DNA of 64,000 nucleotides from a virus: positions 30,390-94,389 of IMG/VR virus record IMGVR_UViG_3300017917_002740, one strand, 5' to 3'. Positions 1-64,000 of this stretch are shown one piece after another. The translations under genes were made by a program, and so were the position numbers. Within the stretch, counting starts at the first letter, position 1. Every line of letters starts with the position of its first letter. The notes under the pieces were generated by a model, which worked only from the letters and a program-made list of their open reading frames with translations, was not told the origin of the DNA and did not search any database.

Positions 1-2
1 AA

Positions 3-368
3 ATAGGGTCACCGCCGTTTGGCAAATATTTCTTATTTGACACAGACACCATGAATTTCTTTGCGGGTTATGTTGCTTCAGTAAATCCCAATATTAAAAA
101 AGTTGCCATGGGCATGCAGGCCAACGATGGCAATCACAGTTTGGAAGATCGCCGAGTACGAGGTAATAAAATTCTGTCAGCGTTCACTGATGCGGAAAAG
201 ATCTATCCTGTATTATATATGACCAAGCGTGAAATTTATGATCTGCTACCACAAAGCCTGCGTAACATTTTCTGGAGTTGCCGTCGCCCTGTTTATTTAG
301 AAAACAGTATCACACCCTGTAAAAAGTGTGATACCTGTGTCAAGTTACGAGATCAAGGTATTCGTTAA
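3..368 (+). CDS. queC: QueC-like 7-cyano-7-deazaguanine synthase, C-terminal part
   Basis: The reading frame is open to the left edge of the window, so this is the 3' part of a gene; an in-frame ATG at 51 is internal. QueC converts 7-carboxy-7-deazaguanine to preQ0 using ATP and ammonia. Visible is the C-terminal Zn site: a Cys in FWSC followed by a Cys-rich CxxCxxC and a basic KLRDQG tail, which is the QueC pattern (four Zn cysteines). The ATP PP-loop (SGGxDS) would lie outside the window. It ends convergently with the fibre gene and overlaps it by 4 nt. A second, divergent PP-loop protein sits at 41195-41935 and QueD at 20767-21252. Assignment is by motif only. Confidence 0.8.
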   Translation: MGSPPFGKYFLFDTDTMNFFAGYVASVNPNIKKVAMGMQANDGNHSLEDRRVRGNKILSAFTDAEKIYPVLYMTKREIYDLLPQSLRNIFWSCRRPVYLENSITPCKKCDTCVKLRDQGIR

Positions 369-2845
369 ACTCCGTAACGATTTCTTGTTGCGTTAAAGTT
401 TTGTAGTACTTCGCCTGCTGTGAGTTCTTTACCGTAGCAGAGTACACGACCAATCTTACCGTTCAGCAAGTTCCCGCCAATACCAAAGCAGGCAATATTA
501 GTGTTGCCATTTTGATTGTGCGGAGTTTGATAACTTAGATTTTGTGTGTCTAAAACACCATTTACATAAAGTTTTATACCGTTGGCCACGCTGAATGTTA
601 CAGTAGCACAGTACCAAGTATCGGTATTAAATGTCATAACAGATCCAAACGCATTATAGGGAAAAACGTTACTGTGACCAGCATACAGAGTCGTGCTTTG
701 ATTAAAATACATAAAGTGTCCGCCATTGTCGCTGCTGACTAAGTTATTATCTGCTGAAAATGTGTCGATTTTGAACCATACCATTTTGGTATAGGCTGCT
801 TGAGGTATGATATTAGAACCGGCTACGGTAGCATATTGATTTACACCATCGAAGTTAAAATATCCTGGAGGACCATTGTCCCAGTATGGATTGTTAAGTA
901 ATGTAGCATTGTTACCAAGGCCTGAAAGGTCGGTCCAGGTAGTGCCTGTGCCACTGTAACTTGTGGTATTATTAGCATCAAGATTTAATGTAAGACTGTC
1001 AGTGGCGATACCATCAATATCAAAGGCCCAGTCCACACTGGCACCATAGTTAATACGATCACCTGCGTCAAAGCGGATACTACCACCATAGGTTGGAGGC
1101 AGATATGTAAAGGTTAGACCACCTGCTGTACCAGGATCAAAGTTTACACCTATTCGAATTATTTCTGGAGTGATAAGATAAGCATTGGCTCTGACAGTTC
1201 CTAATATATCTTCACCGTAGGCCACAGTCCAGCCTGTTCTAACTTTTAATAGTTCTACGTTAAAGTTAGTACTGCTATAGTCTACTACATAAGTGGTAGG
1301 GCTATTGCCACCGTAGGTATTAGTAGCTTGTGTTACACTGGTGAGGTCTTCAGAAACAGTATATACAAGTTCAGGCGGTGTGCTTGCTGGTAGGCTTGAA
1401 AACTGTAGGTTACCAAAATAATTTGGATCAATGATATAGTCACTCCAACCTGCCCCGTCACTGACCAAGAGACCAACTCGCAAATTAGGTGGATATGGCG
1501 TAGGTGTTATGAGATTATTGCCATATCCTATAGCAGTGAATGTAGCACCTGGATATGTAAATGGATCATCTTCACTGTAAGTTGGTGTATTGCTCAGTAT
1601 AGCAGCCTTGTAACTTACAACATCATCAAAGGCTGTGCCAGAACTCATTGCTGGTAGGAGGAACACAGTACCAGTCTGCGGCTGTACGGGTAATACAGGC
1701 ACAGAGAAGTTTGTAGTATATTTGGCGTATCCTTTGATGATATGTAGGTCTTTGATGTAACCTTGGAAGTTACCGTTAGGTATCTCGCCTGTGCCTACCA
1801 CGAGCTCTGCGTTGGTAGCAGTGATAGCTTGATTGGCATAGGGCCATGACATATACTCGCTACCATTTGAATAGAGTTTTACTGTGTTGTCTTTACGCAC
1901 TATGGCCATGTGTTCCCAACCTATGCCGTAGTGATTTTTCAAAGGTCTATATTCTTGTTGTGCAGGGAAACCGTTGTTGATCCAGAAAAAATCTCTGCCA
2001 ACACCTTCATAACTTAGACTTACTACCTGTCCAGAAGCAGAATTTAATAAACCGATACACCAAGGTCGAGTATTTACACCAATGGCTTCTGCTTTCTGCC
2101 ACCACTCAATGGTAAAGTCATCATAGATAAACTGTTGTGGTGCTTCGTACTTACTTCTTGTAGAATCATAGTTACTGGCTGTGTTGCCAAAGTCCAATCT
2201 AAATTCTGCCAGCATACCCTGATATCGGGCACTGATTCCATTGTTGGTTATGCTGGTTGTACCAAATCCTGCCACAAATGGATTGCCTTGTAACTCCCAG
2301 GAATGGGTGGCTGTGACCGCTGTTCCGCCGTTCAACTGTAGCAGAGCCTGTGTGCCGTTGTGTCTAAAGTAGATATGATTCCATTCATTGAGATTTACTG
2401 TGTTAGCAGTGGTCATTGGACCGATGTTCATACCTGCCCAGAATCCGCCAGTGATAGTATTATTGCCATTTATAGTCAAGGCAGCGTGATGGTAGTTAAC
2501 GTTTTCTGTAGTCTGTCCCTGTATGGTCATTAGTATGCGGCCATTAGCAGTGGGATAGAACCAAATGTTCATATAGACCTGGCTAACGTTGCTGAACACA
2601 CCAGTGGTCATTAACTGATTAGTGCCATTAAAATCCCACATCTGACCGGTGGTCATATTGTCAGGAAACGTGTAATTAGAATTGTAAAAAGGTTTGTCAG
2701 GATCTATACCTGCGGATCCCCAGACTATGGGAGAACCATCCCAGAAGTGTGTGCCGTCTGGAGAAACACCACCCCCGCCTCCACCCCCGCCACCACCCGC
2801 GGATATGGTTAGATTAGTGCCTATAATCGCTTGTATAATGCTCAC
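365..2845 (-). CDS. LamG/concanavalin-like lectin domain structural protein
   Basis: An 826-residue protein starting at GTG 2845, with a TAAGGA ribosome site overlapping the upstream stop. After about 16 residues comes a run of ten glycines (17-26). Then come two LamG/ConA-like beta-sandwich regions (about 45-215 and 225-395), a less distinct middle region, and a clear third LamG domain at about 640-826 (pattern LNLDANN...TTWTDLSG...YFNFDGVNQY...LYVNGVL...GKIGRVLCYGKELTAGEV). Such proteins are tail-fibre or baseplate-decorating adhesins in marine T4-like phages. It is the last gene of a four-gene fibre block. The receptor cannot be told from the sequence. Confidence 0.8.
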   Translation of the reverse strand: MSIIQAIIGTNLTISAGGGGGGGGGGVSPDGTHFWDGSPIVWGSAGIDPDKPFYNSNYTFPDNMTTGQMWDFNGTNQLMTTGVFSNVSQVYMNIWFYPTANGRILMTIQGQTTENVNYHHAALTINGNNTITGGFWAGMNIGPMTTANTVNLNEWNHIYFRHNGTQALLQLNGGTAVTATHSWELQGNPFVAGFGTTSITNNGISARYQGMLAEFRLDFGNTASNYDSTRSKYEAPQQFIYDDFTIEWWQKAEAIGVNTRPWCIGLLNSASGQVVSLSYEGVGRDFFWINNGFPAQQEYRPLKNHYGIGWEHMAIVRKDNTVKLYSNGSEYMSWPYANQAITATNAELVVGTGEIPNGNFQGYIKDLHIIKGYAKYTTNFSVPVLPVQPQTGTVFLLPAMSSGTAFDDVVSYKAAILSNTPTYSEDDPFTYPGATFTAIGYGNNLITPTPYPPNLRVGLLVSDGAGWSDYIIDPNYFGNLQFSSLPASTPPELVYTVSEDLTSVTQATNTYGGNSPTTYVVDYSSTNFNVELLKVRTGWTVAYGEDILGTVRANAYLITPEIIRIGVNFDPGTAGGLTFTYLPPTYGGSIRFDAGDRINYGASVDWAFDIDGIATDSLTLNLDANNTTSYSGTGTTWTDLSGLGNNATLLNNPYWDNGPPGYFNFDGVNQYATVAGSNIIPQAAYTKMVWFKIDTFSADNNLVSSDNGGHFMYFNQSTTLYAGHSNVFPYNAFGSVMTFNTDTWYCATVTFSVANGIKLYVNGVLDTQNLSYQTPHNQNGNTNIACFGIGGNLLNGKIGRVLCYGKELTAGEVLQNFNATRNRYGV

Positions 2846-2854
2846 AGCAGATCC

Positions 2855-5800
2855 TTAATCGTTGTCGTAGATGTCACCCGGGCCACTGACAATCCATACA
2901 TCTGGATAATCAGCATCGTTGTCGCTGGCACTCATAATGTAGCCTTCTTTGATTTTTAAGAATGTGACCATGCTTCCCGAACCCGAATCTGGAATACCAA
3001 TTACATAAGTTTCTATATTTCGTCCTGCCAGTTTCAATCTACCACGATTACTTGGGCCGGATTGACATTGTATGTAACAATCTGAACCTGTGGTATTAAC
3101 TAATGTAAATGTAAATCCTACAGGTAAAGTTTTTAACTGCCAATGCGGAATATAAACCCAACCATTCTCGTGTTCGTAGAATATGTGCTTGCCCGAATCC
3201 TGTTCTGTTAGATAATAATCATTAGCTGCAGGAATCTGCGGAATAACATTGGTAGCAAAACTTTGTTTGCTGCCGTCACCAAATTCTAAATACCCTGCGC
3301 TGTCATCGGTGATAGTATATGTCCATACTTTCAGTTCTCCGTCTGGTGCTCTGGTCACATAGTTGCGAGCATCAACAGTATTAGTAATAGTGTCAATGTG
3401 TTGATCTGCTGTGAATGATTCAAACGCTGGAGTAACAGTGGTCACGTTGACTGTGTGACGATTCATGATATGCTCACCAATGTTCCATCTTTCATCTATA
3501 TCAATATTAACTAAACCGTCTAACGGCAATTTCATTAGCAGAGAGTTGTAGTAGTTATCTGTAGGCACATAGGTATAGCCCGCCATGACAACATAATCTC
3601 CTGTGGCATCCGAGTAGATGTCGGTGAAATTAGCCGTAGGTGTGTTGTAATAGACTCTATTTCCGTTACCGTCTGAACTGAATACCCTGTGACGAATCAC
3701 CGTACCATTGTCCGGGTTGATAATCATATAGGCCAGTCCGGAATTATTATTATTGGTTCCTTGCTCAAAACTTACAACGATGTTGTTACCTAAGGGCTTG
3801 AGGCTGATTTCTGGATCTACCCATTCTGCGACACCTTGTGCTTCCATTGCGTAGGTCTTTTGCCATACTGCTGTGCCTGCCGCAGTAATCCTTGTAAGGA
3901 TAATTTCACTGCTTTCACCGCCGTACCATTCACCGCCTACCATGATATCTGTGCTGTTGGGTACAAGACATACCGCACGGGCTTGTCTATTAACAGTTGT
4001 GGCTTCAGTGAACTTGATGTCCTTGCTCCAAACTATAGAACCATCTGTAGCATCAAATTTAACTACCAATGCTTGATCGTAGTTGGTTTCGTAACGTCCA
4101 CGACCTACTGCGTACAAGGCTGTGCCGTCCGCACTCCAGGTAACATCGTAGAATCTATCACTGTTACCACCACCTATGGCATTGGTCCAGGTAGGTGTCC
4201 ATACGAATGCTTCGCCGCCCAAGTTCTGACGCATTGACCACGAACCACCTGGAGCACTAAAGTCAACACCATCTACACGGATTTTTAATACATTTGTTGG
4301 ACCAGTTCCTGATATTGTGCCTCCTGTAATGGAGTTTATACCACCACCGCCACCAACTGAAAATATGGTTAATGTGGCATCGTTGGCAGGACTTGTGCCA
4401 CCGCCAAACAAACTGCCGGCAATGGTTAGAACATCACCTGCTACATAATTAGATCCAGGATCGTTAATTCCATTATATGAGAAACTGCCATCTGCTGGGT
4501 TAATATAAACGGAAATTTGTGCTCCACTACCAGTTTGATAGTTGGTGCCTGTGACATTATTATAAGTGCCGCCACCGACATCACCACCGGTTCCCGAAAT
4601 AGATACTGCTTCAATTGATCCGCCTGCACCTATTTCTGTTACTTCAATAATAGCATCATTGGCAGGTGTAGCACCGCCCAAGGCAGTACCTAATATTTTA
4701 ATCTTATGTCCTACCAGATAGTTTGTACCTTTGTTAGGAACTGTGGCTAAAGCACTGACATAGGCAAGACCATCTCCTGCTGAAACAACTTGAAATTCTG
4801 CTCCGCTACCTTGGCGTACTGTGGTTGCGAGACTGGTGTATTGATTAACTCCATCTACATTGTTCTGTCCATTGATTCCTGTACCTGTGACCCAAAAATC
4901 CGAATAGTTGTCATAAGGACTACCTGGATAGTGTTCGGCGTCTATTTCTGATTTCAGTATGTAAAAATATCCGTCCAATCCATTAAGTATTGACAGTAGG
5001 CCAAACTCACGGTATTCGTTGTACTTCTCACCAACTATGGCAATACCGCCATCAACCTCTAATGTAGCAATACTGTTGGGGAAGATATCGCCTTCATCAC
5101 TGAGTGTAACAGTTTCCTCTATAACACCAGTAAGCGGATTTATGAAATAGACATTAGCCCAAGTCCAGAAGTTGTCTTGTGCGTCGCCTCGACCAGTGCT
5201 ATATTCTGTAGTTACTATAAGTTTATCGTTAAAATCGTCGTAGGCAATAGCACAGACATCGCCTTGGATATCATCGTAAAATGATGAAATAGTTGAATTA
5301 TATGTAAGGATGCCGACATCGTAGCCCGGTTTAACTGAAGCAGTAACTATTCCACCCGATCCGTCAATCGAGTTCACGATGATAATAAAATTGTTGTTCC
5401 AACCACCACCAATCTCGTAACCCTCAAATGGGATCTCTTCGCCTACTTTGTATCCTGTACCTACTTGGGTAATACCATTAATTGTAATGGTTCCGCCGCC
5501 AATTGTTATAGCAAATGTTGCTCCACGTCCTGCGGTAATTTGTTTGACCCATACTTGCTCACCTGTACGAATATCAAACTTATAAATCTTGGCATTATCG
5601 TTGCTGTTGTCGATATAGTAGTCACTGCCCAAGACATAAGCATAGTTGCCACGCACTACCACGCTCTCAAACCAAGCGTCGTCATCATTGTTAGGACGAT
5701 CACCTACGAGGTTGATGAAGCCTTTTATGGTATTGGGTATTGATGGAGTGCCGCCACCTAATACACTTTGTCCACTGCTGTTAAGAATGTCGCCACCTGA

Positions 5801-6766
5801 CGGTAATCTTAATGCTCCGTTGCTACTAAATTCCCAAGTCTTACCATCTTCGTCAGCATTAATAACAACACTATTGCCGCCGCTGATCCTTAATGCATTT
5901 CCGTTAATATTTTCGTCTTGATCGATGTAACCATAACTAAAACGAATTTCTCCACCTTCGGGTAGTTCTAAATTACCGTTGGTATTGAATGTCCATAACT
6001 TGAAACTTTCAATTGAGTTTGTAAAAATATTAATGTTACCTTCACTGGTAATTGCTAATGAGCCACCACCGAAACTTTCGCTTATTCTATAGTCTGATGT
6101 TCCTGGAAACTTTAAACTGCCATCGACACCAAATTGCCATTCTTTTTCGCCAGCTGATGACTTTACAAATACATCACTGTCTGATTCAATAGTTAAATCG
6201 CCATCATTGGTCTTAATTGTTGCTTGATCAGCCTGTAGAATATCACCGTCGAAACTATAGTTTCCTAATCCCGGACCACCACCGCCTAATAATCCAGTAT
6301 TGTCAGTTAGTTCTGAAATGTCTGTTGGCGCATTGGGGATATCTGTGTAGGTTATGTTTTGACTGATAGGAATGTTGTTTACTCGCAGTTCGTTAGTTCC
6401 TGGTTCGAGGCTTAATGGAACACCTCCGAGATATACTGTTGAATTACTAACATATAATGATCTGAACGGACGTGTTGGTGAACCAAGATTTCCACCTTGA
6501 GCTACAGATGGTAAAATGTCGCCACCTACTGTTAAATCGCTGCTGATTATTGTTGCTTGATCAATCACAATAGAACTACTGTCAGTAGTACTCATGGTAC
6601 TACCTGTAAATTCAAATGCTCCAAGATTTAGTGTAGGATCATTGACCAATCCCAACTGTGTATAAAGTTCCGTAAAATTTGAATTTACTTTTTGGAACGC
6701 GGCTCGTAGGCTGTCGCCTTTTTTGTCATTAGCTGTTTGACCTACATTAATTGTTTGTTTTGCCAT
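2855..6766 (-). CDS. Large tail-fibre-like structural protein with beta-propeller-like region
   Basis: A 1303-residue protein. The N-terminus (INVGQTANDKKGDSLRAAF, then KVNSNFTELY) is the adaptor sequence found at the start of many T4-like cyanophage fibre proteins, and recurs in the gene at 8614-16080. Residues about 170-330 contain three imperfect repeats of the type W-F-G/S-x-(D/N)-G-x-L-x-L/F-P. A long segment (about 340-1040) resembles PQQ/Kelch-type propeller blades (YAYVLGSD..IYKFDIRTGEQVW, later VVKFDATDGSIVW). Gly-rich linkers separate them. The start is supported by GGAG 9 nt upstream of ATG 6766. Probably a distal fibre or host-recognition protein; the exact role is unknown. Confidence 0.75.
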   Translation of the reverse strand: MAKQTINVGQTANDKKGDSLRAAFQKVNSNFTELYTQLGLVNDPTLNLGAFEFTGSTMSTTDSSSIVIDQATIISSDLTVGGDILPSVAQGGNLGSPTRPFRSLYVSNSTVYLGGVPLSLEPGTNELRVNNIPISQNITYTDIPNAPTDISELTDNTGLLGGGGPGLGNYSFDGDILQADQATIKTNDGDLTIESDSDVFVKSSAGEKEWQFGVDGSLKFPGTSDYRISESFGGGSLAITSEGNINIFTNSIESFKLWTFNTNGNLELPEGGEIRFSYGYIDQDENINGNALRISGGNSVVINADEDGKTWEFSSNGALRLPSGGDILNSSGQSVLGGGTPSIPNTIKGFINLVGDRPNNDDDAWFESVVVRGNYAYVLGSDYYIDNSNDNAKIYKFDIRTGEQVWVKQITAGRGATFAITIGGGTITINGITQVGTGYKVGEEIPFEGYEIGGGWNNNFIIIVNSIDGSGGIVTASVKPGYDVGILTYNSTISSFYDDIQGDVCAIAYDDFNDKLIVTTEYSTGRGDAQDNFWTWANVYFINPLTGVIEETVTLSDEGDIFPNSIATLEVDGGIAIVGEKYNEYREFGLLSILNGLDGYFYILKSEIDAEHYPGSPYDNYSDFWVTGTGINGQNNVDGVNQYTSLATTVRQGSGAEFQVVSAGDGLAYVSALATVPNKGTNYLVGHKIKILGTALGGATPANDAIIEVTEIGAGGSIEAVSISGTGGDVGGGTYNNVTGTNYQTGSGAQISVYINPADGSFSYNGINDPGSNYVAGDVLTIAGSLFGGGTSPANDATLTIFSVGGGGGINSITGGTISGTGPTNVLKIRVDGVDFSAPGGSWSMRQNLGGEAFVWTPTWTNAIGGGNSDRFYDVTWSADGTALYAVGRGRYETNYDQALVVKFDATDGSIVWSKDIKFTEATTVNRQARAVCLVPNSTDIMVGGEWYGGESSEIILTRITAAGTAVWQKTYAMEAQGVAEWVDPEISLKPLGNNIVVSFEQGTNNNNSGLAYMIINPDNGTVIRHRVFSSDGNGNRVYYNTPTANFTDIYSDATGDYVVMAGYTYVPTDNYYNSLLMKLPLDGLVNIDIDERWNIGEHIMNRHTVNVTTVTPAFESFTADQHIDTITNTVDARNYVTRAPDGELKVWTYTITDDSAGYLEFGDGSKQSFATNVIPQIPAANDYYLTEQDSGKHIFYEHENGWVYIPHWQLKTLPVGFTFTLVNTTGSDCYIQCQSGPSNRGRLKLAGRNIETYVIGIPDSGSGSMVTFLKIKEGYIMSASDNDADYPDVWIVSGPGDIYDND

Positions 6767-6778
6767 TTACTCGCTCCG

Positions 6779-8614
6779 TTAACCGTATGTTGCTAATTCG
6801 CCAAGCACAATATAACTGCCGCCAATATTTGAAATAGTAAACAGAACTACATCTCTCTTGCTGGCATTGCCTGTAGGTGGACTATTATCTTTCCACAATA
6901 ATGTTTGTGCTGCTCCATCTATTTGTACAGCAGTTGGTACTCTTGGGGTAATATCTTGTACTATGATCAATCTAACTTGTGTAATAAATCCATCAGCAAG
7001 ATTCATATTTGTGATGTTTACAGTGAAGTTTGCTGCAGGTGTTACATGTCTAAATGTGCTGCCTAACGCATAGTTATGAACAACCACACCAGTAGCTCCT
7101 GATAACGGAGTCACTGCAGATTGCACAGCTTTGCTTAACGTGTTTCCACCGACTGACAAATTATTTGTCACTGAAGCTGTAGTTGCATTTAAAACTGTTG
7201 CTGATAATCTTACGGTAGTTAATAGATTATTAACAATAAGATCATTTTCTGCAATAGCATCTGATTCAAATCTTATTAACGGTGTGACAACTATTGCCGA
7301 TGAATCAGCACTATCGATTAAGTTAGTAAACACATTACCTGTTAGTGTTCCTGAAAATGCTCCACTAAATGTGCCTGCAGTCAATGTATTGCTATTGGGA
7401 TTATAGGTTAAATTTGTGTCAGTTCTTACATTCTCATTACCGGTTGCTGTATCAACAAAAGTGATAAAGTGTGCGGCATTAGTAGTATCAGTAGCAGTCA
7501 ATGTCACAGTACTGGCCACATTAGCAGTTCCGTTAAGGTTTCCTGTTACGTTGCCTATCACAGTTCCTGTAAATGTTCCTTGTACAACTTCTGCTGGAAT
7601 TCTTCCACCAGGACCGTCAACTAACAATGTAGAATTATCTGCAAACACCGATCCTATGATATCTATTCTCTGATTAAGAGCAATAGTCATTGTGTCTGTT
7701 GATGGACTATTGGTTAAGATAATACCATAACCTTGAGTTATATTAAATGTATCAGCAGTATTATCTGATAAAATATCGTTGACTGACAAGTCACCAGTTA
7801 TATGAAATCTTGTAAATGCTGTCTGGGGAGCTACACCTGAATTAAAAGAAACTTGTGCAATACCTGTTGCTACGTCTGTAGAAACTTGTATACCAAAACC
7901 AGCTTGAACATCTATAATACCAGTATTGGTTATTCTTATATTATCACCAGTACCTGCGGTAATATTAATACCTGCGCCTGTAGATCTACCTGCTGGTAAA
8001 GTTGCTACGTTTTGTAAACTTCTAACACCAGTATTGGTAATGGTCAACGGATTAGTTCCAGATACACTTATACCAGAACCTGCACTGGCTGTGATAATAC
8101 CAGTATTAGTAACAATTATAGATTCTGCTCCGCTGTCAACATTTATGTTAATACCAGTGCCTGATGTAAATCCAAACGAATCGTTAAATTCTGTAGCAAG
8201 AATACTTTCATCGTTGTCTATTTGTATACTATTGAACCAAGTTTTAGCAGGATCAATAATTAAATTGCCGTCTACTGTGGAATTAGCCGGTAAGTCTACA
8301 GTAAATCCAATGCCTTTGACATGCGCCGATCCAAGATATAGACCGTTGGTATTGTTGCTTCCGGTCGTACTATATTCATTTAGAAACAGTGATTTCCATC
8401 GTCTGGTTCCTGTTTCTCCTAATGTATAGGTATTATCTGCAGCCGGACTTACATTAGTATCTAAAGTTGAAAAGTCAATAGGACTTAATCCGCTGCCATC
8501 GCCAACTGTGGCTACGAGGATGTCAAAGTTTTCATTAATCTTAATAAAAGCATCGTTGACATCACTCCATAGCAAGGGAGGACGACCTGGTGTAATATTT
8601 GAATTAAAAGACAT
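6779..8614 (-). CDS. Tail-fibre-like structural protein
   Basis: A 611-residue protein. Its N-terminus (WSDVNDAFIKINENFDIL) is a diverged version of the KVNxNFxELY adaptor of the two neighbouring fibre genes. The body is made of Thr/Asn/Gly-rich beta repeats (GINITAGTGDNIRITNTGI-type units, TGTVIGNVTGNLNGT) typical of trimeric phage fibre shafts. Its ATG overlaps the stop of the upstream 2488-residue gene (TAATG at 8614), so the two are probably translationally coupled. No enzyme motif is visible. Confidence 0.75.
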   Translation of the reverse strand: MSFNSNITPGRPPLLWSDVNDAFIKINENFDILVATVGDGSGLSPIDFSTLDTNVSPAADNTYTLGETGTRRWKSLFLNEYSTTGSNNTNGLYLGSAHVKGIGFTVDLPANSTVDGNLIIDPAKTWFNSIQIDNDESILATEFNDSFGFTSGTGININVDSGAESIIVTNTGIITASAGSGISVSGTNPLTITNTGVRSLQNVATLPAGRSTGAGINITAGTGDNIRITNTGIIDVQAGFGIQVSTDVATGIAQVSFNSGVAPQTAFTRFHITGDLSVNDILSDNTADTFNITQGYGIILTNSPSTDTMTIALNQRIDIIGSVFADNSTLLVDGPGGRIPAEVVQGTFTGTVIGNVTGNLNGTANVASTVTLTATDTTNAAHFITFVDTATGNENVRTDTNLTYNPNSNTLTAGTFSGAFSGTLTGNVFTNLIDSADSSAIVVTPLIRFESDAIAENDLIVNNLLTTVRLSATVLNATTASVTNNLSVGGNTLSKAVQSAVTPLSGATGVVVHNYALGSTFRHVTPAANFTVNITNMNLADGFITQVRLIIVQDITPRVPTAVQIDGAAQTLLWKDNSPPTGNASKRDVVLFTISNIGGSYIVLGELATYG

Positions 8615-11600
8615 TATGTTCTCCCTACAGCAATTTCAATTGTACCAATATGATCCGAATCATATGTTTGCAGTGCTTTACCTACTACTGTACCTACCGC
8701 AGCATTTGATCCTGCCGATACAGCAACTCCAGGTATATTAGAAGTCACTAACAAATCTCCTTTTTGTATTTTACCAACTACACGACATGGTACACGTCCT
8801 TGTAATGCTACAAGATTCTTGTGTCCTGGGCATGCATCGTACATTACAAACGCAGCAGTATTAGAAACAACTCCTGCTACTCTTGTATCATGATGCTTGT
8901 TAGATATAGTAACTTCTTTATCGCCGCCGAATACAAGAACTGTACCAACTTCATATTCTTTATCGCCTTCGTAGTACTCTGCAAGGTCTGCTGAATATGT
9001 AGCTTGTAATCTTGATTCGTTAGGCGAAGTTCCAGTTAGTGTCCAACGTCCTGTAATTGTACCAGCAGTAGTATTACCGCCTGTGGTAATAGCAGTTACT
9101 TGAATTTGTGAAGCAGTTACTGGTGCAAGGCTCAGACCATTTTGTGTTCTAAACTGGTGAGCATCATTGTCGTAGTATGTGATTTTATCAGCAGCCAACG
9201 AACCATTACTTACAAGTACTCCGCCGCCACCGTTCCAACCGTAGTATCTAATAACTCCACCTGTGGCTGTGGTTGTGCTATCTACAGAAATATTGTTATC
9301 GACTTTTAATTGTGATACATCAACTACTCTTGCACCAAAGTCACCATTGCTATCTCTTATAACAATTTTGCTGGCTTCTGGAGCAGCAGCAGTACCTGCA
9401 GCAGCTTCTACCACAGTGTAGTCGCCGTCTGAACTAAAGCTACCTGAGCTTGTTCTTCTTAAGAAACCTGTAGTTGAATATTGATTCTTTTTAATGGCGC
9501 CGCCATCGTCGACCACTGTGGTAAATGCCACTGCTGTAACGTTGGCTGTACCAAGAGTTGAATTTCCTAAAACAGTCTTAGTTGCAATTTGTGGCAAGTC
9601 AGGTAATACAAGACCGTTAGGCTTGACAGTGACCCATCCGTCAGTGACATCAAATACCGAGCTGTCAAAGCTGGCTAATCCTCTGTCTGCTTGTGTAATT
9701 CCAGTAGCATTAGCACGAGTTGTTGCAGCATTCATAGCCAACTTACTTTGTGCAATGGCCGCACTGGCATTAACGTCGGCATTGATAATTACGCCTGGAT
9801 TAATTTGAGCATCTATTTGATTCAGGGTTGAATCAACACCTGGTCGTAGATCAAAAGTTAAGTCTCCGACAACAGTAGCATTTACAGAACTGTTTCCAGA
9901 TCCAGTAAACACTAATATATCAGCGGAATCAAGATTAGTACCAGTAAAGTTCTGGAAGTTAGCCCAAGTTAAACTTCTTAGATTAACAGCATCTTGAGGA
10001 TTAGTTGGATTAGTTAGGTTAATGATCTTATTGTTATTAAGATTCATATTATTCTTCATACCCAACTGTCCGTCGAGTGCCATATATCCGCCTGTGTTTA
10101 CAGGTATCAATTGACTGTCAACTACTGGTGCACCGTCGTGTGTTAGACCTAATCTACGTTCGATATAGATACGTGCAGCATTTTCTGTTGGAACAGTGTC
10201 TGTGGCGTTGTCTGTAAAACCAGAGTCTGTTGAGAACTCAGATACAGGTACGCCTCGTTTAAATCCAATACCGTCAAGGTTACTTAAAGCAATACTTGAT
10301 GAGAATGTAACAGTACCAGTACCTTGGTCAACTTTAAAGTATGGGCCTACTCTGAAGTTACCAAATTGGTCAGTAGTTACATAGAAGCAACGACCAACAT
10401 CTCGTTCTTCAGTTTCGAAATCTTCGTTAACAGGGTTAACTGATTGACCATAAATTTCTTTTGGATAGTTTGTATCTGCATACGAACCTGTACCGATTTC
10501 TAATAAGTCATGTGATGTTACACGAGTTAGAGAAATACGAATAGTTAAAGTTCCTAAAGAACCAGTAGTTCTAATAGCAACTGCGGCTTTGGCAGTATAT
10601 GAAGAACCATATTGTATGATACTATCAACTAAAGGTCTATTTAAAGTTACCCTGGCATAAGGTTCATTTGTAACAGTTTCTGGTTCATAGGTTGAAACAA
10701 TATATTCTTCGCCCTTGAATACAAGTTTTGATCCAGCTACTCTGCTAATTTCTTGCGTAGCTACTGGTACCACGGCAAACGCACTGTCTCCTGCACGACC
10801 AGTAACCAATCCAACTCTGTGAGTTCCGCTTTGTGTACCTGTGGTATCAGCAGCAAGCCCGCCTGGTGTTAAACTAACTCTAAAGGAGTTTAGACCAAGA
10901 CCTGCAGCAAGAACAAAGTAATTGTTGGAAGGATTAATTCCGGAAGGCAAATTACCATCTGTGGTAAATTTAACAACGTCACCTGCTGAAAATCCGTGGC
11001 TGGATAAAGTTATCACGGCAGGAGATGCTATACTAATGGTACAGACAGCTCCGCTGGTTACAAATTCTCCAGGTTGCCAAATGGTTAATTCAACATAGTT
11101 ATAATTCTCTCTTAAATTAGTTTTGGTTAAACCATACATGTTAAACGTATGTGTTCCGGACCCTGCTGTAGTTGTATTAAGAGGATTTCCAAATCGTGTT
11201 GCAGAAATTGAAAATTCTGTTTCTGTTAATGCTGTTGAAGCAACATAATATATTTCACCTGGTAATATAGGATTTGGTAAACTGCCAGTAGTTGAGAAAA
11301 TTAGTGTGTAATTTTCTAACATACGATGTGTTCGAGCACCCTTTATAGTTAGACCTGTTCCGTTGGTCAGTGTAACAGTACTACCACCTGGACTCAAGGC
11401 AACTGTAAATTGATTATACTTAGGAACTGTCTTAATATAATAAATTGTTCCCGCAGTAAATCCGTTGGCTGTCGAAGTAGGTATAAACTGATCGCCTATT
11501 CTTAATTTGTGATTGCGAGAGGTTGTACAAACATCAGTATTAATAGTTGTTACAGTTTCTAATATTCTGATACTTACTGGCGAACTATTTGAAATGCTGA

Positions 11601-14600
11601 TCTCGTAAGGACCGTTTGAATCTGTGTAAGCAGCAAATTGTAAAACACGATAAACAGTATCACTGGTTTCACGAAGTTTTAAACCGGTCGATGGTCTTAC
11701 CGCAACGTTGACAAGATTACCAGTTAATAAAATTTGTCCATTATTACGTAAGGTCATCTTAGTACCGTCTGGTACTGCTGCATATAATCCTTCAGTTCCG
11801 CCACCTGTTCCTGTTGACAGATTAAGTCTGGACACACCTGGCGGCAAGTCTACAGTGGTAGCCGATACCACTGGATATCTAAACACAATGTTTCCATGAT
11901 CAATTTCAAGTTCTGAATTTGACAATGGTTCATAGTCGTAGTTTGTTACAAAAATAAACAGACCACCGATAACGTTTGCATAAGTTGGACTTGGGAAATA
12001 GCAGTCCACTCGCTGAGACATATCCTCAAATAATGTAGTAGGTGTTGGAACTTCTAATGGATCAGCACCTTCAGCAACCAACGCATAGACACCGTGAGCA
12101 CTTGATCCTCCCACAGAACGTATTTGACCACCTGTTACAGAGTAGTAAGAAATGTAACAGTAATATGTGAACATAGACACAAGTTCTAATAGTCCGCCGT
12201 TCATAGCAATTGCGCCATAGCCCATGTCGTTGATCTGTGTAAAGTCGTTGGCTAACATAGATCTATTACCAGGCATTAACAATTCATATTGATTACCTGT
12301 TTCGTTAACAAAATCAATAACTGATGTTTGTATTGAACTCTTAGAACTGGCTATTGATATTCTTGCATTTACGTTTGTTGTATTATAGGCATAGGCTCCT
12401 ATATCTGGCAGAACTTCGACTATAGAACTTTGTGCAGTAGCAAAATTATTAACACTGATTGCATTAGATATAGGTGTCATCAATGATGCAATTCTTGTGG
12501 CCTCTGTGGCAGTTGCTGGAGTACCTGTTGTTCTTGTCAATGTAGAGTACACAACCACTGGAGCAAGATTCTGTATAATTCTTTGTGCTATGGTGCTGGC
12601 ATAACTAATTGCAGATGCACATCGCGCTGGTTGACCTGCAGCCAACAAAGATACACCAGTTAGGTTATTATAATATTTTAAAGCTGCCCTTCTTGTGGCA
12701 GTGTTACCGCCATAGATCAAGTCATAGATTACAGCTTCAATAACATACAATGTGTCTCTTTGAGATTTAGAAACGTTAAAGGTGTCACCAGTTGCCCAAG
12801 GTGCTATATTTCCAGCTATCTGTGCTTGTATCCAACCGTTTACTTCTGCTACGATATAATTTCTGTTGGCCAACAACAATGTATAAGCGTTGGTTAAATT
12901 AGTCGAAAGTCCTGGAGGTAACGTATAAGTTAATGACGGAGCACCTGTAACACCTCTTTCGATAATGTCAACAATTGTCGAAGAACTTAAATCTACAATC
13001 TGTTGAACTGTGGTGTAAGCAGGAATAGTAGCTTTGGCCAGATCATGAGCTAACTCGATTGCATCAATAGTAATCTGTCTTTGATCTTGCAATACCACTT
13101 CGGCATTAGAAAGACGATAAGTTAATCCAGACAGTCTTGTATTGTAGTTTGTTCCGAATACAATGTCATACCCAAGACCGTCTATAATTAATCCTACGTC
13201 TCGAGAACATGCAGCCGAATCGTAAACAAATACATCGTAAGGCCATGGTGTTGATTCATCTAAGATAAATGTAGCACTGGATCCTGCTGGACTATACACA
13301 AAATCTCGAACATAGTTGATTCGATATACAGAGTCAGCAACAATAAAAGAACAAGGCAGTTGCGGGAATCTTGACAGTCTTGAAACTTCTAATCTTGTAG
13401 GAGTATCAACAACATCAATAGTAAATTGTAAGTTTCCAGCAAATCCGTCTGCGAACATACCGCCCGCAAAAGTCTGTCTATCTATAGATCTCGAAAAGCT
13501 GGCACACTCCTGAGCATAGGGCGACTTGGCAAGAATTTGACCCTCTGGATCAAGTACGCACATGAAGCCGCCGTGGCCCTGTGCAGTAATAGCCTGCCAA
13601 CGAACTGCGTCGTTAGCAAGGAAAACGTCCATTTGATTATTTTCTTTAGGATAGTTTACAGATCCTGATCCATCTATAACATCTTTCAGTGCATCGACTA
13701 AGTCTGCAATTACTGAGCCGCTTCCAAGTTCAGCCTGGAATGCTTGATCAATAACTTGATTAACTAATGTCTGTCTTACAGGAGTATATGCAGTATTATT
13801 AATAATGGCCTGCATTAACAAATTCATTTGAGTTAACACAGCCAAATATTGTGTCAACTGAGCTGTAATGGCTATTAAAGCACTTTGGCTTTCGTAGTAC
13901 TTTAGTCCTGCAGATATAGTTCTATTTTGTCCACCATACTTAAGATCAAATGCAAATGCGTCAACTAAAAGACCTGCATCTCTTTTACATAAAGTTACAT
14001 CATAATCAAAAGAAGTGTTAAACGGAGTAATATTGTTTACAATGTTGAAATTCATCCAAGCAATAATTTCTTCTTGAATAAATGTTCTGTTCAATTCTAA
14101 TAAGGCTGCTGCAGACTTATAGTCGCCTTTGTTGTCAATAGGCAGTCCAGTTGATGGTTTAACATAAACTGGTCTTGAGCTGTCTTGTAGATAATGATAT
14201 CCGAATTCTCTGTCAGCTACCGTTAGGCCGTCGATGACAAGATCTCTACGGAATTTTGTAAATGCCCAAGGGCTTGATGATGTACCGTTCTTTGGTCTAA
14301 AAATAACACGGCGGAATTCGTCACCAACAATAGATACGTTTTGTGGAACTTTTAATGGATAATTTTCGTAGTATTCGCCGCTTTCTACTAAAACTGTAAT
14401 TTGGACATTCTTTGTAACATCACCATAGGAAATAGTTTCTCCGACTTGGAAGTTACCGTACTTGATGTCAACATCAAATAATTCGTTACCACCGCTATCT
14501 AAACTTCCGTTGTGATTCAAAATTTGAGCCAATGCTCCAGAAGTATTTCCTTTTAAGAATAAACCTTCTCTGAGATCTCTGGTTCTCACAGCTTCTATGG

Positions 14601-16080
14601 TTGACGTAGTAACATCGCCAGTGAAGTCTGTTCTAAAGCCTGCAGTGAAAATAGCAAATCGAGGAAGGTCAACGTTTAGTGTTGGTAGAGAAGTAAAGCC
14701 TGATCCTTTGTCAGTGATAGTGATACTGATAATCTGACCGCTGTTAACCACCGCAGTACCAAATGCTCCTGTACCGCCACCTCCTGAAATTCTTACAGAT
14801 ACTAAACCGTATCCTGTACCTCTACCATCTACTCCATCTTCTGCAATGGTTTTAATTCTTACGCTGTTAACTCTGTAGGTTACATCGAATCGAGCACCAA
14901 ATCCTATAGGACCTGCTCCAATAGGAGATGCTGTAATAATACTAACTGGCACATTGTTTGAACCAGGTAGCACACTATATGCACCAGAACTAACAATTCT
15001 AAATGTTAAAATTTGTCCAGGAGTTGTAGAAGTTGTTAAAACTTCAATGCTACATTTTCCGCCACCGGATGAAATTGTTCCGCCTACTAATTCTAATACA
15101 TCACCTGGATAGTAGTTAGCACCTGGGTTGGCCAAATCTAATTCTACAGTATCCACGCTCATACTGAGAACACCTTGGAAACCAGAACCCGAAGCAGGTG
15201 CTGGAGTAATAGAAGTCAGTGTACACTCAGCTTGTCCGTTATTGTATGTTAGTGTTTTTCTATATGGACCGATATCCTGAGGAGCTTCTAAAATTATTTC
15301 TTCTGCACGTTTGAGTGCAGCTTCTAATGTTCTATACGCATATGCTAATGCACGACCCTGGAATGCTTTAGATACACCAGGTCTATCATCTTGACCCGAT
15401 GTTGCAACATATAAGTTTGCAACAGATCCAAACGCAGCATTGTCGACGTATCTTTTTGTAGCAGCAATTAAACCGCCATAAACTTCGTCGTCATCTGGCT
15501 CTGGATCTCTGGATAAAATCAATGGACCGCCCATACGACCAAATGCTGAATTAACATTACCTGTTTCTGGGTCTATGGCATTTACACCCTGTAAAGAAAC
15601 TTTGCCATCTGCATAGGCTTTGTTTACAGCTTCGTGTTTAAAAATGGGCTGTAAAGGAGTTCCAGTAGTTCCGAGATCTAATACTCTATATTGATTTCCA
15701 CCCGAACGAGCAGAAAGATTTCCACCTAATTGTGGACTGCTGTCAGCTGAAATTTCTGCGAAATCAGCGTTGATGGTAATTTCATTGGGGTTGGAAGCAA
15801 AATCAAGGCTAATACCATTACCAGGTCTTAGCTGTTTAAATGTTAATCCCGATTCGGTATTGTTAACAGTAACGACAGGAGTTGCATTAGTTACGCTATC
15901 GTTTTGTCCTACATAACTTGGGGGAGTATCGTCTAACGCTATAAAAGTTAATCTTTCTCCAAGACCCAAGGAACTATATAGTTCACGGAAATTATCGTTA
16001 ACCTTACGAAAGGAATCACGTATACTATCACCAGTGCCGTCATTACCAACTGCACCGATATCAATAATCTTTCTTGCCAT
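8614..16080 (-). CDS. Giant tail-fibre/baseplate-associated structural protein
   Basis: A 2488-residue protein, the longest in the window. The N-terminal adaptor (IDIGAVGNDGTGDSIRDSF, then RKVNDNFRELY) matches the gene at 2855-6766. The centre has long alternating Gly/Thr/Ser-rich beta regions and two related helical segments (DAFAFDLKYGGQNRTISAGLKYY and ...VIYDLIYGGNTATRRAALKYY) that look like an internal duplication. The C-terminus (about 2360-2488: SADLAEYYEGDKEYEVGTV ... GRVPCRVVGKIQKGDLL) is a module I know from phage fibre ends and relatives of the G2 peptidase/intramolecular chaperone type; autoproteolysis is possible but unproven. A CTAAATA motif lies 31 nt upstream of the start. Confidence 0.78.
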   Translation of the reverse strand: MARKIIDIGAVGNDGTGDSIRDSFRKVNDNFRELYSSLGLGERLTFIALDDTPPSYVGQNDSVTNATPVVTVNNTESGLTFKQLRPGNGISLDFASNPNEITINADFAEISADSSPQLGGNLSARSGGNQYRVLDLGTTGTPLQPIFKHEAVNKAYADGKVSLQGVNAIDPETGNVNSAFGRMGGPLILSRDPEPDDDEVYGGLIAATKRYVDNAAFGSVANLYVATSGQDDRPGVSKAFQGRALAYAYRTLEAALKRAEEIILEAPQDIGPYRKTLTYNNGQAECTLTSITPAPASGSGFQGVLSMSVDTVELDLANPGANYYPGDVLELVGGTISSGGGKCSIEVLTTSTTPGQILTFRIVSSGAYSVLPGSNNVPVSIITASPIGAGPIGFGARFDVTYRVNSVRIKTIAEDGVDGRGTGYGLVSVRISGGGGTGAFGTAVVNSGQIISITITDKGSGFTSLPTLNVDLPRFAIFTAGFRTDFTGDVTTSTIEAVRTRDLREGLFLKGNTSGALAQILNHNGSLDSGGNELFDVDIKYGNFQVGETISYGDVTKNVQITVLVESGEYYENYPLKVPQNVSIVGDEFRRVIFRPKNGTSSSPWAFTKFRRDLVIDGLTVADREFGYHYLQDSSRPVYVKPSTGLPIDNKGDYKSAAALLELNRTFIQEEIIAWMNFNIVNNITPFNTSFDYDVTLCKRDAGLLVDAFAFDLKYGGQNRTISAGLKYYESQSALIAITAQLTQYLAVLTQMNLLMQAIINNTAYTPVRQTLVNQVIDQAFQAELGSGSVIADLVDALKDVIDGSGSVNYPKENNQMDVFLANDAVRWQAITAQGHGGFMCVLDPEGQILAKSPYAQECASFSRSIDRQTFAGGMFADGFAGNLQFTIDVVDTPTRLEVSRLSRFPQLPCSFIVADSVYRINYVRDFVYSPAGSSATFILDESTPWPYDVFVYDSAACSRDVGLIIDGLGYDIVFGTNYNTRLSGLTYRLSNAEVVLQDQRQITIDAIELAHDLAKATIPAYTTVQQIVDLSSSTIVDIIERGVTGAPSLTYTLPPGLSTNLTNAYTLLLANRNYIVAEVNGWIQAQIAGNIAPWATGDTFNVSKSQRDTLYVIEAVIYDLIYGGNTATRRAALKYYNNLTGVSLLAAGQPARCASAISYASTIAQRIIQNLAPVVVYSTLTRTTGTPATATEATRIASLMTPISNAISVNNFATAQSSIVEVLPDIGAYAYNTTNVNARISIASSKSSIQTSVIDFVNETGNQYELLMPGNRSMLANDFTQINDMGYGAIAMNGGLLELVSMFTYYCYISYYSVTGGQIRSVGGSSAHGVYALVAEGADPLEVPTPTTLFEDMSQRVDCYFPSPTYANVIGGLFIFVTNYDYEPLSNSELEIDHGNIVFRYPVVSATTVDLPPGVSRLNLSTGTGGGTEGLYAAVPDGTKMTLRNNGQILLTGNLVNVAVRPSTGLKLRETSDTVYRVLQFAAYTDSNGPYEISISNSSPVSIRILETVTTINTDVCTTSRNHKLRIGDQFIPTSTANGFTAGTIYYIKTVPKYNQFTVALSPGGSTVTLTNGTGLTIKGARTHRMLENYTLIFSTTGSLPNPILPGEIYYVASTALTETEFSISATRFGNPLNTTTAGSGTHTFNMYGLTKTNLRENYNYVELTIWQPGEFVTSGAVCTISIASPAVITLSSHGFSAGDVVKFTTDGNLPSGINPSNNYFVLAAGLGLNSFRVSLTPGGLAADTTGTQSGTHRVGLVTGRAGDSAFAVVPVATQEISRVAGSKLVFKGEEYIVSTYEPETVTNEPYARVTLNRPLVDSIIQYGSSYTAKAAVAIRTTGSLGTLTIRISLTRVTSHDLLEIGTGSYADTNYPKEIYGQSVNPVNEDFETEERDVGRCFYVTTDQFGNFRVGPYFKVDQGTGTVTFSSSIALSNLDGIGFKRGVPVSEFSTDSGFTDNATDTVPTENAARIYIERRLGLTHDGAPVVDSQLIPVNTGGYMALDGQLGMKNNMNLNNNKIINLTNPTNPQDAVNLRSLTWANFQNFTGTNLDSADILVFTGSGNSSVNATVVGDLTFDLRPGVDSTLNQIDAQINPGVIINADVNASAAIAQSKLAMNAATTRANATGITQADRGLASFDSSVFDVTDGWVTVKPNGLVLPDLPQIATKTVLGNSTLGTANVTAVAFTTVVDDGGAIKKNQYSTTGFLRRTSSGSFSSDGDYTVVEAAAGTAAAPEASKIVIRDSNGDFGARVVDVSQLKVDNNISVDSTTTATGGVIRYYGWNGGGGVLVSNGSLAADKITYYDNDAHQFRTQNGLSLAPVTASQIQVTAITTGGNTTAGTITGRWTLTGTSPNESRLQATYSADLAEYYEGDKEYEVGTVLVFGGDKEVTISNKHHDTRVAGVVSNTAAFVMYDACPGHKNLVALQGRVPCRVVGKIQKGDLLVTSNIPGVAVSAGSNAAVGTVVGKALQTYDSDHIGTIEIAVGRT

Positions 16081-16111
16081 ATTATAATCCCAGAATGAGC
16101 AAATGCTCTAA

Positions 16112-16118
16112 TATTTAG
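16112..16118 (-). promoter_or_regulatory. Late promoter motif CTAAATA for the fibre operon
   Basis: CTAAATA on the minus strand, 31 nt upstream of ATG 16080. This is the T4-like cyanophage form of the gp55-dependent late promoter. A short GAGC-GCTC hairpin lies between the motif and the gene. It would serve the four co-directional fibre genes. Confidence 0.55.
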
Positions 16119-16140
16119 CCCAATATTTTAAAAGCCGAAT

Positions 16141-16147
16141 GTAAATA
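16141..16147 (+). promoter_or_regulatory. Late promoter motif GTAAATA, near-leaderless
   Basis: GTAAATA on the plus strand with only 5 nt to ATG 16153, and no purine-rich ribosome site between. By the geometry of T4 late promoters the mRNA would start at or next to the start codon. Confidence 0.45.
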
Positions 16148-16152
16148 AATGT

Positions 16153-16440
16153 ATGTTCTTAAAGATAGAAATTCAAGAAAATCAATATACAAGACGCAGT
16201 AAATGCGGTGTTGAACACAATTTTGTTAGAACAAAAACTGTGGCTGTTCTTCGTTGTGATAATTGCGATGAAACTTTTTATAGAGATCTAAAACATATGG
16301 ATCGTAAGAGACTCAGCAACAATTATTTTCATTGTTGTAAAAATTGTGATCCTAAGAAATTTGCTCAACGTAAAGGAGTTGAGCAGAAAAAAATATGGGA
16401 TATGCCTGCCAGCGTAGAGCTACCAGTTTCTAAATTCTAA
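16153..16440 (+). CDS. Small Cys-rich zinc-ribbon protein, conserved phage hypothetical
   Basis: A 95-residue protein with two CxxC pairs (CDNCDET at about 37-43 and CCKNCD at about 62-67), consistent with one zinc ribbon. It is rich in Lys/Arg (TRRSKCG, HMDRKRLSNNYFHCC). I know similar short proteins from marine T4-like phage genomes, where the function is not known; nucleic-acid binding is plausible from charge and zinc site. Its 3' end overlaps the 3' end of the IscA gene by 11 nt. Confidence 0.7.
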   Translation: MFLKIEIQENQYTRRSKCGVEHNFVRTKTVAVLRCDNCDETFYRDLKHMDRKRLSNNYFHCCKNCDPKKFAQRKGVEQKKIWDMPASVELPVSKF

Positions 16441-16756
16441 AACTTTCCCCGCAGCCGCAACGGTCTTTTTCAGCAGAATTACGAAATTCAAACCCTTCGT
16501 TTAGACCTTGCTTAACATAATCTATTTCTAATTCGTTGAAATAAGCCAAGTGTTTTTGATTGATATAAACACAGAAATTTTCAAATAATTTAGTATATCC
16601 GGGGTCAAGATTAGTTAAATCATCGAGGTATTCAAGAGTATAAGCCAAACCAGAGCAGCCTGTAGTTCGTACGCCAATAGAGATTCCTTTACCTTTGCCT
16701 CTTCGAGACAACTGTTCTTGAATTTTTTTAGCTGCTGTGCTTGTTACGGTAATCAT
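16430..16756 (-). CDS. iscA: IscA/HesB-type A-type Fe-S carrier
   Basis: A 108-residue A-type carrier, about the usual length. The three cluster-binding cysteines are present: C34 in TTGCSGLAY and C100/C102 in the C-terminal CGCGESF. Family role: accepts an Fe-S cluster from the IscU scaffold and passes it to [4Fe-4S] targets. It overlaps the upstream iscU by 29 nt, so the two form an operon. The many radical-SAM enzymes further along need [4Fe-4S] clusters, which gives this pair a possible purpose in the phage (inference). Confidence 0.93.
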   Translation of the reverse strand: MITVTSTAAKKIQEQLSRRGKGKGISIGVRTTGCSGLAYTLEYLDDLTNLDPGYTKLFENFCVYINQKHLAYFNELEIDYVKQGLNEGFEFRNSAEKDRCGCGESFRI

Positions 16757-17114
16757 TTACTGCTGCTTTAATAGCGTCTTCTGCAAGGATAGAGCAATGA
16801 ATTTTAACTGGCGGCAGTGCTAACTCTTCTGCGATTGCTGAGTTTTTGATGGTTTCTGCTTGATCAAGAGTTTTTCCTTTGAGCCACTCTGTGACAAGAC
16901 TTGAGCTGGCGATTGCCGAGCCGCAGCCATACGTTTTAAATTTCGCATCTGTAATAATACCTGTAGCATCGTCCACCTTTATTTGTAGTTTCATAACATC
17001 ACCGCAGGCAGGAGCTCCTACCATTCCTGTGCCTACAGAATCGTCGCCCTTGTCAAAACTGCCAACATTGCGAGGATTTTCATAATGATCAATAACTTTA
17101 TCGCTATAAGCCAT
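16728..17114 (-). CDS. iscU: IscU-type Fe-S cluster scaffold
   Basis: A 128-residue scaffold of normal IscU length. The three ligand cysteines C37 (in GAPACGD, with D39), C64 (TYGCGSAIASS) and C107 (KIHCSILAEDA) are all intact, and so is the LPPVK motif (100-104) that HscA recognises. It should therefore be functional, with the cysteine desulfurase coming from the host. The start has TAGGAG 6 nt upstream. It lies between sodB and iscA in one minus-strand operon. Confidence 0.95.
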   Translation of the reverse strand: MAYSDKVIDHYENPRNVGSFDKGDDSVGTGMVGAPACGDVMKLQIKVDDATGIITDAKFKTYGCGSAIASSSLVTEWLKGKTLDQAETIKNSAIAEELALPPVKIHCSILAEDAIKAAVNDYRNKHSS

Positions 17115-17115
17115 A

Positions 17116-17673
17116 TTATACTCCTAATCTAATGTCAACAACTTCCCAATTAATAATGCGCCAAATGTTTGCAAGATATTTGGCCTTGTCCTGTTGATAG
17201 TCTAAAGCCCAAGCGTGTTCCCAGGCATCAATTAACAGAGCAATTTTCATAGTCTTTTTGTATTCGTGATTGTGTATGGTATGTAAGTTTCCGTCGGTAT
17301 CCATGTAGATCCAGTTAGATCCTTGTGCAGCCATAAACTCTTTTTCTACAGCTTCTTTGAATTTATCAAAGCTGCCATACTTATCGTCTATTAAAGATTT
17401 ACTGAGCCCCTCGGGTTTATTGGCAGCTCTGGGCGGGGTCAAGTTTGCAAAGAAGATATTATGTAGCACTGCACCGCCGTAATTAAAATCAGGATCTCCT
17501 TCGCCTTTATTATAGCGTTCCGAATATTTGGCAGCCAGCCCATCGTAATGATACTTGATAGTATCTTCACTCATTACAGGCGCAAGTTCATCTTTACCAA
17601 ATTTTAGTTTATCTTGGTAAATTTCACGTTTGTCTACGGATTCGGTCAAACTTTTAATAAAATGTAAGGTCAT
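17116..17673 (-). CDS. sodB: Fe/Mn superoxide dismutase
   Basis: A 185-residue SodA/SodB-type enzyme that dismutes superoxide in the cytoplasm. The four metal ligands are recognisable: H42 (KYHYDGL), H71 (LHNIFF), D149 and H153 (DAWEHAW). Fe versus Mn use cannot be settled by eye. An AATAAATA late motif ends 5 nt before the start codon. The gene heads an operon with iscU and iscA; superoxide destroys exposed [4Fe-4S] clusters, so joint expression makes sense (inference). Confidence 0.93.
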   Translation of the reverse strand: MTLHFIKSLTESVDKREIYQDKLKFGKDELAPVMSEDTIKYHYDGLAAKYSERYNKGEGDPDFNYGGAVLHNIFFANLTPPRAANKPEGLSKSLIDDKYGSFDKFKEAVEKEFMAAQGSNWIYMDTDGNLHTIHNHEYKKTMKIALLIDAWEHAWALDYQQDKAKYLANIWRIINWEVVDIRLGV

Positions 17674-17678
17674 ACCGT

Positions 17679-17693
17679 TATTTATTGTAAATA
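17679..17693. promoter_or_regulatory. Divergent late promoter pair
   Basis: AATAAATA on the minus strand (17679-17686), 5 nt from the sodB start, and GTAAATA on the plus strand (17687-17693) facing the small gene at 17713. The two motifs abut, so late transcription would leave in both directions from one site. Confidence 0.55.
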
Positions 17694-17712
17694 AAGCACA
17701 GGAGGATTTATC

Positions 17713-17907
17713 ATGTTTGGATTTTTAAAAAAGCTATTTGGTTCTGCCGATCTTAACAAAGACGGTAAAGTAGATGCCGCTGATGCTAAAGTTGCGGTTG
17801 AAGCTGTTAAAACTGAAGCTAAAGAAGTAGTTGCTAAAACTAAAACTACTGTTAAGAAAGCAGCCAACAAAGCTAAATCACAGCGTAAGCCAAAATCAAA
17901 GGCCTAA
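17713..17907 (+). CDS. Small EF-hand/dockerin-like, Lys/Ala-rich protein
   Basis: A 64-residue protein with an excellent AGGAGG site 7 nt before the ATG. After MFGFLKKLFGSA comes one calcium-loop-like sequence, DLNKDGKVDAAD (residues 13-24), then a helical Ala/Val/Lys stretch and a strongly basic tail (KAKSQRKPKSKA). One EF-hand loop plus a basic tail could bind Ca2+ and nucleic acid, or interact with a structural protein. No family name can be given. Its last codons overlap the convergent uvsE by 12 nt. Confidence 0.7.
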   Translation: MFGFLKKLFGSADLNKDGKVDAADAKVAVEAVKTEAKEVVAKTKTTVKKAANKAKSQRKPKSKA

Positions 17908-18924
17908 TAATTTAGCTTGTTCATAAAGTGCAAAGCTGGCCAAGTTTTTGGCTTTGCTTTCGCACATTATGTCTGCCACAGGTCTAAAACTCAGTGCCCA
18001 TTCATTTGCTGCGGTATTCCAGTAGAAATTTGAATGAGCTCTGAGTTTTGCTTTCTTGTGTCCGCTTTCCATTAGCGTATGAAGATTGGGAAGTTGCTCA
18101 TCGGGATGGCCAACAAGATGTTCTTCCCGTGATACAGAATAATGTATAACAGGACGCTGACCACGCCAGCTGTCAACAATCCTTTTAACACGGTCGTCAT
18201 TTGCTTCAATATATTCTCCAGTTTTAATCCAGTGATGATGTATGTCTAATACCAAAGCACAATCTTTGACTAATTCAAGGCTGTGTTCGATACCCCAAGT
18301 CATTTCATCGTTTTCGATAGTTAGTGTATTACGAGCTTCGGGTGTCATGCGAGCCAAGGCAGCTCGAATGCCATCGGGGCCACGGCGTCCTGCAATATGT
18401 ACGTTAATCTTAAAGTCTTGAAACGTTTTCCCATAGCCCATCCATCGAGCCATATCTACGTGATATTCAAATTCTTCAATAGAACGATTTACAATATCAT
18501 CTGACTCAGATGCCAACACGCAAAACTGCCCAGGATGAAAACTAACCCTAACATTCCTCTCGCGAGCCAAATTCCCCACACGCCCAAATGCTCTTTCACA
18601 ATAGGCTCGGACATCGGGAGTCCGCCAAAACCAACTCCAAGTTGGCTCAGTGTACACAGGAAGGCAATCGCTGCCGAGTCGTACCATTCTAAGATCTTCA
18701 TCAAGTTCTCCTACTCGTTCGACCAGTAGTCGAAACGATTCTATATTTTGTTCCATTAATGACCACAGTTTTTCTGTGGCTACGTCCTTACTTTGTCTAT
18801 TCAGCCAGGCTACAGTTGTAGATCCGGTGTTGTATTTTTTACAGTCGTCTTTGGGTTTAATACCATCTACTTGTGCAGGATGGTCAATCCATTTACAGGC
18901 AAAGCCAATTCTTTTAGGCATCAT
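17896..18924 (-). CDS. uvsE: UV damage endonuclease UvsE/UvdE
   Basis: A TIM-barrel UV-damage endonuclease (342 residues from ATG 18924) that nicks DNA 5' of pyrimidine dimers. Family signatures are clear: IGFACKW at the N-terminus, RLGSDCLP, SFHPGQFCVLAS, INVHIAGRRG, LTIENDEM, VLDIHHHW and HYSVSREEH, carrying the conserved metal-binding His/Glu/Asp residues. GTG 18933 is in frame, but GGAAG just before the tandem ATGs at 18924/18921 favours those. It overlaps the small upstream gene by 11 nt. UvsE is common in marine T4-like phages, where light damage is a constant stress. Confidence 0.92.
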   Translation of the reverse strand: MMPKRIGFACKWIDHPAQVDGIKPKDDCKKYNTGSTTVAWLNRQSKDVATEKLWSLMEQNIESFRLLVERVGELDEDLRMVRLGSDCLPVYTEPTWSWFWRTPDVRAYCERAFGRVGNLARERNVRVSFHPGQFCVLASESDDIVNRSIEEFEYHVDMARWMGYGKTFQDFKINVHIAGRRGPDGIRAALARMTPEARNTLTIENDEMTWGIEHSLELVKDCALVLDIHHHWIKTGEYIEANDDRVKRIVDSWRGQRPVIHYSVSREEHLVGHPDEQLPNLHTLMESGHKKAKLRAHSNFYWNTAANEWALSFRPVADIMCESKAKNLASFALYEQAKLLGL

Positions 18925-19117
18925 CACTTCCACAGTCTATGCGCCACGGACAGCGCATTAGTACATCAGTTGAACAGTCATCCTCACCCCAACATTCTGG
19001 GGGTTCAGACCCGCGAAGCTGTTTAATTTCAGCATGAATCATCCAACGGAACTCATTGTTTTGACCAGAATTGGCCAATCGAGCCTCTTTGTCTAACAGT
19101 TGTTGAATAGCAGTCAT
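18914..19117 (-). CDS. Small phage protein upstream of uvsE
   Basis: A 67-residue protein with a helical N-terminus (TAIQQLLDKEARLANSG) and a C-terminal part with four cysteines (CWGEDDCSTDVLMRCPWRIDCG). It is preceded by a consensus sigma70-type promoter, and its stop overlaps the uvsE start, so it is likely a real early gene coupled to uvsE. I do not recognise a family function; the Cys spacing could hold a metal. Confidence 0.65.
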   Translation of the reverse strand: MTAIQQLLDKEARLANSGQNNEFRWMIHAEIKQLRGSEPPECWGEDDCSTDVLMRCPWRIDCGSDDA

Positions 19118-19123
19118 ACTACT

Positions 19124-19152
19124 ATTATAACACTGTTAGTGCCAATTGTCAA
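19124..19152 (-). promoter_or_regulatory. Consensus sigma70-type early promoter
   Basis: TTGACA (19147-19152) and TATAAT (19124-19129) on the minus strand with a 17-nt spacer, a perfect match to the bacterial housekeeping consensus. It lies within and just past the 3' end of the glycosyltransferase gene and drives the 67-residue gene and uvsE. Confidence 0.85.
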
Positions 19153-19939
19153 CTACAAATTTATCCTGAACGTCTTGTGGTTTGGGTTCGCCGTGAAACA
19201 CAGTTACACAGCAGTCTGGATGCACTTCTACTGAGTGATCTGTTTCTTTGAACTGTCTTTTACCATTTAATACTACCAATTCTTCTCTACTACGTATTTC
19301 CCATTTGTAACTTTGGATCCATTCTTTGGGCCAAAATTTTATCTGTGTCTGGCATAGTTTCCAAATCCAATCTTGATCACCTTGAAGTTTTTGAGCTTCT
19401 TTGGGATTCTCTTTAAATTTTTCCCAGATATGATGCTGAGTACCGTGATTCCAAGCCATTACAGAACTATTCAAATATTTCCATGATGCATAAAATTTTC
19501 TGTTGAAATCGTGTATTCCTAAAAATTCTGTAGGATATATTTTGGCCAACTTGTCTATGTTGTTATGAATAACTACGTCTAAGTCGAAATAAAGAATTCT
19601 TCCCCGTAATGGTAATCTTGCATCAAACATATGAACCTTATGCCACCAACCCTTTTGATATTGTGCATTAGGTTGATAAATGGTAGTAACACCTTCAATG
19701 TGATGTTGATCGTCGGTTAAACAATAAAATTCGTAGGGTACAGTAAGATGTCGCGAAACCATATTTCGCAAACGTTCTACATATTCCTTACTATATCGAT
19801 TACCAAATCTTACGCAAAGAACATTAATTTTCTCAGTGGAGTTTCCAAATAGCTCTGATAAATCTTCTGGAGAACTATTACCTTTGGCTAATCTTTTTTC
19901 AGCTTTAAGCCTGCGCTTTTCTTCTTTTGACAATTCCAT
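19136..19939 (-). CDS. GT-A fold glycosyltransferase (GT8-like)
   Basis: A 267-residue protein with a highly charged 20-residue N-terminal helix (ELSKEEKRRLKAEKRLAKG), then a Rossmann-like GT-A domain: INVLCVRFGNRYS, YEFYCLTDD, KGWWHKVHMFD, and the metal/nucleotide-sugar DxD motif D119-L-D121 in ILYFDLDVVI. QGDQDWIW and a late VFHGEPKP (metal-binding His) fit the family. It probably transfers a hexose to a surface or phage component. It overlaps kdsA by 35 nt in the same operon. Related proteins are frequent in T4-like cyanophages. Confidence 0.82.
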   Translation of the reverse strand: MELSKEEKRRLKAEKRLAKGNSSPEDLSELFGNSTEKINVLCVRFGNRYSKEYVERLRNMVSRHLTVPYEFYCLTDDQHHIEGVTTIYQPNAQYQKGWWHKVHMFDARLPLRGRILYFDLDVVIHNNIDKLAKIYPTEFLGIHDFNRKFYASWKYLNSSVMAWNHGTQHHIWEKFKENPKEAQKLQGDQDWIWKLCQTQIKFWPKEWIQSYKWEIRSREELVVLNGKRQFKETDHSVEVHPDCCVTVFHGEPKPQDVQDKFVVDNWH

Positions 19940-20744
19940 CGATTTCTATCAGTTCTTCCAAAATGTTGTAAAGATTATCAATTTTAATCATATTAGGTCC
20001 GTCGCTGGGAGCGTTATCTGGATCTTCGTGGCACTCCATGAAAATGCCTGCAACTGATCCGGTAGCTACAGCGGCCCTCGCCAAGTAGGGTACCATCTCG
20101 CGATCTCCGCCTGAGACTGTTCCCATTCCGCCAGGCTGCTGTACAGAATGTGTTGCATCAAAGACAACGGGATAACCAGTACGTTCCATAATAGGTAAAC
20201 TGCGCATGTCAACCACAAGATTATTGTATCCATGAGTATATCCTCTTTCACAAAGCATGATGCGTTCATTACCAGTTGATGCTATCTTGGCTGCAACGTT
20301 TTTCATATCATGCGGAGCAAGGAACTGTCCTTTTTTAATATTAATAGCTCGACCAGTATTTCCAGCAGCCAAAAGCAAGTCGGTCTGTCTGCAAAGAAAA
20401 GCAGGAATTTGTATAACATCAACTCCGGCATCTGCTATTAATTCTGCTTGATAGGATTCATGAATATCTGTAAGTACAGGAATACCAAACTCGTGTTTAA
20501 TTGAATTAAGTACCTTAAGGCCTTCATCGATACCTATTCCTCGTTTAGTTCCTATACTGCTTCTGTTGGCTTTATCGAAACTGCTTTTATAGATAAGATC
20601 AATATCTAATTTATCGCAGATATCTTTGATACGACCTGCAGTTTCTTCTGCATGATCTTGGCTTTCTATTTGACAGGGACCAGCAATGAGAAAAAATTTA
20701 TTTTCATTGCTGGCAACGATTCGGTTAATTGAAAATGTACGCAT
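19905..20744 (-). CDS. kdsA: KdsA, 3-deoxy-D-manno-octulosonate 8-phosphate synthase
   Basis: A 279-residue enzyme, the family's usual length, joining phosphoenolpyruvate and arabinose-5-phosphate to Kdo-8-P for LPS inner core. Clear motifs: FLIAGPCQIES, FDKANRSS, GIPVLTDIHE, DVIQIPAFLCRQTDLL, NIKKGQFLAPHDM, PVVFDATHSVQQPGG, MECHEDPDNAPSDGPN. A longer frame to 20813 exists but would overlap queD by 47 nt. ATG 20744 is preferred because it gives the family N-terminus and sits 5 nt after a CATAAATA late motif. Kdo points to a Gram-negative host and to surface-glycan remodelling. Confidence 0.94.
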   Translation of the reverse strand: MRTFSINRIVASNENKFFLIAGPCQIESQDHAEETAGRIKDICDKLDIDLIYKSSFDKANRSSIGTKRGIGIDEGLKVLNSIKHEFGIPVLTDIHESYQAELIADAGVDVIQIPAFLCRQTDLLLAAGNTGRAINIKKGQFLAPHDMKNVAAKIASTGNERIMLCERGYTHGYNNLVVDMRSLPIMERTGYPVVFDATHSVQQPGGMGTVSGGDREMVPYLARAAVATGSVAGIFMECHEDPDNAPSDGPNMIKIDNLYNILEELIEIDGIVKRRKAQA

Positions 20745-20749
20745 ATAAT

Positions 20750-20757
20750 TATTTATG
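20750..20757 (-). promoter_or_regulatory. Late promoter motif CATAAATA for kdsA
   Basis: CATAAATA on the minus strand with 5 nt to ATG 20744 and no ribosome site between; a near-leaderless transcript is expected. Confidence 0.55.
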
Positions 20758-20766
20758 CGGAAATTT

Positions 20767-21252
20767 TTAACCTTCGTAGGTTGCTGAGTTAGCACCGTGT
20801 TCAAATACTTCAACAGATTTAATACGCACAGTTGGATTGATTGGATAGCGCATATTTCCTCCGGCTAATAGTTCAGCCATCTTGTCGAAGCACAATTTAG
20901 CAAACATTTCGCAGCCAACAGCCGGAACAATTCGTAGATCGCAGATGCCGCTGTCATTAAAGCCACCTTTGATTTCATTTAACTGTTTGAACAGTTCTAA
21001 ATGAGGATCATCTTCTGCAACAACTAAGGTGTGATCAAACATGTAATCGGCCCAAGTTTTAAATTCCTTAAGACCACCAAAGTCCATACACCAATTTTTG
21101 TCATCTAACGTATCGCACTCAAATATAAGTTTGATGCCGATCGAGTAACCATGCAGCGTCGAGCAATGACTGTGAGTGGCACGCCATTGTCTAAAGCAGC
21201 AACTCAGACCTCTGTCGTTGCCATATGTTTTTGTTGAATAAAATTTCGCCAT
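20767..21252 (-). CDS. queD: QueD-like 6-carboxy-tetrahydropterin synthase
   Basis: A 161-residue member of the PTPS/QueD family, which makes 6-carboxy-tetrahydropterin from dihydroneopterin triphosphate, the first step towards preQ0. H27 and the catalytic-type C30 followed by H34-G-Y are in place, as is VEVFEHGANSATY at the C-terminus. The usual HGH is HGY here, so one classic Zn histidine is Tyr36. AGGAGG precedes the start, with a further TTTAAATA motif at 21298-21307. With QueC it implies a 7-deazaguanine route; a QueE (CDG synthase) is not obvious in this window. Confidence 0.88.
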   Translation of the reverse strand: MAKFYSTKTYGNDRGLSCCFRQWRATHSHCSTLHGYSIGIKLIFECDTLDDKNWCMDFGGLKEFKTWADYMFDHTLVVAEDDPHLELFKQLNEIKGGFNDSGICDLRIVPAVGCEMFAKLCFDKMAELLAGGNMRYPINPTVRIKSVEVFEHGANSATYEG

Positions 21253-21340
21253 CTCTTGCCTCCTGTAAATTAAGCGAGTAAGTTTGATGACTTGCAGAAT
21301 ATTTAAAGAGGGTTGAAAGTCATTGAAGTCCTCTATAGAA

Positions 21341-21979
21341 CTATTGTACTACAGAACTATTTATGAAATCAACCTCAAGTTGAGCAATGTTCTTGAAATT
21401 AACATTTGATCTTTGCCAATCTTGAGGAGTTATCCAATCGGATTTGTTGAAGATATTAAATTTAATATTAGGATAATGAATGAAAATTTGAGAAATTTGA
21501 TAAACCCAATACGAATAGTCTACAGCCTGCGAACCAGCTTTGGCATAATTACTCGTATTTTTATAGATGTTATTAACTTTTTCATTATTGGGATATAGAT
21601 CAAAACCTAATAAGTCAACATTTTCGAAACCTAAATGTGCTGCCAACAACACAGCATAACAACCACTACCCCAGTGATCTGGTTGATCTCTTTTCAGTTC
21701 TCCAATTTTTGGTATTGGCGGAAGATGACAAATATTTTTATTTTTTAATATTTTGCGAAAATAATGATACCAGTTATCTCGAACGTATATTTGAGTGTTT
21801 TCAATATTGGGATTTTTTACAGCTTCGTCGGCCATTCTTCGATCACAGCAGATAAGATGATCAACTTTATAATCTCTATGAATAGCGTTACAGCCTATGA
21901 TAGTGTAATGGGATTGCCAAGTGGTTAGGTTTATATTTTTACGACTTTCGCCGTTGCCTACTACTAATGCTTGAGACAT
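21341..21979 (-). CDS. Possible glycosyltransferase (sialyltransferase/MptE-like fold)
   Basis: A 212-residue protein beginning ALVVGNGESRKNI, then IIGCNAIHRDYKVDHLICCD, and WGSGCYAVLLAAHLGFENVDLLGFDLY. This pattern (Rossmann start with VGNGPS, a CNAI segment and a late GSG...LGFENVDLLGFD) is shared by the GT29/GT42 sialyltransferase-like and DUF115/MptE-like proteins seen in phage and bacterial surface-sugar loci. Activity and substrate are uncertain. Its ATG region touches the end of the fibre-like gene upstream (21979). Neighbouring KdsA and GT genes support a surface-glycan role. Confidence 0.6.
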   Translation of the reverse strand: MSQALVVGNGESRKNINLTTWQSHYTIIGCNAIHRDYKVDHLICCDRRMADEAVKNPNIENTQIYVRDNWYHYFRKILKNKNICHLPPIPKIGELKRDQPDHWGSGCYAVLLAAHLGFENVDLLGFDLYPNNEKVNNIYKNTSNYAKAGSQAVDYSYWVYQISQIFIHYPNIKFNIFNKSDWITPQDWQRSNVNFKNIAQLEVDFINSSVVQ

Positions 21980-22815
21980 TATTCGATTCTACCGAAACCG
22001 CTCCATAGGCCTGGATTGCCCGCTCTTGTACAAACCCATCCTACAAATTTTCCAGGATCTGGATTTGAATTCCACATAATATCACCTTCAGTAAATGTAC
22101 CACCTTGTGGAGGCTCTAATCCGCTTAGATGAATTTTATCATTGAATTTAATAGGACCGCTGACATGCAGATTGGTTCTGGGATCAATAGTGTTAACATT
22201 TACTCCAACTGATCCTATTACAGAAACTTTAATAGGGCCTGTGCTGTAGTTACCTAATCTAATGTCTCCATTTGCTACGATAGTTAGTCTTGGCGTGTTG
22301 TCTGTTACTAACTCTAAATCTGCAGAATTAAATGTTCCAATACTTCCTACATTTGGTTCGCTGGCACCTAAGACTAACTCGATATTCATGTCAACAATGC
22401 TTATAGGAGCTTTAGGTTGATCGGTACCGATTCCTAATCTATCAGTGTTGGCATCGTAAAATAGATATTGATTTATACTAACGGAACCATCAACTAATAG
22501 TCCATTAAGTCTACCTACTTCTCGTAGATAACTTTTTGTTACAGTAGGACCTAATTCATTCTCGTTGAGAACTTTAATGTTATTCATCATTAAAGATTTC
22601 CCACGTGCAAGATCTAAATCTTCAGATACAAAAAATCTATTAGGATTATCTATAAAAATAAATTGTTTATTATTGCCCTGTCCAGACCAAATTAAACCTT
22701 TGCCAACAATGTCTCCTTTAAAATTAATAAAAGGCACTTCTGCGACATCGACATCTTTACCAGATTCTAAAACTTCTCTAAGAGAACTTAACAGGGTTTC
22801 AATTTTATCAGACAT
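21979..22815 (-). CDS. Fibre-type structural protein, paralogue of upstream gene
   Basis: About 278 residues from ATG 22815 (a TTG 6 nt further out overlaps the previous stop and is less likely). It aligns with the C-terminal two thirds of the 22818-23921 product: GKGLIWSGQGNNKQFIF, NPNRFFVSEDLDLARGKS, ELGPTVTKSYLREVGRL, LGIGTDQPKAP, VGWVCTRAGNPGLWSGFG. The repeated beta-rich units and C-terminal LGIGT...tip-like ending suggest a trimeric short fibre or collar fibre. No catalytic motif. Confidence 0.7.
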   Translation of the reverse strand: MSDKIETLLSSLREVLESGKDVDVAEVPFINFKGDIVGKGLIWSGQGNNKQFIFIDNPNRFFVSEDLDLARGKSLMMNNIKVLNENELGPTVTKSYLREVGRLNGLLVDGSVSINQYLFYDANTDRLGIGTDQPKAPISIVDMNIELVLGASEPNVGSIGTFNSADLELVTDNTPRLTIVANGDIRLGNYSTGPIKVSVIGSVGVNVNTIDPRTNLHVSGPIKFNDKIHLSGLEPPQGGTFTEGDIMWNSNPDPGKFVGWVCTRAGNPGLWSGFGRIE

Positions 22816-22817
22816 GA

Positions 22818-23921
22818 TCAACTATTTCCAATTTTGCCAAAGGGTTCCCATAGACCTGGTGTTCCGGCTTGAACACAAACCCAACCTACGTATTGATTAA
22901 TTTTTGGTTCTGAATTCCACACAATATCTCCGGCATTGTATGATCCAGCAGTAGGAGATGAACGATCAACTCTCTGTAACCTATTTCCAAACTTAACTGA
23001 TCCTGCAACATGAAGATCGACATCTGGATCAGGAGTATTCACTTTGATCGATAATTTTCCATGAACTGAAACCTGTACTGGTGGAAGTTTAGGATTACCT
23101 AAAGAAATATTACCAGCAGAAGAAACAGAAATTCTTGTGGTATTATCTGTAACTATATCAAAAGTGTGACTGGCATATGTACCGATAAACCCTTTGCTAA
23201 AATCTTTACTTCCTAAAACAATCTCAATACCGTCTTCTACAATTGCAAACGCAGAGTGGGGTTCTTCTGTTCCTAATCCCAATCTGTTTGTTTCGTTACT
23301 AAAATTTAAATATTGTCCAATTGAAACATCACCGTCAACGATTAAACCTTGTAATCTACCTACTTGTCTAAGATGACTCTTGGTAATGGTTGGACCTAAT
23401 TCTTCTTCGCTGAATAATTTTATTCCGTTAACAGTAACACTTTTGCCTCTGCCTAAATCGATGTCTTCTGAACTAAAAAATCTATCAGGATTTGATGCAA
23501 AAATAAACTGTTTGGTATTACCAGCACCGGACCATAATAATCCTTTGCCTTCCAAGCTATCTCCTGAAAATACAATAGGAGTGTCTTTTTCAAATTTTAT
23601 ATCGGCTCTGATTTCTTTTACTTCTAATATATTAGTTTTAAGAGTACCAGATACTGTGAGGTCGTCGATATGTTCGGCCTTTAAATTTCTAATATGTACA
23701 CCGTCGTCTTTGACCGTGATCTGAGTCTTTGATGCCTGATCGGAAATTCCTGCACTACTAAAATTTTGTACAGTGCCACCGTTGATATGATCGCCGCTTA
23801 GGGATCTTAAAGGAATTTTTTTAACAAAGGACTTGGGATCAGTCATAAAACTGTCTGGCTCCATGCCCTTTAATGCATCCGCCAGTGCCGCTAAGGCTTG
23901 ATCAATGTTGTTTTTGTTCAT
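22818..23921 (-). CDS. Fibre-type structural protein
   Basis: 367 residues from ATG 23921; an in-frame TTG at 23945 lies across the late promoter and is rejected. The N-terminus is a short helix (NNIDQALAALADALKGM) that may attach the protein, followed by beta repeats (LKAEHIDDLTVSGTL, GKGLLWSGAGNTKQFIF, LGLGTEEPHSA, VGWVCVQAGTPGLWEPFG). It is the longer member of a tandem pair with the next gene; the stop TGA and the next ATG are 2 nt apart (TGATCATG). Confidence 0.7.
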   Translation of the reverse strand: MNKNNIDQALAALADALKGMEPDSFMTDPKSFVKKIPLRSLSGDHINGGTVQNFSSAGISDQASKTQITVKDDGVHIRNLKAEHIDDLTVSGTLKTNILEVKEIRADIKFEKDTPIVFSGDSLEGKGLLWSGAGNTKQFIFASNPDRFFSSEDIDLGRGKSVTVNGIKLFSEEELGPTITKSHLRQVGRLQGLIVDGDVSIGQYLNFSNETNRLGLGTEEPHSAFAIVEDGIEIVLGSKDFSKGFIGTYASHTFDIVTDNTTRISVSSAGNISLGNPKLPPVQVSVHGKLSIKVNTPDPDVDLHVAGSVKFGNRLQRVDRSSPTAGSYNAGDIVWNSEPKINQYVGWVCVQAGTPGLWEPFGKIGNS

Positions 23922-23928
23922 GATAAGG

Positions 23929-23936
23929 TATTTATC
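23929..23936 (-). promoter_or_regulatory. Late promoter motif GATAAATA for the paired fibre genes
   Basis: GATAAATA on the minus strand with 7 nt to ATG 23921. It follows directly after the terminator of the preceding early operon, so it starts a new late unit. Confidence 0.55.
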
Positions 23937-23944
23937 AATAAACA

Positions 23945-23969
23945 AAAAGCGGGCACTTGGCCCGCTTTT
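23945..23969 (-). terminator. Rho-independent terminator
   Basis: A perfect 10-bp stem (AAAAGCGGGC / GCCCGCTTTT) with a 5-nt loop, followed on the minus strand by CTTTTTGTTT. It ends the transcript of the 393-residue gene and separates the early block from the late fibre genes. Confidence 0.85.
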
Positions 23970-23986
23970 ACTGAGGATTTACTTTG

Positions 23987-25168
23987 TTATTGTACTCGTA
24001 ATAGGATAGTTTCTTCGTTTAAACGACCGTTTAGTTTAATATCTACTGCTTTAATGTCGTCTAAGAACTTGCGTAAAGCTACTTTACCTGCGCCTTTGAA
24101 CTCTTTGAGCTGTTCTTCGGGTTTACGTAGAGTCTTAGCCACGCTTTTATTCTCGTCAAAGTTAATAATAGATGTACCTTTTACGCTGAGATCGCTGTAT
24201 TCAGAGGCTACATATTTGCCCAACTTACGAGTCTTAACATTAAAAACCCATAATTCTTTAGCACCAATAATGTCTACAGGATTAATTGAAACAAGTTTGA
24301 GCTTATCATCTTGTTTCAAATATTTTACTTTGGCAACAAGTTTAGCTTTATCTGTGGGTTTCTTGGCACGTGGCTTACGATTAACTTTGGCTTCCTGTGC
24401 TAACATATCGCAGGCAGAAATAATCTCACCGTAAAACTGTGTGATCTTTTTAATTTGAGGTTTTGTCAAATGACTGTAAGCTTCTTTGAGTTGCTCACAT
24501 TCTCCATCGGCCAATTCGAGATATTCATCATATTGACGCTGATAATAGTCTTTGATCACACGAGCATGAGCTGCCTTGGCCTGTTTACCACGCAAAAGAT
24601 TAAGAACTTTAAACGCTTTAGGGTCGAATGTTTCAGGGTCCTGACTAAAGATTTCTAACGCATCTTCTAATTCTTCGGTCATAGCATAGGCAGCATCGCG
24701 AAGTCTTTCCTGAATTGAAGGAACATATACTGCAGGTTTGTCCTCTACAACAGCAGTTTCATCTACGATTTCGTCATCTTTACCTTCGGACACAACTCGA
24801 GCAATCTGCTCACGCAACCAAACGGTAGAATCTCGACCATCGTTAAAGTCTGCGCGAACAGCAGGCATGCCTCTCAATAGATTGGCAGCAATAGAACCCA
24901 TGGTTAAATTACAACGATTGTCCTTGGTATCTTTAAATGCTTTAATTTGATCTTTGGTATAACCATTTTGTTGCATCCAGAGTACAACTTTTGGTTTCAA
25001 ATCTTTACCAGAAAAATCCAAACGATAGTGATCCATAGTAAGTCGGAATTGACGCATAAACTGATCAGTTGACCAAGATTCGTGTCCGTCCCATTTTGGA
25101 CTGACATCTTTGCCTTTGGCCTTATCTACAGCCAGTTGAACAGCTTTGCTTCTGGATTTTGTCGCCAT
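23987..25168 (-). CDS. Conserved phage hypothetical protein, 393 residues
   Basis: A soluble, charged protein with TAGGAG 7 nt before its ATG and a consensus sigma70 promoter just upstream. Parts visible: a basic N-terminus (ATKSRSKAVQLAVDKAKGK), a region with WDGHESWSTDQFMRQFRLT, a helical middle, a Lys/Arg/Pro-rich linker (VNRKPRAKKPTDKAK, about 262-276) and a C-terminal beta-rich part (VDIIGAKELWVFNVKTRKLG) ending in helices. I know no function; the linker and early promoter suggest a DNA-associated or host-takeover protein. A terminator follows it. Confidence 0.7.
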   Translation of the reverse strand: MATKSRSKAVQLAVDKAKGKDVSPKWDGHESWSTDQFMRQFRLTMDHYRLDFSGKDLKPKVVLWMQQNGYTKDQIKAFKDTKDNRCNLTMGSIAANLLRGMPAVRADFNDGRDSTVWLREQIARVVSEGKDDEIVDETAVVEDKPAVYVPSIQERLRDAAYAMTEELEDALEIFSQDPETFDPKAFKVLNLLRGKQAKAAHARVIKDYYQRQYDEYLELADGECEQLKEAYSHLTKPQIKKITQFYGEIISACDMLAQEAKVNRKPRAKKPTDKAKLVAKVKYLKQDDKLKLVSINPVDIIGAKELWVFNVKTRKLGKYVASEYSDLSVKGTSIINFDENKSVAKTLRKPEEQLKEFKGAGKVALRKFLDDIKAVDIKLNGRLNEETILLRVQ

Positions 25169-25200
25169 TTGAATGCTCCTATTTGTTTACTAATATAACT

Positions 25201-25229
25201 ATTATAACATCATTTTAGTATAATGTCAA
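25201..25229 (-). promoter_or_regulatory. Consensus sigma70-type early promoter
   Basis: TTGACA (25224-25229) and TATAAT (25201-25206) on the minus strand with a 17-nt spacer, both boxes perfect. The -35 box lies inside the last codons of the 65-residue gene. It drives the 393-residue gene. Confidence 0.88.
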
Positions 25230-25412
25230 TCGTTCAATTTCTACGATATCGCCGGTTTCGGTTTCTTGATAGATAGTAACTGCTTCGATACCCTCTTGTT
25301 CGAGATGGGTTATAGCAAGTTCTTTAGCTTCTTTTAAGCTTCTTGTCGTTTCAATTAGTTCTTCGTGGCCCAAATCGTCTTCGGACCAGACCTCATAAAG
25401 TTCCCAGGTCAT
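25215..25412 (-). CDS. Small acidic phage hypothetical protein
   Basis: A 65-residue acidic protein (WELYEVWSEDDLGHEELIE at the start, GDIVEIERLTLY at the end) with an AAGGAG site at longer than usual spacing before the ATG. The alternation of strands and one helix suggests a small alpha/beta fold. It is the last gene of the 28327-25215 run, overlapped at its 3' end by the next promoter. No function recognised. Confidence 0.6.
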   Translation of the reverse strand: MTWELYEVWSEDDLGHEELIETTRSLKEAKELAITHLEQEGIEAVTIYQETETGDIVEIERLTLY

Positions 25413-25431
25413 TTTGGTTTTATTAATCTCC

Positions 25432-25839
25432 TTAGTTATCTTTGGAATATGGCACAGGCACCCATCCCAGTTTATTTAAATCTTCTTTGATTTCTTCTGT
25501 TACTACACCTTCCGGAACATATCCACGTGCTTGAAATTCACGATCGATCTTGTCGGGATCATCGTCATCAAATGCTGCAAACCCACCCATTCCGGAGCAG
25601 TACCAATCCATATAGTCTTCTCCACCGCCACGTATTTCGGCAACTATTCCGCCAGCATAGCGCCAAGAGCAACTCCAAAGTTCGCTCTTCAAGATTGGAA
25701 TAACATCCAATTTCTGCCATTGCATATTACACAATGCCGAATAAAGATTTTGTGCATAAGATTTGTTTTCTCGAACTTTGATTAAAAACCATTCGTTCTT
25801 AAAAAGTTCATCTTCTAAATTAGGACGATCAGAGTTCAT
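25432..25839 (-). CDS. Conserved T4-like cyanophage hypothetical protein
   Basis: A 135-residue acidic protein with LEDELFKNEWFLIKVRENKSY near the start, then IVAEIRGGGEDYMDWYCSG and MGGFAAFDDDDPDKIDREF, ending GWVPVPYS. I recognise the type as a conserved short protein of cyanophage early regions, with no assigned function. It overlaps the upstream gene by 11 nt, so it is part of the same early operon. Confidence 0.7.
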   Translation of the reverse strand: MNSDRPNLEDELFKNEWFLIKVRENKSYAQNLYSALCNMQWQKLDVIPILKSELWSCSWRYAGGIVAEIRGGGEDYMDWYCSGMGGFAAFDDDDPDKIDREFQARGYVPEGVVTEEIKEDLNKLGWVPVPYSKDN

Positions 25840-26806
25840 GACACTTGTTTAAACCACGCCAGCGTTTAATACCAACAGCCTTTTCTCCATCTTCTTTCCA
25901 AGAGCGTCCAGTCCATTCACACATATGTTCAATTGGAAAAGGCCAAGTTGTGGATTCAAACTCACATTCGTAAGTACCTTTGTGAGAAGGTTTTACACTG
26001 ACATCAAACCATTCTGTTTTATCTTCGTCTGACCAGTCCGGTTCAGATTCACCAAACTCTTCTTTAAATTCGTTTACTATCTTTTCCAATTCTGCTGCCG
26101 GATCCCAAGACTCGTCTTCTTCTGGCAACTCATAGCGTTCCCATTTACCTTCGTCGTCAACAATACGAACCATGACCATGTCAGAGCTTTTGCCATCAGT
26201 GCTACCGCCCCAGTTTTCAATCTCTTCACCGTCGTAGTATACACAGTTAACGATTTCTTCACCATCAATTTCTTCGTAGTGAAGTTCTAATTTTTCAATG
26301 TTAAAAGGTGCCTTTAATTCAATCTCACCTTCAAAAAAGGTACCTTTTTCGTTGCTACTTCCAACAAAGACCACTTCGCCTTTCTTTCTGCTTCCAATCC
26401 AGATTTCATCGTTGCAACACCAATCCGGCTCGCCATCGCATCCGCCACCTCCGATATCGTCGAAACTTTTTTCATATACAGTATTACCGTTTTCGTCTTC
26501 GATTTGTAAAGTTCCTGCACTTCTGCTCACACCATTAACATGTCCCATGTTATCACACTCGTACCAAGAGCCCGGAGTGAAGGGCAACTGATCAATATCT
26601 AAACCACGTTCTTCGGTGAATACATCATAGTCTCCCCAAGCTAAATCAACTATATCGATTCGATGTTTGAGGCAATAATCCCAGGCTTTAGGGTCTACGG
26701 TACCCATAACCTTCTCGCCACCGTAACCCCACATAGTGATTTTGTAGGTTCGTGGCGTGAATTTTAAAATTTCTAATAGTTCTTGTTTTTCTTCTTTAGT
26801 TGCCAT
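25829..26806 (-). CDS. Acidic phage hypothetical protein, 325 residues
   Basis: A very acidic protein with a helical start (TKEEKQELLEILKFTPRTY), then YKITMWGYGGEKVMG, a Cys-rich loop (GGGGCDGEPDWCCNDEIW) and a C-terminal domain ending EHMCEWTGRSWKEDGEKAV. The acidic surface resembles that of DNA-mimic or host-inhibitor proteins, but this is only a compositional hint. Overlaps both neighbours (26796-26806 and 25829-25839). Confidence 0.65.
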   Translation of the reverse strand: MATKEEKQELLEILKFTPRTYKITMWGYGGEKVMGTVDPKAWDYCLKHRIDIVDLAWGDYDVFTEERGLDIDQLPFTPGSWYECDNMGHVNGVSRSAGTLQIEDENGNTVYEKSFDDIGGGGCDGEPDWCCNDEIWIGSRKKGEVVFVGSSNEKGTFFEGEIELKAPFNIEKLELHYEEIDGEEIVNCVYYDGEEIENWGGSTDGKSSDMVMVRIVDDEGKWERYELPEEDESWDPAAELEKIVNEFKEEFGESEPDWSDEDKTEWFDVSVKPSHKGTYECEFESTTWPFPIEHMCEWTGRSWKEDGEKAVGIKRWRGLNKCHEL

Positions 26807-27137
26807 TGCGTGCCTCTCTGAAAGTTTTTACATCTTTTACTGCGGTCTTTAATGTTTCTGAATAGTTAAGCGCCTGCTGCTCGGTCATTATAACTGAACC
26901 TTCGTACTCTACATAGCCTTTGGTTACCAAGGACCAAATGGTTTTCCAGCGATTCATCGACCACCATTTAGATTTAAGTTTAGTATAAGTTGTAACACTT
27001 ACACCGGTATCATCTGCTTCTACCCAAACATTGTGTTCGCAGTCTGAACCGCAACAAGAACAAGGAATAAGATAACTCTTAGAGTCACCATAGTCCCCAC
27101 GTTTTAAAATTCCTTCTGCTGGTATTTGTGATTTCAT
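26796..27137 (-). CDS. Small phage protein with Cys cluster
   Basis: A 113-residue protein with SYLIPCSCCGSDCEH (four cysteines and a His within 11 residues, a likely metal site), a beta segment (NVWVEADDTGVSVTTYTKL), a Trp-rich part (KSKWWSMNRWKTIWS) and a helical tail. Family unknown to me; it resembles short proteins in the early region of T4-like cyanophages. Overlaps the next gene upstream by 4 nt. Confidence 0.65.
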   Translation of the reverse strand: MKSQIPAEGILKRGDYGDSKSYLIPCSCCGSDCEHNVWVEADDTGVSVTTYTKLKSKWWSMNRWKTIWSLVTKGYVEYEGSVIMTEQQALNYSETLKTAVKDVKTFREARNGN

Positions 27138-27352
27138 TGTAATGACGGCCCTGTAAATGTTTTAATATCATGTCTACGTTCATAGATACTATCGACCATG
27201 GCAAGATACTCATCTTCTGGCAGTAGTGTTTTGTACATAGTTAAGGCCTGCACAGTTAATACTGCTGCCATTTCTAATGGATCATAATCAGAAATTAGCT
27301 GACTATGAATTTCCATATATTTCGCATACAACTCTTCGTGTCTATCCGCCAT
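27134..27352 (-). CDS. Small helical phage hypothetical protein
   Basis: 72 residues from ATG 27352, chosen because AAAGGAT lies just upstream; the frame extends to 27439 but that would run deep into the neighbouring gene. The sequence (ADRHEELYAKYMEIHSQLI, EMAAVLTVQALTMYKTLLP) is largely helical. Function unknown. It overlaps genes on both sides by a few bases, as usual in this operon. Confidence 0.65.
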   Translation of the reverse strand: MADRHEELYAKYMEIHSQLISDYDPLEMAAVLTVQALTMYKTLLPEDEYLAMVDSIYERRHDIKTFTGPSLQ

Positions 27353-27518
27353 TTTTATCCTTTTGATGTCGATACTCTCTTTTAATCCACCACTTATATT
27401 TGTTCCAATACTCTTGCATTCTATACGGTTGTTCACCAAAAGTCAAATGTTCTTCGCAGTTTTGATGCCAAAGGCGTTGTACCCAGAGTCTAAAACGAGT
27501 AGGATCTTTTATGTCCAT
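27342..27518 (-). CDS. 58-residue Trp-rich phage hypothetical protein
   Basis: A short gene between two longer ones: ATG 27518, stop 27342. The protein runs DIKDPTRFRLWVQRLWHQN ... EYWNKYKWWIKREYRHQKDK, basic and Trp-rich. I recognise this small family (W..N ... EYF..YKWWLKREYR) from T4-like cyanophage genomes. Overlaps of 10 and 11 nt with its neighbours fit the packing of the operon. Function unknown. Confidence 0.75.
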   Translation of the reverse strand: MDIKDPTRFRLWVQRLWHQNCEEHLTFGEQPYRMQEYWNKYKWWIKREYRHQKDKNGG

Positions 27519-28327
27519 AGGCTTTCACGAATTTTGATTAAGCGAATCATCATTTCTTCATCTTCTTTTTCGTATTGTACTTCCAACTTCTGTAGCTTGT
27601 CAAGAGCCTTACGACTTTCAGTTTTCTCTTTTTTGGTTTTTTCTTCTGGTAAAAACTCATCTGGATAGTCTTTACGTCGACGTTCACAGACATCATGCCA
27701 GCCACTGGCTTCATAGGGGTCTGGACGATTTGGACGAATCTCTTTCCACCAAGTGTAGATTTCCAAAATCTCCTTAGCGGCTTTGGCCTGATAAGTAGGT
27801 TCGGGGGTTTCGCCTTCCTTGATAAACTCTTCGTTAGTTAGTGTCATCGCCCATTTTAGATAATCAATACCTGCTTCTGGACAGCGCCATGTGCGGAAAC
27901 GAAAGAATGTTCGAGTCCAAGGAGTGAGATATTTTTTACGGGTATCATCATCCCACATCACATGGTGCCACGCCTGTTCAATTTCTACAAAGTCCACAAG
28001 CTCGTTCATTAGGCAAGGCAGAAAACGATTGCCAACGTCCTGCCACTGTCCGGGTTTGATATCTTTAGGGTGAGCGGTTAGACAGTGTGTGCGAGTAATC
28101 CAGCGGTTATTAATATAGTAACGAACATCATTGATACGATCTGGAATCCAGCACCATACATTTTGGACGTAGTCAAGCCCTTCTTCGGCTATCCAATAAC
28201 GGATAGGATGTGACTCTTTAGATGCACGTTTCCAGGTCGCCCATTCTTTTGAGGTACCAGCATGAAGCTTTGGCGTACCGCGAAGCCAATCTGCAAACTT
28301 TGAGCAAGTCCAATAATTTGATCTCAT
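27509..28327 (-). CDS. Conserved T4-like cyanophage hypothetical protein
   Basis: 272 residues starting RSNYWTCSKFADWLRGTPK, a start I recognise from a conserved cyanophage protein of unknown role. It is rich in Trp, His and charged residues (NVWCWIPDRINDVRYYINN, FVEIEQAWHHVMWDDDTRK) and ends in a long Lys/Glu coiled coil (about 225-265). A consensus sigma70 promoter lies 29 nt upstream, so it heads an early operon running to 25215. Confidence 0.75.
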   Translation of the reverse strand: MRSNYWTCSKFADWLRGTPKLHAGTSKEWATWKRASKESHPIRYWIAEEGLDYVQNVWCWIPDRINDVRYYINNRWITRTHCLTAHPKDIKPGQWQDVGNRFLPCLMNELVDFVEIEQAWHHVMWDDDTRKKYLTPWTRTFFRFRTWRCPEAGIDYLKWAMTLTNEEFIKEGETPEPTYQAKAAKEILEIYTWWKEIRPNRPDPYEASGWHDVCERRRKDYPDEFLPEEKTKKEKTESRKALDKLQKLEVQYEKEDEEMMIRLIKIRESLWT

Positions 28328-28355
28328 GATATTTTCTTTCTGTAGAACAACTTAA

Positions 28356-28384
28356 TTATACTATCATTAAAGAAATCTGTCAAT
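28356..28384 (-). promoter_or_regulatory. Consensus sigma70-type early promoter
   Basis: TTGACA (28379-28384) and TATAAT (28356-28361) on the minus strand, 17-nt spacer, both boxes perfect. It drives the operon starting at 28327. Confidence 0.88.
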
Positions 28385-28401
28385 AACGATTGAAAAATGA
28401 A

Positions 28402-28788
28402 TCAAAATTTTTGTTGATATCCAGCCAAATTGAGCATCATACTATACTGCTCATAGGCTTTTTTGACTGCTTCGTTTGAGTTACGATAAAATGCTTCTTC
28501 ACGTTCTTTGTCCATAAGTGTTTGAAACATGTCAACTTCGGATCGAGTATGATGTTGCCATTTAAAGAAACGCTGTTCTAATTCTACAAGAGCTCTAAGA
28601 CGACCCTCTGGGATTTCTATAGTATAGACTCGTTCATCTTCAAACTCCACAATATCCTTGCGAATGATATCAGCACGTTCTGGGTCTGTGAAAAATCGTG
28701 GAGGATGATAACGTGCCCTACGTTTGGAATCGTTTAGGACACGTACCTCATAGTTTTCACAAAAGTTTTTTAGTTTATTATCGTCCAC
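28402..28788 (-). CDS. Phage hypothetical protein, 128 residues
   Basis: A helical, charged protein (DDNKLKNFCENYEVRVLND, RRARYHPPRFFTDPERADI, LVELEQRFFKWQHHTRSEV). No motif recognised. It overlaps by 11 nt the 51-residue gene before it, and is the last gene before the early promoter at 28356. Confidence 0.65.
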   Translation of the reverse strand: MDDNKLKNFCENYEVRVLNDSKRRARYHPPRFFTDPERADIIRKDIVEFEDERVYTIEIPEGRLRALVELEQRFFKWQHHTRSEVDMFQTLMDKEREEAFYRNSNEAVKKAYEQYSMMLNLAGYQQKF

Positions 28789-28933
28789 GGCCCGCAGATT
28801 TCTTTGCTGGTTTGTTTACGCTTACTTGACTACCGTGAATACCGTGATCTCCATCCTTGGCATTCTTAGTATTGGTTTGTTTTTGATTGGACTTCTTTTT
28901 TTCTAAAGCAGCTTTTAAAAAATCAGTTTTCAT
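28778..28933 (-). CDS. 51-residue basic phage protein
   Basis: ATG 28933 with GGAG 5 nt upstream, stop 28778. The product starts KTDFLKAALEKKKSNQKQT and ends SVNKPAKKSAGRGR, strongly basic with Lys/Gly/Arg, probably disordered and nucleic-acid binding. It fills the gap between thyX and the 128-residue gene and overlaps the latter by 11 nt. No family recognised. Confidence 0.65.
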   Translation of the reverse strand: MKTDFLKAALEKKKSNQKQTNTKNAKDGDHGIHGSQVSVNKPAKKSAGRGR

Positions 28934-28935
28934 AA

Positions 28936-29607
28936 TTACTCCTTGGCAATTAAACTGTCAGTCATTGGGAATATAGCAGCGATGGCTTTGGCGCAGGCCA
29001 ATGCCACCAGTTGATGTTCTTTCTGTGTTCCATTACCAGAACGTAGTTCAATAAAATGTACCCACGAACGAAGTGTTCCGTTCATATACAATCGACTTTC
29101 AATAAGTCCTTCTGGTAGCACAGCACGAGCCTGTTCTTTAGCTATGCCCTTAGCGATAGCCCATTCGTAGGCACTTCGTGCATAATCGATGACCTGTTGT
29201 TGCTGTCGCTCCCAATCTCTCTGTAAGCGTTCATCATCCGTTTCGACACTGTTCTGTCTGTTCTTTGGGTCTTGAAGTCGTGCTTCTCGCAGTACAAACG
29301 AGAGGTCTTTAACAGGGTCAGCATATCGCTGACTGAACTCTTGGAATGAGAAACTTCTGTGTCTGAGAATCTGTCTTGCGATATCTCTTGTGGTTGTGAT
29401 TTCCACACAGGCTGATACCATTTCAAGGGGTGACCAGTGTGCGTGTTTAACAAGATATCGTATAAGCTTCTCTGATGTCTCTGTATTGAGCTGGTTTGAT
29501 GGGTTTGAGACACGGGCGCAATACGCAATGAGTTCCTGCGCATCGTCGATGCCCAGATTTGCAAATTCCACTGTGGGTTGGGAGTAAGAGACCAAGCGAA
29601 CATCCAT
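28936..29607 (-). CDS. thyX: ThyX flavin-dependent thymidylate synthase
   Basis: A 223-residue ThyX, converting dUMP to dTMP with FAD, NADPH and methylene-tetrahydrofolate. The ThyX signature RHRxxSxxxxSxRY is exact (R82-Y95). The C-terminal ARAVLPEGLIESRLYMNGT and RSWVHFIELR segment carries the conserved substrate-binding Arg and the nucleophile-region serine. Good AAGGAAG site before ATG 29607. Common in marine phages for making DNA precursors. Confidence 0.95.
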   Translation of the reverse strand: MDVRLVSYSQPTVEFANLGIDDAQELIAYCARVSNPSNQLNTETSEKLIRYLVKHAHWSPLEMVSACVEITTTRDIARQILRHRSFSFQEFSQRYADPVKDLSFVLREARLQDPKNRQNSVETDDERLQRDWERQQQQVIDYARSAYEWAIAKGIAKEQARAVLPEGLIESRLYMNGTLRSWVHFIELRSGNGTQKEHQLVALACAKAIAAIFPMTDSLIAKE

Positions 29608-30062
29608 TATGCTTCCTTAAGAATTTTCATTAATTTTTCTTTTTCTAAAAGATCTTTTTCAAGTTCTATATATTGCTTACGCAATTCTTTGAGTTGTTTC
29701 CAACGATCTTCTAACTCTGGATTAGGGTTGAGAATACCTAATCTTTCTTCAATCTTTTCTATAGCGTCTGAAAGACTTTTACCGCCTATTTTAATATCTC
29801 CACCTTCTTTGACATTAATGCCATTGGTATCGATATTAACACTGGCAGCATTGTTCCAATCACTGGTTGAAGTATTGTATGTATAAGTCACAGGAGATGT
29901 AAGACTCCCTGTGACAGAATACATAGATGGATCTAATGTTATAGATGTAGCGCCAGTGCCGCCAAATCCGCCCGCACCTATGTTATAGATGGGCCCGCCG
30001 GCACCGCCACTACTTAAATCAAGATCTAATTGATCAGTAATATCGATCTTGCTCACAGACAT
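29607..30062 (-). CDS. Gly-rich and coiled-coil structural-type protein
   Basis: 151 residues from ATG 30062, which follows directly on the upstream stop; the frame extends to 30113 but inside the previous gene. N-terminal half Gly-rich (SSGGAGGPIYNIGAGGFGG), a beta segment (VTGSLTSPVTYTYNTSTSDW), then INVKEGGDIKIGGKSLSDAI and a C-terminal coiled coil that includes the ILNPNPELEDRWKQLKELR motif I know from T4-like cyanophages. Probably a virion or fibre-associated trimer. Confidence 0.7.
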   Translation of the reverse strand: MSVSKIDITDQLDLDLSSGGAGGPIYNIGAGGFGGTGATSITLDPSMYSVTGSLTSPVTYTYNTSTSDWNNAASVNIDTNGINVKEGGDIKIGGKSLSDAIEKIEERLGILNPNPELEDRWKQLKELRKQYIELEKDLLEKEKLMKILKEA

Positions 30063-30063
30063 T

Positions 30064-30258
30064 TTATTTTGCCTTGGCTTCTTTGCGGGCGTTTTTTTCT
30101 GCTGTGATTTCATTTCTACGTGCTTTTACTGCTTTACCAACTTCTTGTAGAGCCTTACGAGCTCTTGTACCGGCAGCCGAGTTACCTGCTGCGAATTTTG
30201 CATCTTCTGCTAAGAAAGCTTCGAATGCTGCTTTTAGTTGTTCTACTGTGTTTGACAT
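30064..30258 (-). CDS. Histone H1-like (Hc1-type) DNA-binding protein
   Basis: A 64-residue protein (VEQLKAAFEAFLAEDAKFA, then TRARKALQEVGKAVKARRN and a Lys/Ala tail). It matches the short Hc1/H1-like family found in many large marine phages: one helix-turn-helix-length helical pair plus basic tail, expected to coat or compact DNA. Preceded by AGAGGAA before ATG 30258. Confidence 0.8.
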   Translation of the reverse strand: MSNTVEQLKAAFEAFLAEDAKFAAGNSAAGTRARKALQEVGKAVKARRNEITAEKNARKEAKAK

Positions 30259-30299
30259 AATAATTCCTCTTGTTATGTGTCTTTACTTATAAAAGTATT

Positions 30300-30410
30300 T
30301 GGTGTGGCCGGTAGGATTCGAACCTACAGAGGCTGTGTCTAAGACGGCGCCCCATTCCCAAGTGCGTTTCGCAACGGACTGGAGGTCTACCATATTCCAC
30401 TGACGACCAC
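30300..30410 (-). tRNA. Oversized tRNA gene, isotype uncertain (Leu favoured)
   Basis: On the minus strand: 7-bp acceptor GTGGTCG / CGGCCAC (one G-T), discriminator A and an encoded CCA, a normal T arm (GTAGG-TTCGAAT-CCTAC) and a D-loop with GGAATATGGTAG. It is 111 nt including CCA, about 20-35 nt longer than normal. A good anticodon arm with loop CTTAGAC (anticodon UAG, Leu) lies directly before the T arm at 17-nt arm length, but then some 35 nt containing a small GCG-AAA-CGC hairpin sit between the D arm and this arm. Alternative: a class II tRNA with a misread anticodon arm. Confidence 0.7.
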
Positions 30411-30456
30411 ATGTATATTATATACTCGGCTTTTGCGATCTGCAACCTAATAGCGG

Positions 30457-30463
30457 TTAAATA
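30457..30463 (+). promoter_or_regulatory. Late promoter motif TTAAATA for the radical-SAM cluster
   Basis: GTTAAATA ten nt before ATG 30474, at the head of a nine-gene plus-strand operon. A match to the phage late promoter core. Confidence 0.5.
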
Positions 30464-30473
30464 ACAGCAGTTT

Positions 30474-31574
30474 ATGAATACCTATACGCAAATTGAACCT
30501 TTTGGTACACCGCATTTTCAAATTACCTGGGAAGCTACTTTAAAATGCAATTTGGATTGCAGCTATTGTAGCCCCAATGATCACAACAATAAGATACCTC
30601 ATCCAAAATTAGAGGACTGTCTTAAGACTGTAGACTTTCTTTTGGAATATGTCGATGTGTATATGCAGAACAAAAATCCTGCTCATCGAAATGCAGGCTT
30701 CAATGTGTTCGGCGGTGAAAGCCTTTTCCATCCAGACATTGTAGAAATACTGACTTACATTAAAGAACAGCATAAAAAATACGAACATCGCTGGACTATG
30801 GCAGTGCAGACTGTGACAAACGCTGTAGTCAAAGAAAAAATTTGGAAAGAAATTGTTCCTTTGATTGATTACTTCACTGTAAGTTATCATAGCGAAGCAA
30901 CCGTAGAACAGCAAGATTTGGTAAGACAAAATTTATTAATGCTGAAAGCAAACAACAAAAGATTTACCTGTTCTATATTGATGCATGCAGGACGATGGGA
31001 CAATTGTCAAAGCATGATACAATGGTGCAAGGACAACGATATTCCTCATCTTCCAAGACAGATAGATCACAGTTGGCATGATCTAAAATTTTGGTATAAC
31101 AAAGAACAAACACAATGGTGGAATGAACATAGAGGTATTGACACTGACATTCCCCTACACAAAAAAATTATCAATATCGTAAATTTAGACAGTCAAGGTC
31201 GTAGCTGTTGTGGAGGAACTGAGCTAAGTGTTAATGGTAATACTTCTTGTTCACAGACATACATACCAGGTAATAATTTTAAAGGCTGGAGTTGCAGTGT
31301 AAATTACTTTTTTGCCTATGTAAAACAGGTGACCAAAGAAGTATTTTTAAACAAAGATTGCATGATGAACTTTGACGGCAAAGTAGCACCTATAGGAACT
31401 GTAGATCAAGGTGCTGAAATCATAGCAGATCTAAAAAGAAATTTTGCCAACAATACTATGCCTGTGGTTACCTGTGCCAAGTCTAAGTGCTGGTGTGGAT
31501 TGTGCGCTCCTAAGGCGCACGACAGATCGACTTTCGATACTATGATGGAAAAGTATGTCACAGATACCGTTTGA
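30474..31574 (+). CDS. Radical SAM protein with C-terminal Cys cluster
   Basis: 366 residues. The [4Fe-4S]/SAM motif is CNLDCSYC (C25, C29, C32), followed by the SAM-contact GGES of FNVFGGESLFHPDI. The C-terminal part has many Cys (SCCGGTELS, GWSC, CAKSKCWCGLC), so an auxiliary cluster of SPASM/twitch type is likely. It opens the cluster's first operon and overlaps the next radical-SAM gene by 20 nt. Related to SPASM-type rSAMs, with no known substrate; peptide- or small-molecule-modifying members both exist. Confidence 0.88.
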   Translation: MNTYTQIEPFGTPHFQITWEATLKCNLDCSYCSPNDHNNKIPHPKLEDCLKTVDFLLEYVDVYMQNKNPAHRNAGFNVFGGESLFHPDIVEILTYIKEQHKKYEHRWTMAVQTVTNAVVKEKIWKEIVPLIDYFTVSYHSEATVEQQDLVRQNLLMLKANNKRFTCSILMHAGRWDNCQSMIQWCKDNDIPHLPRQIDHSWHDLKFWYNKEQTQWWNEHRGIDTDIPLHKKIINIVNLDSQGRSCCGGTELSVNGNTSCSQTYIPGNNFKGWSCSVNYFFAYVKQVTKEVFLNKDCMMNFDGKVAPIGTVDQGAEIIADLKRNFANNTMPVVTCAKSKCWCGLCAPKAHDRSTFDTMMEKYVTDTV

Positions 31575-32526
31575 TAAAATAATTAGATTCGGTCAACAGA
31601 CAATGTTAGACACTGATTTATTTTCAGTAAGCTGGATCCTGGGTAGATTCTGTAACTACAAGTGTTCATATTGCTGGCCTTATGCTCGTACAGATAAACC
31701 AGATCACTATGAGCTTGAAGTTTATCAAAGAACCATAGATGAAATTAAAACACAGTCTCGAGCAAATGGATTTACAAGATTTCATTGGAGTTTCAGCGGA
31801 GGTGAGCCCACAGCTTATAAACAATTTTTAGAAGTTGTTCGTCATCTTGACGACGGAGCAATAACACCCTATCAAAGCATACACATGACTACCAATCTTT
31901 CGCCCGGAACAAAGTGGTGGAAGTCTTGGTGTCAAGCCACAGAAGTATTACAGCGTAGAAGCATCACGGCCAGCTATCATGCAGAACATGCCAAAGAAGA
32001 TGAGTTCGGAGACAAGTGTCTAAAACTAATGAATGAAAATGTCTTTGTCACAGTTAATCAAGTTATGGTTCCTGATCAGTTCTATGAAACTTTAGAACGC
32101 TGCTATAGACTAAAATCCAGAGGAATAAATGTAACTCTAAAACCACAGAGCGATCCTACTGCCAGTTTTGTAGTCAGTGGCTACACCGATGAAATGCTAA
32201 GGATAATGCAAGAAGAATTCCAGCAACAGGTCAAGGGTGAAAATCTTTACCAAATTAGACTGTCAGACGGTACGCAAGATTATTATATAGATCAAGCAGA
32301 AAGATTCAATGCTTTTGGTTTTAACCGTTTTCAAGGTTGGAGTTGCAATAGTGGCTATCAAAGTGTTATAATTAGAGAGAATGAGGTTAAAAGATCTTAC
32401 AGTTGCCACGATAAACCTTTAGGAACTCTAACTGAAGGGTTTAAACTTTTCGAGCAACCAGCAAAATGTATTACTCCGAGCTGTGTAAGTTCGGCAGACA
32501 GCAAGGTACCAAAAAGTAAAATATGA
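31555..32526 (+). CDS. Radical SAM protein with C-terminal Cys residues
   Basis: 323 residues with CNYKCSYC (C33, C37, C40) and SGGEPTAYK (82-90). It shares the FNRFQGWSC pattern and a Cys-poor tail (CHDKPLGTL, CITPSCVSS) with its neighbour at 30474, so the two are distant paralogues. The next gene starts inside its last codons (4-nt overlap). Function unknown. Confidence 0.87.
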   Translation: MSQIPFDKIIRFGQQTMLDTDLFSVSWILGRFCNYKCSYCWPYARTDKPDHYELEVYQRTIDEIKTQSRANGFTRFHWSFSGGEPTAYKQFLEVVRHLDDGAITPYQSIHMTTNLSPGTKWWKSWCQATEVLQRRSITASYHAEHAKEDEFGDKCLKLMNENVFVTVNQVMVPDQFYETLERCYRLKSRGINVTLKPQSDPTASFVVSGYTDEMLRIMQEEFQQQVKGENLYQIRLSDGTQDYYIDQAERFNAFGFNRFQGWSCNSGYQSVIIRENEVKRSYSCHDKPLGTLTEGFKLFEQPAKCITPSCVSSADSKVPKSKI

Positions 32527-33044
32527 TTCATGTATTCGGTGATAGCTTTTCTATAGATAACAGTAACGATAGTTGGGTTACTCGCTTGAATGCAACCTCG
32601 TATTCTACCTGCGGAGCAAGCGAATACAGAATATGGAAAACTTATCAAAGCAATAAACACCTAATTAAACCAAATGACACTGTTTTATTTTGTCATACTT
32701 TTCCGTATAGAGTTTTTTTAAAAAACAACAGTACATTGTTAAGCAGATTGTTACCTTCTCATCCTTTTTGCGATATCATCATCAATGATATCATTGCTAA
32801 GAAAGAATCAAAATTTATAAGTGTTTTAAAAACTATATGGGACGAAGATTATTTTTATGACACTTACCTGTTACTTGTTAATGATTTAAAGAAAGTTCCT
32901 AATAGCTTTCACTTTACTTTTTTTGAATCTACTCTAATGCATTCATTTTACGAAACATGGATAAACAACAAAGGAAACATCAATCATTTAACTGTAAGTG
33001 GTAACAATGCTGTTTATAGGGACATTAAAAAGTGGATAGATTAA
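32523..33044 (+). CDS. SGNH/GDSL-type hydrolase
   Basis: 173 residues starting IHVFGDSFSID, where S8 is the nucleophile of the GDS block, and ending NINHLTVSGN, where N152 and H155 fit the block V catalytic pair. SGNH enzymes in such loci cleave or transfer esters/acyl groups on sugars or small metabolites. One of a tandem pair with the next gene (13-nt overlap). Confidence 0.72.
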   Translation: MIHVFGDSFSIDNSNDSWVTRLNATSYSTCGASEYRIWKTYQSNKHLIKPNDTVLFCHTFPYRVFLKNNSTLLSRLLPSHPFCDIIINDIIAKKESKFISVLKTIWDEDYFYDTYLLLVNDLKKVPNSFHFTFFESTLMHSFYETWINNKGNINHLTVSGNNAVYRDIKKWID

Positions 33045-33652
33045 TAGCATTCGGATCATCATACACATACGGCGACGGATTACCAGATACGTTTCCCGAG
33101 AATACTACGCCAAGCAAACTGGCATGGCCAAGTATTTTAGCCGCTGAACTTAATTTGGAATGTGTTAATATGAGTTCGAGGGGTGCAAGTAATAGAAAAA
33201 TATGGCACGACATTCTGCATTTTAAATTTGAACCTAATGATGTTGTTTTTATATTATGGGCATTTCCAAATCGACATACTATTTTTGATTCTAAGTTAGA
33301 ATTTAGAAACTTATTGCCGTCAGGAGTTAATAAATCAAACGAAGCTGATGCCTATTATCGCTATATCTATACCGAGTATGATTCGGCATTGACTACTAAA
33401 CTGTATATCAATCACGCCAACCAACTGATATTGTCTAATAACATACAGGTACATCATTTATTACTGAACATAGAAAGCAAAGACCTTTTTGAATTAGGTG
33501 GCCAGAAGATAGAATTTATTCCTTTGGCATTTGAAGATTCGTATAAAACAGCATATCCTTTAAGTATTGATAAACTACATCCGGGTGAAAAATGTCATAG
33601 AGCGTTTGCCAAAGATATTTCGCAGTGGTTAAAACAGCAAGGATTATTTTAA
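33032..33652 (+). CDS. SGNH/GDSL-type hydrolase, second copy
   Basis: 206 residues with AFGSSYTYGDG (block I, with GSS in place of GDS; S10 as nucleophile), SSRGASNRKIW (block II Gly/Asn), VVFILWAF (block III) and D180-K-L-H183-P, the catalytic D-x-x-H pair. The better-preserved of the two hydrolases. It may remove or transfer an acyl group in the pathway (inference). Confidence 0.78.
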   Translation: MDRLIAFGSSYTYGDGLPDTFPENTTPSKLAWPSILAAELNLECVNMSSRGASNRKIWHDILHFKFEPNDVVFILWAFPNRHTIFDSKLEFRNLLPSGVNKSNEADAYYRYIYTEYDSALTTKLYINHANQLILSNNIQVHHLLLNIESKDLFELGGQKIEFIPLAFEDSYKTAYPLSIDKLHPGEKCHRAFAKDISQWLKQQGLF

Positions 33653-33653
33653 T

Positions 33654-34250
33654 ATGCAAATTGATTTAAAACATCTACACCACTGGATGCAGGCTATAAG
33701 ACAAAGTCCGGATCCTATAAGAACAATGGACGCATTCTGGCAAGGGCAATTAAACAGTAAAGTATGGCTGATTAATGAATTAAGAAAACATGTCGACAGA
33801 TTTGTTACTGTGGACATACACGGTGGTTGGGTTGGAGTGTTAGCCAGTCTTATGTTCCAAAGTAATTTGCCTATAAAATCTATTCGAAGCATAGACATTG
33901 ATCTTCAGTGCGAACCTTTGGCCAAAGAAATGAATAGGTTAGAAGAAACATCAGGTAGGTTTACAGCCGTTACTGCAGATATGTGTGATATTGTTAGCGA
34001 TGCTGATGTAGTTGTTAACACCAGCTGTGAACATATAACACAAGAACAATACGATCGATGGTTAGCTGGATTGAAGTCAACCAGTATATTGGTATTACAG
34101 AGTAATAATTTTCCCATACCAGAACATGTAAGAATAGTAGAGAGCTTGCAGGAGTTTATAGATCAGTCCGATGTAGAAGTACTATGGTCAGGCGAAATGC
34201 AGTTGCACCTTTATACCAGATATATGATTATAGGAAAGAAGCGTGTTTAA
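33654..34250 (+). CDS. Class I SAM-dependent methyltransferase-like protein
   Basis: 198 residues with VTVDIHGGWVGVLASLMF in place of the Gly-rich motif I, an acidic motif II loop (IRSIDIDLQCEP) and VVVNTSCEHITQEQYDRW, which matches the motif IV region of a phage methyltransferase family. The motif I is glycine-poor compared with typical members, so SAM binding is likely but unproven. Follows the hydrolases by 1 nt and overlaps the next gene by 8 nt. Confidence 0.6.
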   Translation: MQIDLKHLHHWMQAIRQSPDPIRTMDAFWQGQLNSKVWLINELRKHVDRFVTVDIHGGWVGVLASLMFQSNLPIKSIRSIDIDLQCEPLAKEMNRLEETSGRFTAVTADMCDIVSDADVVVNTSCEHITQEQYDRWLAGLKSTSILVLQSNNFPIPEHVRIVESLQEFIDQSDVEVLWSGEMQLHLYTRYMIIGKKRV

Positions 34251-35343
34251 TTTCAAAGAATTAAAAAGTGTACACATAGAGATATCTAACAGATGTCAAG
34301 CATCTTGTCCTATGTGTCCAAGAAATATAAACAGCGGCATAGAGAATCCATTAATTAAAAATGCTGATTGGACTCTGGAAGAATTTAAAACTGTGTTCAA
34401 TCAGGAAGTATTGGCGCAGTTAGAAAAGATCTCCTTCTGCGGAACGTTTGGCGATCCAATGATGAATGGCGATCTTATTGCTATGTGTCAATATGTAACT
34501 GATAATGCTCCCCATATGGACATAAGAATACACACCAACGGCAGCGCCAGAAATATCAAATGGTGGAAACAGTTGGCCAAATCACTGCCTAAAAAGCATC
34601 TTATTGAATTTGGCATAGATGGGTTGACAGATACTCATCATTTACACAGAGTAGGAACCAACTTTGAAAGAATAATCGATCATGCTCGAGCAGTAATTGA
34701 AGAAGGTGCCAAAGCTTCTTGGTTGTTTATTAGATTCAAGCACAATGAACACCAGGTAGAACAGGCTCGTGCTATGAGCAAAGAACTGGGATTTGATCAG
34801 TTTGTACTAAAAAATACAAGAAGATTTACAGACGAAAAATTTATAGTGTTGGATAGAGATGGTAAGTTTTCACACTTCTTAGAAATGCCCACGGGTAATG
34901 TGGTAAACTTTGTCAACAAAAAAGATCTCGAAGATCATCAGTCGTGGCCCAATGCCACTGACATCAACTGTTTTGCACTGGATTCAAATGAAATTTATAT
35001 CGATGCCAATTTCACTGTGATGCCTTGCTGTATTATTGCTGCCTTTTTGTATACAAATTATGACAATGAAATACAAAAACAGCACGGACTCTATGACGCC
35101 GCAACATCTGTAAATAGTGTAGGCGATCAGATACAAAAACAAGTTTACGAAATAATCGATGAACTTGGCGGATTGAACAGTTTGGATGCAAGACAGCAGG
35201 GAATAAAACAGATCATCAACAGTGATCGATGGCAGACTATATGGCATGAAAAGTGGAACACCAACACTTCGGCCTGCTGTACTGTAATGTGCAGTGCAGA
35301 CAGTCCTTACACTAAACTAAAAGAACAACTAATTACTGAATAA
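34243..35343 (+). CDS. Radical SAM protein (tandem copy 1)
   Basis: 366 residues from GTG 34243, which lies over the previous stop and has AGGAAAG in front; its start FNFKELKSVHIEISNRC parallels YTYKEIRVLHVELTSNC of the next gene. The triad is CQASCPMC (C18, C22, C25). Shared with its neighbour: FCGTFGDPMM, HTNGSARNIKWW, EFGIDGLTDTHHLHRVGT, RFKHNEHQ. C-terminal VMPCC and ACCTVMC form a possible auxiliary-cluster site. Substrate unknown. Confidence 0.88.
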   Translation: MFNFKELKSVHIEISNRCQASCPMCPRNINSGIENPLIKNADWTLEEFKTVFNQEVLAQLEKISFCGTFGDPMMNGDLIAMCQYVTDNAPHMDIRIHTNGSARNIKWWKQLAKSLPKKHLIEFGIDGLTDTHHLHRVGTNFERIIDHARAVIEEGAKASWLFIRFKHNEHQVEQARAMSKELGFDQFVLKNTRRFTDEKFIVLDRDGKFSHFLEMPTGNVVNFVNKKDLEDHQSWPNATDINCFALDSNEIYIDANFTVMPCCIIAAFLYTNYDNEIQKQHGLYDAATSVNSVGDQIQKQVYEIIDELGGLNSLDARQQGIKQIINSDRWQTIWHEKWNTNTSACCTVMCSADSPYTKLKEQLITE

Positions 35344-36434
35344 TGTATACCTATAAAGAAATAAGAGTGCTGCACGTAGAATTGACATCTAACTGTCAAG
35401 CATCCTGTCCTATGTGTGCCCGCAATCATCATGGTGGTTTAGAGAATCCACTTCTAAAAGTCAATGATATACCGTTAGAAGTATTCAAGAAAATTTGTCC
35501 CGGTGACTTTATCAAACAATTGCACACAATTACCATGTGCGGTAATTTTGGTGATCCTATTTTACATAAAGACTTAATCAAAATTGTTGAATATATCAAA
35601 CAAGAAAACGTAGGCATACACATAGACTTACACACTAACGGCGGTGCGAGAACTGTTAAATGGTGGAGAGAGTTGGCCAAGGCATTGCCCGAGCGTCATG
35701 TCGTACAGTTTGGTATAGACGGACTGGCTGACACTCATCACTTGTATCGAGTAGGAACAAGTTTCGATAAGATCATTGAAAATGCCAAAGCCTTTATCAG
35801 TGAAGGCGGTAAGGCAAGATGGAATTTTATAACCTTCAAACACAATGAACATCAACTGGAGGCCTGCAAACAGATGGCCAAGGATTTAGGGTTTGATAGT
35901 TTCTATGAAAAACAGACCAGCAGATTTATCGGTAATCCTTGGTTTGATGTCTACGATAAAAATGGTAATACCACTCATAGATTAGAAGGGCCCACTGAAC
36001 AAAAATTAATTTTTGTTGATAGAAAAACTGTGGAAAATTACAAAGAAGTTATAGCTCGTGCTAAAATAGTCTGTGAAGTAGAAGAACAAAAAAGTGTTTA
36101 CATAGATGCATTAGGTTATCTGTTCCCTTGTTGCTTTGTAGGTGCAACACCTTATATACATTCCTATGAACATCAGTTAGTCCATGCTTTTAGATTAGAT
36201 AGCCAAAACAGCCTTAACCAGTTATTGGATAAGTTTGGCGGTATAGAATACTTTAATTTGCAAAACAGATCTATACAAGAAATCATAGACAGTGACAATT
36301 GGCAAACTCTTTGGAATCAAAGTTTCGAAGGTAATAAATTACACGTCTGCGCCAGAACTTGCGGCAAGTTCGAGGAACCAACGATCAGTCAGTGTAGAGA
36401 TCAATTTTTAGATTTAGAGAAATTCAATGAATAA
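35343..36434 (+). CDS. Radical SAM protein (tandem copy 2)
   Basis: 363 residues, paralogue of the preceding gene over the full length, with CQASCPMC (C18, C22, C25), MCGNFGDPIL, HTNGGARTVKWW, QFGIDGLADTHHLYRVGT and a C-terminal LFPCCFVG ... CARTCGKF. The start codon overlaps the previous stop by one base (TAATG). A tandem duplication that may have split substrates or form a heteromer. Confidence 0.88.
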   Translation: MYTYKEIRVLHVELTSNCQASCPMCARNHHGGLENPLLKVNDIPLEVFKKICPGDFIKQLHTITMCGNFGDPILHKDLIKIVEYIKQENVGIHIDLHTNGGARTVKWWRELAKALPERHVVQFGIDGLADTHHLYRVGTSFDKIIENAKAFISEGGKARWNFITFKHNEHQLEACKQMAKDLGFDSFYEKQTSRFIGNPWFDVYDKNGNTTHRLEGPTEQKLIFVDRKTVENYKEVIARAKIVCEVEEQKSVYIDALGYLFPCCFVGATPYIHSYEHQLVHAFRLDSQNSLNQLLDKFGGIEYFNLQNRSIQEIIDSDNWQTLWNQSFEGNKLHVCARTCGKFEEPTISQCRDQFLDLEKFNE

Positions 36435-37845
36435 AACCTTTTGGCTACAGCCTGAAACTACCCAATTGGGTGATTGGCAAAAACAAATAACTGATCTCAC
36501 AGGCAGTCCCAGTTTCTGTGTGCTGCCCTGGATACACTTGGCCACACGTCCCAATGGTGATATGCGTATATGTTGTGTGGCCAATGCCAGTGGTGCAGAC
36601 AGCGGAGACTATACCGTAGGTTTGGTCAAGATGGAAGATGGTCAGCCCGCTAACTTTGGTCATAATTTACCTACAGAAGCATTTAACAATGACTACATGA
36701 AATCTGTACGTAAAACAATGTTGGCTGGAGAAGTACCTGCCAGTTGTTTGAAATGCTATGAAGAAGAACAACAGGGTATAGCCAGTAAACGAATATGGGA
36801 AACAGGCACGTGGCATCTGCAAGAACAGATCGATATCAAAGAACTAATAGCTGAAACCACAGAAGATGGCACAGTACCATATAATCTTCGATACTTAGAT
36901 CTTAGATTAGGACATACCTGCAATTTAAAATGTATCATGTGTTCACCTCATGACAGTAGTATGTGGGTCCCTGAGCATAAGAAAGTGTTTCCTATATTCC
37001 AAAGTCCGCTGATCAAAAAACAAATGGATTGGGATCCCAATAAGTTTGACAATAATTGGCATGAAAATCCCAAGTTCTGGGAAGAAATATTCGAACAGAT
37101 TCCTAACATCAGGCAGTTGTATTTTGCAGGTGGAGAGCCTTTATTGATCAAAGAACACAAACTGTTTCTCAAAGAAATTATACGTAGAGGCTATGCCAGC
37201 CAGATAGGTCTAAGATACAATACCAATGGCATTTTAGTCAATGAAGAAATTATAGAAATCTGGGAACACTTTAAAAAGGTCAAAGTGGGCATTAGTTTAG
37301 ATGCCATAGGAGATCGAGTAAACTATATTAGATATCCCACAGAGTGGTCTGTGGTAGAACAAAATCTCTGGAGATTAGAAAACACCAGTGATAAAATACA
37401 GACCAATATTGCTCTGGCTGTACAGATATTAAACATCAAACATGTTCCAGATTTCATCAAGTGGAAAGTTCGCAGCGGATTTAAAAAATTAAATTTTGAT
37501 ACCAATGCCGCAGGTCAAGTTGCTGGCGGCGGATTAGTGGGTGTTCACTTGTTGTGGATTCCTACTTGGCTAAGTCTACGTGTATTGCCCAAAGAAGATA
37601 AGGCAGAAGTTAGAGAACTATTTGTAGAACTGCAACAATGGTTATGGGACAACTATACCAAAGATCCCGAATTCTGGGAAAAGAATCCGTATGGATGGAA
37701 ACGTTGGGAAGGTATACTGGATTGGATGGATGCAGAAGATCACACAAATCTACTACCAGACTTTCGAGAGTATATCGCGACCATGGACGCTCAACGTGGT
37801 ACAGACTTTAAAACTGTATTTCCGGAATTAGCTCATCTGCTATGA
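36427..37845 (+). CDS. Radical SAM protein with N-terminal twitch-like module
   Basis: 472 residues. An N-terminal Cys module (C31 in FCVLPWIHLATRPNG, C49-C50, C107 and C110 in ASCLKCYEEE) resembles the twitch/SPASM auxiliary-cluster region, placed before the radical-SAM core rather than after it. The core has CNLKCIMC (C165, C169, C172), FAGGEPLLIKEH, and NTNG; the C-terminus ends with RGTDFKTVFPEL. Three such proteins occur here (also 37842 and 39949). Phage databases label this type twitch-domain radical SAM; the substrate is not known to me. Confidence 0.86.
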   Translation: MNKTFWLQPETTQLGDWQKQITDLTGSPSFCVLPWIHLATRPNGDMRICCVANASGADSGDYTVGLVKMEDGQPANFGHNLPTEAFNNDYMKSVRKTMLAGEVPASCLKCYEEEQQGIASKRIWETGTWHLQEQIDIKELIAETTEDGTVPYNLRYLDLRLGHTCNLKCIMCSPHDSSMWVPEHKKVFPIFQSPLIKKQMDWDPNKFDNNWHENPKFWEEIFEQIPNIRQLYFAGGEPLLIKEHKLFLKEIIRRGYASQIGLRYNTNGILVNEEIIEIWEHFKKVKVGISLDAIGDRVNYIRYPTEWSVVEQNLWRLENTSDKIQTNIALAVQILNIKHVPDFIKWKVRSGFKKLNFDTNAAGQVAGGGLVGVHLLWIPTWLSLRVLPKEDKAEVRELFVELQQWLWDNYTKDPEFWEKNPYGWKRWEGILDWMDAEDHTNLLPDFREYIATMDAQRGTDFKTVFPELAHLL

Positions 37846-39083
37846 AAAAAATCTGTGTCTTGCCTTTCATGCACACACTGATATTGCCTAACGGTGATAT
37901 TAATCTTTGCTGTAACAGTGAAGTTCGTGAAGGCATGCCAAATGTACAAGATCAAGGATTAGATAATATTCTTAATAATCCTCATCATGTAGAAATACGC
38001 AGACAGATGATAGCTGGTGAACAACCTGATATATGTAGGCGCTGTTGGGACAATGAAAAATTAGGTATGAAAAGTTATCGACAACAGATGAATTTTACCT
38101 ATATGAAATATTTTCCTCGTATATTGCGCACAGAAATATCTGGAAAGATTCCATTAGGAGTAAAATACTTCGATGTGCGTTTTAATAATACCTGTAATCT
38201 AAAATGTGTAATGTGCTCCAGCAGTTACAGTTCTGCATGGATTGACGATGAAAAGAAACTGATGCCGATGATCAAAGACGACTCTCTCAACGGCGAATTA
38301 AAATACAGAATCGATCACTATGACAAGGAATCTTTTAAGTGGGCTAAAGATGACGACATTTTAGAAACAATTATTAAAAATGCTGAAAGTTTAGAACGTA
38401 TTCATTTTGCTGGTGGAGAACCATTATTGGCCAAACAGCATGATACATTAATTAAAGAATTAATTAGAATAAAATTAGCACCTAAATTATTTTTAAGTTA
38501 TAATACCAATGCTGAGTTTATCACGCAAGAGACTTTAGACCTGTGGAGTCATTTCAAAAGAGTAAGAATATTTTACAGTATGGATGACATCGGTGAACGT
38601 AATGAATACATTCGGTTCCCCAGCAAGTGGTCAACGCATGAGAAAAATTTAGAGTTGATCGAAAAAAGCAGCCCTAAAAACATCGAATGGCGCATAGCTG
38701 CTACTATCAGTGTTTTAAATGTCGCATACATTCCGGAATTTGTGGAGTGGAAAATATCTCGAAACTTTAAAAACTTTCATAACAGTTGGATGGATGGTGC
38801 TTTGTTGTATGCCAATATTTTAGAATATCCCAAATATCTTAATATGAATGTATTGCCAAACAACGTCAAAGACAGTATCATACATAAATTAGAAACACAT
38901 CAAGTTCCTAAAAAATATAAAAAACATTATGAAAGCATCGTCTATAATATGAGAAATTATATCTACGACGAATCCCACACTGAACACTTACCTGTATTAA
39001 AAGAATATCTGGAAGGATTAGACAGTGTCAGAGGAACTGACTACAAGAAAACGTTTCCGTTAATTGGCGACTTGCTTGGTTAA
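37842..39083 (+). CDS. Radical SAM protein with N-terminal twitch-like module, copy 2
   Basis: 413 residues: N-terminal Cys module (CVLPFMHTLILPNGDI, C23-C24, ICRRCWD at 64-70), core CNLKCVMC (C118, C122, C125), FAGGEPLLAKQH, C-terminal RGTDYKKTFPLI. A paralogue of the previous gene with a shorter N-terminus. Last gene of the first plus-strand operon; it ends convergently with the gene at 39060-39956, overlapping 24 nt. Confidence 0.86.
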   Translation: MKKICVLPFMHTLILPNGDINLCCNSEVREGMPNVQDQGLDNILNNPHHVEIRRQMIAGEQPDICRRCWDNEKLGMKSYRQQMNFTYMKYFPRILRTEISGKIPLGVKYFDVRFNNTCNLKCVMCSSSYSSAWIDDEKKLMPMIKDDSLNGELKYRIDHYDKESFKWAKDDDILETIIKNAESLERIHFAGGEPLLAKQHDTLIKELIRIKLAPKLFLSYNTNAEFITQETLDLWSHFKRVRIFYSMDDIGERNEYIRFPSKWSTHEKNLELIEKSSPKNIEWRIAATISVLNVAYIPEFVEWKISRNFKNFHNSWMDGALLYANILEYPKYLNMNVLPNNVKDSIIHKLETHQVPKKYKKHYESIVYNMRNYIYDESHTEHLPVLKEYLEGLDSVRGTDYKKTFPLIGDLLG

Positions 39084-39956
39084 CGGTATATCAGCAGCAC
39101 AGGTACACCAATCTCTACTACAGGTTATAGCCTGTAATTGTTCAGTAAATGTACCTTGATAAATGTTGCCCAAGCTGCCGCCTACACGACAGGTAGCACG
39201 ATATACTTCACCGTCCCAGTTAATCATAAGACTTTCGATACCTGCATTACAAGTCCAGCCTTTGAATTGATTTAGATGTTTTTTAATAACATCGTTGGCA
39301 TGCATGATTTTTTCACCGTCGATGATACAGTTGGGTTTTACAGTAGCATCTTGAGCAAGTATCCATTCGAGATCTTTGCCATCATAACGCATGTCATCAA
39401 ACACATTGTGATCACCTTCAGTCCAGCGTATTCTACGCACAGCAAATTTTACACCTATTTCTTGGAATTTTTTAACCACAGTTCGAACATGTTCCATTTT
39501 ATCATGATGCGCCATGACATTTACAAAAAAGTCTCGTTCGGTGCTGTCGTAGTATTTTAGAATAGTGTCGACTATGCGAGTCCATTCGTGTTCAAAATGT
39601 AAACTGAAAATAATATGATTCCAATACATCTCATTGTCCAAGTACCAACGATAACCCCGTGTGCCATTTGTAGTTACATTTACCCAAAATACGTTTTTGC
39701 GTTTCATGTAGTCTAATAGATCTTCTATGTTAGGATGCACACAGGGCTCGCCTCCAGTTAAACTGATGCGTAAAGGTTTATCGAGCTCACAAAGCCTATC
39801 TACAGTTTTTTCCAAGATATTGATATCTGTGTGAGGGCTGAAGTTGTCATGTATGCTGGCTGGGCAATATGAGCAATCGTAGTTGCAGCGTTTGCCAAGA
39901 TTCCATTCTATCTTGATTTGATCTTGATGAGGCCATGCAGATGTTATTTTAAACAT
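39060..39956 (-). CDS. Radical SAM protein, short SPASM-like
   Basis: 298 residues with CNYDCSYC (C24, C28, C31), SLTGGEPCVHPN, TTNGTRG and a C-terminal Cys group (GWTCNAGIES, YRATCRVGG, CSRDWCTCAAD). Short for a SPASM enzyme, but the C-terminal Cys residues suggest one auxiliary cluster. Last gene of the minus-strand operon that starts at 42782; it overlaps the upstream gene by 8 nt. Confidence 0.85.
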   Translation of the reverse strand: MFKITSAWPHQDQIKIEWNLGKRCNYDCSYCPASIHDNFSPHTDINILEKTVDRLCELDKPLRISLTGGEPCVHPNIEDLLDYMKRKNVFWVNVTTNGTRGYRWYLDNEMYWNHIIFSLHFEHEWTRIVDTILKYYDSTERDFFVNVMAHHDKMEHVRTVVKKFQEIGVKFAVRRIRWTEGDHNVFDDMRYDGKDLEWILAQDATVKPNCIIDGEKIMHANDVIKKHLNQFKGWTCNAGIESLMINWDGEVYRATCRVGGSLGNIYQGTFTEQLQAITCSRDWCTCAADIPLTKQVAN

Positions 39957-41205
39957 ACTGTTTGAATTCCGGAGTGATATCTGTGAAACTTTGATTTCTG
40001 GTTTGATCTAATCTACGATTAAATTCCACACAGTCTGTCCATAGATCGCTGCGATCTCTGGCTCGTAGATAGTTTTGATTATCTTCTATCTGTCTTAGAG
40101 TATAGTTTAGCAGCATTGGGTGTTTTTTAATAATTTCATAATCCAATATTTTGTTCTTCATAGCTTCCAGTCTATCATAAGCCACATCAACTAACGGACG
40201 AGGCAATACTTGAGCTGATAACACGTTAGGATACTCAACTCTATGAGTATGGAACACTATGCCAAGGTCATTTAAAAAGTATTCGATCATTTTGTCTAAG
40301 ATTAGAATGTTACTGATTTGTACAGTAACAGCACCGACTATTCTACTTATGTTTGGTATAGTTTGTATCTGTTTGATGTTATGAACTAATTCAGCCCAAG
40401 ACGCATTGCCACGTATGTACTCATAACTGTCGCCAATACCGTCTATACTGACATTGACCGCTATGCTCTTAAACTTAGGCCAGTATTCCCATATAGTTCT
40501 ATTGCTCTTACCTAACATAGACAAGTTAGTTGCATACTTGATTTCGATTTGATTACCGTATGGAGCCAGCATATCAAGTATTCTATAATGCTGTGGATCC
40601 ATTAGAGGTTCACCACCAGCAAACTCTACACGTCTAAAATGCGGTAAATTCTTTTCTAAACTTGCCCACCATTCTGGATTGTCCTGGAACTTGTCTAAGA
40701 ATGGTTTTTCTTTGAGATTGTGTTCCTTGACAATATGGAACATAATATTATTTTCTTTTTCGTAGAATTCTTCTACCTGATCCCAATCGTTCCAAGATGT
40801 ACTGTCCATAGGATGGCACATGCGGCATTTGAGATTACACAGATTATTGAGTTTTAATTCCATTGTGGGAATTTCAAAAGGCATCGTGTAATCATGTTGC
40901 ATCTTAGACAGTGCATTAGGATATAGATTAATACGTGCTTCTGGTATTTCTCCCTTGATATGACGCTGGCGCAGACTTTCTACACCTTGATCCTCTAATG
41001 AGAAACAAGGCTCGCACTCTTTAGGACGTTCGCCAATTAGGACCTGCCTGCGAATACGCTGCATAGTCTCGCCATTCCAATGATATTCAAGTGGTGCTTG
41101 ATCGATGAATCCAATAGGATGACTGCGACAACAGACACAGATAGCACCGTCTTCACGTGTTGCTAATCCTGTAAAAGGATGCATACAAAATGTTTTACTT
41201 TGCAT
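39949..41205 (-). CDS. Radical SAM protein with N-terminal twitch-like module, copy 3
   Basis: 418 residues from ATG 41205; the frame extends to 41262 inside the upstream gene, but 41205 gives the same start (QSKTFCMHPFTGLATREDG) as its paralogues. N-terminal Cys C7, C23, C25-C26, C64, C67; core CNLKCRMC (C123, C127, C130); FAGGEPLMDPQ; VNVSIDGIGDSYEYIRG. It overlaps the PP-loop gene by 11 nt, so the two are translated together. Confidence 0.85.
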   Translation of the reverse strand: MQSKTFCMHPFTGLATREDGAICVCCRSHPIGFIDQAPLEYHWNGETMQRIRRQVLIGERPKECEPCFSLEDQGVESLRQRHIKGEIPEARINLYPNALSKMQHDYTMPFEIPTMELKLNNLCNLKCRMCHPMDSTSWNDWDQVEEFYEKENNIMFHIVKEHNLKEKPFLDKFQDNPEWWASLEKNLPHFRRVEFAGGEPLMDPQHYRILDMLAPYGNQIEIKYATNLSMLGKSNRTIWEYWPKFKSIAVNVSIDGIGDSYEYIRGNASWAELVHNIKQIQTIPNISRIVGAVTVQISNILILDKMIEYFLNDLGIVFHTHRVEYPNVLSAQVLPRPLVDVAYDRLEAMKNKILDYEIIKKHPMLLNYTLRQIEDNQNYLRARDRSDLWTDCVEFNRRLDQTRNQSFTDITPEFKQYV

Positions 41206-41935
41206 TGTCAATAGCCCACTGTCTTTCTTTACACCAGAAACATTTACCGCATGTCGGAACATATTGTCCTGGTGTGTATGTTTGATAATCTATCTCTTTG
41301 AATTCGCCTTCGCAACTACGAGTCATCTCAAATAACGACATGAGATCTAATCTTATATATTGTTTAACTACCCAAGATTTTTCAACAAATCTAAAAGGAT
41401 GTATAGCCCACTTGTTCATATGTTGCATAATCCTTAGATGCTGATTATCTTCTGATGGTTCTATATCTCTTTCAACCATGCCATCGAAATCATGTCCTCT
41501 GGGATTGCGTGTTACAGCATTATAATAAGCATCGCAGTTTTCCCAATGACAGATATATTCAGCAAATGCTCGTTGCTCAATATTATCTCCGCTGACTAAT
41601 TTGTTATATTCATCTTTGAGAGACGGACCAATATTACCATATTCTAATTCTGGTGCAATAAAATTTGTATGTCTATAAAAGTTTATATTAGGAAATTTAA
41701 CTTTCATCCAATTAAAAATCTTTAAACTATCCCAACTCTGCCAGGGTCTTGTTTTCCACATGCGAGTATGGCTAATACAATGTATTTCAAAACCTTCTAT
41801 TTTTTTGTTAGTAATAATATCGCATAACAAGTAGGTCATTAAAGCACTGTCTGCACCGCCACTAAGGCCTATTGCAATTCTACGCCAGTGTGTGTCGAAT
41901 GGAATTACTACACCATCAATGTTGTAGTTGAGCAT
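41195..41935 (-). CDS. QueC/ExsB-like PP-loop ATP pyrophosphatase
   Basis: 246 residues with the PP-loop SGGADSALM (25-33), a HTRMWKT segment and a C-terminal CGKCFWCKER, close to the QueC zinc-site pattern. It is not the queC at the left edge and is too divergent for a certain substrate. PP-loop enzymes adenylate a carboxylate or amide oxygen, then add ammonia or sulfur. Sits between a PLP-type enzyme and a twitch rSAM in one overlapping operon. Confidence 0.75.
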   Translation of the reverse strand: MLNYNIDGVVIPFDTHWRRIAIGLSGGADSALMTYLLCDIITNKKIEGFEIHCISHTRMWKTRPWQSWDSLKIFNWMKVKFPNINFYRHTNFIAPELEYGNIGPSLKDEYNKLVSGDNIEQRAFAEYICHWENCDAYYNAVTRNPRGHDFDGMVERDIEPSEDNQHLRIMQHMNKWAIHPFRFVEKSWVVKQYIRLDLMSLFEMTRSCEGEFKEIDYQTYTPGQYVPTCGKCFWCKERQWAIDNAK

Positions 41936-42782
41936 TTTCTAAATACCTTATCAGCGGACTGACACCTACAGGTTCACCGTTGCGCAAAGCCAGATGTATA
42001 CTTCTCGTAGGAGTTAATTCGAAGTCTCTGCAGACTTTGTAATAGCGTTCACCGTGTGTAAGCCATAGGTAATCCGAAGGAAGATTTCTTACAAAGTGTA
42101 GACCGATCATTGCCAATGCACGATTGTTCATACGAAAGTCGTTCATAATGGTAATGGCATCTGGTTTAGTTTCTTTGGTCCATCTAAGTCCAATTCTATT
42201 CCACCCCAGTCCTAAACCTTTGCTTAGGCTAATACCAACAGATACCACAGCAGGGTGATCAAAATTGAAATCAACAGAGCGGCTACACGTGATCCATGCT
42301 CCGTCGATGTGTACTGGTATATTTTTCTTAATACATTCATCTAATATTTCTCCCATGTCAGGATGAATTCTTCCTATTTGCGGAAACGGTAATGCTATGA
42401 TTAATGGAACTCCAGGTATCAGCGATCCTATATCTTTGACCGCTGTGGCCAATTTTAATCTTTCGTGATATCTATAATCTCCTGAGATAACCTGTACAGG
42501 TCCATTCATATATACAGTATCAATAAATTGAGTACACCCGATGATTATGTCTTTTCTTGTGTAAGAATCAAGACCAGTAATTTGGTTAAACGGGCTATTT
42601 AAAATCCATTGTTCAGCTTCTTGTTTAAAATTGTCGTAGACTGTGTCAGAGATATCTTTGTCTAACTTCCCACTGAGAACTTCCAAAATTAGAGATTCAA
42701 TTTTACGATCGCTGAGTGTCTGTGGTCTATCGATTTCCAAAAAGTCGCTGCTGTACTCTGGAGCAATTTTATTTCTAATCAT
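41916..42782 (-). CDS. PLP-dependent fold-type I enzyme (aminotransferase-like)
   Basis: 288 residues. IPVHIDGAWITCSRSVDF contains the Asp (D160) that binds the pyridine nitrogen, and VGISLSKGLGLGWNRIGLRW the PLP-lysine (K188), as in class I/II aminotransferases and decarboxylases. It is about 80-100 residues shorter than typical and may be reduced. First gene of a four-gene minus-strand operon, with CTTAAATA 4 nt before the ATG. Overlaps the PP-loop gene by 20 nt. Confidence 0.75.
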   Translation of the reverse strand: MIRNKIAPEYSSDFLEIDRPQTLSDRKIESLILEVLSGKLDKDISDTVYDNFKQEAEQWILNSPFNQITGLDSYTRKDIIIGCTQFIDTVYMNGPVQVISGDYRYHERLKLATAVKDIGSLIPGVPLIIALPFPQIGRIHPDMGEILDECIKKNIPVHIDGAWITCSRSVDFNFDHPAVVSVGISLSKGLGLGWNRIGLRWTKETKPDAITIMNDFRMNNRALAMIGLHFVRNLPSDYLWLTHGERYYKVCRDFELTPTRSIHLALRNGEPVGVSPLIRYLENAQLQH

Positions 42783-42786
42783 GATA

Positions 42787-42816
42787 TATTTAAGCCATTA
42801 TAATAGCACATAAATA
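42787..42816. promoter_or_regulatory. Divergent late promoter pair
   Basis: CTTAAATA on the minus strand (42787-42794) and CATAAATA on the plus strand (42809-42816), each only 4 nt from its start codon (42782 and 42821), without a ribosome site between. Both genes would be transcribed as leaderless or near-leaderless mRNAs. Confidence 0.6.
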
Positions 42817-42820
42817 TTTT

Positions 42821-43489
42821 ATGCTCAACTCTACCAATTATACAGTACCTCAAGACATACTACAACAGGCAGTAAATTCTATTCCTGGTATCGATTCTCG
42901 CTTGTCGTTAAATCAGCCAACTGGTAGATTTTTTAATGACCCGTGGGAACTCAAACCCGAGTTCAAAGGCACAGTTTGGGAAACTATATTGAATATTTTG
43001 GATGAACCAAAAGGCGAAGCTCGATTAATTAAATTAACACCAGGTGAATCATATCCCAGCCATGCTGACATTGACGATCGCTGGCACCTTGCTCTAACAG
43101 GAAATAACTCTTATCTAATAGATTTAGAAAACTGTGTGATGCACCGAACAGACAAAAATGGAATATGGTACAGCATGAATGCAGGTCACAGGCACACAGC
43201 AGCAAATTTTGGCAGTGAAGACAGAATTCAGTTGGTAGTTCGAAAATTATTGCCGATGCCAAATATTAAAAATCCGGTTGAAGTTGCTATCACTTTAAAA
43301 ACAGTAGTTGAAGATCGTAGATTTATATTCGACGATGTAATTAGTCCGTGGTTAAATTATGCTTACAAAAAAGGAATAGTGGATAATTTTAAAGGTGAAG
43401 ATTTAATTGCTACTATGACAGTAGAATCAGATCATGTTGATGAATTAACAGAATTAACCAAAGAATATTTTGTGTTGGCCATAAAATGA
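42821..43489 (+). CDS. 2OG/Fe(II) oxygenase-like, aspartyl-hydroxylase type
   Basis: 222 residues. ARLIKLTPGESYPSHADID gives H81-x-D83, followed by VMHRTDKNGIWYSMNAGHRH (H123/H125) and R135 (SEDRIQLVV), matching the aspartyl/asparaginyl beta-hydroxylase fold (HxD...H...R). The substrate is unknown. Operon head; the next gene starts in its last codon. Confidence 0.72.
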   Translation: MLNSTNYTVPQDILQQAVNSIPGIDSRLSLNQPTGRFFNDPWELKPEFKGTVWETILNILDEPKGEARLIKLTPGESYPSHADIDDRWHLALTGNNSYLIDLENCVMHRTDKNGIWYSMNAGHRHTAANFGSEDRIQLVVRKLLPMPNIKNPVEVAITLKTVVEDRRFIFDDVISPWLNYAYKKGIVDNFKGEDLIATMTVESDHVDELTELTKEYFVLAIK

Positions 43490-44184
43490 ATATAGATAAT
43501 TGGACACCTTTTTATAAAATCAATCCAGATGATGGGCAGCTTATAGAAACAAATTTGATTTATACGCCATTGATAAGCCCAGACGGTAAAATATTCTGTA
43601 TGAATTTTGACCATCAGCATTCTTATCAAAACGAACAATTAGCACATTGGTTACCTCATAGGCCTTACTATACCAAAGAAATGGTCAACTTCTTTTTTAA
43701 TAGAGAACTAAAATATCTTACGGTATTTGCCAACAGATCTTGGGCACCTAAGGTATTAGAAATAGACATAGAAAAACAACAGATCTTTTTTGAATGGTCT
43801 GGAGAAACCTGTAATCAAATAGTTTACACAGACAAAAAGATTGAAGATTATTGTCCTGATTGGAAAGCACAGATGTTGTCCATACTAAAAGACATAGTTG
43901 TCAGCGGCTACTACAAAACCAGTTTGTATCCTCACTGTTATTTTATTAGCAATGGTCAATTAAAAACTTTTGACTTTTACGGTTGTGTAGAAATCAAAGA
44001 TCCCTATGTGTCTATAAATGATATTAAAGGTATGATCGGAGAAACATCTGGTCCTCGATTTGAAGCAGCAGTCAAGGACAATATGTTAAATGTTGAAATA
44101 CTGTTTAAAGATGCTCTAAAAACTTGGGTTAAATGGCCCGACGATGTACTGCCTATGTTTTACGAGGAGTTATTTGGTGATTAA
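43486..44184 (+). CDS. Kinase-fold-like protein, paralogue of 51222-51926
   Basis: 232 residues with a two-part sequence like small kinases: an N-terminal beta-rich part (APKVLEIDIEKQQIFFEWSG) and a C-terminal YKTSLYPHCYFISNGQLK then FDFYGC that lines up with the HxN/DFG region of APH/Bud32/Rio-type kinases, but without a clear catalytic Asp in the first position. It resembles the gene at 51222-51926 over most of its length. Either a degenerate kinase or a binding protein. No family recognised. Confidence 0.5.
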   Translation: MNIDNWTPFYKINPDDGQLIETNLIYTPLISPDGKIFCMNFDHQHSYQNEQLAHWLPHRPYYTKEMVNFFFNRELKYLTVFANRSWAPKVLEIDIEKQQIFFEWSGETCNQIVYTDKKIEDYCPDWKAQMLSILKDIVVSGYYKTSLYPHCYFISNGQLKTFDFYGCVEIKDPYVSINDIKGMIGETSGPRFEAAVKDNMLNVEILFKDALKTWVKWPDDVLPMFYEELFGD

Positions 44185-44761
44185 ACTCGTAGGCAATTTT
44201 AATAATTTAATCAACTGGAATGACGTTGTCTCGCACCTCGAAGACACAGAACAGCCTATTGTAAAAAGAGCAGCACCTGAGTATTGGTTAGAACCTACTA
44301 TATTAGAACCAGGATATAACAGTTCTGGTACTGAAAGAAACTTAGATAAAGAAATGTGCGATAGTTGGGTAGCTGCCAATTACTTTTTTGATTCGGCAGT
44401 ATGGTTAGTATATCGAGTCGGTGTACATTATCCGCAGTCCTTAGAAGATTTGATCTGTCAGCAATTAAACATCTCAGTAAATTGGTCTGTGATTAATAGA
44501 GTTGATCCTGGACGCACAGTTCCACTGCACATAGATCCTGACGATAATCCAGAATTTGATGGAGATAAAAAAGTAAGATTCATCTGTCAGATATCTCTTC
44601 CTGCTCGTGGACAGGTTTTAACAGTTGGTGATCAAGCATTAACGAATTTGCAGGTAGGGGATATGTATCAATGGGATAATTATTTAGAACAACATTCTGC
44701 TGCCAATGCTGGATTAACTCCGGTATATTATTTTTCTATTGAGGGATTCAGTCGTGATTAA
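44177..44761 (+). CDS. 2OG/Fe(II) oxygenase-like
   Basis: 194 residues from GTG 44177, where GAGGAG lies 7 nt upstream and decides the start against a more distal in-frame ATG (44144). RTVPLHIDPDDNPEF gives H118-x-D120; H173 (EQHSAANAG) is the third ligand; VGDMYQWDNYLEQ is a typical late strand. The usual oxoglutarate Arg after the last His is not obvious. Pairs with the next gene. Confidence 0.65.
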   Translation: MIKLVGNFNNLINWNDVVSHLEDTEQPIVKRAAPEYWLEPTILEPGYNSSGTERNLDKEMCDSWVAANYFFDSAVWLVYRVGVHYPQSLEDLICQQLNISVNWSVINRVDPGRTVPLHIDPDDNPEFDGDKKVRFICQISLPARGQVLTVGDQALTNLQVGDMYQWDNYLEQHSAANAGLTPVYYFSIEGFSRD

Positions 44762-45263
44762 TTGGGATGAAATTATCGGTAGTCTTTTTAATGGTGTGCC
44801 TATTACTGCTGATAAAAGTAAATGGAATCTTTCAACCCCCGGCTACTTAGAAATTTACAAATCATGGGAAGATGCTAAGTTTAATATGAGCGCAATTAAA
44901 TGGATTAATTATTATCCCAGAACACACTATCCAGAAGAAGTAGATACTAAGATGTGTGAGCAGTTGGGTATCAATAAATTACGAGCTTGGATTAGTAGAA
45001 TAGATCCTGGTTATTGCGCACCTTGGCATTGGGACGTTGACGACAATGAAGAACAATATCTTAGTCTTGGAGAAATACAAAGATACAGTTGTTTTATCAG
45101 CAAACCTGCCAATGGGCAAATGTTTCAGTTAGGCAATCAGTATTATACTGCGCAGCCTCAAGGTACTATTGTTAAATGGGACGATTACAAACAATGGCAT
45201 GCTGGAGTTAATGCTGGGACTACTTCTAAGTTTATGTATCACATTATGGGGTATAGGCACTGA
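44754..45263 (+). CDS. 2OG/Fe(II) oxygenase-like
   Basis: 169 residues from GTG 44754, with GAGGGA before it. CAPWHWDVDDNEEQY gives H92-x-D94 and YKQWHAGVNAG the third His (H149). It resembles the previous product (ISRIDPGYCAPWHWD vs INRVDPGRTVPLHID) over the whole length, so the two arose by duplication. Its end overlaps the convergent 45244-45765 by 20 nt. Confidence 0.65.
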   Translation: MINWDEIIGSLFNGVPITADKSKWNLSTPGYLEIYKSWEDAKFNMSAIKWINYYPRTHYPEEVDTKMCEQLGINKLRAWISRIDPGYCAPWHWDVDDNEEQYLSLGEIQRYSCFISKPANGQMFQLGNQYYTAQPQGTIVKWDDYKQWHAGVNAGTTSKFMYHIMGYRH

Positions 45264-45765
45264 TCTGCAGCGTTAATCTTGTAGCCATACTAATATTAAC
45301 TACTCCGTGATAGCACATGGGGTCATCCCATAAAAACAAATCACCAGCTTTGTAATCAGCTAACAGATAATTATCATAGACAAAAACGTGTCCAGGTTGA
45401 TAATCTAACAAAGGCATAGTCCATCTTTGACATTTTGAAACTTGTGTGACGTGAGGATCAAAATGCATGGGCTGCATCTGACCAGGTTTTAATTTAATGA
45501 TCCACCAATGGTATTCACCTTCGATATCTATAGGCATTTTAATATCTAAATGTTTTAAACAATCTGTATTCTTAGTATACTGGCAGAAGTGATGATTCCC
45601 AGCAGGATAACCAGCTTGTTCTATAGCTGTACGTGCTGCATCAAATTCAGGAGTACCTCTCCATTTTTCAGGTTGATACACAGGTGTAACATCACCATCG
45701 TTGTTAAGTAGGATGTCTAATAGTTCTGGAGTAATCCAGTCTCGATAATTGCCTATGAGTTTCAT
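45244..45765 (-). CDS. 2OG/Fe(II) oxygenase-like
   Basis: 173 residues: MQPMHFDPHVTQ (H101-x-D103), DYKAGDLFLWDDPMCYHGVVN (H153) and R163, the HxD...H...R pattern of prolyl-hydroxylase/AspH-type folds. The start KLIGNYRDWIT parallels IKLVGNFNNLINW of the 44177 gene. Shares the last five-gene minus operon with two radical SAM genes. Confidence 0.7.
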   Translation of the reverse strand: MKLIGNYRDWITPELLDILLNNDGDVTPVYQPEKWRGTPEFDAARTAIEQAGYPAGNHHFCQYTKNTDCLKHLDIKMPIDIEGEYHWWIIKLKPGQMQPMHFDPHVTQVSKCQRWTMPLLDYQPGHVFVYDNYLLADYKAGDLFLWDDPMCYHGVVNISMATRLTLQISAYTP

Positions 45766-46568
45766 TAATACGACTCTATATGATCTATGCCTAACTTTTT
45801 ACGGAATTCGTCTGTGAACTTTCCGTCAATGCGCAGACTATAGCTGGGCTCCATAATTCGTTCACCACCATGCCAGTCTTGATCATTCCACCATGCGGCA
45901 CGAGTGTTTAGATATATTTTGTTTTTGTGTTCAGGGTCCCAGATGTAAAATGCTTTCTTTGTATTGGGTCTTATGTGTATGAATTCATTACGATGAGGAA
46001 ATGTAACATTCATACCGTTCTTGGCATCGAGGTCTCTATGTTCGAAAGGAATGCCATCTGCTTCACAATGGAAAAATATAACACGTCCGATATGCTCGAA
46101 TAAATTTTGATCAATAAGCTGTTCGACCCATTTAACTACATTAGGAAAATAAGCAGCTTCTGGAGTTAACTTACGAGGAGCAGTACGATCGTCCCAAGAA
46201 CCTTCTTCCCATAGGAAATAATAAATGTACGGGTCATATGCGCCCATGGCCATTTTTAAGAATCTTGTGAATTTGTTTCTCTGTTGATAATTGCCAAAGT
46301 CTCGGTACAACGGCATTCCAGCAACCTTGATAGGATCATCATCTGGCAATGCTAAGAATTCATCTTTGGCCTTGTATATAGGTTTCCAGTGAGGTTGATA
46401 ACTCATTCGCTCAAAGGTAAAGCCCGGGGCCATCCATGTACCTTCTTTGGCATATTCTCTGGCTTCAGCAAAACCTCTAATGATTTCAGGCTGTAGTCGA
46501 TCAAACTCAGCCATGTCTAAGTAAGACTCTAAATCAAAATAAGGTTGATGATTAATACCTTTGATCAT
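45765..46568 (-). CDS. 2OG/Fe(II) oxygenase-like, aspartyl-hydroxylase type
   Basis: 267 residues. RVIFFHCEADGIPFEHRDLD gives H177-x-D179; DWHGGERI contains H233; R246 follows (SYSLRIDGK). Overlaps the radical-SAM gene by one base at each end (46568 and 45765), so both genes must be translated in sequence. The catalytic arrangement is that of the AspH/cupin 2OG family. Substrate unknown. Confidence 0.68.
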   Translation of the reverse strand: MIKGINHQPYFDLESYLDMAEFDRLQPEIIRGFAEAREYAKEGTWMAPGFTFERMSYQPHWKPIYKAKDEFLALPDDDPIKVAGMPLYRDFGNYQQRNKFTRFLKMAMGAYDPYIYYFLWEEGSWDDRTAPRKLTPEAAYFPNVVKWVEQLIDQNLFEHIGRVIFFHCEADGIPFEHRDLDAKNGMNVTFPHRNEFIHIRPNTKKAFYIWDPEHKNKIYLNTRAAWWNDQDWHGGERIMEPSYSLRIDGKFTDEFRKKLGIDHIESY

Positions 46569-47455
46569 TACACATCTCTGGCTTTTTGTTTGGCCAATGG
46601 CCAGATCACTTTTTCAATCCTGTTCTCTGGGCATAGGTTACACTGCGGTATAATTTCTAACAATGTATCTGTAAAGTGTTTGATAAATTCGTCAGAGTCA
46701 TAGGGACTGCAGGCACGATATTGATTAAGCAGATCAACTGCTCGCTGTTCAACATTAAACTGATTGACAAAGTCGTCTTTGAAAGCAACCAAGTGACACT
46801 TGTATAAATGACCTTTTACAAAATAATGACACTTGTTGGCAGAACAATTTTCATGAGCAATCGCAGGATCGCTGTCGTGTAAGTAGATAACACCGTCACG
46901 AATTTCTTTTCTACTGCTGGTGTGTAGTTTCCAACGCTGTCTAATATCAGCTACTAACTTTCCATCCACATAGTATTGTTTACCTGGATCTTCAAATTTA
47001 CGACCCAAGGTTGTTTTGGTTATTTCTGTGGTTGTATAAGTGTACTTGGATAATAATTCTTCTACATGAAACTTAGTTTCGTCGTAGTGTGAGGGATCGT
47101 GTACAGATATGTCTAACCATATGCCAAGATCGATGATGTCCTGAGTTAGTTCTTTGTTTGTACCAAAATATGTGCCGTTGGTGACCACAGAAAAGTCTGT
47201 GATCTCTGGCCAAAGTTTTCTAAGATTGTAGGCCCAGTTCCATAGGTCTGGATTAGCATAGGGTTCGCCACCCAGAATATTCATCATGTCTACGCTAAGG
47301 ATTTTTGACCAATCCTCGTAGTAGGCTCTGTAGTCCTCAAACTTATAGTGTCCTTTGAAAACCTTGTCATTGTAGGTTATGCAGTTGTCACAGGTGAGAT
47401 TACACACATTGGTAATGTAGTGATCGCCTTCTAATATTCTATATTTTTTAGTCAT
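46568..47455 (-). CDS. Radical SAM protein, paralogue of 50289-51176
   Basis: 295 residues with CNLTCDNC (C18, C22, C25), NILGGEPYANPDLWNW, VTNGTYFG, and a C-terminal half with CHYFVKGHLYKCHL, ENCSANKC and QCNLCPENR, which could bind a second cluster. It matches the gene at 50289-51176 throughout (same ITYND..FKGH.KF, HDSDPAIAH). Overlaps the next gene upstream by 4 nt. Confidence 0.88.
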   Translation of the reverse strand: MTKKYRILEGDHYITNVCNLTCDNCITYNDKVFKGHYKFEDYRAYYEDWSKILSVDMMNILGGEPYANPDLWNWAYNLRKLWPEITDFSVVTNGTYFGTNKELTQDIIDLGIWLDISVHDPSHYDETKFHVEELLSKYTYTTTEITKTTLGRKFEDPGKQYYVDGKLVADIRQRWKLHTSSRKEIRDGVIYLHDSDPAIAHENCSANKCHYFVKGHLYKCHLVAFKDDFVNQFNVEQRAVDLLNQYRACSPYDSDEFIKHFTDTLLEIIPQCNLCPENRIEKVIWPLAKQKARDV

Positions 47456-48489
47456 CGTCTTTGATATTTAACCGGTACTTCATCCTGTAATTTCATGCCC
47501 TTGTTTATCACAGCATCACGTAGCATTACCTGATGCATCAAGTTGGTAGGCGGAACTCCTGGAACAAAACTGCCCCATGGACCGCATACCAGTTCGTCAA
47601 GGTCCACGCTTTTGGCATCAGCCCATTGTATGATCCTGTGGGTGGCGCCATTGATCTTAACCATGTAGTGATAGATATTGTCGTCAGCTAAGATCTTTTC
47701 CCATGTATAATTTAATTTGGTAACCTGTCTATACACTTCATAGACCAATTCACTCAAGAACAATCTGGGTTCGTCTGGACAACGTCCTATGTCTGCGCCG
47801 CCCCTGATCCTAAATTCTTCTACAAAGTCTTTGAATGTCTGTATTTCTTCAAGTATAAAAGGAATTTGATCTATGCTGGATAATGTGTAATTTATATTCT
47901 TAATTCTTAGGCCAACTTCACGACAATTTTGTATGGCCTGCAGTTGTTTCTTATGTACTGCTTCACCCTGATAGTCAGGATGGTTTAGACCTACGGTGAC
48001 AAATTCGCAACCTGCTGCGATCAGCTGTTTACAAAAATCCATGCTGCTGAGTTTTAGTCCATTGGTCAGCACATTAAGCTCTCTGTTGGTTTTAGTTCTA
48101 ATAGCAGTGATCAATTCACAGAGGTCATTGCGCATGGTCGGCTCAGCACCTGCCAGAGTCACACTATACCCATCATCGGGGAATGAGTTGATCTGATCTA
48201 TGATAGAGTCTATGGACTTGTCTTTCTTTTTGTTATCTGGTTCTTGATAGCAGTGCGGGCAGGTAAGATTGCAGCGATCAGTTACTTCAAGCACATATCC
48301 GCCTGCGTCATAGTGTTCAGGATGATGCTTGAGTGTTTCTTGGAATATTTTTTCACGCTCGATCATATGTTCAGAATAACCATGCTCTGGGCAGGTTTTA
48401 CTGATCCACAACTCTCTGCCTCGTTCAAATCTGTGTGCTGGTATGTGTCTGTAGCAGATCTCGCACAATGACATAGTTTCTTTGATCAT
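47452..48489 (-). CDS. Radical SAM protein with N-terminal zinc motif (Tes/MJ0619-like)
   Basis: 345 residues. An N-terminal Zn module (C9, C12, then C33, H36 in CEICYRHIPAH ... SKTCPEHG) precedes the core CNLTCPHC (C73, C77, C80). This domain order occurs in the archaeal MJ0619 methyltransferase and Tes tetraether synthase families, which act on lipids or pterins at unactivated carbons. LAGAEPTMRND replaces GGEP. It may catalyse C-C bond formation or methylation (inference from family). Operon with a 2OG oxygenase upstream (4-nt overlap). Confidence 0.78.
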   Translation of the reverse strand: MIKETMSLCEICYRHIPAHRFERGRELWISKTCPEHGYSEHMIEREKIFQETLKHHPEHYDAGGYVLEVTDRCNLTCPHCYQEPDNKKKDKSIDSIIDQINSFPDDGYSVTLAGAEPTMRNDLCELITAIRTKTNRELNVLTNGLKLSSMDFCKQLIAAGCEFVTVGLNHPDYQGEAVHKKQLQAIQNCREVGLRIKNINYTLSSIDQIPFILEEIQTFKDFVEEFRIRGGADIGRCPDEPRLFLSELVYEVYRQVTKLNYTWEKILADDNIYHYMVKINGATHRIIQWADAKSVDLDELVCGPWGSFVPGVPPTNLMHQVMLRDAVINKGMKLQDEVPVKYQRR

Positions 48490-49127
48490 TGCGGTACTCC
48501 GTTGATCATAAAAGGCAAACTAATACGGCTGCCGTAGTCGTTGGGCCAGCCTTCGGGTGCCTGTGCCACCACCATGTGATTCATCCATCCTGGCCACAAA
48601 ATTAAATCACCTTCTTCTACGTCTACGGTGATCTCTAATGAACCTTTGGGAAAGCTGCTGCGTATATGTGGTTCGTACAACAGAGCATGAGGATGTTCAA
48701 ACACCATTTGTTGTACTCCTTGACATTCAAGATATAGGCCACCGCCGATTAAAAATTCTGAATGATTGTGCATAAAGCCAATACCAGAAATATAAGTCTG
48801 GCACCACATGTCTGTGATCTCAGGTTTGAGAGTTTTATCTACTCTAAGTGTATCAAAATAATTGAGAACATGTGGCATGATTTGCTCTATGGCCGATTGC
48901 ATCTCAGGTCTAAGATGCAGTAGTTTTCCATTTGGATCCATGGTATCTTTGGTCGGAAATGTGCTGTAATTTGGACTACCTCCGGTGCTGGTACCGATCC
49001 ATGGTGGAATAAGTGCATCTGGTTGTGACCATAACTCATTGAGATAGGGAAGAATGCCGTTTAGTATTTCTCGGCTGTTGGCTATTTTGGTACGGATAAT
49101 TGGGCTGGGGAACCAGTATTCAGTCAT
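48486..49127 (-). CDS. 2OG-Fe(II) oxygenase-like (family-5-like)
   Basis: 213 residues starting TEYWFPSPIIRTKI, with SGIGFMHNHSEFLIGGGLYLE (H120/H122 and E124 as likely metal-site residues), VEEGDLILWPGWMNHMV (H184) and R201. This is the pattern of the 2OG-FeII_Oxy_5 group. Heads the five-gene minus operon; CATAAATA lies 5 nt before the start. The substrate is unknown. Confidence 0.75.
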   Translation of the reverse strand: MTEYWFPSPIIRTKIANSREILNGILPYLNELWSQPDALIPPWIGTSTGGSPNYSTFPTKDTMDPNGKLLHLRPEMQSAIEQIMPHVLNYFDTLRVDKTLKPEITDMWCQTYISGIGFMHNHSEFLIGGGLYLECQGVQQMVFEHPHALLYEPHIRSSFPKGSLEITVDVEEGDLILWPGWMNHMVVAQAPEGWPNDYGSRISLPFMINGVPQ

Positions 49128-49132
49128 GAAAA

Positions 49133-49162
49133 TATTTATGTGCGCATTTTATCCAATAAATA
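49133..49162. promoter_or_regulatory. Divergent late promoter pair
   Basis: CATAAATA on the minus strand (49133-49140), 5 nt from ATG 49127, and AATAAATA on the plus strand (49155-49162), 6 nt from ATG 49169. No ribosome site intervenes. The same arrangement occurs at 42787-42816 and 51181-51212. Confidence 0.6.
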
Positions 49163-49168
49163 TTTTCA

Positions 49169-50305
49169 ATGGAACTCAACTATCACCTGGACAATTTACC
49201 AAATCATCAGATCATCAAAACTGAAGGTTATTGGAACTATACCGTCAATAAAAAATTATTAGATCCTTTATGCGGTAATACTTCGTTTATCTTTGGTTAT
49301 AACAATAAATCGATCTTAGACTCGATGTACAAACTGCAATCCCAGATAGGCTTCTTGCGTGGTATGAGCAACGAGACCTGTAACGAAAATCAAGAATTGC
49401 TGACGGAGATCTGTCAACGTGGCGGATTTGACAGCGTGGCCTGGGCAGTCAGCGGCAGTGATGCTGTGGAAGCTGCTGTCTATATCAATGACGAATACTG
49501 GCGCAAATTAGAAAAGGATCGTCCTACCATAGTTACATTTACACCAGGTTATCACGGCACAACTTATCTGGCAAAACTTTTTAGAGAAGAATATCCCACA
49601 GGCGAACGTGCCGCGGTCATAGAACGTAGTCTTGATGATGCTGACACATTGTTGACCTTGGAAACTCTGTTAGAACTAAATCCCAAGATTGGAGCAGTAT
49701 TGATAGAGTCTGCACCGTGGAATGGCGGTCTTAGATTATGGTCGCAGGCATGGTGGAATGATCTTAGGCTCCTATGCGATCAATACAACATCAATTTAAT
49801 AGTAGATGATGTATTAGGAGGAGTGGGCAAGTTAGGACATTTCTTTAGTCACCAAAGATACGGAATACAGCCAGACATCGTGGCCATGGGCAAAGCATTG
49901 ACCAATGGTTATAGTCCTCTGGGCTGTGCCTGCACTACCAAGCGGATTTCCAATGTGATCAAAGATTCTTGGAATTTCGGTCATACCTGGTCGCCCAATA
50001 TGGCTGGCATTGGTGCTGCATTAGAAGTCTGTAAGATCTATGACACCATAGACTTTAATGCCATAGAAATGCGGTTAAAAAAGTTAGGTGACGAATTAAA
50101 AGCAGCAGGTCTGATCAAGGATTACACAGCAGCAGGACTTTTGTTTTACATCACGTTAGATAAAACTTATTCGCCAGATGCTCTATACACAGCAGGCATC
50201 AACGGCACGCTCAACGATAATAATGGCATATTCATCTGTGCGCCTGCTATTGCTGACAGCGAGTATTTTTCTGAATTATCTAATAGACTTAGATCTTTTC
50301 TTTAA
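49169..50305 (+). CDS. Class III aminotransferase (PLP)
   Basis: 378 residues of the BioA/GSA-type class III family: AVSGSDAVEAAV (98-region), TFTPGYHGTTY, LIVDDVLGGVGKLG (D213 at the pyridine nitrogen) and MGKALTNGYSPLGC with the PLP lysine K242. It transfers an amino group from or to a carbonyl substrate. All key residues are kept, so it should be active. Single-gene plus unit that ends convergently with 50289, overlapping 17 nt. Confidence 0.9.
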   Translation: MELNYHLDNLPNHQIIKTEGYWNYTVNKKLLDPLCGNTSFIFGYNNKSILDSMYKLQSQIGFLRGMSNETCNENQELLTEICQRGGFDSVAWAVSGSDAVEAAVYINDEYWRKLEKDRPTIVTFTPGYHGTTYLAKLFREEYPTGERAAVIERSLDDADTLLTLETLLELNPKIGAVLIESAPWNGGLRLWSQAWWNDLRLLCDQYNINLIVDDVLGGVGKLGHFFSHQRYGIQPDIVAMGKALTNGYSPLGCACTTKRISNVIKDSWNFGHTWSPNMAGIGAALEVCKIYDTIDFNAIEMRLKKLGDELKAAGLIKDYTAAGLLFYITLDKTYSPDALYTAGINGTLNDNNGIFICAPAIADSEYFSELSNRLRSFL

Positions 50306-51176
50306 CCGGCTTTAACGGATATAGTTTCTTATTGATCCTATACTCTGGACAGAGCTTACACTGCGGAACTGGTTCTTCTAATGCTCCTATGAAACTTGAT
50401 ATTTTTTCATTGGAGTCAAATGGACTACAGAAATCAGATTCATTTAGTAATTGTTTAGATGCAGGATCAATATTAAATTGATTGGTTAGATCCTCGTGTA
50501 TAGAAGTTAGAAAACACTTGTATAGGTCGCCCCTGACTACGTAATGACATAATCTTGCCTTGCAGTTTTTGTGAGCTATTTCTGGATCGCTGTCATGCAT
50601 GTGAATAATACCGTTGTGTATCATCTTAGTTGAGTGTGTGCCAAACTCATAGACCTGACTGAGCTTAACAGCCAGTCTACCATCTACATAATAATTTTCT
50701 TCTTGATAGGTAGCATTGGTCATGTTAGTGCCGATAGTGATATCTTTGCTGTAATCGTACACAGATAAAATTTCTTCAACTTGACTTTTGGCACGATCAT
50801 AGTGAGCAGGATCGTGCAATGAAATATCTAACCATAAACGTTGATCAATGATAGCTCGAGAAAGATCCGTTTCGTGTAGATATGTGCCATTGGTACAGAC
50901 ACAAAAATCTTCAAGGTCTGGCCAACATTGTCTCAGTCCTATAACCCAATTCAACAAGTCTGGATTAGCATAGGGCTCACCGCCCAAAATACAGATCTTA
51001 GGCGGCTGTAAAATTTCTCCCCAACGCTGACATTTATCTTGGTAGTCTGCGAATTTAAAATGACCTTTGAATCTTAGATCATTGTATGTGATACAATTTT
51101 CACAGGTAAGGTTACACACATTGGTAATGTAAAAGCACAGATAGGCTTCTGTGATCATTGTGAATTTTGGATCCAT
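50289..51176 (-). CDS. Radical SAM protein, paralogue of 46568-47455
   Basis: 295 residues from ATG 51176; the open frame goes on to 51443 but that part runs through the divergent gene and across the promoter. CNLTCENC (C21, C25, C28), ILGGEPYANPDLLNW, CTNGTYLH, HDSDPEIAHKNC, LCHYVVRGDLYKCFL, QCKLCPEYR. Same length and order of motifs as its partner. Preceded by AATAAATA at 4 nt. Confidence 0.87.
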   Translation of the reverse strand: MDPKFTMITEAYLCFYITNVCNLTCENCITYNDLRFKGHFKFADYQDKCQRWGEILQPPKICILGGEPYANPDLLNWVIGLRQCWPDLEDFCVCTNGTYLHETDLSRAIIDQRLWLDISLHDPAHYDRAKSQVEEILSVYDYSKDITIGTNMTNATYQEENYYVDGRLAVKLSQVYEFGTHSTKMIHNGIIHMHDSDPEIAHKNCKARLCHYVVRGDLYKCFLTSIHEDLTNQFNIDPASKQLLNESDFCSPFDSNEKISSFIGALEEPVPQCKLCPEYRINKKLYPLKPVKEKI

Positions 51177-51180
51177 GCAA

Positions 51181-51212
51181 TATTTATTGGCAGTAATAAC
51201 AGCATATAAATA
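51181..51212. promoter_or_regulatory. Divergent late promoter pair
   Basis: AATAAATA on the minus strand (51181-51188), 4 nt from ATG 51176, and a perfect T4-type TATAAATA on the plus strand (51205-51212), 9 nt from ATG 51222. Supports ATG choice for both genes. Confidence 0.65.
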
Positions 51213-51221
51213 TTGCACACC

Positions 51222-51926
51222 ATGAAATTCCATTATTATTACAATCAAATTCCCGGAGGCGAGCCCTGGAGAAACAATTTGATTTACACCAGTTTGATCA
51301 GCGAGGACAAAAAAACTTTTGTCCAATGGTATCACAACGACAGCGAATATCACAAAGGCATGAATGAAGTTGTTGATCCAGCATTGATGAATGAAAAGTG
51401 GAGCAGAGAACTCTGCTTTCTTAATTACATGAATCGATGGCACCCAGAATCTGTGCCAGAAATTTTAGATATTGATTTATTGGAAAAAAAGATTTATTTA
51501 AAAATTGACGGTGTGGATCTATGGCAACGCAGTTTAGACAACCACAACTGCGCTTTTGATCAGATAGTGCCTGATTGGCAGGAACAGATGTTGGCCATAT
51601 TTAAAAATCATATAGATCTAAATCTATGGAAATACAGCCTTCACCCCAGCAGTTATTTCATTGTAGATGGTCAGTTAAAAAGCATAAACTACTTTTTCAC
51701 TTACAGCTCAGATGACGGTCCTATCACGGTCAGAGATCATCTCAGCCATATCAGCGAAGGTCGTAGAGCAGAAATGAAACCCAAGACAGAAGCCATGGGC
51801 ATAGACTGGGACACACCTCAAAGTCTGTATACCATGCAGATGTTGGCCTTTGAAAGTTTTAGAAGTAACTATCCCACGGACTTTATAGATCGAGCCAAGA
51901 GTCTTTATGACCACCTCAAAGATTAA
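51222..51926 (+). CDS. Kinase-fold-like protein, paralogue of 43486-44184
   Basis: 234 residues from ATG 51222, chosen because of the TATAAATA motif; an upstream TTG (51213) is inside the leader. KFHYYYNQIPGGEPWRNNL, PEILDIDLLEKKIYLKIDG, YSLHPSSYFIVDGQLKS follow the same order as the 43486 gene. The DFG-like position is INY rather than FDF, so phosphotransfer activity is doubtful. Sits next to a radical SAM gene in both loci (divergent here). Confidence 0.5.
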   Translation: MKFHYYYNQIPGGEPWRNNLIYTSLISEDKKTFVQWYHNDSEYHKGMNEVVDPALMNEKWSRELCFLNYMNRWHPESVPEILDIDLLEKKIYLKIDGVDLWQRSLDNHNCAFDQIVPDWQEQMLAIFKNHIDLNLWKYSLHPSSYFIVDGQLKSINYFFTYSSDDGPITVRDHLSHISEGRRAEMKPKTEAMGIDWDTPQSLYTMQMLAFESFRSNYPTDFIDRAKSLYDHLKD

Positions 51927-53919
51927 ACACTTTTATCTGTTTACCAAAGACAGCTATGGTACAAAAACCGTGTCTGTGCCATTGCTTTGGTGTAGCATGA
52001 AAACCTACTACGAAGAACAAAGTGCAAAAAGCGCAGAGTGGCAGTGGCACGATCCTTTTATAACCAGACGTTCTGATGCGGAGATATTTGCAGAGTTAGA
52101 ACGTGATCCTCCTGATGTTGCTGGCTTCAGTGTCTATGTGTGGAATGAGGTATACATGGATCAGCTGGCAGCAACGGTAAAACAGCTTTATCCTAACTGC
52201 TTGATCATCTACGGAGGCCCACAGCAGAATACCAAACACAATGAAAATTATTTCGAAGAAAAGCCTTGGGTAGATATTGTGTTCCCCAGCGATGTCTACG
52301 GAGAGATAGTGATCAAAGAAGTGTTGGACAATTACCCCGTACAAGACATACGGTCTATACCCACTGCCTACTATCAAAATGCCGCAGGACTAACAGCAGA
52401 AAGCGGCATACCCATAGACAAGCGTGGGTTTCAATGGCCTCACAATATTTTTAAATCTCAAGAGCAGTATATTTTACCCACACTACAATCTGCTAAAAAC
52501 CAAGATTACGACATAGTGGCTCTCTACGACACAGCACGAGGCTGTCCTTATCGCTGCATCTATTGCGAGTGGGGAGGCGGTACACATACCAAGGTGGTCA
52601 AGAAACCATTCGGCACGGTGCTTGACGAATTGACATGGTTGGCTGCAGTAGGAGAAATCACAAGAATTGAAATCACTGATGCCAACTTTGGTATTATGAG
52701 CATAGACGTTGAAATTGCTCGACACTTAGCTGAACTAAAAAACACCTACGGATATCCCAAAAACGTTGATATTACCAATGCTAAAAACAACATTGATCGA
52801 GTATTGGACATCATGGAAATATTTTTAGAAGCTGACATGATCAGTCAGTATATCATTCCTATACAGACACTTGATGAAACCACAAAGAAAAATATCCAAC
52901 GCACAGACATTCCATTTGAAGAACAGATCACAGGACTTGCTCGTTTAAGAAAAAACAAAAACGGTCAAAAGATGATTACATTCTTTGAGTCTATAATGGG
53001 GTTGCCAGGTGATAGTTATCAGGTCAATTGTCAGCAGATTGACACACTTTATGAACACGGACAGCCCTTGGGCAGTATGTTAAATCACACTTGGATGCTG
53101 TTACCTGAAACTCCAGCATACACGCCAGAGCTAAGACAGAAATTTAAAATCAAAACGGTCAAGAAGACCTTGGATTTTTTTACTAAAATAAAACCCGGAC
53201 GAGCAGTAACAGGTCCTATTCCAGACAACACCATGGCAGCATGGACCAACAGCTCTGTAGAAATCGTTGTGGGCACCTATAGTTATTCTACAGAAGAATG
53301 GGTCAAGATGCTGAGGTTAAACAATTTGGTCATTGCTGGAGAACGCATAGGTATCAATGATTATATTCTCAAGTACATGGTCCGTGAACATGGATTGACA
53401 CCTTCACAGGTTTTAACTGACATCATAGACTATGCCTACATCCAAGGATTTAAAGATGCTGATGTAAATGAATTTTTTAAAATGGAGCATCTACACATAA
53501 TACAATGGCTGTATCAAGACAATTTGGATTCTGGTATAGACATAGGAGAGGATTTTCCATTCCTGATCCCCTATTATGCATTTTTGCTATTAATGATCTT
53601 AGGCAATGGATCAGTGATCACTGAATTAACCGACATGCTGGCCGAGAAATACCATGATGAAAAAATCCAAGATTTGGGCAGATACATTTCAAAAAGCCTA
53701 TTAGGCACTGAATATCAAGGCACATGTTCTTTCATTACGGCATATGATTGGTTGAATTATTTTGCCAATGATAGTAAACTTATAAAGGGCACATATCAAT
53801 ATCAGACCGTAGACCCTGCACACGATTGCAGAGATTTACAGGAATATTATTGTTGGATGCTGGATCGTCACAACGAAAATCAAAGTCTTGTGGCCCAAGT
53901 GAGATTAAATGACATTTAA
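51907..53919 (+). CDS. B12-binding radical SAM protein
   Basis: 670 residues. The N-terminal region has the cobalamin-binding-type pattern PPDVAGFSVYVWNE, LIIYGGPQQNTKHN and PWVDIVFPSDVYGE (about 69-132), then the radical-SAM motif CPYRCIYC (C213, C217, C220) in a CEWGGGTHTK context, and a long C-terminal helical part. Class B rSAMs do C-methylation, ring contraction or phosphorus-C chemistry; which one is unknown. It begins 20 nt inside the kinase-like gene and ends 11 nt past the start of the acetyltransferase. Confidence 0.86.
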   Translation: MTTSKIKHFYLFTKDSYGTKTVSVPLLWCSMKTYYEEQSAKSAEWQWHDPFITRRSDAEIFAELERDPPDVAGFSVYVWNEVYMDQLAATVKQLYPNCLIIYGGPQQNTKHNENYFEEKPWVDIVFPSDVYGEIVIKEVLDNYPVQDIRSIPTAYYQNAAGLTAESGIPIDKRGFQWPHNIFKSQEQYILPTLQSAKNQDYDIVALYDTARGCPYRCIYCEWGGGTHTKVVKKPFGTVLDELTWLAAVGEITRIEITDANFGIMSIDVEIARHLAELKNTYGYPKNVDITNAKNNIDRVLDIMEIFLEADMISQYIIPIQTLDETTKKNIQRTDIPFEEQITGLARLRKNKNGQKMITFFESIMGLPGDSYQVNCQQIDTLYEHGQPLGSMLNHTWMLLPETPAYTPELRQKFKIKTVKKTLDFFTKIKPGRAVTGPIPDNTMAAWTNSSVEIVVGTYSYSTEEWVKMLRLNNLVIAGERIGINDYILKYMVREHGLTPSQVLTDIIDYAYIQGFKDADVNEFFKMEHLHIIQWLYQDNLDSGIDIGEDFPFLIPYYAFLLLMILGNGSVITELTDMLAEKYHDEKIQDLGRYISKSLLGTEYQGTCSFITAYDWLNYFANDSKLIKGTYQYQTVDPAHDCRDLQEYYCWMLDRHNENQSLVAQVRLNDI

Positions 53920-54481
53920 GATTGTACCGTGGTCCGAGGAACTTGACAGCACACTGACTGCTTTTTACGCAGAAGCGGATCGCCGCGGATTTGCAAATAA
54001 TGCCAGTCGACGTATGTTGGTTGACAGCATTGCACGTGAACGTGAGTGGGCTGTTTGGATTCTTTATTATAATGACACAGCCGTGGGTTCAGTGGCTGCA
54101 CATAGTTTTCCAGAAATGGGAGAACGCTGTTATCGTATTGCAGCTCGTACCTGTGTGTTCACAGACCTGCTGCCAGGAGCATATGGATCTGCGCTTAGAA
54201 CAAAAAGCGTGATCACTGAACATCAAAACCCCACAGCACAATTTTTAATTCCTGCCTGTCTAAGATGGACTCCAGCAAACAGCAGATTGTTCATCACATC
54301 TAATCAAAGCACCGTGGGAACACAGCGTAGGGTGCATAATATTTTTGGACCTTTGTTAGAACGACAAGGCACCATGCAGCGTATACAAGACTTAGAATAT
54401 CGAGGAACCACACAGACGGTGTGGCAGTTTTTCCCTCACGTATTTTATGAACAGATGAACAAGTATCCCAGATGGCAATGA
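53909..54481 (+). CDS. GNAT-fold acyltransferase-like protein
   Basis: 190 residues with a GNAT-like alpha/beta order: AFYAEADRRGFANN, AVWILYYNDTAVGSVAAHSF and CYRIAARTCVFTDLLPGAYG. The central VGSVAAHSF segment and following helix fit the acetyl-CoA-binding region, although the classic R/Q-x-x-G-x-G/A is not strict. It lies between the two B12-radical SAM genes and overlaps both. I recall similar proteins in marine phage genomes. Confidence 0.6.
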   Translation: MTFKIVPWSEELDSTLTAFYAEADRRGFANNASRRMLVDSIAREREWAVWILYYNDTAVGSVAAHSFPEMGERCYRIAARTCVFTDLLPGAYGSALRTKSVITEHQNPTAQFLIPACLRWTPANSRLFITSNQSTVGTQRRVHNIFGPLLERQGTMQRIQDLEYRGTTQTVWQFFPHVFYEQMNKYPRWQ

Positions 54482-56538
54482 AAAAAGTCTACCTACTATA
54501 CAGAGACACTGCGGAAGAGTCATTTCTTTCTCTGCCTTTGCTGTGGTGTTCAAGCAAGACCTATTATGAAGAAAACAGCTCAAAAGCCAACGAATGGTCG
54601 TGGGGATATCCTTACTTTGGCAAAACAGAAACTGCTGAAGAAATTTTAGCAACGCTGCGAGCAGATCCTCCTGATGTGGTAGGATTCAGCATCTATGTAT
54701 GGAACGAACAATTTTTTGATAGTGTCGCAGAGCAGGTCAAAAAAGAGTTTCCCAACTGCTGGATAGTCTACGGCGGTTTCCAACCCAGTGTCAAACACAA
54801 TCCAGATTTCTTTAGACAAAAGCCTTGGGTAGATGTTGTGGTGCCCGGCAATGTCTATGGTGAGCCTGTGATACAAGAATTATTAGACATTTATCCTAAT
54901 AAAAATTTCAGCGAAGTCATACATGTCTACTATCCAGATGCTGACGGTAATAGAATGATCAGCGACAAAACTTTTGAGAAAAAAGAATTCCGTTGGCCCA
55001 ACAATATCTTTAAGAGCCAAGAACCTTATCTGTTAGAACGAGTTGAAAGAGATAGAGGTAGGCTCAGCATCACTGCGTTTTATCAAACCAGCAGAGGCTG
55101 CCCTTATCAATGTATCTATTGTGATTGGGGTGGTGGCACCAATACCAAGACCATCAAAAAGCCTTGGGAAATAGTCAAAGACGAAATGCTATGGTTAGCA
55201 TCCGTGGCCAAAGTAGACCGTATAGAATTAACTGATGCTAACTTTGGTATCAATGCCATTGATCTTGAAACTGCCAGATACTTTGTGGAACTTAAAAAGA
55301 CCTATGGTTATCCCAAGATCTTAGACTACGAACCTGCTAAGAATCATACCAAGCGTGTGGTGGAGATCGCAGAAACATTGGCCAATGTAGACGCATTGAC
55401 CTTTCACCGTGTGAGCTTACAGAGTTTAGATCCCGTCGTACAAAAAAATGTCATAAGAATCAATGCTCCGTTAGAAGAACAGATCAGCGGCATGAAGTAC
55501 ATCGAACGCATCAGCCAAGGTCGTGTGCCTTTGTATATTGAATGTATGTTGGGCCTGCCTGGAGATAGTTATCAGGCTATCTGTAATCAAATTGACACGG
55601 TCTATGGATACGGTGTAGCACCTGGTTGGATACACAACTATGGTTGGATGCTGTTGCCCGAAAGTCCTTCATATAGTCCCGAAGGCAGGGCCAAACATAA
55701 ATTGGTCACGGTAAAGAAATGGATCAATCATAATGCCAAGCTAAAGAAAGGATTTGTCATAGAGGACAATAGTTCTTTGAATTTATTAGATCCGTTTGAA
55801 ACCAAGTATGTTGAAACGGTAGTGGGCACATATAGTTACACGCAAGAAGATTATATGCAGATGTTTAGATTGACTAACTTCTGTATCGCCACTCACATCA
55901 CTGGGGTTAATGATTACCTAATCAGATATATTGCGGATACGCACAATGTCAAACCCAGCGAAATACTCACAGAAATTTTAAATTTCATAGACGGAAAAAA
56001 TTTCGAGGATCAGGAATTGGCCAAATTGTTTGATCTGCAAAAAAGAGTTCTGCGTAATTGGATGTACGATGATCATAGCGGCAGTGGCATTGACCTTGAT
56101 CCCGAGTTTCCTTTGATGTTGGCACACCATGCATTTTTCACGATGTCTATTATGTTGCACATAGATAGTTTTTACAAAGAAATCTGTGATTTGCTAAGTT
56201 CGAAATATCAAGACACGAGAATACAAGATTTGGGAATATATCTAAAAAATTCTATCATTGATTATGAATACCAGCAAGGTAGAACGTTCGTTACTAATTA
56301 TGATTGGTCGAATTATTTTAGTAACCAGCAGACTTTGGAATTAGGCCACTATCAATATCAGTGTAATGATGAGTTTGAATTAGTTGCCAAAGATAAAAGT
56401 CAGCGATTATTAGAATATTATAAATTTGCTGCAGGTAATAATCTTAATCCTGCTGTGAAAATCTCTAAGGATATAAAGTTAATTAGTCCAGTCTTGACTA
56501 TGCCAAGTGGGTTTGACCAACGACTCTATATCAGTTAG
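54472..56538 (+). CDS. B12-binding radical SAM protein, copy 2
   Basis: 688 residues (ATG 54472, or 54478), full-length paralogue of the 51907 product: PPDVVGFSIYVWNE, IVYGGFQPSVKHNP, PWVDVVVPGNVYGE, CPYQCIYC (C210, C214, C217) in a DWGGGTNTK context, ECMLGLPGDSYQ and VVGTYSYTQED. Its last 20 codons overlap the last 20 codons of the convergent 458-residue gene, an unusually long tail-to-tail overlap. Confidence 0.86.
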   Translation: MAMKKVYLLYRDTAEESFLSLPLLWCSSKTYYEENSSKANEWSWGYPYFGKTETAEEILATLRADPPDVVGFSIYVWNEQFFDSVAEQVKKEFPNCWIVYGGFQPSVKHNPDFFRQKPWVDVVVPGNVYGEPVIQELLDIYPNKNFSEVIHVYYPDADGNRMISDKTFEKKEFRWPNNIFKSQEPYLLERVERDRGRLSITAFYQTSRGCPYQCIYCDWGGGTNTKTIKKPWEIVKDEMLWLASVAKVDRIELTDANFGINAIDLETARYFVELKKTYGYPKILDYEPAKNHTKRVVEIAETLANVDALTFHRVSLQSLDPVVQKNVIRINAPLEEQISGMKYIERISQGRVPLYIECMLGLPGDSYQAICNQIDTVYGYGVAPGWIHNYGWMLLPESPSYSPEGRAKHKLVTVKKWINHNAKLKKGFVIEDNSSLNLLDPFETKYVETVVGTYSYTQEDYMQMFRLTNFCIATHITGVNDYLIRYIADTHNVKPSEILTEILNFIDGKNFEDQELAKLFDLQKRVLRNWMYDDHSGSGIDLDPEFPLMLAHHAFFTMSIMLHIDSFYKEICDLLSSKYQDTRIQDLGIYLKNSIIDYEYQQGRTFVTNYDWSNYFSNQQTLELGHYQYQCNDEFELVAKDKSQRLLEYYKFAAGNNLNPAVKISKDIKLISPVLTMPSGFDQRLYIS

Positions 56539-57855
56539 ACCGATGTCCTGAGCTCTAACTGCTTGATTAACTGAAATATCTACAAAGCCGCTGGCAGCTC
56601 GTCTTGTAAAAATAGTTCGAGCATCAGGACATTGCTCCTGTAGTTTTTTAATAAAACTATTTTCGCTGTGTATTCTATTCTTAACACTTCTTACGGTAGC
56701 TGTTCCTATGTAGTTAAAAACATTGGTTAGGTTAACAACTGTATTGGGTATGTTCTCTATCCAAGAAATATCTGTTTCTGTGTTTAACAGATCGCACCAA
56801 TGATATTCAAATTTTACAGTTTGAATAATCTCTTTCCATACAGATCGATCGATATCTGTAAACTCAGAAGATCCACAATAGGGAACATGCTCGCTGATCA
56901 TAGAAAACTTATTTTTATGATATTCCTCGGCAAAATCTTTGTAGTTAGAGCCATCCCAGTTTTCTACGAGATACTTAATGTATTCTAAAGTTAAAAAACT
57001 GTAATCATAAAATTTAACCTTGGTATTAGAATTAAAATCTAACATAGTCAAATAATGTATCCAATTTAATCCGCTGGCAGATACAACCAATTGTTGAACA
57101 GGACCTTGCATGTTAACAGGCACTATAGTTTCGCTGTTGTTTAGATATATGGCTGTACCGCTACAAAAACCTTGACGAGCATACAAAAATCCCACTTGAT
57201 CCTGATAGCTGGAATATTCTGGATAATAATATCTTTTATTATTTCTTAATCCTTCATCAAATACTTTTATGGGTAACTTATTATCTAATGCTAAAGATAT
57301 TAGATTCCATCCGTGTGCTCGATGAGAATATTCAAAGATTGTACTACCAGATTTAATCCATAAAGGAGTGTAATTGTCATGGTAGTTTTCTTGACTTCTT
57401 CTTGGTATAGTTTGTTGATGACTATCAAAAAATGACCGCTGACCAACTGCTGGACAATTTAATTTTTTATAAGTGGCGAGATTAACAACATAGCATTGTT
57501 CGTGCAATTCATAATAAAACTCGTTTCGATCTAATATATGTCCTGCAATAAAAAAATCTTCTTGACATAATTTTTCTACACAGTCAAACCAATCATAGCT
57601 GTTAACAAACTCTAATCCTGTAGACAACACTACAGCATTTTTGGCTTCGGTATTTGCGGCAGCTCGTAGTAGTGTATCTTCATCTGCAGAAACTAATACA
57701 GTGTATCCTAATATAGTAATGTTCTGTACAGTCCAGTCGCTGATATTTTTAACAGCTTCTTGATTTTCTTTACAGGCACTAATTCTATCAACTATACAGA
57801 ATATAATATGATCTTTAAGCTCTGAGGAATTTTCTTTAAATTTAACTACGTTCAT
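56479..57855 (-). CDS. Large protein of unknown type (458 residues)
   Basis: The N-terminal 130 residues look like an alpha/beta nucleotide- or sugar-binding fold (IIFCIVDRISACKENQEAV, ITILGYTVLVSADEDTLLRA, KNAVVLSTGLEF). The middle has FYARQGFCSG-like sequence (VGFLYARQGFCSGTA). The C-terminal third has VKFYDYSFLTLEYIKYLVENW, TVVNLTNVFNYIGTATV, a layout like an adenylyl- or methyl-transfer domain. It may be a glycosyltransferase-plus-methyltransferase-like protein. I do not recognise it. Third gene of the 59637-56479 operon. Confidence 0.55.
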   Translation of the reverse strand: MNVVKFKENSSELKDHIIFCIVDRISACKENQEAVKNISDWTVQNITILGYTVLVSADEDTLLRAAANTEAKNAVVLSTGLEFVNSYDWFDCVEKLCQEDFFIAGHILDRNEFYYELHEQCYVVNLATYKKLNCPAVGQRSFFDSHQQTIPRRSQENYHDNYTPLWIKSGSTIFEYSHRAHGWNLISLALDNKLPIKVFDEGLRNNKRYYYPEYSSYQDQVGFLYARQGFCSGTAIYLNNSETIVPVNMQGPVQQLVVSASGLNWIHYLTMLDFNSNTKVKFYDYSFLTLEYIKYLVENWDGSNYKDFAEEYHKNKFSMISEHVPYCGSSEFTDIDRSVWKEIIQTVKFEYHWCDLLNTETDISWIENIPNTVVNLTNVFNYIGTATVRSVKNRIHSENSFIKKLQEQCPDARTIFTRRAASGFVDISVNQAVRAQDIGLTDIESLVKPTWHSQDWTN

Positions 57856-58570
57856 AACTTCTTACAATAAGTTCAGCAAAGTCCTGTTTTCGATAGCCGT
57901 ATACTCCAAAGCCTATCATATGAATGCGATCTTTAGAACTAAAATTGATCACAGCATGTCTATGACGTATGTTGATCAAAAATGCTCGATTAGGCTTGAA
58001 CGGAACAATGCCGAACCCTTCTAACACCATGTCGCAGTTCTTGGGATGAATCAATGCCACGTTCACAGGACATCCTAACTCCAAGGGATCGTAGTCAATG
58101 GGTTCACCGGGTATGTAACCACGACCGGGTGCATCGCTGTGGGGAGCAATATAGCCGCCAGCTGCCACTCGCATAAATCTAACTCTTTTGTATTTTTCTG
58201 CAGGAAATGATTTCCAGAACTCTGTGGCTGCAGGAACTTCGTTGCTGAGTTCAGTCCACTTGTAGGTTTCGTCAGTTTCTTCTGAGACATACTCGGGCCA
58301 GTTCTGTGTAGCATCAGTTCTTATGCCGTGGATACAACAACTATCCCAACCTGAGCTTTCGCCTTCTCGATGTGGCACATAATATTTTTCTGCAGCAAGA
58401 CATTCATGATAAAGTTCTGGAACATCTATGTCTAATTCTAACCAAGCAAAGTTAGGGTTATTAACGATCCAACGAGCTTTATCTATCGTAGATAAATCTT
58501 TAGGTAGCTCCGGAGGAACATACTTTAAATTTTTATTCGCATTATAAAAATCTAATACTTCTCGATTCAT
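57842..58570 (-). CDS. Aspartyl/asparaginyl beta-hydroxylase-like 2OG oxygenase
   Basis: 242 residues. RVAAGGYIAPHSDAPGRG gives H144-x-D146; FLINIRHRHAVINFSSKDRIHMIG gives H203/H205 and R215, the AspH HxD...H...R set. NVALIHPKNC and FGIVPFKPNRAF are typical strands. It hydroxylates Asp/Asn or a related position in known families; here the substrate is unknown. Overlaps neighbours on both sides. Confidence 0.82.
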   Translation of the reverse strand: MNREVLDFYNANKNLKYVPPELPKDLSTIDKARWIVNNPNFAWLELDIDVPELYHECLAAEKYYVPHREGESSGWDSCCIHGIRTDATQNWPEYVSEETDETYKWTELSNEVPAATEFWKSFPAEKYKRVRFMRVAAGGYIAPHSDAPGRGYIPGEPIDYDPLELGCPVNVALIHPKNCDMVLEGFGIVPFKPNRAFLINIRHRHAVINFSSKDRIHMIGFGVYGYRKQDFAELIVRSYERS

Positions 58571-59637
58571 TGTGGCAACTTAAAATCTTTGATATTTGCT
58601 GTGTTTACAAAGTCTATGATTTCTTCTTCATAGCGTTTTGCATATTCTTCTTTGAGATACGGTTGCCAAAAATCTTTTTGTAGATTGCTGTAGTCGTGCT
58701 GTATACGATAACACAATCTATCTTTGATATCACCTAATCTGCGATGAAGTGTAATTGAATTATCAAACAGACAGAAGTCCCCTTCGTTGGCATACCAATG
58801 ATCATAGATATATTGATCAACAAATAGTCCTCGATTTATTTCGTCGAACACTGCTTGAGATTCTTTTTCAGTCATACCTTTGATGCTGTGTATGGTATTA
58901 ATAGAATAATGTAGGCCAACTATTCCTCCAGGACTGCGCATGACAATAGGTATTTCAACACCGTCAACTGGACACATATTGGCATGCATGACTTCATCTT
59001 GTTCTATTCTTAGACCTGGATTAATTCTGCCTGGTGTAAACTTGTGTATCAAAATCATTTCATCTAATTCGCTGCGAAAGCTGTTAGAAACTGATTCGTA
59101 ATAATCCGGGGTAGTTAAAAATCCTGTTGACGAACCTACTACATTTTTTGCAGCCAACAATGCTACGCCGGGTGTAAATGTTAGTGTACCACTTTCATTT
59201 GAGTGCCATAGCAGTTCACCTTCGGCGAACATTCCTAAAGGATGGCCATTTTCATCACGTTGTCCAGTTACACGCATAATATGTCGTCCTGTGATAGGAT
59301 CTACTTCTTGCATGCGAGCAATATTAGATAATCTAATTTTATCAATTTCTTCAATTTCAGAACTATTCTCCAAGCTGAGTTTTACTACTTGGCTCCAAGT
59401 GTATTGCGGATATTTTTTGAGGATGTTATATCTAATACCATAGCGAGTGTCACCCCATTTCATTAACCACTCGGGTTGATTTTGCCATTTGAGATTACAG
59501 TCTCTAATAATAGTTACAAAATTTTCTAAATGTAATCGACCGATTTCCATCCACTCTTCGTCCGAAAGGTGATCAAAATCAACACCGTCGATGAATATAC
59601 CAAATCGTCCTAAACCTGGTATTTTTGAAATCTTCAT
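58567..59637 (-). CDS. TauD/TfdA-like oxygenase with altered metal motif
   Basis: 356 residues with the TauD/TfdA order: ELLWHSNESGTLTFTPGVALL, NVVGSSTGFLTTPDYYES, LHYSINTIHSIKGM, FCLFDNSITLHRRLG and RLCYRI. H145 and H298 are present, but the acid after His (usual HxD/E) is Asn147 (HSN), followed by E148. R307 or R311 could hold oxoglutarate. Head of a three-gene minus operon; CTTAAATA sits in the stem of a hairpin 25 nt upstream. Confidence 0.78.
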   Translation of the reverse strand: MKISKIPGLGRFGIFIDGVDFDHLSDEEWMEIGRLHLENFVTIIRDCNLKWQNQPEWLMKWGDTRYGIRYNILKKYPQYTWSQVVKLSLENSSEIEEIDKIRLSNIARMQEVDPITGRHIMRVTGQRDENGHPLGMFAEGELLWHSNESGTLTFTPGVALLAAKNVVGSSTGFLTTPDYYESVSNSFRSELDEMILIHKFTPGRINPGLRIEQDEVMHANMCPVDGVEIPIVMRSPGGIVGLHYSINTIHSIKGMTEKESQAVFDEINRGLFVDQYIYDHWYANEGDFCLFDNSITLHRRLGDIKDRLCYRIQHDYSNLQKDFWQPYLKEEYAKRYEEEIIDFVNTANIKDFKLPQ

Positions 59638-59640
59638 AAG

Positions 59641-59676
59641 AAAGCCCTTAAACGTTATACACTATTTAAGGGCTTT
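59641..59676. promoter_or_regulatory. Hairpin containing a late promoter motif
   Basis: An inverted repeat AAAGCCCTTAAA ... TTTAAGGGCTTT (loop about 11 nt) between the 2OG gene at 59637 and the fibre gene ending at 59701. The minus-strand CTTAAATA (59663-59670) lies across one arm. It may end the upstream transcript and start the next, or act as an attenuator. Confidence 0.5.
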
Positions 59677-59700
59677 TATGTAATTAAGTTTTGATTATGA

Positions 59701-60792
59701 TTAGACTGTTGTCCAAGCAGTTCCATCAAATACCACAGTCTTGTTAGTAACTGCAGGTACAGTACCAGACTGCATAAACACCATCATTCCCTGTTGAGGA
59801 GTTGGAATGGCTGCTGCACGAGCAGCGTCATTAGCATATACCGCCAATTGAACAGCACCTGGCAATACCAAGGTTCCATTGCCTTGGAAAACATATGCAC
59901 TGAAATTTGATCCGCCTGCTGATGTTGCAAAAATCAAATCAGATTCTGGATTAGCATCGGCCATGTTAGCTGATGCAGACAATTGATTCAACATACCAAA
60001 AGTAGATTTAAATGTTGAACCGTCATAAACACGTATTACCATACCTGCAGCTTCATCACCTGCTGCAAGACTTGTTGGGGCAGTTAACGTTCCTTTAGAA
60101 ACTAAGAAACCAATATTAGGTGGAGTTGTGCCATCTGTGATACTTCTAATAGCAAATGGATACTCTGTTAAACCTGTTACTGCAACTGTTGTGGGATTAG
60201 CAGGATTACCAAGATTAAGTTCGCCATCTGGATGACTAATAGAACTTGTAGTAATAGAACCATCAGTTTGATCTACGATTATAGTACTATCTGCTGCAAC
60301 AATACTTCCCTGAACATCACCTGTAACATTACCGTTTAGGCTGCCTGTTACATTTCCTGTAACATTACCTGTTAAGTTTCCTGTAACATTACCTGTAACA
60401 TTACCTGTAACGTTTCCAACTAAAGTTCCTCTAAGAGTACTACTTACACCGTCTACTAAAATTGTCGAATCGTCAGCTACAAAAGTGCCTTTAAATGCAT
60501 CTGCTTTAACAGTTCCAGCATAATCTGATAAATTTACTGTAGCTGTTATTAAGTTTGTAGAACTATTATATGTAAAACCAATACCAGTATGTGTTCCACC
60601 TGTAAAGATAGCTGCGGCTGCATCTTGTGCATCGTTGTTTGTGTAACCAGTAATCTGTATTCCACCTAAAGTAGAACCGTTACCGATGTATAGTCTTTGA
60701 TCATCAGTGACATACAACAACTCGCCTTGTGCAAGTGGTTGTGTCATCGCTACACGTTCTGCTTGAGTGCCTCTGCGAATCTGTAAGGGCAT
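59701..60792 (-). CDS. Tail-fibre-like protein with GNVT repeats
   Basis: 363 residues from ATG 60792, with AGGAG before it; the frame continues to 60840 across the promoter. The N-terminus PLQIRRGTQAERVAMTQPL is a known phage fibre/tropism-determinant domain start. Then come beta regions, a GNVT/GNLT repeat tract (residues about 125-160), and a C-terminal LPGAVQLAVYANDAARAAA and VFDGTAWTTV end domain. Role: receptor-binding or fibre component. Confidence 0.78.
   Translation of the reverse strand: MPLQIRRGTQAERVAMTQPLAQGELLYVTDDQRLYIGNGSTLGGIQITGYTNNDAQDAAAAIFTGGTHTGIGFTYNSSTNLITATVNLSDYAGTVKADAFKGTFVADDSTILVDGVSSTLRGTLVGNVTGNVTGNVTGNLTGNVTGNVTGSLNGNVTGDVQGSIVAADSTIIVDQTDGSITTSSISHPDGELNLGNPANPTTVAVTGLTEYPFAIRSITDGTTPPNIGFLVSKGTLTAPTSLAAGDEAAGMVIRVYDGSTFKSTFGMLNQLSASANMADANPESDLIFATSAGGSNFSAYVFQGNGTLVLPGAVQLAVYANDAARAAAIPTPQQGMMVFMQSGTVPAVTNKTVVFDGTAWTTV
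60312..60420 (-). repeat. Short tandem repeat encoding GNVT units
   Basis: Seven or more 12-nt units of the type GTTACAGGAAAT coding G-N-V-T, with one GNLT and a GSLN unit, inside the fibre gene. Copy number changes without frameshift, as the unit is 12 nt. Similar GNVTGNLNG stretches occur in the 6779-8614 fibre. Confidence 0.8.
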
Positions 60793-60824
60793 ATTAATAA
60801 CTCCTGGAAATTTCCTGTCTAATA

Positions 60825-60832
60825 TATTTATG
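60825..60832 (-). promoter_or_regulatory. Late promoter motif CATAAATA
   Basis: CATAAATA on the minus strand 32 nt upstream of ATG 60792, just after the terminator of the phosphoesterase gene. Confidence 0.55.
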
Positions 60833-60843
60833 CCAGCCAAAAA

Positions 60844-60867
60844 AATAGGGCTCCGAAGAGCCCTATT
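60844..60867 (-). terminator. Rho-independent terminator
   Basis: A 10-bp perfect stem (AATAGGGCTC / GAGCCCTATT) with a TTCG tetraloop and a run of T (TTTTTTT) on the minus strand. It ends the transcript of the phosphoesterase and its upstream genes. Confidence 0.88.
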
Positions 60868-60879
60868 AAAGTGCGTAGT

Positions 60880-61488
60880 TTAATCTACAATAGGTCCGTT
60901 TCCGTTACGAAAACCTACTTGCCCGCCCTCTTCTGTAATGCGTTTTAGCACATCTTCGAAAAGTATAGGCGCAAAGTCCGGAGTTTGTTCTACACAAACA
61001 CAGTGATATCTTGTATCAATTTCATCACTGTACAAAATAGCACCTGTTCTGGCATCTACTCCGCGGGCTTTTTTTACACGTTGATAGTGTAAGTGTCCGT
61101 GAATATTAACGCCAAAACGTCCCAAACTTGCTTCGTGGACAGGAATATGACTAAGAATCATACCGTTCATAACATGGTAAGCACGAAGCTCACGGAAGTA
61201 CATGCGGTACTCATCATCACGGAAAATATCGTGGTTTCCACGGATCAATACTTTGTCACCGTTTAATCTACGAAGTGTAGCCAACGCTTTTCTGTTGATC
61301 ACAACATCGCCTAAATGGTAGACTTTGTCCGTAGGACGAACACGATCGTTCCATGCTTTGATCATAGCTTCATCCATTTCTGCAGGATCGTCCCACGGGC
61401 GAAGTTTTGTAACTCCATCATCTCGAGTGAAACGGCACACACCAGCGTGACCGAAGTGCGTATCACTCACTAACCATACGCTTGGCAT
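60880..61488 (-). CDS. Calcineurin-like metallophosphoesterase
   Basis: 202 residues with all five motifs: SDTHFGH (D9, H11), GDVVINR, RGNHD, SHIPVHE and HGHLH. Dinuclear-metal phosphoesterases hydrolyse phosphodiester or phosphomonoester bonds. Phage copies are frequent, with a role in nucleic-acid or nucleotide turnover suggested but unproven. AAGGAGG 5 nt before the start. Terminator follows. Confidence 0.9.
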   Translation of the reverse strand: MPSVWLVSDTHFGHAGVCRFTRDDGVTKLRPWDDPAEMDEAMIKAWNDRVRPTDKVYHLGDVVINRKALATLRRLNGDKVLIRGNHDIFRDDEYRMYFRELRAYHVMNGMILSHIPVHEASLGRFGVNIHGHLHYQRVKKARGVDARTGAILYSDEIDTRYHCVCVEQTPDFAPILFEDVLKRITEEGGQVGFRNGNGPIVD

Positions 61489-61505
61489 AATGCCCTCCTT
61501 TTAAA

Positions 61506-62081
61506 TTAATCGAAATATTCTACGTCTGCAGCCAGTACAAATCTGTATTGATTGCTCTGAACTATACCCGGACGATGCCAGGTATTTCCTGGATATATTA
61601 ACCAACTATAATTAGATGGTTTAATAAAGAATTTATTATCACTGTCTAATCCTTCTGGAGCCATTTCTGTTCCAGCGTAGTCAAAGTCTTTAACATCGTT
61701 AGGTATATGAAGATAAAATATACCACTCATTATTTTACCATTAGGTTGTTGCGGATGCCAATGATGATGCCATAACTTTTCACGATCTTCGGCACCTTCG
61801 AGATTGGTCATAAAAGACCAAGCCATCATGTTACCTACTTTAACTTCTCGACCAAGATACATGAATACACTGAATAAAAAGCTCATACGATACTTCAACC
61901 ATATAGACTCTTGCCTTTTAAAAATATTTTCTTTTGTTTGAAACTTAGGAGAATTAGTAAAATAATTTCCATCAGCGATAATATTTTTAATTATTCCGCA
62001 AGCTTCTTGATTATCTTGCTCTGTTATAGTACTGCTAAAATCAAACTTACGAAAGATTAAATCTTGATCTATTACCTGCAT
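61506..62081 (-). CDS. 2OG-Fe(II) oxygenase-like
   Basis: 191 residues from ATG 62081 (AAGGA before it; the frame goes on to 62099 inside the previous gene). KLWHHHWHPQQPNGKIMSGIFYLHIP holds the His-rich metal site, NTWHRPGI the last His (H169) and R180 the oxoglutarate Arg. It belongs with the 62083 gene to a 2OG group of phage oxygenases. Its substrate is unknown. Confidence 0.7.
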   Translation of the reverse strand: MQVIDQDLIFRKFDFSSTITEQDNQEACGIIKNIIADGNYFTNSPKFQTKENIFKRQESIWLKYRMSFLFSVFMYLGREVKVGNMMAWSFMTNLEGAEDREKLWHHHWHPQQPNGKIMSGIFYLHIPNDVKDFDYAGTEMAPEGLDSDNKFFIKPSNYSWLIYPGNTWHRPGIVQSNQYRFVLAADVEYFD

Positions 62082-62082
62082 A

Positions 62083-62643
62083 TTATTCCTTGTATACACC
62101 AGGGTCCAAATCAGTGTCCATATTCCAACTGATAATAGTTTTTTGATCGCCCTGATTGACTGGTGCTCTGTGTACTACGAAGCTGGGGAAAGTAAGTATA
62201 TCTCCCTCAGCTATATCAAATTCCGAAACAGTGGTCTGATCAAATGGATTTATCATCTGCGTCTTAGGGCTGTTAACAGGAAGATCGAGATAATATACAC
62301 TGGTCCAATTATATCCATGAACATGCCAACCGTGGTACGATTCAGCCTTGTATTGCTGAAACCATATTTCTTTGATAGTAAATTTAGAATACCCCATGAA
62401 CTCAGTTTGAGTAATGAGATGCTCTATTAAATGAGGTCTAAAAATTTCTAACCAAGGACGGTTAGGTTGAAATCGAAAGATGTTCCAATCACTTTTGCTT
62501 ATGTTTACATTGCCGTGATCTTCAGTAATGTTCCCCAGTGGAATGATAACATCGTTGATTGCTTTTAAGACTTGAGATTTAATCTGCTCATGCTTGGCAA
62601 ATCTACTGATAATGATAGGACACTGTATACCTGTTTTTTTCAT
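62083..62643 (-). CDS. 2OG-Fe(II) oxygenase-like
   Basis: 186 residues. YHGWHVHGYNWTSVYYLDLP contains the metal-site residues (H107, H109) on the strand before a Tyr-rich segment, and EGDILTFPSFVVHRAPVN the last His (H158). The final basic residue is Lys168 rather than Arg. It shares its operon with tRNA-Gly 8 nt upstream. Confidence 0.7.
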   Translation of the reverse strand: MKKTGIQCPIIISRFAKHEQIKSQVLKAINDVIIPLGNITEDHGNVNISKSDWNIFRFQPNRPWLEIFRPHLIEHLITQTEFMGYSKFTIKEIWFQQYKAESYHGWHVHGYNWTSVYYLDLPVNSPKTQMINPFDQTTVSEFDIAEGDILTFPSFVVHRAPVNQGDQKTIISWNMDTDLDPGVYKE

Positions 62644-62650
62644 GCAATTA

Positions 62651-62724
62651 TGGAGCGGGATAGGAGAATCGAACTCCTAACCGAAGATTGGAAATCTGCT
62701 GTTTTACCATTAAACTAATCCCGC
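62651..62724 (-). tRNA. tRNA-Gly (UCC)
   Basis: A full cloverleaf: acceptor GCGGGAT / ATCCCGC, D arm with AATGGTAAAAC, anticodon loop TTTCCAA (anticodon UCC), T arm TAGGAGTTCGATTCTCCTA, discriminator T, encoded CCA. Confidence 0.93.
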
Positions 62725-62747
62725 GGTGAAGTATTTACAACTTTGTT

Positions 62748-62822
62748 TGGTTGCGGAGGCTGGAATCGAACCAGCGATCTTCAGGTTATGAGCCTGACGA
62801 GTTACCTCTTCTCTACCCCGCG
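62748..62822 (-). tRNA. Initiator-type tRNA-fMet (CAU)
   Basis: Acceptor CGCGGGG / CTCCGCA with the unpaired C1-A72, a discriminator A and CCA, and an A11-U24 D-stem pair, all hallmarks of bacterial initiators. Anticodon loop CTCATAA in the stem TCAGG / CCTGA, with two of the usual three G-C pairs (A29-U41 in place of the first). T arm GCTGGTTCGATTCCAGC. It therefore resembles fMet, not elongator Met. Confidence 0.9.
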
Positions 62823-63146
62823 ATAGTCTTAACTTTAAGGAATAGACTGAAGGGAATTTATAGAGCCCATCGGTCGGCAAACCGACTTGCACACCTTCCA
62901 TTGCCGTGGTATAATGCACTCGTCAATCTACTCTTTAAAATTGTTTAGCCACTTACACCACATAAGCCCTAAACTGAGCTGTTACTCTGTCCATTAACCT
63001 TTCAATATAGACGGTGTTAACATCCGCCTTTGTGATTTTTCAAGTCGCCCATGTAAGCGGGCCTTGCGGCAGATCCAATGCGCCGTGTCTTTTATGGTAC
63101 AGACAATTGACCCCCAATACTTACGAGTAAGGGACCCCGGGTATTC
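62823..63146. other. Non-coding stretch with hairpins, no gene seen
   Basis: No convincing coding frame on either strand. It contains a plus-strand sigma70-type promoter (62887-62915), a GTCGG-CAAA-CCGAC hairpin (about 62873-62886), a CTATAAATT late-like motif on the minus strand ahead of tRNA-fMet, and a paired AATAC...GTATT element with CTTAC-GA-GTAAG (about 63116-63146). A small RNA or a processing region for the tRNAs is possible. Confidence 0.4.
62887..62915 (+). promoter_or_regulatory. Sigma70-type promoter on the plus strand
   Basis: TTGCAC (62887-62892) and TATAAT (62910-62915), 17-nt spacer. It points rightward into a non-coding stretch and then antisense to the 63147-63719 gene. 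Confidence 0.7.
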
Positions 63147-63719
63147 TTACAGTAGACCTTCCGCTTGTAGTAGAGCTACTGTGTCCTCACTCAACGGAAT
63201 TTCTGTCTTGATATTCAATTCGAGAATCTCATCGTTGAGTTTTTGTTTCTGTTTTTTGAGATTAAGAATCTCTGTCTTGGCCTGAGCGATCTGCGACGCA
63301 TCTAATACTCCAGTACTCACTGTGTCGGCATAGCCGTAGACACTGCGACGACTTTCGCCTTTGTCGTTACGAATCTTTTCTAACTTGCCTTTGATCACAG
63401 TGACATCAGTGATTTCAGTGGCTGCAGCCAATTGTTCGAGTTGACCGATACGCTTATCAATGAATGCTGCCTTAGCCAGAGCTGTGTCGATTCCGCTGGC
63501 TGCATTTGCTGTACCTACCAGAGCTCTAATGTTATAAAGAGCCATAGTGAGTTGCTGTCTACGACCATCGTTAACGATTAATTCGTTATTGACTTTGGCC
63601 AGAGTCTGTTCAACATCTTGAAATTCATTGATCTCAATAGTAAGATCAATTTTGATATTTTTTAATGTATCGTTGATGCTGTTTTGTACTGCATTTGCTT
63701 TGCGAAGTGTGATATTCAT
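63147..63719 (-). CDS. Coiled-coil phage hypothetical protein
   Basis: 190 residues from ATG 63719 (AAGAGAG before it; the frame continues to 63779). Sequence NITLRKANAVQNSINDTLK, LTIEINEFQDVEQTLAKVN, RRQQLTMALYNIRALVGTA, then LEKIRNDKGESRRSVYGYA, and a last coiled coil (KTEILNLKKQKQKLNDEIL). Two long helical stretches around a short loop fit a phage protein of unknown function seen in T4-like genomes; a structural or scaffold role is likely. Confidence 0.65.
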   Translation of the reverse strand: MNITLRKANAVQNSINDTLKNIKIDLTIEINEFQDVEQTLAKVNNELIVNDGRRQQLTMALYNIRALVGTANAASGIDTALAKAAFIDKRIGQLEQLAAATEITDVTVIKGKLEKIRNDKGESRRSVYGYADTVSTGVLDASQIAQAKTEILNLKKQKQKLNDEILELNIKTEIPLSEDTVALLQAEGLL

Positions 63720-64000
63720 TGTGTCTCTCTTTATAAAATTAAAACGGTTCGGTAAAAGGTCAAGTAATAGACCGGACAATTGACAGGGGAAGGGCCGAGC
63801 CCATACTCTCCGACAACTTGCAATAGACAGGCGACAGAGGCCTGATTATTTCCGATCAGCAAATGACAGGTATTAGATAAAATCGGATCACTCAAGCACG
63901 GACACTTTTCAATTGTGTTTGCCAGAATTAGAATTAGGATTATAAGTCCTAATCTTTTGTCTATCCTCTTCTACCTTCTACCTCACCGGTTGGAACATTA
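63720..64000. other. Intergenic right edge, no gene seen
   Basis: No convincing frame. A perfect 7-bp inverted repeat ATTAGGA / TCCTAAT with a 7-nt loop (63933-63953) is followed by CTTTTG and could be a weak terminator for a plus-strand transcript. Confidence 0.35.

Follow-up and report, generated by a model that had tools for sequence, protein, structure and literature searches.

Two pairs of tandem radical SAM (rSAM) genes in an uncultivated virus of bacteria are old, intact duplicates whose products most likely decorate a surface sugar coat. The source contig has 94,389 bases, and the window, the whole stretch of 64,000 nucleotides analysed here, covers its bases 30390-94389. In the reading that we place first, tentatively and at a little short of an even chance, the genes belong to a modular tailoring cassette directed at a surface glycan, in which each paralogue of a pair has its own position or intermediate to act on under the direction of the phage.

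The two pairs, A and B, are made up of the following genes.

34243..35343, plus strand: A1, upstream member of pair A, rSAM protein with its auxiliary-cluster domain at the C-terminus (PF04055 36.9 bits)
35343..36434, plus strand: A2, downstream member of pair A, rSAM protein with its auxiliary-cluster domain at the C-terminus (PF04055 51.6 bits)
36427..37845, plus strand: B1, N_Twi_rSAM protein, twitch domain N-terminal (NF033640 398 bits; PF04055 45.8 bits)
37842..39083, plus strand: B2, N_Twi_rSAM protein, divergent paralogue (NF033640 353 bits; PF04055 48.4 bits)

The earlier note had described four rSAM open reading frames in a row with overlapping ends, and this description holds: all four score above the curated cut-off of the Pfam Radical_SAM model (PF04055, 29.5 bits), and the ends overlap by 1 nt (A1/A2), 8 nt (A2/B1) and 4 nt (B1/B2). 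The upstream neighbour, the MT gene, overlaps A1 by 8 nt. The two pairs of tandem paralogues were likewise seen by BLASTP, with 41% identity over 353 aa between A1 and A2 (E 1.5e-105) and 31% over 451 aa between B1 and B2 (E 5e-82), and no cross-pair match was found among the four proteins. The full-length cut-off of the N_Twi_rSAM model (NF033640, 170 bits) is passed by B1, B2 and a third protein, B3. A1 and A2 score below it, with 48.2 and 41.9 bits, and pair A is thus a family other than N_Twi_rSAM. The SPASM model (PF13186, cut-off 21.5 bits) matches B2 at 37.0 bits and A2 at 21.4 bits, just under the cut-off; A1 and B1 are not listed.

The scale of the system is larger than the note had supposed. 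The four genes are real, but the run is part of a 29-kb cassette with 13 rSAM genes, among them the third family-B member on the opposite strand (B3, 39949-41262), which had been missed. Thirteen rSAM matches were found on the contig, 11 of them above the Pfam cut-off. The cassette occupies bases 30474-59637 and packs 31 genes so tightly that 153 of its 29,164 nt are intergenic. Its other genes and its two borders are, from left to right:

30300..30410, minus strand: left border, tRNA-like RNA with no anticodon loop (covariance model R1, E 5.1e-18, single match on the contig)
30474..31574, plus strand: r1, rSAM protein (PF04055 29.7 bits against a cut-off of 29.5)
31555..32526, plus strand: r2, rSAM protein, first gene of the conserved core (PF04055 43.6 bits)
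32523..33044, plus strand: GDSL/SGNH-like protein, by neighbour and by eye; no family match
33032..33652, plus strand: GDSL-like hydrolase (PF00657 25.1 bits, cut-off 23.6)
33654..34250, plus strand: MT, methyltransferase-like by eye, core gene between r2 and A; no family match
39060..39956, minus strand: r3, rSAM protein (PF04055 45.8 bits)
39949..41262, minus strand: B3, N_Twi_rSAM protein, third family-B member (NF033640 321 bits)
41195..41935, minus strand: PP-loop ATPase-like protein, SGGxDS and CxxCxxC by eye (TIGR02432 20.7 bits, well below cut-off)
41916..42782, minus strand: PLP fold-type I enzyme-like protein, by eye; no family match
42821..43489, plus strand: aspartyl/asparaginyl hydroxylase-like protein (PF05118 22.9 bits, cut-off 22.6)
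43486..45263, plus strand: three genes, starting at 43486 (k1), 44144 and 44739 (2OG oxygenase-like by HxD...H, by eye); no family match
45244..45765, minus strand: 2OG oxygenase-like protein, by eye; no family match
45765..46568, minus strand: u267, conserved cassette protein of 267 aa; no family match, homologues of 37-86% identity in relatives
46568..47455, minus strand: D1, rSAM protein (PF04055 35.9 bits)
47452..48489, minus strand: rSAM protein with HMPTM zinc ribbon (PF04055 61.8 bits, PF23545 55.3 bits)
48486..49127, minus strand: 2OG-Fe(II) oxygenase-like protein (PF13759 25.5 bits, just under the cut-off of 27)
49169..50305, plus strand: class III aminotransferase (PF00202 140.7 bits)
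50289..51443, minus strand: D2, rSAM paralogue of D1 by BLASTP (PF04055 22.7 bits, below cut-off)
51222..51926, plus strand: k2, homologue of the k1-type cassette protein; no family match, homologues of 53-59% identity in relatives
51907..53919, plus strand: C1, B12-binding-type rSAM protein (PF04055 36.0 bits; NF033712, KedN5, 169 of 700 bits)
53909..54481, plus strand: small protein between C1 and C2, an ORF of 190 aa; no family match
54472..56538, plus strand: C2, B12-binding-type rSAM protein, 45% identical to C1 (phmmer to TokK, E 9.4e-38)
56479..57855, minus strand: cassette protein of 458 aa; no family match, matches at 22-29%, homologues in Bdellovibrionota arrays
57842..58570, minus strand: aspartyl hydroxylase-like protein (PF05118 29.0 bits)
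58567..59637, minus strand: TauD-type oxygenase (PF02668 45.0 bits)
59701..60840, minus strand: right border, receptor-binding-type protein with an Mtd_N domain (PF18454 38.7 bits, cut-off 26.3)

Pairing of rSAM paralogues recurs within the cassette. BLASTP identified D1 and D2 (46568/50289), which are 51% identical with three genes between them, and C1 and C2 (51907/54472), which are 45% identical. Both C1 and C2 (164 of 700 bits) miss the cut-off for a KedN5-type B12 rSAM C-methyltransferase. The structural-region gene 23987 has its likes in a variety of phages, for the most part those infecting Pseudomonas and Sinorhizobium.

The core of the cassette is kept in relatives. Of the 68 phage loci with both r2 and B1, 60 have MT and A between these two genes; r2-MT-A-B1 is followed by r3-B3 on the other strand and then by a changing gene set. 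Each of the 18 related contigs tested has 5-15 rSAM matches. Among the accessory genes in relatives are those for DegT, GT8, a sulfotransferase, a tryptophan halogenase (313 bits; L015 18829-20412) and another rSAM protein, 514 aa long. On another contig the cassette is adjoined by sixteen tRNA genes in 4 kb (L068 76-4124). A run of about 14 rSAM-related genes (L124 1-14800) is filed as Rickettsiales MED657 and is possibly phage or misbinned DNA.

The borders can be seen without the cassette. In contigs L306 (position 1079) and L334 (position 2790), the tRNA-like RNA lies 75 and 52 bases from an Mtd_N gene, after which comes a phosphoesterase gene that in L306 is 82% identical to that of the window; no rSAM gene occurs within 6 kb on the Mtd_N side of the RNA. 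Since both borders stand there side by side, the cassette is a dispensable, modular insert. L263, L322 and L323 are likewise sites where the RNA adjoins an Mtd_N or a phosphoesterase gene and rSAM genes are absent from the surroundings.

The left-border RNA is 96-118 nt long. It combines a 7-bp acceptor stem with a long, class II-like variable arm and a canonical T arm, and ACCA is encoded in 43 of 44 copies. The position of the anticodon arm is taken by a hairpin with a tetraloop or extended loop. Copies at the same border include L078 857-956, L031 3015-3132 and L037 7362-7457, among others. Covariation across 19 sequences is strong: 99.5% of cells pair, 15 of 23 pairs show compensatory change, and none of 500 shuffles scored as high. 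Single-sequence folding energies are weakly better than those of shuffles. In 41 of 44 copies a -10 box is placed at -12 relative to the first acceptor base, and 35 also have a good -35 box at 17 bp; from this placement the RNA is probably leaderless, with transcription beginning at the first acceptor base. Rfam and ARAGORN searches of the window did not detect it, and Bdellovibrionota gave weak matches only, probably ordinary tRNAs. A scan with the motif alone found 116 loci; r2 adjoins divergently in 89-90 and about 26 hold other cargo, so it is the border, and not the rSAM genes, with which the RNA is associated. It poses a question separate from that of the rSAM cassette.

The earlier note had taken the pairs for recent duplications. 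Comparison across phages, the means of dating that it proposed, speaks against this, as A1 and A2 sit in separate clades common to many phages. At least 597 relatives of A1 were found in the viral collection and 80 were kept. In the resulting 99-row tree a clade of 39 rows (support 100/100) contains A1, and a separate one of 16 rows (95/94) contains A2. A1 and A2 are 61% and 74% identical to their orthologues in other phages and 41% identical to each other. Constraining them to be sisters costs 233 lnL units (p-AU 1.1e-40), and recent duplication of pair A was rejected on the tree and the AU test. Pair A is an old duplication. When bacterial relatives are added, the A copies of phages group together (SH-aLRT 94), next to a clade mainly of Bdellovibrionota, so the A split occurred within the phage line, before these phages diverged. 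The placement of a further clade, A0, relative to bacterial A varies between trees and shifts to the bacterial side in the AU-test tree.

For pair B a recent duplication is unlikely. B1 is nearer to Bdellovibrionota B1 (48%) than to B2 (31%), and phage and Bdellovibrionota B1 form a clade that excludes B2 (97/96), whose branch is 1.7 changes per site long. A phage-only origin of B2 is compatible with the data (p-AU 0.108), and a split before or after the phage/bacterial divergence is allowed. B1 orthologues occur in most relatives and are nearly universal; for B2 no close relative was found, and its pattern matched none of the viral contigs. The outcome that the note had named as refuting it thus holds in one sense, the members of each pair belonging to different orthologous groups, yet each pair remains within one family. 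Recent duplication giving extra dosage or redundant, decaying copies has the tandem position in its favor and nothing more; with the tree positions of both pairs, identities of 41% and 31% and purifying selection in the A clades against it, it can practically be dismissed.

Both copies of each pair are intact. In family A, C18/C22/C25 (CxxxCxxC) and C244/C336/C340 are invariant in an alignment of 77 sequences, and in family B, C118/C122/C125 (CxxxCxxC) and the auxiliary cysteines are invariant in 53; the window copies are included in both. Nothing therefore marks either copy as a partner without catalytic function. Purifying selection acts within each A clade, with dN/dS of 0.01-0.09. In relatives, gene ends overlap at 84 of the 86 junctions between two A genes or from A to B1, by exactly 8 nt in 52; such overlaps are not chance, and translation is probably coupled. 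In mixed tandem pairs, A1 lies upstream of A2 or A2b in 17 of 18.

The note had also suggested heteromers. Adjacent, overlapping genes in a conserved order are what an obligate heteromer of two duplicated subunits would show, but many phages have just one A copy before B1 (in 32 cases A1 stands directly before it) and thus do without a second. Given also that B2 lacks a close relative though B1 is nearly universal, and that both copies keep full cysteine sets, obligate pairing is improbable. Cysteines, dN/dS, junctions and single copies, all features of sequence, favor distinct roles over dosage or obligate heteromers, and action on different positions of one substrate would fit the side-by-side order and the purifying selection. 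Against this main reading, the positions that separate A1 from A2 at 85% conservation amount to five columns.

Bacterial counterparts give the main, though partial, ground for a glycan substrate. A search of bacterial genomes found relatives of A at 28-41% identity over most of the length, many in Bdellovibrionota MAGs, and r2, A and B1 occur together in Bdellovibrionota chromosomes. The r2 orthologue, at 49-54%, is patchy, being carried by 9 of 144 Bdellovibrionota genomes. These loci share the homologous core with the window (r2 47-54%, B1 mostly 44-49% identical); unlike it, they are chromosomal, lie in some cases within polysaccharide loci and belong to genomes with up to 33 N_Twi_rSAM matches. 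In genome G068 the core is about 4-8 kb from a sugar epimerase, a sugar-1-phosphate transferase (Bac_transf, 197 bits) and a CapD-type enzyme (396 bits), and in G151 it is near DegT (316 bits) and GT2. Three of the nine genomes (G141, G082, G151) have GT2 genes at up to about 10 kb from the core, seven genes in all, where the number of GT2 genes in the whole genomes would predict about 0.7. The other six core loci have no GT2 within 10 kb, which counts against the glycan reading, as does the window's own cassette, in which no glycosyltransferase or sugar-nucleotide enzyme was identified.

Bdellovibrionota genomes hold 12-33 N_Twi_rSAM matches, and many of these stand close together in arrays that extend over tens of kb (G019:C1:745-775k, G020:C192:22-55k, G026:C15:638-665k, G028:C34:146-192k). 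Some of the G028 matches carry in-frame stops.

Confident AlphaFold models of A2 (pLDDT 95.4) and B2 (pLDDT 91.0) were compared with known structures. The A2 model resembles SPASM/twitch enzymes acting on peptides (SuiB, SkfB, anSME) and on sugars or nucleosides (BlsE, DesII, BtrN), with VIA Z of about 18 to SuiB, SkfB and BlsE; BlsE is the best Foldseek match. For B2 the matches cover the rSAM part, and whole-length Foldseek matches are weak. The family-B N-terminus matches the twitch of BtrN by sequence profile (E 9e-6). BtrN and BlsE act on sugar-type substrates, and these matches of family B and A2 thus argue for the glycan, as do DegT, GT8, sulfotransferase and tryptophan halogenase in the cassettes of relatives. 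Against it, the peptide enzymes score structurally as high, so that in the comparison of A2 peptide and sugar enzymes tie.

A second explanation is that the SPASM/twitch rSAMs, aspartyl hydroxylases and oxygenases of the cassette modify side chains of a peptide or protein; the target would be RiPP-like or belong to the virion, as the product of the adjoining Mtd_N gene might. SuiB, SkfB and anSME are among the best VIA matches of A2 (Z 17-18.6), aspartyl hydroxylase-like genes are present, and the Mtd_N gene adjoins the cassette. The RiPP-maturase models are all far under cut-off for the cassette proteins (best 62.7 of 380 bits), and the conserved small-ORF families of relatives lie outside the cassette, leaving peptide or protein modification unlikely, if the strongest of the alternatives. 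A RiPP cluster was rejected, the 153 nt of gaps giving no space for a precursor and holding no conserved small ORF; a precursor elsewhere is possible. In a bolder version, a radical-enzyme assembly line adds a novel decoration to the phage's own receptor-binding protein or virion, the ancient pairs act on successive positions, and the cassette is exchanged whole between the RNA and the Mtd_N gene; we consider this a long shot.

A third explanation, that the product of the cassette is a small molecule or a modified nucleotide (a toxin, a signal, a DNA hypermodification or an antiviral-type nucleotide), seems less likely again than peptide modification. It draws on the weak structural likeness to BlsE, MoaA and viperin, the thymidylate synthase gene just left of the cassette, the TokK-like and HMPTM-type rSAMs and the halogenase in a relative. 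No viperin or MoaA model comes near its cut-off, however, and the core is found in bacterial polysaccharide loci.

rSAM-rich phage modules are a known kind. Campylobacter phages CP220 and CPt10 carry 11 and 12 rSAM genes, including an exchangeable block of five (PMC2853527), and pelagimyophages gain rSAM cassettes in a hypervariable host recognition cluster by the tail fibres, the freshwater members being described as lacking rSAM genes (PMC7029224). These Campylobacter phages have an A-family relative at 26%. Their block likewise lies beside tail genes; in CP220 it comprises five rSAM genes, an amidinotransferase and two nucleotide-diphospho-sugar transferase folds. No amidinotransferase is among the annotated genes of the window cassette, although relative L094 has a weak ADI-type match. 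The pelagimyophage island, which lies between VrlC and gp14 and contains tail fibres, is similar in gaining rSAM cassettes. Pelagibacter phage Mosig EXVC030M has MoaA-like genes, TauD, AspH and an ArnB-like aminotransferase beside a tail fibre gene; it differs in having three MoaA-like genes in the region shown, against 13, and no B1 match. The position of CP220 and Mosig modules beside tail genes also speaks for the glycan. Among 50,697 named phage records, r2, MT, B3, u267 and the Mtd_N gene had no match, B1 had one partial match (39% of its length), and B2 had only matches of about 22-25% identity, in Vibrio phages. What is new is how old the pairs are, that core and borders are defined, and that polysaccharide loci of Bdellovibrionota are linked to the cassette.

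By homology, the CxxxCxxC cluster of these enzymes would split SAM reductively to give a 5'-deoxyadenosyl radical, which would abstract hydrogen from an unreactive carbon. In family A the auxiliary cluster is C-terminal and in family B it sits in the N-terminal twitch; it may bind substrate or accept an electron. Tandem paralogues with different specificities could then serve different positions or successive intermediates of one pathway, with the oxygenases, the aminotransferase and the methyltransferase-like protein as likely partners. The substrate, less certainly, would be a surface glycan or its activated sugar, modified either on the virion or on the host, where the change could for instance keep out competing phages. 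rSAM-rich phage modules have so far been reported without explanation. A defined core, its borders, cassette-free contigs and a chromosomal counterpart that some genomes have in polysaccharide loci make a function in surface chemistry testable.

Follow-up and report, generated by a model that had tools for sequence, protein, structure and literature searches.

Late promoters of phage T4 (gp55/gp33/gp45) have a TATAAATA-type -10 element, no described -35 element and a gp55-family sigma. The T4 motif lies at -13 to -6, which leaves five bases before +1 (PMC1524935). In Pectobacterium phage CBB, ATAAATA was described as a putative late motif with 35 sites, together with a gp55-like protein, and leaderlessness was not mentioned (PMC5259590). 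Leaderless mRNA is already known. In Sinorhizobium meliloti, 171 leaderless mRNAs were mapped, with +1 at the A of AUG and with AUG as the only start codon (PMC3616915). Phage annotation and promoter surveys usually presume a leader with a Shine-Dalgarno (SD) site, and no report of systematic use of leaderless mRNA in the T4 superfamily was found in the open-access full texts that we searched.

We analyzed a window of 64,000 nucleotides, which comprises positions 30390-94389 of an IMG/VR virus record of 94,389 bases. The record encodes a T4-type family B DNA polymerase (phrog_262, E 2e-201). Its nearest cultured relatives are the polymerases of Sinorhizobium phage Phosso (50%) and Agrobacterium phage Atu_ph07 (46%), with Cronobacter phage GAP32 and CBB at about 42%; all of these are giant phages. 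The identity in this protein was 87-93% in the best 80 uncultured relatives, some of which lie on contigs of up to 280 kb. The phage belongs to a large, uncultured, widespread group of giant, T4-related phages. No nucleotide relatives of window positions 1-25000 were found among cultured phages, and viral contigs yielded no relatives of the 49169 aminotransferase. The best matches of KdsA were to Micavibrio and Acetobacteraceae (63%), followed mostly by Burkholderiales; the host of the phage was not assigned.

The clade shares the -10 element type, the lack of a described -35 element and the gp55-family sigma with T4, and the ATAAATA motif and the gp55 family with the related giant phages CBB and GAP32. 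It differs in where the motif stands. In T4, TAAATA precedes ATG by 4-6 nt only once, and its spacing peaks at 28 nt. CBB has no motif in the 4-6 nt range and 49 in the 16-35 nt range; the corresponding numbers for the clade are 124 and 195. In our best reading, gp55-type late promoters and some sigma-70 promoters of this clade are likely to make leaderless mRNAs, a strong inference drawn without RNA 5′ ends or Ribo-seq.

In the mechanism that we propose, TAAATA would be the -10-like element of late promoters, read by a phage gp55-type sigma on host RNA polymerase, and the first transcribed base would be the A of the start codon or lie within 1-3 nt of it. The resulting late mRNAs would be leaderless and translated via recognition of the 5′-terminal AUG, not via SD pairing. 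A smaller gene set would use host-type sigma-70 promoters and be equally leaderless. The remaining late genes, including those for tail sheath, tube and baseplate, would have a T4-like late promoter, a leader and an SD site. The choice of mode is conserved for each gene. Recognition by the gp55-type sigma and translation from the 5′ AUG are both inferred.

Promoter motifs and start codons in the window

The features of the window are as follows; strands are in parentheses.

16142..16147 (+) TAAATA, 5 nt before the ATG of 16153-16440(+); family 8/8 leaderless
17679..17684 (-) TAAATA, 5 nt before the ATG of the sodB-like gene 17116-17673(-)
17688..17705 (+) TAAATA (17688-17693), then AGGAGG (17700-17705); leadered promoter of 17713-17907(+)
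19124..19152 (-) sigma-70 promoter TTGACA-17-TATAAT, 6 nt before the ATG of 18914-19117(-); putatively leaderless, host-type class
20750..20755 (-) TAAATA, 5 nt before the ATG of the kdsA-like gene 19905-20744(-)
23929..23934 (-) TAAATA, 7 nt before the ATG of 22818-23921(-), just past a terminator-like hairpin
30458..30463 (+) TAAATA, 10 nt before the ATG of 30474-31574(+) (radical SAM)
41916..42782 (-) ORF, 288 aa, no Pfam match; predicted leaderless; 3/4 family members leaderless
42787..42792 (-) TAAATA late-promoter motif, 4 nt before the ATG of 41916-42782(-)
42811..42816 (+) TAAATA late-promoter motif, 4 nt before the ATG of 42821-43489(+)
42821..43489 (+) ORF, 222 aa, Asp/Asn beta-hydroxylase-like (weak); predicted leaderless
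48486..49127 (-) ORF, 213 aa, 2OG-Fe(II) oxygenase-like (below curated cut-off); predicted leaderless
49133..49138 (-) TAAATA late-promoter motif, 5 nt before the ATG of 48486-49127(-)
49157..49162 (+) TAAATA late-promoter motif, 6 nt before the ATG of 49169-50305(+)
49169..50305 (+) class-III aminotransferase ORF, 378 aa; predicted leaderless
50289..51176 (-) radical-SAM-like ORF, 295 aa (below curated cut-off); predicted leaderless
51181..51186 (-) TAAATA late-promoter motif, 4 nt before the ATG of 50289-51176(-)
51205..51212 (+) TATAAATA, 9 nt before the ATG of 51222-51926(+); predicted leader of a few nt
51222..51926 (+) ORF, 234 aa, no Pfam match; predicted near-leaderless

The first-pass annotation had claimed nine TAAATA-to-ATG spacings, and all nine held on direct reading and measurement. 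Six are those of the genes starting at 42782(-), 42821(+), 49127(-), 49169(+), 51176(-) and 51222(+) (4, 4, 5, 6, 4 and 9 nt, respectively), and three lie elsewhere, at sodB (17673(-)), kdsA (20744(-)) and the 16153(+) gene (5 nt each). The gene at 51222 had been grouped with the others; with 9 nt, a leader of a few nucleotides is expected there, not zero. The 30474-31574(+) gene likewise has a short leader, and it was excluded from the leaderless count.

Divergent gene pairs in the interval 42783-51221 include 41916-42782(-)/42821-43489(+) with two promoters in a 38-nt gap (42783-42820), and 48486-49127(-)/49169-50305(+) with a 41-nt gap (49128-49168). A built-in contrast is present upstream of sodB, where one 39-nt gap contains the leaderless sodB motif and the leadered, AGGAGG-bearing promoter of the divergent neighbor 17713.

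Two further observations concern the surroundings of these genes. Between 30474 and 51926, genes of the radical-SAM, 2OG-oxygenase-like, beta-hydroxylase-like and aminotransferase types follow one another in a long series, frequently as divergent pairs. At 16090-16147 and in the orthologs, a conserved block of ~35 nt (TATTTAgcccaa..tttataagcc.aatg) adjoins the leaderless motif of the 16153 family on its 5′ side; this block is longer than a late promoter needs.

Spacing, inferred start site and translation signals in the clade

The survey covered ten IMG/VR records of the clade, 1.5 Mb in all with 1835 longest-ORF genes; gene starts were taken from our own ORF-calling script. TAAATA occurred 4-5 nt before ATG 118 times, compared with 8.7±2.5 (maximum 16) in 30 rounds of dinucleotide shuffles of the upstream regions. 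A genome-wide count of the spacing had been suggested in the first-pass annotation, which held that its reading would be refuted if the motif were equally frequent in random intergenic AT-rich DNA; in the shuffles it was not. The short spacing was also found outside positions 42783-51221 and in all relatives examined. In-frame starts showed a bimodal distribution of distances from TAAATA. ATG counts were 43, 75, 6 and 19 at 4, 5, 6 and 7 nt, giving a mode of 5; positions 11-13 nt were nearly empty, and a broad hump, which bears SD sites, followed at 14-35 nt. Other 6-mers of the same composition (four A, two T) gave no comparable peak, except words overlapping TAAATA or TATAAT. In 12 related records, ATAAATA-N3-6-ATG occurred 80 times, against 15 for a reversed control pattern. 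The motif and its spacing are shown by these counts.

Exact TATAAATA was rejected as the clade motif, being too strict: the window holds one copy, fewer than expected by chance. The TAAATA core is conserved, and the first T of the TATAAATA-type motif is often A, G or C. A variable first base is also seen in other T4-like phages.

The modal gap is exactly 5 nt, and with the T4 geometry, +1 is therefore inferred to be the A of the ATG. The -10 hexamer of a TTGACA-17-TATAAT promoter ends at -7. Since this is one base further upstream than the late motif, the sigma-70 class provides an independent check. In the clade genomes, ATG stood 5, 6 and 7 nt after such promoters in 9, 21 and 9 cases, with 0-2 at each remaining position below 19 nt. 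Two promoter types with geometries one base apart would thus both set +1 on the A of the ATG, although neither start has been mapped. The arrangement had been ascribed to late promoters; this part required correction, as it is not limited to them.

Bacterial RNA polymerase prefers to start on a purine (+1) preceded by a pyrimidine (-1). The base before ATG was C or T in 89% (A in 5%) of cases with a distance of 5 nt and C or T in 82% of the sigma-70 cases; the corresponding share was 46-48% among leadered late genes and among genes overall. The bias was weaker at 4 nt (62%; A, 2%). This -1 signature is shown; the actual start site is inferred.

In G001:69144-72658(+), four consecutive genes have a near-consensus TTGACA-17-TATAAT 6 nt before ATG. 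Several of these promoters share a ATACACACATG end, and the region is probably early.

SD-like words were present in 6% of leaderless versus 58% of leadered genes with late promoters, and in 10% versus 66% of those with sigma-70 promoters. The first-pass annotation had claimed that no ribosome site intervenes, and the short class almost lacks such sites. The idea that the phage does not use SD sites was rejected, since the leadered genes have them. Start codons were 143 ATG to 5 GTG/TTG in the leaderless genes and 195 to 50 in the leadered genes (p=7e-7). The lack of SD sites and the ATG bias are shown.

The arrangement is conserved. In sodB orthologs, TAAATA lay 4-5 nt before the start in 32 of 37 distinct upstream sequences, at 7 nt in two, and was absent in three. 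The start is one codon further in for 14 of the 37 sequences, and in 12 of these the motif has shifted along and is still 5 nt away. The 142 leaderless candidates fall into 78 protein families. In 45 families, two or more members could be classified; 44 of these families were purely leaderless or purely leadered, compared with 14 on average and 23 at most when labels were shuffled. Therefore, the mode is a property of the gene. The claim of leaderless or nearly leaderless mRNAs is supported by the geometry, the SD scarcity, the ATG bias, the -1 pyrimidine and the orthologs, with the 5′ ends themselves inferred.

Twelve divergent pairs are predicted to be leaderless on both sides. The gap is 38-41 nt in seven, including 42783-42820 and 49128-49168. 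Such a gap leaves room for two promoters and little else, and we infer that simultaneous opening by two polymerases is hardly feasible. At G007_99, G008_22 and G008_25, the leaderless motif and ATG directly follow the apparent 3′ end of a tRNA gene.

Alternative explanations

The rival that survives best, although we consider it unlikely, is that the late promoters are real but longer mRNAs dominate expression, the leaderless RNA being a minor product. Longer mRNAs could come from upstream promoters or read-through, or translation could be coupled across an overlapping TAA stop. In favor of this, 84 of the 142 candidates follow a co-directional gene; in 41, the ATG is no more than 12 nt from a co-directional upstream stop, which would permit translational coupling within a longer transcript. 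On the other hand, the other 58 candidates face a divergent gene, many across gaps of 38-44 nt, and can have no leader from an upstream co-directional gene. Some candidates directly follow terminator-like hairpins or tRNAs. Furthermore, this rival does not need the precise spacing or the -1 signature.

In a second rival, very unlikely in our judgment, TAAATA acts in translation, for instance as unstructured AU-rich RNA that binds ribosomal protein S1, and the mRNA starts further upstream. AU-rich initiation regions without SD are indeed known. However, related A/T words show no peak, TAAATA also stands 14-35 nt before SD-bearing genes as expected of a T4-type late promoter, and the sigma-70 class follows the same one-base logic.

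Chance, which a short motif in DNA of 61% A+T might suggest, is all but excluded by the excess over shuffles and by T4, CBB and Atu_ph07, which are more AT-rich and yet have 0-2 cases at 4-6 nt.

Leaderless transcription thus remains the preferred reading. The absence of RNA and protein ends, the gene starts from our own script and possible coupling weaken single calls, not the pattern.

Distribution and possible function

A gp55-family late sigma (phrog_12791) is present in five of 13 clade records (E about 1e-80). The family was also detected in CBB and Phosso, with a weaker match in Pelagibacter phage HTVC008M (9e-17). No match was obtained in the record that contains the window, but this record is a fragment. 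TAAATA at 4-6 nt before ATG was counted twice each in Phosso and Atu_ph07 (400 kb covered in each), never in Syn9 and four times in P-SSM2 (220 kb), at most a trace of the short class. These four phages, T4 and CBB have 22 to 67 leadered motifs at 16-35 nt. A general habit of the T4 family was therefore rejected: T4, CBB, Phosso, Atu_ph07 and Syn9 have 0-2 short cases. HTVC008M has 13 motifs at 4-6 nt (11 at exactly 5) against 16 at 16-35 nt. Like the clade, it has a short-spacing class with a mode at 5 nt; unlike the clade, it is smaller (147 kb) and only distantly related, and no sigma-70 leaderless class was seen. Among the cultured phages compared, no other has this signature. Thus, the short spacing is a property of the clade and not a T4-family trait, and is apparently also present in this distant SAR11 phage. 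S. meliloti resembles the clade in its AUG-only starts and in +1 at the A of AUG, which is inferred in the clade. The S. meliloti transcripts are chromosomal and mapped, whereas those of the clade are phage-wide, come from two promoter types and are inferred from sequence.

Several enzymes (radical-SAM and 2OG types, Sod, KdsA and endonucleases) are among the leaderless families, as are terminase and a head-tail adaptor. Proteins of the tail sheath, tail tube, baseplate wedge and hub, and tail fibers are found in the leadered late set. Virion parts of high output may have SD leaders and low-dose products may be leaderless, but this is only a hypothesis, weakened by virion-like proteins in both lists. 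In a bolder reading, possible but rather unlikely, leaderlessness would be a regulatory channel, with a conserved division of the late genes into SD-driven virion genes (sheath, tube, baseplate) on one side and leaderless enzymes, terminase, Sod and KdsA on the other; the ribosome state during infection would set the balance, perhaps aided by phage bS21 and the absence of IF3.

IF3 disfavors leaderless messages. Phage-encoded IF3 is present in two leadered relatives, Phosso (382560-382817, W02) and CBB (230744-231004, W10), and was not found in the 13 clade records, which are fragmentary, or in HTVC008M. Genes for bS21 occur in three clade records and HTVC008M, and also in the leadered Phosso. 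The IF3 and bS21 patterns are possible leads, weakened by the fragmentary records. The clade bS21 genes lie at G001:15466-15624(-), G003:140381-140539(-) and G006:22678-22833(+), in all three records just downstream of a gene family with a promoter 7 nt before ATG. Leaderless gene set A1 has single Pfam matches to CHASE2 (3.7e-38) and adenylate/guanylate cyclase (9e-15), a possible phage sensor cyclase.

Two promoter types have apparently converged on a fusion of promoter and start codon in widespread giant phages, and orthologs keep the mode. With the mode conserved, whether translation mode forms a second layer of late-gene control becomes testable. For uncultured phages and pelagiphages, the spacing also offers a precise criterion for deciding where genes start.

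Follow-up and report, generated by a model that had tools for sequence, protein, structure and literature searches.

The closest solved structure to the phage protein described here is that of MJ0619, a tetraether synthase of the Tes type (GDGT-MAS) that forms a biphytanyl chain (PMC9433317). In its crystals (PDB 7TOL and 7TOM), a site with the spacing C9X2C12X20C33X2H36 holds a mononuclear iron, and in Tes chemistry an intermediate is bound to an auxiliary [Fe4S4] cluster (PMC9433317). The role of pterin methyltransferase once given to MJ0619 could not be corroborated (PMC9433317). Tes and MJ0619, which a preliminary description of the present locus had cited as two separate activities, are therefore one type of protein with one confirmed function. 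The phage setting has precedents as well. A T4-like marine phage genome carries 12 radical SAM genes (Nishimura 2017, PMC5332604), and in pelagimyophages radical SAM cassettes lie within the host-recognition cluster (Zaragoza-Solas 2020, PMC7029224).

Here, we analysed a stretch of 64,000 nucleotides (the window), positions 30,390 to 94,389 of the 94,389-base IMG/VR record IMGVR_UViG_3300017917_002740. The phage context given in the preliminary description is borne out by a T4-type DNA polymerase, a clamp loader and other replication genes in the record, the polymerase being closest to those of the T4-related jumbo phages Sinorhizobium phage Phosso (50%) and Agrobacterium phage Atu_ph07 (46%). 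The window resembles the arrays of T4-like marine phages in its many radical SAM genes and in their host-recognition location. The available text of the two reports, however, mentions neither a family of radical SAM proteins with a rubredoxin-type module nor the four-gene cassette described below (PMC5332604, PMC7029224), and we found no earlier description of either in the accessible text of the open-licence literature. Arrays of radical SAM genes were already known from T4-like aquatic phages; the cassette, complete in 44 of 47 long loci, is new here. The features discussed are collected in Table 1.

Table 1. Features of the window, with strand and distinguishing properties
Feature	Position	Strand	Properties
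Rubredoxin-module radical SAM protein, family c2	47452..48489	-	ATG start, TGA stop, 345 aa
N-terminal rubredoxin-type metal module of c2, residues 1-44	48358..48489	-	C9x2C12x20C33x2H36; PF23545; ligand numbering identical to MJ0619
Radical-SAM cluster motif of c2	48250..48273	-	C73NLTCPHC80; cysteines invariant in 45 phage proteins
C-terminal region of c2, residues 240-345	47455..47772	-	Phage-family-specific; invariant H274, W289, H319, Q320, R324, D325, N329, D336
Upstream operon gene, 2OG-Fe(II) oxygenase	48486..49127	-	PF13759 just under cut-off; phrog_81; 4-nt overlap with c2
Second radical SAM protein of the operon, downstream of c2 and lacking the rubredoxin module	46568..47455	-	4-nt overlap with c2
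c3, 2OG-Fe(II) dioxygenase-like	45765..46568	-	267 aa; invariant H177, D179, H233, R246
c1, small putative oxygenase, last gene of the overlapping operon	45244..45765	-	No Pfam match
c0, protein-kinase-fold-like	43486..44184	+	232 aa; catalytic Asp and Asn apparently replaced
Second c0 copy, kinase-fold-like	51213..51926	+	
c4, GNAT-like	53909..54481	+	190 aa; weakly similar to FeeM, an N-acyl amino acid synthase
Tail fibre with Mtd_N (major tropism determinant N-terminal domain), at island border	59701..60840	-	PF18454, E 9.6e-10

A Tes-like front half without auxiliary clusters

The first 44 residues of c2 contain C9-E-I-C12 and C33-P-E-H36-G37, with C73-N-L-T-C77-P-H-C80 following, and they match the Pfam family PF23545 (Zn_ribbon_HMPTM) at E 4.7e-15, with 55.3 bits against a cut-off of 27. 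The core matches PF04055 (Radical_SAM) at E 1.2e-16 and has the CxxxCxxC feature that marks membership of the superfamily. Together with conservation among relatives, these residues and matches show that the N-terminal CxxC...CxEHG module noticed ahead of CNLTCPHC is real. It had been called a zinc module; the module stands but the metal does not, as the equivalent site in the MJ0619 crystal binds mononuclear iron of the rubredoxin type (PMC9433317). The ligands of the phage module carry the same numbers as those of the MJ0619 rubredoxin site, position for position, and the site in c2 is probably either structural or an electron relay. When the profile of the phage family was searched against the PDB, 7TOL was the best match (E 9.5e-33), covering both module and core and well ahead of SkfB (6.4e-10) and MoaA (2.8e-7), with YydG also among the next matches; the likeness of the front module and radical-SAM core to Tes/MJ0619 thus holds.

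Beyond this front half, the phage proteins part from Tes. They are about 345 residues long as against about 500, read GAE where Tes has its GGE motif, end in an unlike C-terminus, and have neither the motif for the N-terminal auxiliary cluster ([Fe4S4]N) nor conserved cysteines for the C-terminal one ([Fe4S4]C). The first of these auxiliary motifs, a second CxxxCxxC ahead of the radical-SAM motif, occurs in all 23 cellular relatives examined, whereas the phage family has a single CxxxCxxC. This also separates c2 from the bacterial MJ0619-type proteins that share its rubredoxin module and radical-SAM core, proteins recognised by PF23545 and common in Acidobacteriota (115 of 199 sampled genomes; 12 of 398 sampled in Pseudomonadota, 11 of them over the cut-off). 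As to the C-terminal cluster, no cysteine after C80 is conserved in all members of an alignment of 45 diverse phage proteins. The only cysteines common to all 45 are C9, C12, C33, C73, C77 and C80, which leaves no candidate auxiliary cluster in c2, so that inspection of the auxiliary cysteines, suggested in the preliminary description, found none conserved beyond the module and the radical-SAM motif. Pfam likewise finds no SPASM domain in c2, and the lack of all-member C-terminal cysteines, hence of a Cys-rich auxiliary cluster domain, sets it apart from MoaA/SPASM proteins.

Model scores and phylogeny agree with this separation. With the NCBIfam model for Tes (NF045702), whose cut-off is 450, c2 scores 84.7 bits. 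The best NCBIfam profile match is instead to the radical SAM (seleno)protein TrsS (NF045646; E 1.2e-29), at 103.2 bits, far under its cut-off of 490; we know of no established function for TrsS. Phylogenetic analysis of the radical-SAM cores puts the phage proteins in a clade of their own (support 100/99), as it does the Tes proteins (97/94). A topology that nests the window protein within the Tes clade is rejected (p-AU 0.0002); a wider grouping of phage and Tes proteins is not (p-AU 0.16). One reading is that the module may be of shared descent, with other domains exchanged or lost. Rather than falling among ordinary MoaA/SPASM proteins with a module that its close homologues lack, c2 stands apart from MoaA and its module is kept in close homologues, an outcome in keeping with the Tes/MJ0619-like architecture first described.

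The activity proposed with that architecture, the joining or methylation of unactivated carbons on a lipid or pterin, fares otherwise. The Tes model score lies far below its cut-off, both auxiliary sites are absent and Tes-clade placement is rejected; as c2 has no auxiliary site of the kind that holds the substrate radical in Tes, interpretation as a lipid-joining enzyme is not supported. Pterin C-methylation, the first annotation of MJ0619, survives in the name HMPTM of the Pfam module, but this activity is uncorroborated even for MJ0619 (PMC9433317) and no pterin genes were recognised near c2, making it a barely credible role for the phage protein.

Two bacterial proteins without the rubredoxin module, one from a BD1-7 clade bacterium and one from Acidobacteria (loci L019, positions 9950-10825, and L020, positions 9884-10828), have cores that group with the phage clade at a support of 88/82, which is not significant. 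They are rare, with no homologues besides the two themselves at E<=1e-25, and like the phage proteins they have GAEPT instead of GGEPT. A C-terminal domain common to them and c2, suggested by a QWPD-like string, was rejected: their C-termini are no more phage-like than shuffled sequences. By eye, the L019 gene adjoins a heme-oxygenase-like gene and an MBOAT-like gene, and the L020 gene adjoins a lipid-acyltransferase-like gene.

A phage-only family under purifying selection

A profile scan of IMG/VR found relatives of c2 in at least 99 contigs, mostly fragments. All 95 clustered relatives that have the motif keep its exact spacing; 94 read C-x2-C-x20-C-x2-H, and the remaining one has Cys for His at the fourth ligand, as might be expected of a metal-binding position. 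Four cluster members have no motif: the two bacterial proteins just described, which belong to another family; L080, whose ORF is cut by the end of its contig; and L082, in which the module seemingly lies outside the scanned stretch. Between close relatives (pairs at 78-83% identity, where computable), dN/dS is 0.05-0.11, and the c2 family is under purifying selection. Some loci have two or three neighbouring copies of c2, each with the metal motif kept (L006, L017, L012, L013, L071, L073, L077, L079 and L081).

Outside IMG/VR, the family was sought in GenBank phages and in cellular genomes. No relative of c2 occurs among 50,697 GenBank phages, and no homologue of c3 or c4 was found in GenBank phages. 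A close cellular source was sought in about 450 sampled genomes of two phyla, Acidobacteriota and Pseudomonadota. At E<=1e-20 the c2 profile matched nothing in 149 Acidobacteriota genomes and only the L019 protein in 299 Pseudomonadota, this match covering the radical-SAM core, with the module absent. On this sampling, c2 represents a phage-only branch beside MJ0619/Tes with the smallest architecture seen here, a single cluster and a rubredoxin-type site. Such a minimal architecture would allow the role of the rubredoxin-type site to be tested apart from auxiliary clusters.

The cassette and the radical SAM island

When the genes around c2 in the different loci were clustered and then tested with profiles, a cassette of four genes emerged: c2, c3, c4 and c0. 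Among c2-seeded loci 17 kb or longer, 44 of 47 contain all four, as do 43 of 59 c3-seeded and 40 of 53 c4-seeded loci. Since the seeds were those relatives that lie nearest to the window, the fractions apply to this section of the family. Relatives of c3 are found in 366 viral contigs and those of c4 in 268. The H-x-D...H...R signature of 2OG-Fe(II) enzymes is kept in 43 of 43 c3 sequences, which marks c3 as dioxygenase-like; it has no convincing Pfam match, and profile searches of the PDB with c3 and c4 returned nothing significant. The assignment of c4 as GNAT-like, made by eye, is weak: its N-terminal part gives sub-threshold matches to the FeeM/GNAT family PF21926, with a best E of 0.049 for single proteins and of 0.002-0.06 per phage record. 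The c0 profile matches protein kinases at E 2.7e-4, and proteins of this family, about 230 residues long, have Ser and Cys at the positions of the HRD Asp and the following Asn (alignment by eye), so that c0 is apparently a degenerate kinase-fold-like protein. About 10 loci have a fatty-acid-desaturase-like gene (PF00487) within the cassette or adjoining it, and an acyl carrier protein is found in one of 27 phage records and absent from the other 26.

In the window, c2 is the second of five genes in an overlapping run, in which c3 and c1 are joined by 1-nt overlaps to the genes before them; the 4-nt and 1-nt overlaps suggest translational coupling. The radical SAM gene between c2 and c3 is not conserved beside c2 in relatives. 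Around this operon lies a very dense, putative tailoring island of 13 radical SAM proteins between 30474 and 56538 (26 kb), several of the SPASM type and two B12-binding and KedN5-like. This count includes two ORFs below the Pfam cut-off (50289-51443 and 54472-56538, the latter with an NCBIfam B12-radical-SAM match) and a third, 36427-37845, recognised by its CNLKCIMC motif. Several 2OG-type oxygenases, a class-III aminotransferase and a GDSL-type hydrolase are also present, and many members of the island are SPASM-type radical SAM proteins or Asp/Asn-hydroxylase-like oxygenases. Further 2OG-type genes continue up to 59637, followed by the Mtd_N tail fibre, and a fibre of this type lies at most 10 kb from c2 in 35 of the 47 long c2-seeded loci. 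In T4-related aquatic phages, the cassette therefore sits in the tail-fibre, or host-recognition, region. For the ORF at 50289-51443, the GTG given as start is probably wrong; starting at an ATG near 51158 would abolish its overlap with the second c0 copy.

What the cassette may modify

Judged by its motifs, c2 would have three parts: a mononuclear metal module of the rubredoxin type, a radical-SAM core with a single cluster, and a C-terminal domain that is new. Given its superfamily and its intact motifs, it is expected to split SAM, and the resulting 5'-deoxyadenosyl radical to abstract hydrogen at a C-H position. Because no auxiliary cluster is present to park the substrate radical, the outcome would more likely be an oxidation, a rearrangement, an epimerisation or the formation of an intramolecular bond than a coupling of two alkyl chains as in Tes. 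The lack of the extra clusters of Tes, together with the near-constant presence of three partner genes, makes a tailoring enzyme of unknown type more likely than a lipid-joining one. We give roughly even weight, for and against, to the proposal that c2, a phage-specific enzyme encoded in the host-recognition region, tailors a polar substrate by radical C-H chemistry without auxiliary clusters, as one step of the four-gene cassette. It would work with the c3 oxygenase, the c4 GNAT-like transferase and the degenerate kinase-fold protein c0, though genes in a single group of phages may also keep company through common descent instead of joint action. Also counting against the proposal are the weak assignment of c4, the lack of a family match for c3, the apparent replacement of the kinase catalytic residues in c0 and the desaturase-like gene near some cassettes, and no RiPP precursor or recognition element was identified. 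The polarity of the substrate is suggested by the C-terminal invariants, which are mainly polar: 14 of 22 near-invariant residues in the phage family, as compared with 8 of 23 for the cellular Tes-type proteins.

The polar substrate decorated by the cassette could perhaps be a side chain of a virion protein, or a small molecule bound to the virion or to the surface of the host. The leading special case of this proposal is post-translational modification of a tail-fibre or other virion protein, in which the cassette and the wider island of radical SAM and 2OG enzymes would alter side chains of receptor-binding proteins; we put it forward tentatively, as possible but not probable. It fits the adjacency of the cassette to Mtd_N fibres, the abundance of SPASM-type radical SAM proteins and Asp/Asn-hydroxylase-like oxygenases in the island, and the presence of the peptide-modifying enzymes SkfB and YydG among the PDB matches after MJ0619. 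Against it, neither a substrate motif nor a peptide-recognition domain was identified, and many variable phage genes near tail fibres do not act on the fibres.

A lipid substrate would bring c2 closer to Tes, with c2 acting on an acyl chain of a lipid made by the host or phage, perhaps an N-acyl amino acid produced by c4. Such a role would be consistent with MJ0619 being the closest solved structure, with identical rubredoxin ligand numbering, with the weak likeness of c4 to FeeM and with the desaturase-like gene, which would suit a lipid substrate. We nevertheless think it unlikely, given that Tes holds its intermediate on an auxiliary [Fe4S4] cluster for which c2 has neither the N-terminal motif nor all-member C-terminal cysteines, that c2 lies outside the Tes clade, that its C-terminal invariants are mostly polar, and that nearly all of the phage records examined have no acyl carrier protein. 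A more far-reaching reading, which we find rather doubtful, is that the cassette makes a novel modification, either lipid-linked (acylated or chain-coupled) or peptide-borne, by Tes-like C-H chemistry without auxiliary clusters, in a pathway that has spread through aquatic phages in their hundreds, all of them uncultured, and that cultured phages lack.

Hypermodification pathways of other phages combine radical SAM enzymes, kinases, acyltransferases and PLP enzymes, and in other systems 2OG oxygenases hydroxylate bases. The cassette might by analogy build a modified nucleobase that protects the phage DNA against restriction, and a thymidylate-synthase-like gene is indeed present in the window. 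Thymidylate synthase is common in phages, however, no further marker of such a pathway was recognised in the window, c0 apparently lacks the catalytic residues of a kinase and the cassette is located among tail genes, all of which renders a role in DNA modification very improbable. Whichever substrate it acts on, the conserved cassette offers a concrete, testable unit within the bewildering radical-SAM/2OG arrays of abundant aquatic T4-like phages.

Several other genes were observed near the cassette or in its carriers. The desaturase-like gene of L037 (8513-9217; PF00487, E 7e-11) and its relatives (cluster c41) lie between c4 and c0 in several loci. On L286, a c4-bearing phage contig of 357,559 bases, a domain of the acyl carrier protein type (PF00550, E 1.6e-14) is encoded (G615:C1:341727-341921). 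The window itself encodes, at 41195-41935, a PP-loop/QueC-like protein with a C-terminal CxxCxxC-type site and weak Pfam matches (E about 0.02-0.04). Finally, a full tryptophan halogenase (PF04820, E 1.9e-88) is found near the cassette in L033 (4049-5632) and in 14 other loci (cluster c33).

Follow-up and report, generated by a model that had tools for sequence, protein, structure and literature searches.

A 64-kb stretch of viral DNA raises the question of why a phage would carry two closely related radical SAM genes around a small acyltransferase-like gene and what these enzymes might act on. The stretch analyzed here, referred to as the window, comprises 64,000 nt and corresponds to positions 30,390 to 94,389 of the 94,389-bp virus record IMGVR_UViG_3300017917_002740. 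The DNA polymerase of this record is of the T4 type, with Sinorhizobium phage Phosso as its nearest match (50%), which gives no more than a hint at the host, and the source is an uncultured T4-like phage.

The four-gene run and the family of its radical SAM paralogues

The two radical SAM genes, here called rA and rB, belong to a run of four plus-strand genes (Table 1). The kinase-like gene k51213 overlaps rA by 20 bases, rA overlaps the middle gene by 11 bases, and the middle gene overlaps rB by 10 bases. The reading frame of k51213 opens with a TTG codon at position 51,213; however, the ATG codon at position 51,222 is the likelier start. A promoter scan yielded fewer sites than were counted in shuffled sequence. 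An earlier note, made from the letters of the sequence alone, had described full-length paralogues on both sides of the middle gene, all three genes overlapping, and its coordinates and its lengths of 670 and 688 amino acids were exact. The paralogy was borne out as well, as rA and rB share 283 of 633 aligned residues (45%) with a score of 588 bits, far beyond chance.

Table 1. Positions of the enzyme island, the four-gene run and selected residues, numbered from the first letter of the window
Feature	Position	Strand	Basis or content
Enzyme island	30474..59637		13 radical SAM genes in total; several oxygenases of the 2OG-Fe(II) type
k51213, kinase-like, first gene of the four-gene run	51222..51926	+	PDB profile match, conserved degenerate loop
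rA, first putative TokK/CysS-type cobalamin-dependent radical SAM methylase paralogue, 670 aa	51907..53919	+	NCBIfam, PDB, tree
rA W79 (equivalent to TokK W76 and CysS W75, Trp under cobalt)	52141..52143	+	Alignment; PMC12846815, PMC13331322
rA C213-C220 (CPYRCIYC) and W222 (equivalent to TokK W215)	52543..52572	+	Alignment
Middle gene, predicted GNAT-fold protein lacking the acyl-CoA motif, 190 aa	53909..54481	+	Model; motif in 0 of 32
rB, second putative TokK/CysS-type paralogue, 688 aa	54472..56538	+	NCBIfam, PDB, model, tree
rB W77 (equivalent to TokK W76)	54700..54702	+	Alignment; invariant in 31 viral homologues
rB C210-C217 (CPYQCIYC) and W219 (equivalent to TokK W215)	55099..55128	+	Alignment

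Both proteins matched the Pfam Radical_SAM family and carry its CxxxCxxC motif in the form read by the earlier note, CPYxCIYC. The N-terminal likeness to a cobalamin-binding domain, also claimed there, was only partly reflected in Pfam, where the match to B12-binding (PF02310) was partial and its scores of 20.7 and 27.5 bits lay below the gathering cut-off of 32.1; it was upheld by NCBIfam and by sequence and fold matches in the PDB, and the family assignment rests on these rather than on the Pfam domain. A weak Pfam score is in fact expected, because class-1 cobalamin-dependent radical SAM enzymes lack a His ligand to cobalamin (PMC13331322). The top NCBIfam model for both proteins was the KedN5 family (NF033712), which comprises radical SAM C-methyltransferases dependent on methylcobalamin, yet the scores of 169.5 and 164.1 bits are far below its curated cut-off of 700 bits, which makes rA and rB a distant subfamily, relatives of this family rather than members under the NCBI rule. 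In a PDB sequence search (E value of ≤0.001), TokK and CysS were the only matches for each of the two proteins, and a profile built from 31 viral sequences, including rA and rB, matched TokK with an E value of 8.5e-139 and CysS with an E value of 1.3e-94. With high confidence, we place rA and rB among the cobalamin-dependent radical SAM enzymes of the TokK/CysS/KedN5 group, on the strength of these matches and of the fold model described below. TokK-type methylases are known from bacterial antibiotic pathways. A plasmid of Streptantibioticus cattleyicolor also matched the family (27% identity over 94%), in a stretch devoid of annotation that presumably encodes ThnK.

The enzyme island and the kinase-like/GNAT-like junction

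The run is part of an enzyme island that also contains two aminotransferase-like genes, a gene for a PP-loop protein and SGNH genes. About half of the island genes are found again, with their order preserved, in dozens of viral contigs. Island genes adjoin or overlap, and the largest gap is 41 bases, so that no separate precursor gene fits between them, although a precursor could be encoded elsewhere or inside a larger protein. This tight spacing argues against a RiPP pathway, in which the radical SAM enzymes would mature a small peptide. Inspection by eye revealed a second pair of radical SAM paralogues at window positions 46568-47455 and 50289-51443, sharing the motif ITNVCNLTC[DE]NCITYND, with an aminotransferase gene (49169-50305) between them. 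Directly past the island, at 59701-60840, lies a gene for a repetitive protein that looks tail-fibre-like, and similar ORFs follow the island in several relatives.

Next, we considered the neighbors of rA and rB. A profile of k51213 matched TTK kinase in the PDB with an E value of 3e-6. The family counts at least 361 viral relatives and has a conserved degenerate catalytic loop, in which conserved HPSSYF and INYFF take the place of HRD and DFG, and k51213 may thus encode a pseudokinase. A kinase-like paralogue, k43486, is located at window positions 43486-44184. The middle gene had no match in Pfam, PHROGs or NCBIfam. Its model, built from 32 sequences (pLDDT 92.9), produced 199 PDB matches at an E value of ≤1e-3, those listed being mostly GNAT proteins, with TM scores of about 0.5-0.6. 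The acyl-CoA motif [QR]xxGx[GA] is present in none of the 32 family members, which renders acetyl transfer by this protein doubtful. Of the original description as an acyltransferase or GNAT-like gene, the predicted GNAT fold therefore stands and the motif does not.

The unit proposed in the earlier note, two cobalamin-dependent radical SAM genes plus the GNAT-like gene, was not borne out as conserved. Elsewhere, members of the rA/rB family close to a GNAT-like gene were confined to L176, L269 and the near-identical contigs L151/L153, which also appear as L082, and the pair was found in none of them; L142 and L146 display the same local gene order without rA or rB. The usual partner of the GNAT-like gene is instead the kinase-like gene. 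Among 43 viral loci of the middle-gene family, a k51213 homologue was present in 39, in 36 of them directly upstream. Conversely, in 52 of 80 loci retrieved with k51213, a GNAT-like gene lay downstream in the same orientation, directly so in 44, and we therefore rejected the GNAT-like gene as a dedicated partner of the rA/rB pair. The remaining eight loci carry one or two genes between the kinase-like and GNAT-like genes, and in six of the eight a radical SAM gene, from one of several families, is among them. A further such insertion was seen in L157 from the GNAT-like locus set; some contigs belong to both sets, and not all junction cases are independent. In our phage, rA lies within the junction and rB comes right after the GNAT-like gene, where a relative of rB is also found in L269. 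In L176 and L185, a relative of rA and rB lies directly beside a k43486 homologue.

These data are most simply read as a kinase-like/GNAT-fold pair that stays fixed while radical SAM genes are slotted into it, with a junction that would accept different ones in different phages. On this basis, we propose that rA and rB are exchangeable tailoring enzymes, namely C-methylases, which would act on the product of the conserved phage enzyme island. As a whole, this explanation is moderately favored. A pathway common to the pair and the island may be suggested by their co-location, which is no proof of it, and most relatives of rA and rB lie in preQ0 operons.

Origin of the pair and relatives in preQ0 operons

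In the tree, rA and rB are sisters (support of 100/99), and hence they arose by duplication. They fall within a clade of 25 rows (100/99), nearly all other members of which are encoded next to a phosphoribosyltransferase, QueE or QueD gene, nearly always between the phosphoribosyltransferase and QueE/QueD, and often with FolE nearby. FolE, QueD, QueE and QueC make preQ0 (PMC6884629), and the phage carries QueD-like and QueC-like genes of its own. These two observations had pointed to a deazaguanine substrate, whereby rA and rB would add methyl groups to a phage preQ0-pathway intermediate and thereby help to produce a modified DNA base instead of serving the island. A control set of 80 phosphoribosyltransferase loci led us to demote this explanation. 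All 80 loci contained preQ0 genes, while a member of the B12-dependent family was present in only 12; the phosphoribosyltransferase was directly followed by QueE in 22, and the junction between the two holds other genes, too. Shared descent in an accessory position accounts for the preQ0 placement as well as shared function does. Moreover, no phosphoribosyltransferase, QueE or FolE gene was found in the record, and rA and rB themselves lie outside any FolE/QueD/QueE/phosphoribosyltransferase operon, in contrast to their nearest relatives in viral contigs. We therefore regard action on a preQ0 intermediate as unlikely, though it is the strongest of the alternatives. The description of phage preQ0/7-deazaguanine pathways in PMC6884629 does not mention a B12 enzyme.

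Loci L281-L356 (e.g., L284 and L286) share a conserved phage phosphoribosyltransferase-QueE operon, often with FolE upstream and with a slot for accessory genes between phosphoribosyltransferase and QueE. Downstream of it there are often genes that by eye resemble SAM synthetase and exonuclease genes. In the record of our phage (L124), positions 1674-3215, at its start and outside the window, encode a 513-aa protein that by eye looks like the DNA transglycosylase DpdA. It matched neither a protein family nor a PDB entry; a protein of Pseudomonas phage PA5oct shares 43% identity with it and, like its homologues in other phages, is annotated as hypothetical.

Predicted fold, chemistry and spread among viruses

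The proposal that rA and rB tailor the island product presumes that they are working cobalamin-dependent methylases. An AlphaFold2 model of rB, based on the 31-sequence alignment (pLDDT 85.3, pTM 0.85), gave a full-length match to TokK, whose structure was determined with hydroxocobalamin, with TM scores of 0.76/0.79. The match to CysS was weaker (0.68/0.74), and OxsB, TsrM and AprD4 matched less well. As in TokK, the model comprises an N-terminal Rossmann-type cobalamin-binding domain, a TIM-barrel radical SAM core and a C-terminal domain; the 45% identity to rB suggests the same three-domain layout for rA. An N-terminal domain lacking a cobalamin-sized pocket in structure models had been named in the earlier note as grounds to abandon its reading; in the rB model the cobalamin domain is present and complete.

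The residues around the cofactor can be compared with those of characterized enzymes. A Trp lies under the cobalt in TokK (W76) and CysS (W75), whereas this lower-face position is Arg in TsrM and Asn, acting via waters, in OxsB (PMC13331322, PMC12846815). In addition, TokK W215, located two residues past the last cluster Cys, bridges SAM and cobalamin, the equivalent residue of TsrM being Glu (PMC9692996). According to our alignment, both residues are kept in rA (W79 and W222) and rB (W77 and W219), and both, like the GG and GE positions, show no variation among the 31 viral sequences. The Trp at both positions favors radical C-methylation over chemistry of the TsrM or OxsB type, and cobalamin dependence is well supported by these two residues and the full-length match of the model to TokK. 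The phage enzymes differ from their models in other respects. Identity to TokK (PDB 7kdx/7kdy) is about 22% in the structural alignment, despite the shared fold, both Trp residues and CxxxCxxC, and rA and rB form a phage-borne pair within an island, for which the carbapenem substrate of TokK is not expected. Identity to CysS, the iterative methylase of cystobactamid (PDB 9n1b-d), is about 18% in the structural alignment; the fold, the Trp75 equivalent and the radical SAM core are common to both, but W271, which gates the substrate in CysS (PMC12846815), corresponds to Asp in rA and rB in the PDB alignments. This difference suggests another substrate for the phage enzymes.

Methylation by rA and rB is thus probable, judging from residues and model. 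The two enzymes, derived from duplication of one phage gene, would use one SAM molecule to transfer a methyl group to cob(I)alamin and cleave a second one to a 5'-deoxyadenosyl radical, which would take a hydrogen from an unactivated substrate carbon; the methyl group would then move from methylcobalamin to that carbon. Alternatively, one or both enzymes could bind cobalamin but run a different radical reaction, such as ring contraction or formation of a thioether or ring, as in OxsB, ThnL and BchE. Paralogues of this class acting in one pathway can indeed differ in reaction, and non-methylating examples have been listed (PMC13331322), and the Asp at the gating position would fit such a divergence. 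Nevertheless, we consider it improbable, since the nearest relatives in sequence and fold are iterative C-methylases and the cobalt-facing residue is Trp, as in TokK and CysS, not Asn as in OxsB. Finally, we consider it very improbable that rA and rB dispense with cobalamin, in the manner proposed for AprD4, and retain their N-terminal domain as a relic. The partial Pfam match and the presence of AprD4 among the weaker structural matches would fit this reading; yet the model shows a complete domain, its key residues do not vary, and a low Pfam score is expected of this class.

If C-methylation by rA and rB needs cobalamin, the host or the surroundings must supply it. No cobalamin riboswitch was found in the 64-kb window, and neither CobS nor a TonB-type receptor was found in the 94-kb record; the cofactor would therefore probably come from the infected host, although such an absence is weak evidence because the record may be a fragment. 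With the same reservation, the reliance on host or environmental B12 foreseen in the earlier note is plausible. It might in turn restrict the host range or the timing of the pathway, as that note went on to suggest.

Members of the family are widespread among viral contigs. A scan with a degenerate motif returned at least 120 loci, and all those listed encode relatives of rA and rB; these 120 contain 121 relative ORFs, 95 of them longer than 550 aa. A narrower motif recovered 37 loci nearer to rA and rB, 29 of which were new, while exact peptide patterns for rB alone or for the pair matched no viral contig and one distant bacterial sequence. These searches may omit records very near the window. 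Several of 48 records searched whole possess two or more full-length members (e.g., G042, G043, G046, G059 and G073). Annotated phage records gave weak partial matches and none stronger, and a library of predicted viral structures contains full-length relatives named in general terms only.

The rA/rB pair is accordingly a phage lineage of a known kind of enzyme in an unexplained island, and in the open-access literature we found no paper on a phage TokK-type lineage or on a junction with swappable radical SAM genes. A comparable situation is the host recognition cluster of pelagimyophages, where T4-like phages of aquatic habitats acquired radical SAM cassettes within a variable region; no function was given for them and B12 was not mentioned (PMC7029224). 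Tentatively, a phage-specific lineage of B12-dependent enzymes might use host cobalamin to make an undescribed C-methylated base or small molecule, with the kinase-like/GNAT-fold pair serving hundreds of aquatic phages as a platform on which radical SAM enzymes can be exchanged. Such a deep lineage, present at 120 or more viral loci, would link phage chemistry to the supply of vitamin B12 and provide new enzymes for C-methylation, and the junction would give a handle on the unexplained cassettes of aquatic T4-like phages.

Radical SAM proteins of about 500-550 aa from related islands matched PhpK/HpnJ-type B12 enzymes; we did not count them as such, as their Pfam B12-binding match is weak or absent. 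Viral loci with the B12-dependent family also contain other enzyme genes, including a flavin-dependent gene of the tryptophan halogenase type (L020 2569-4155, PF04820, 3.6e-93), an acyl-carrier-type protein (L018 6436-6717, PF00550) and, by eye, an amidinotransferase-like gene (L020 4565-5560), which is seen in 18 of the loci listed.
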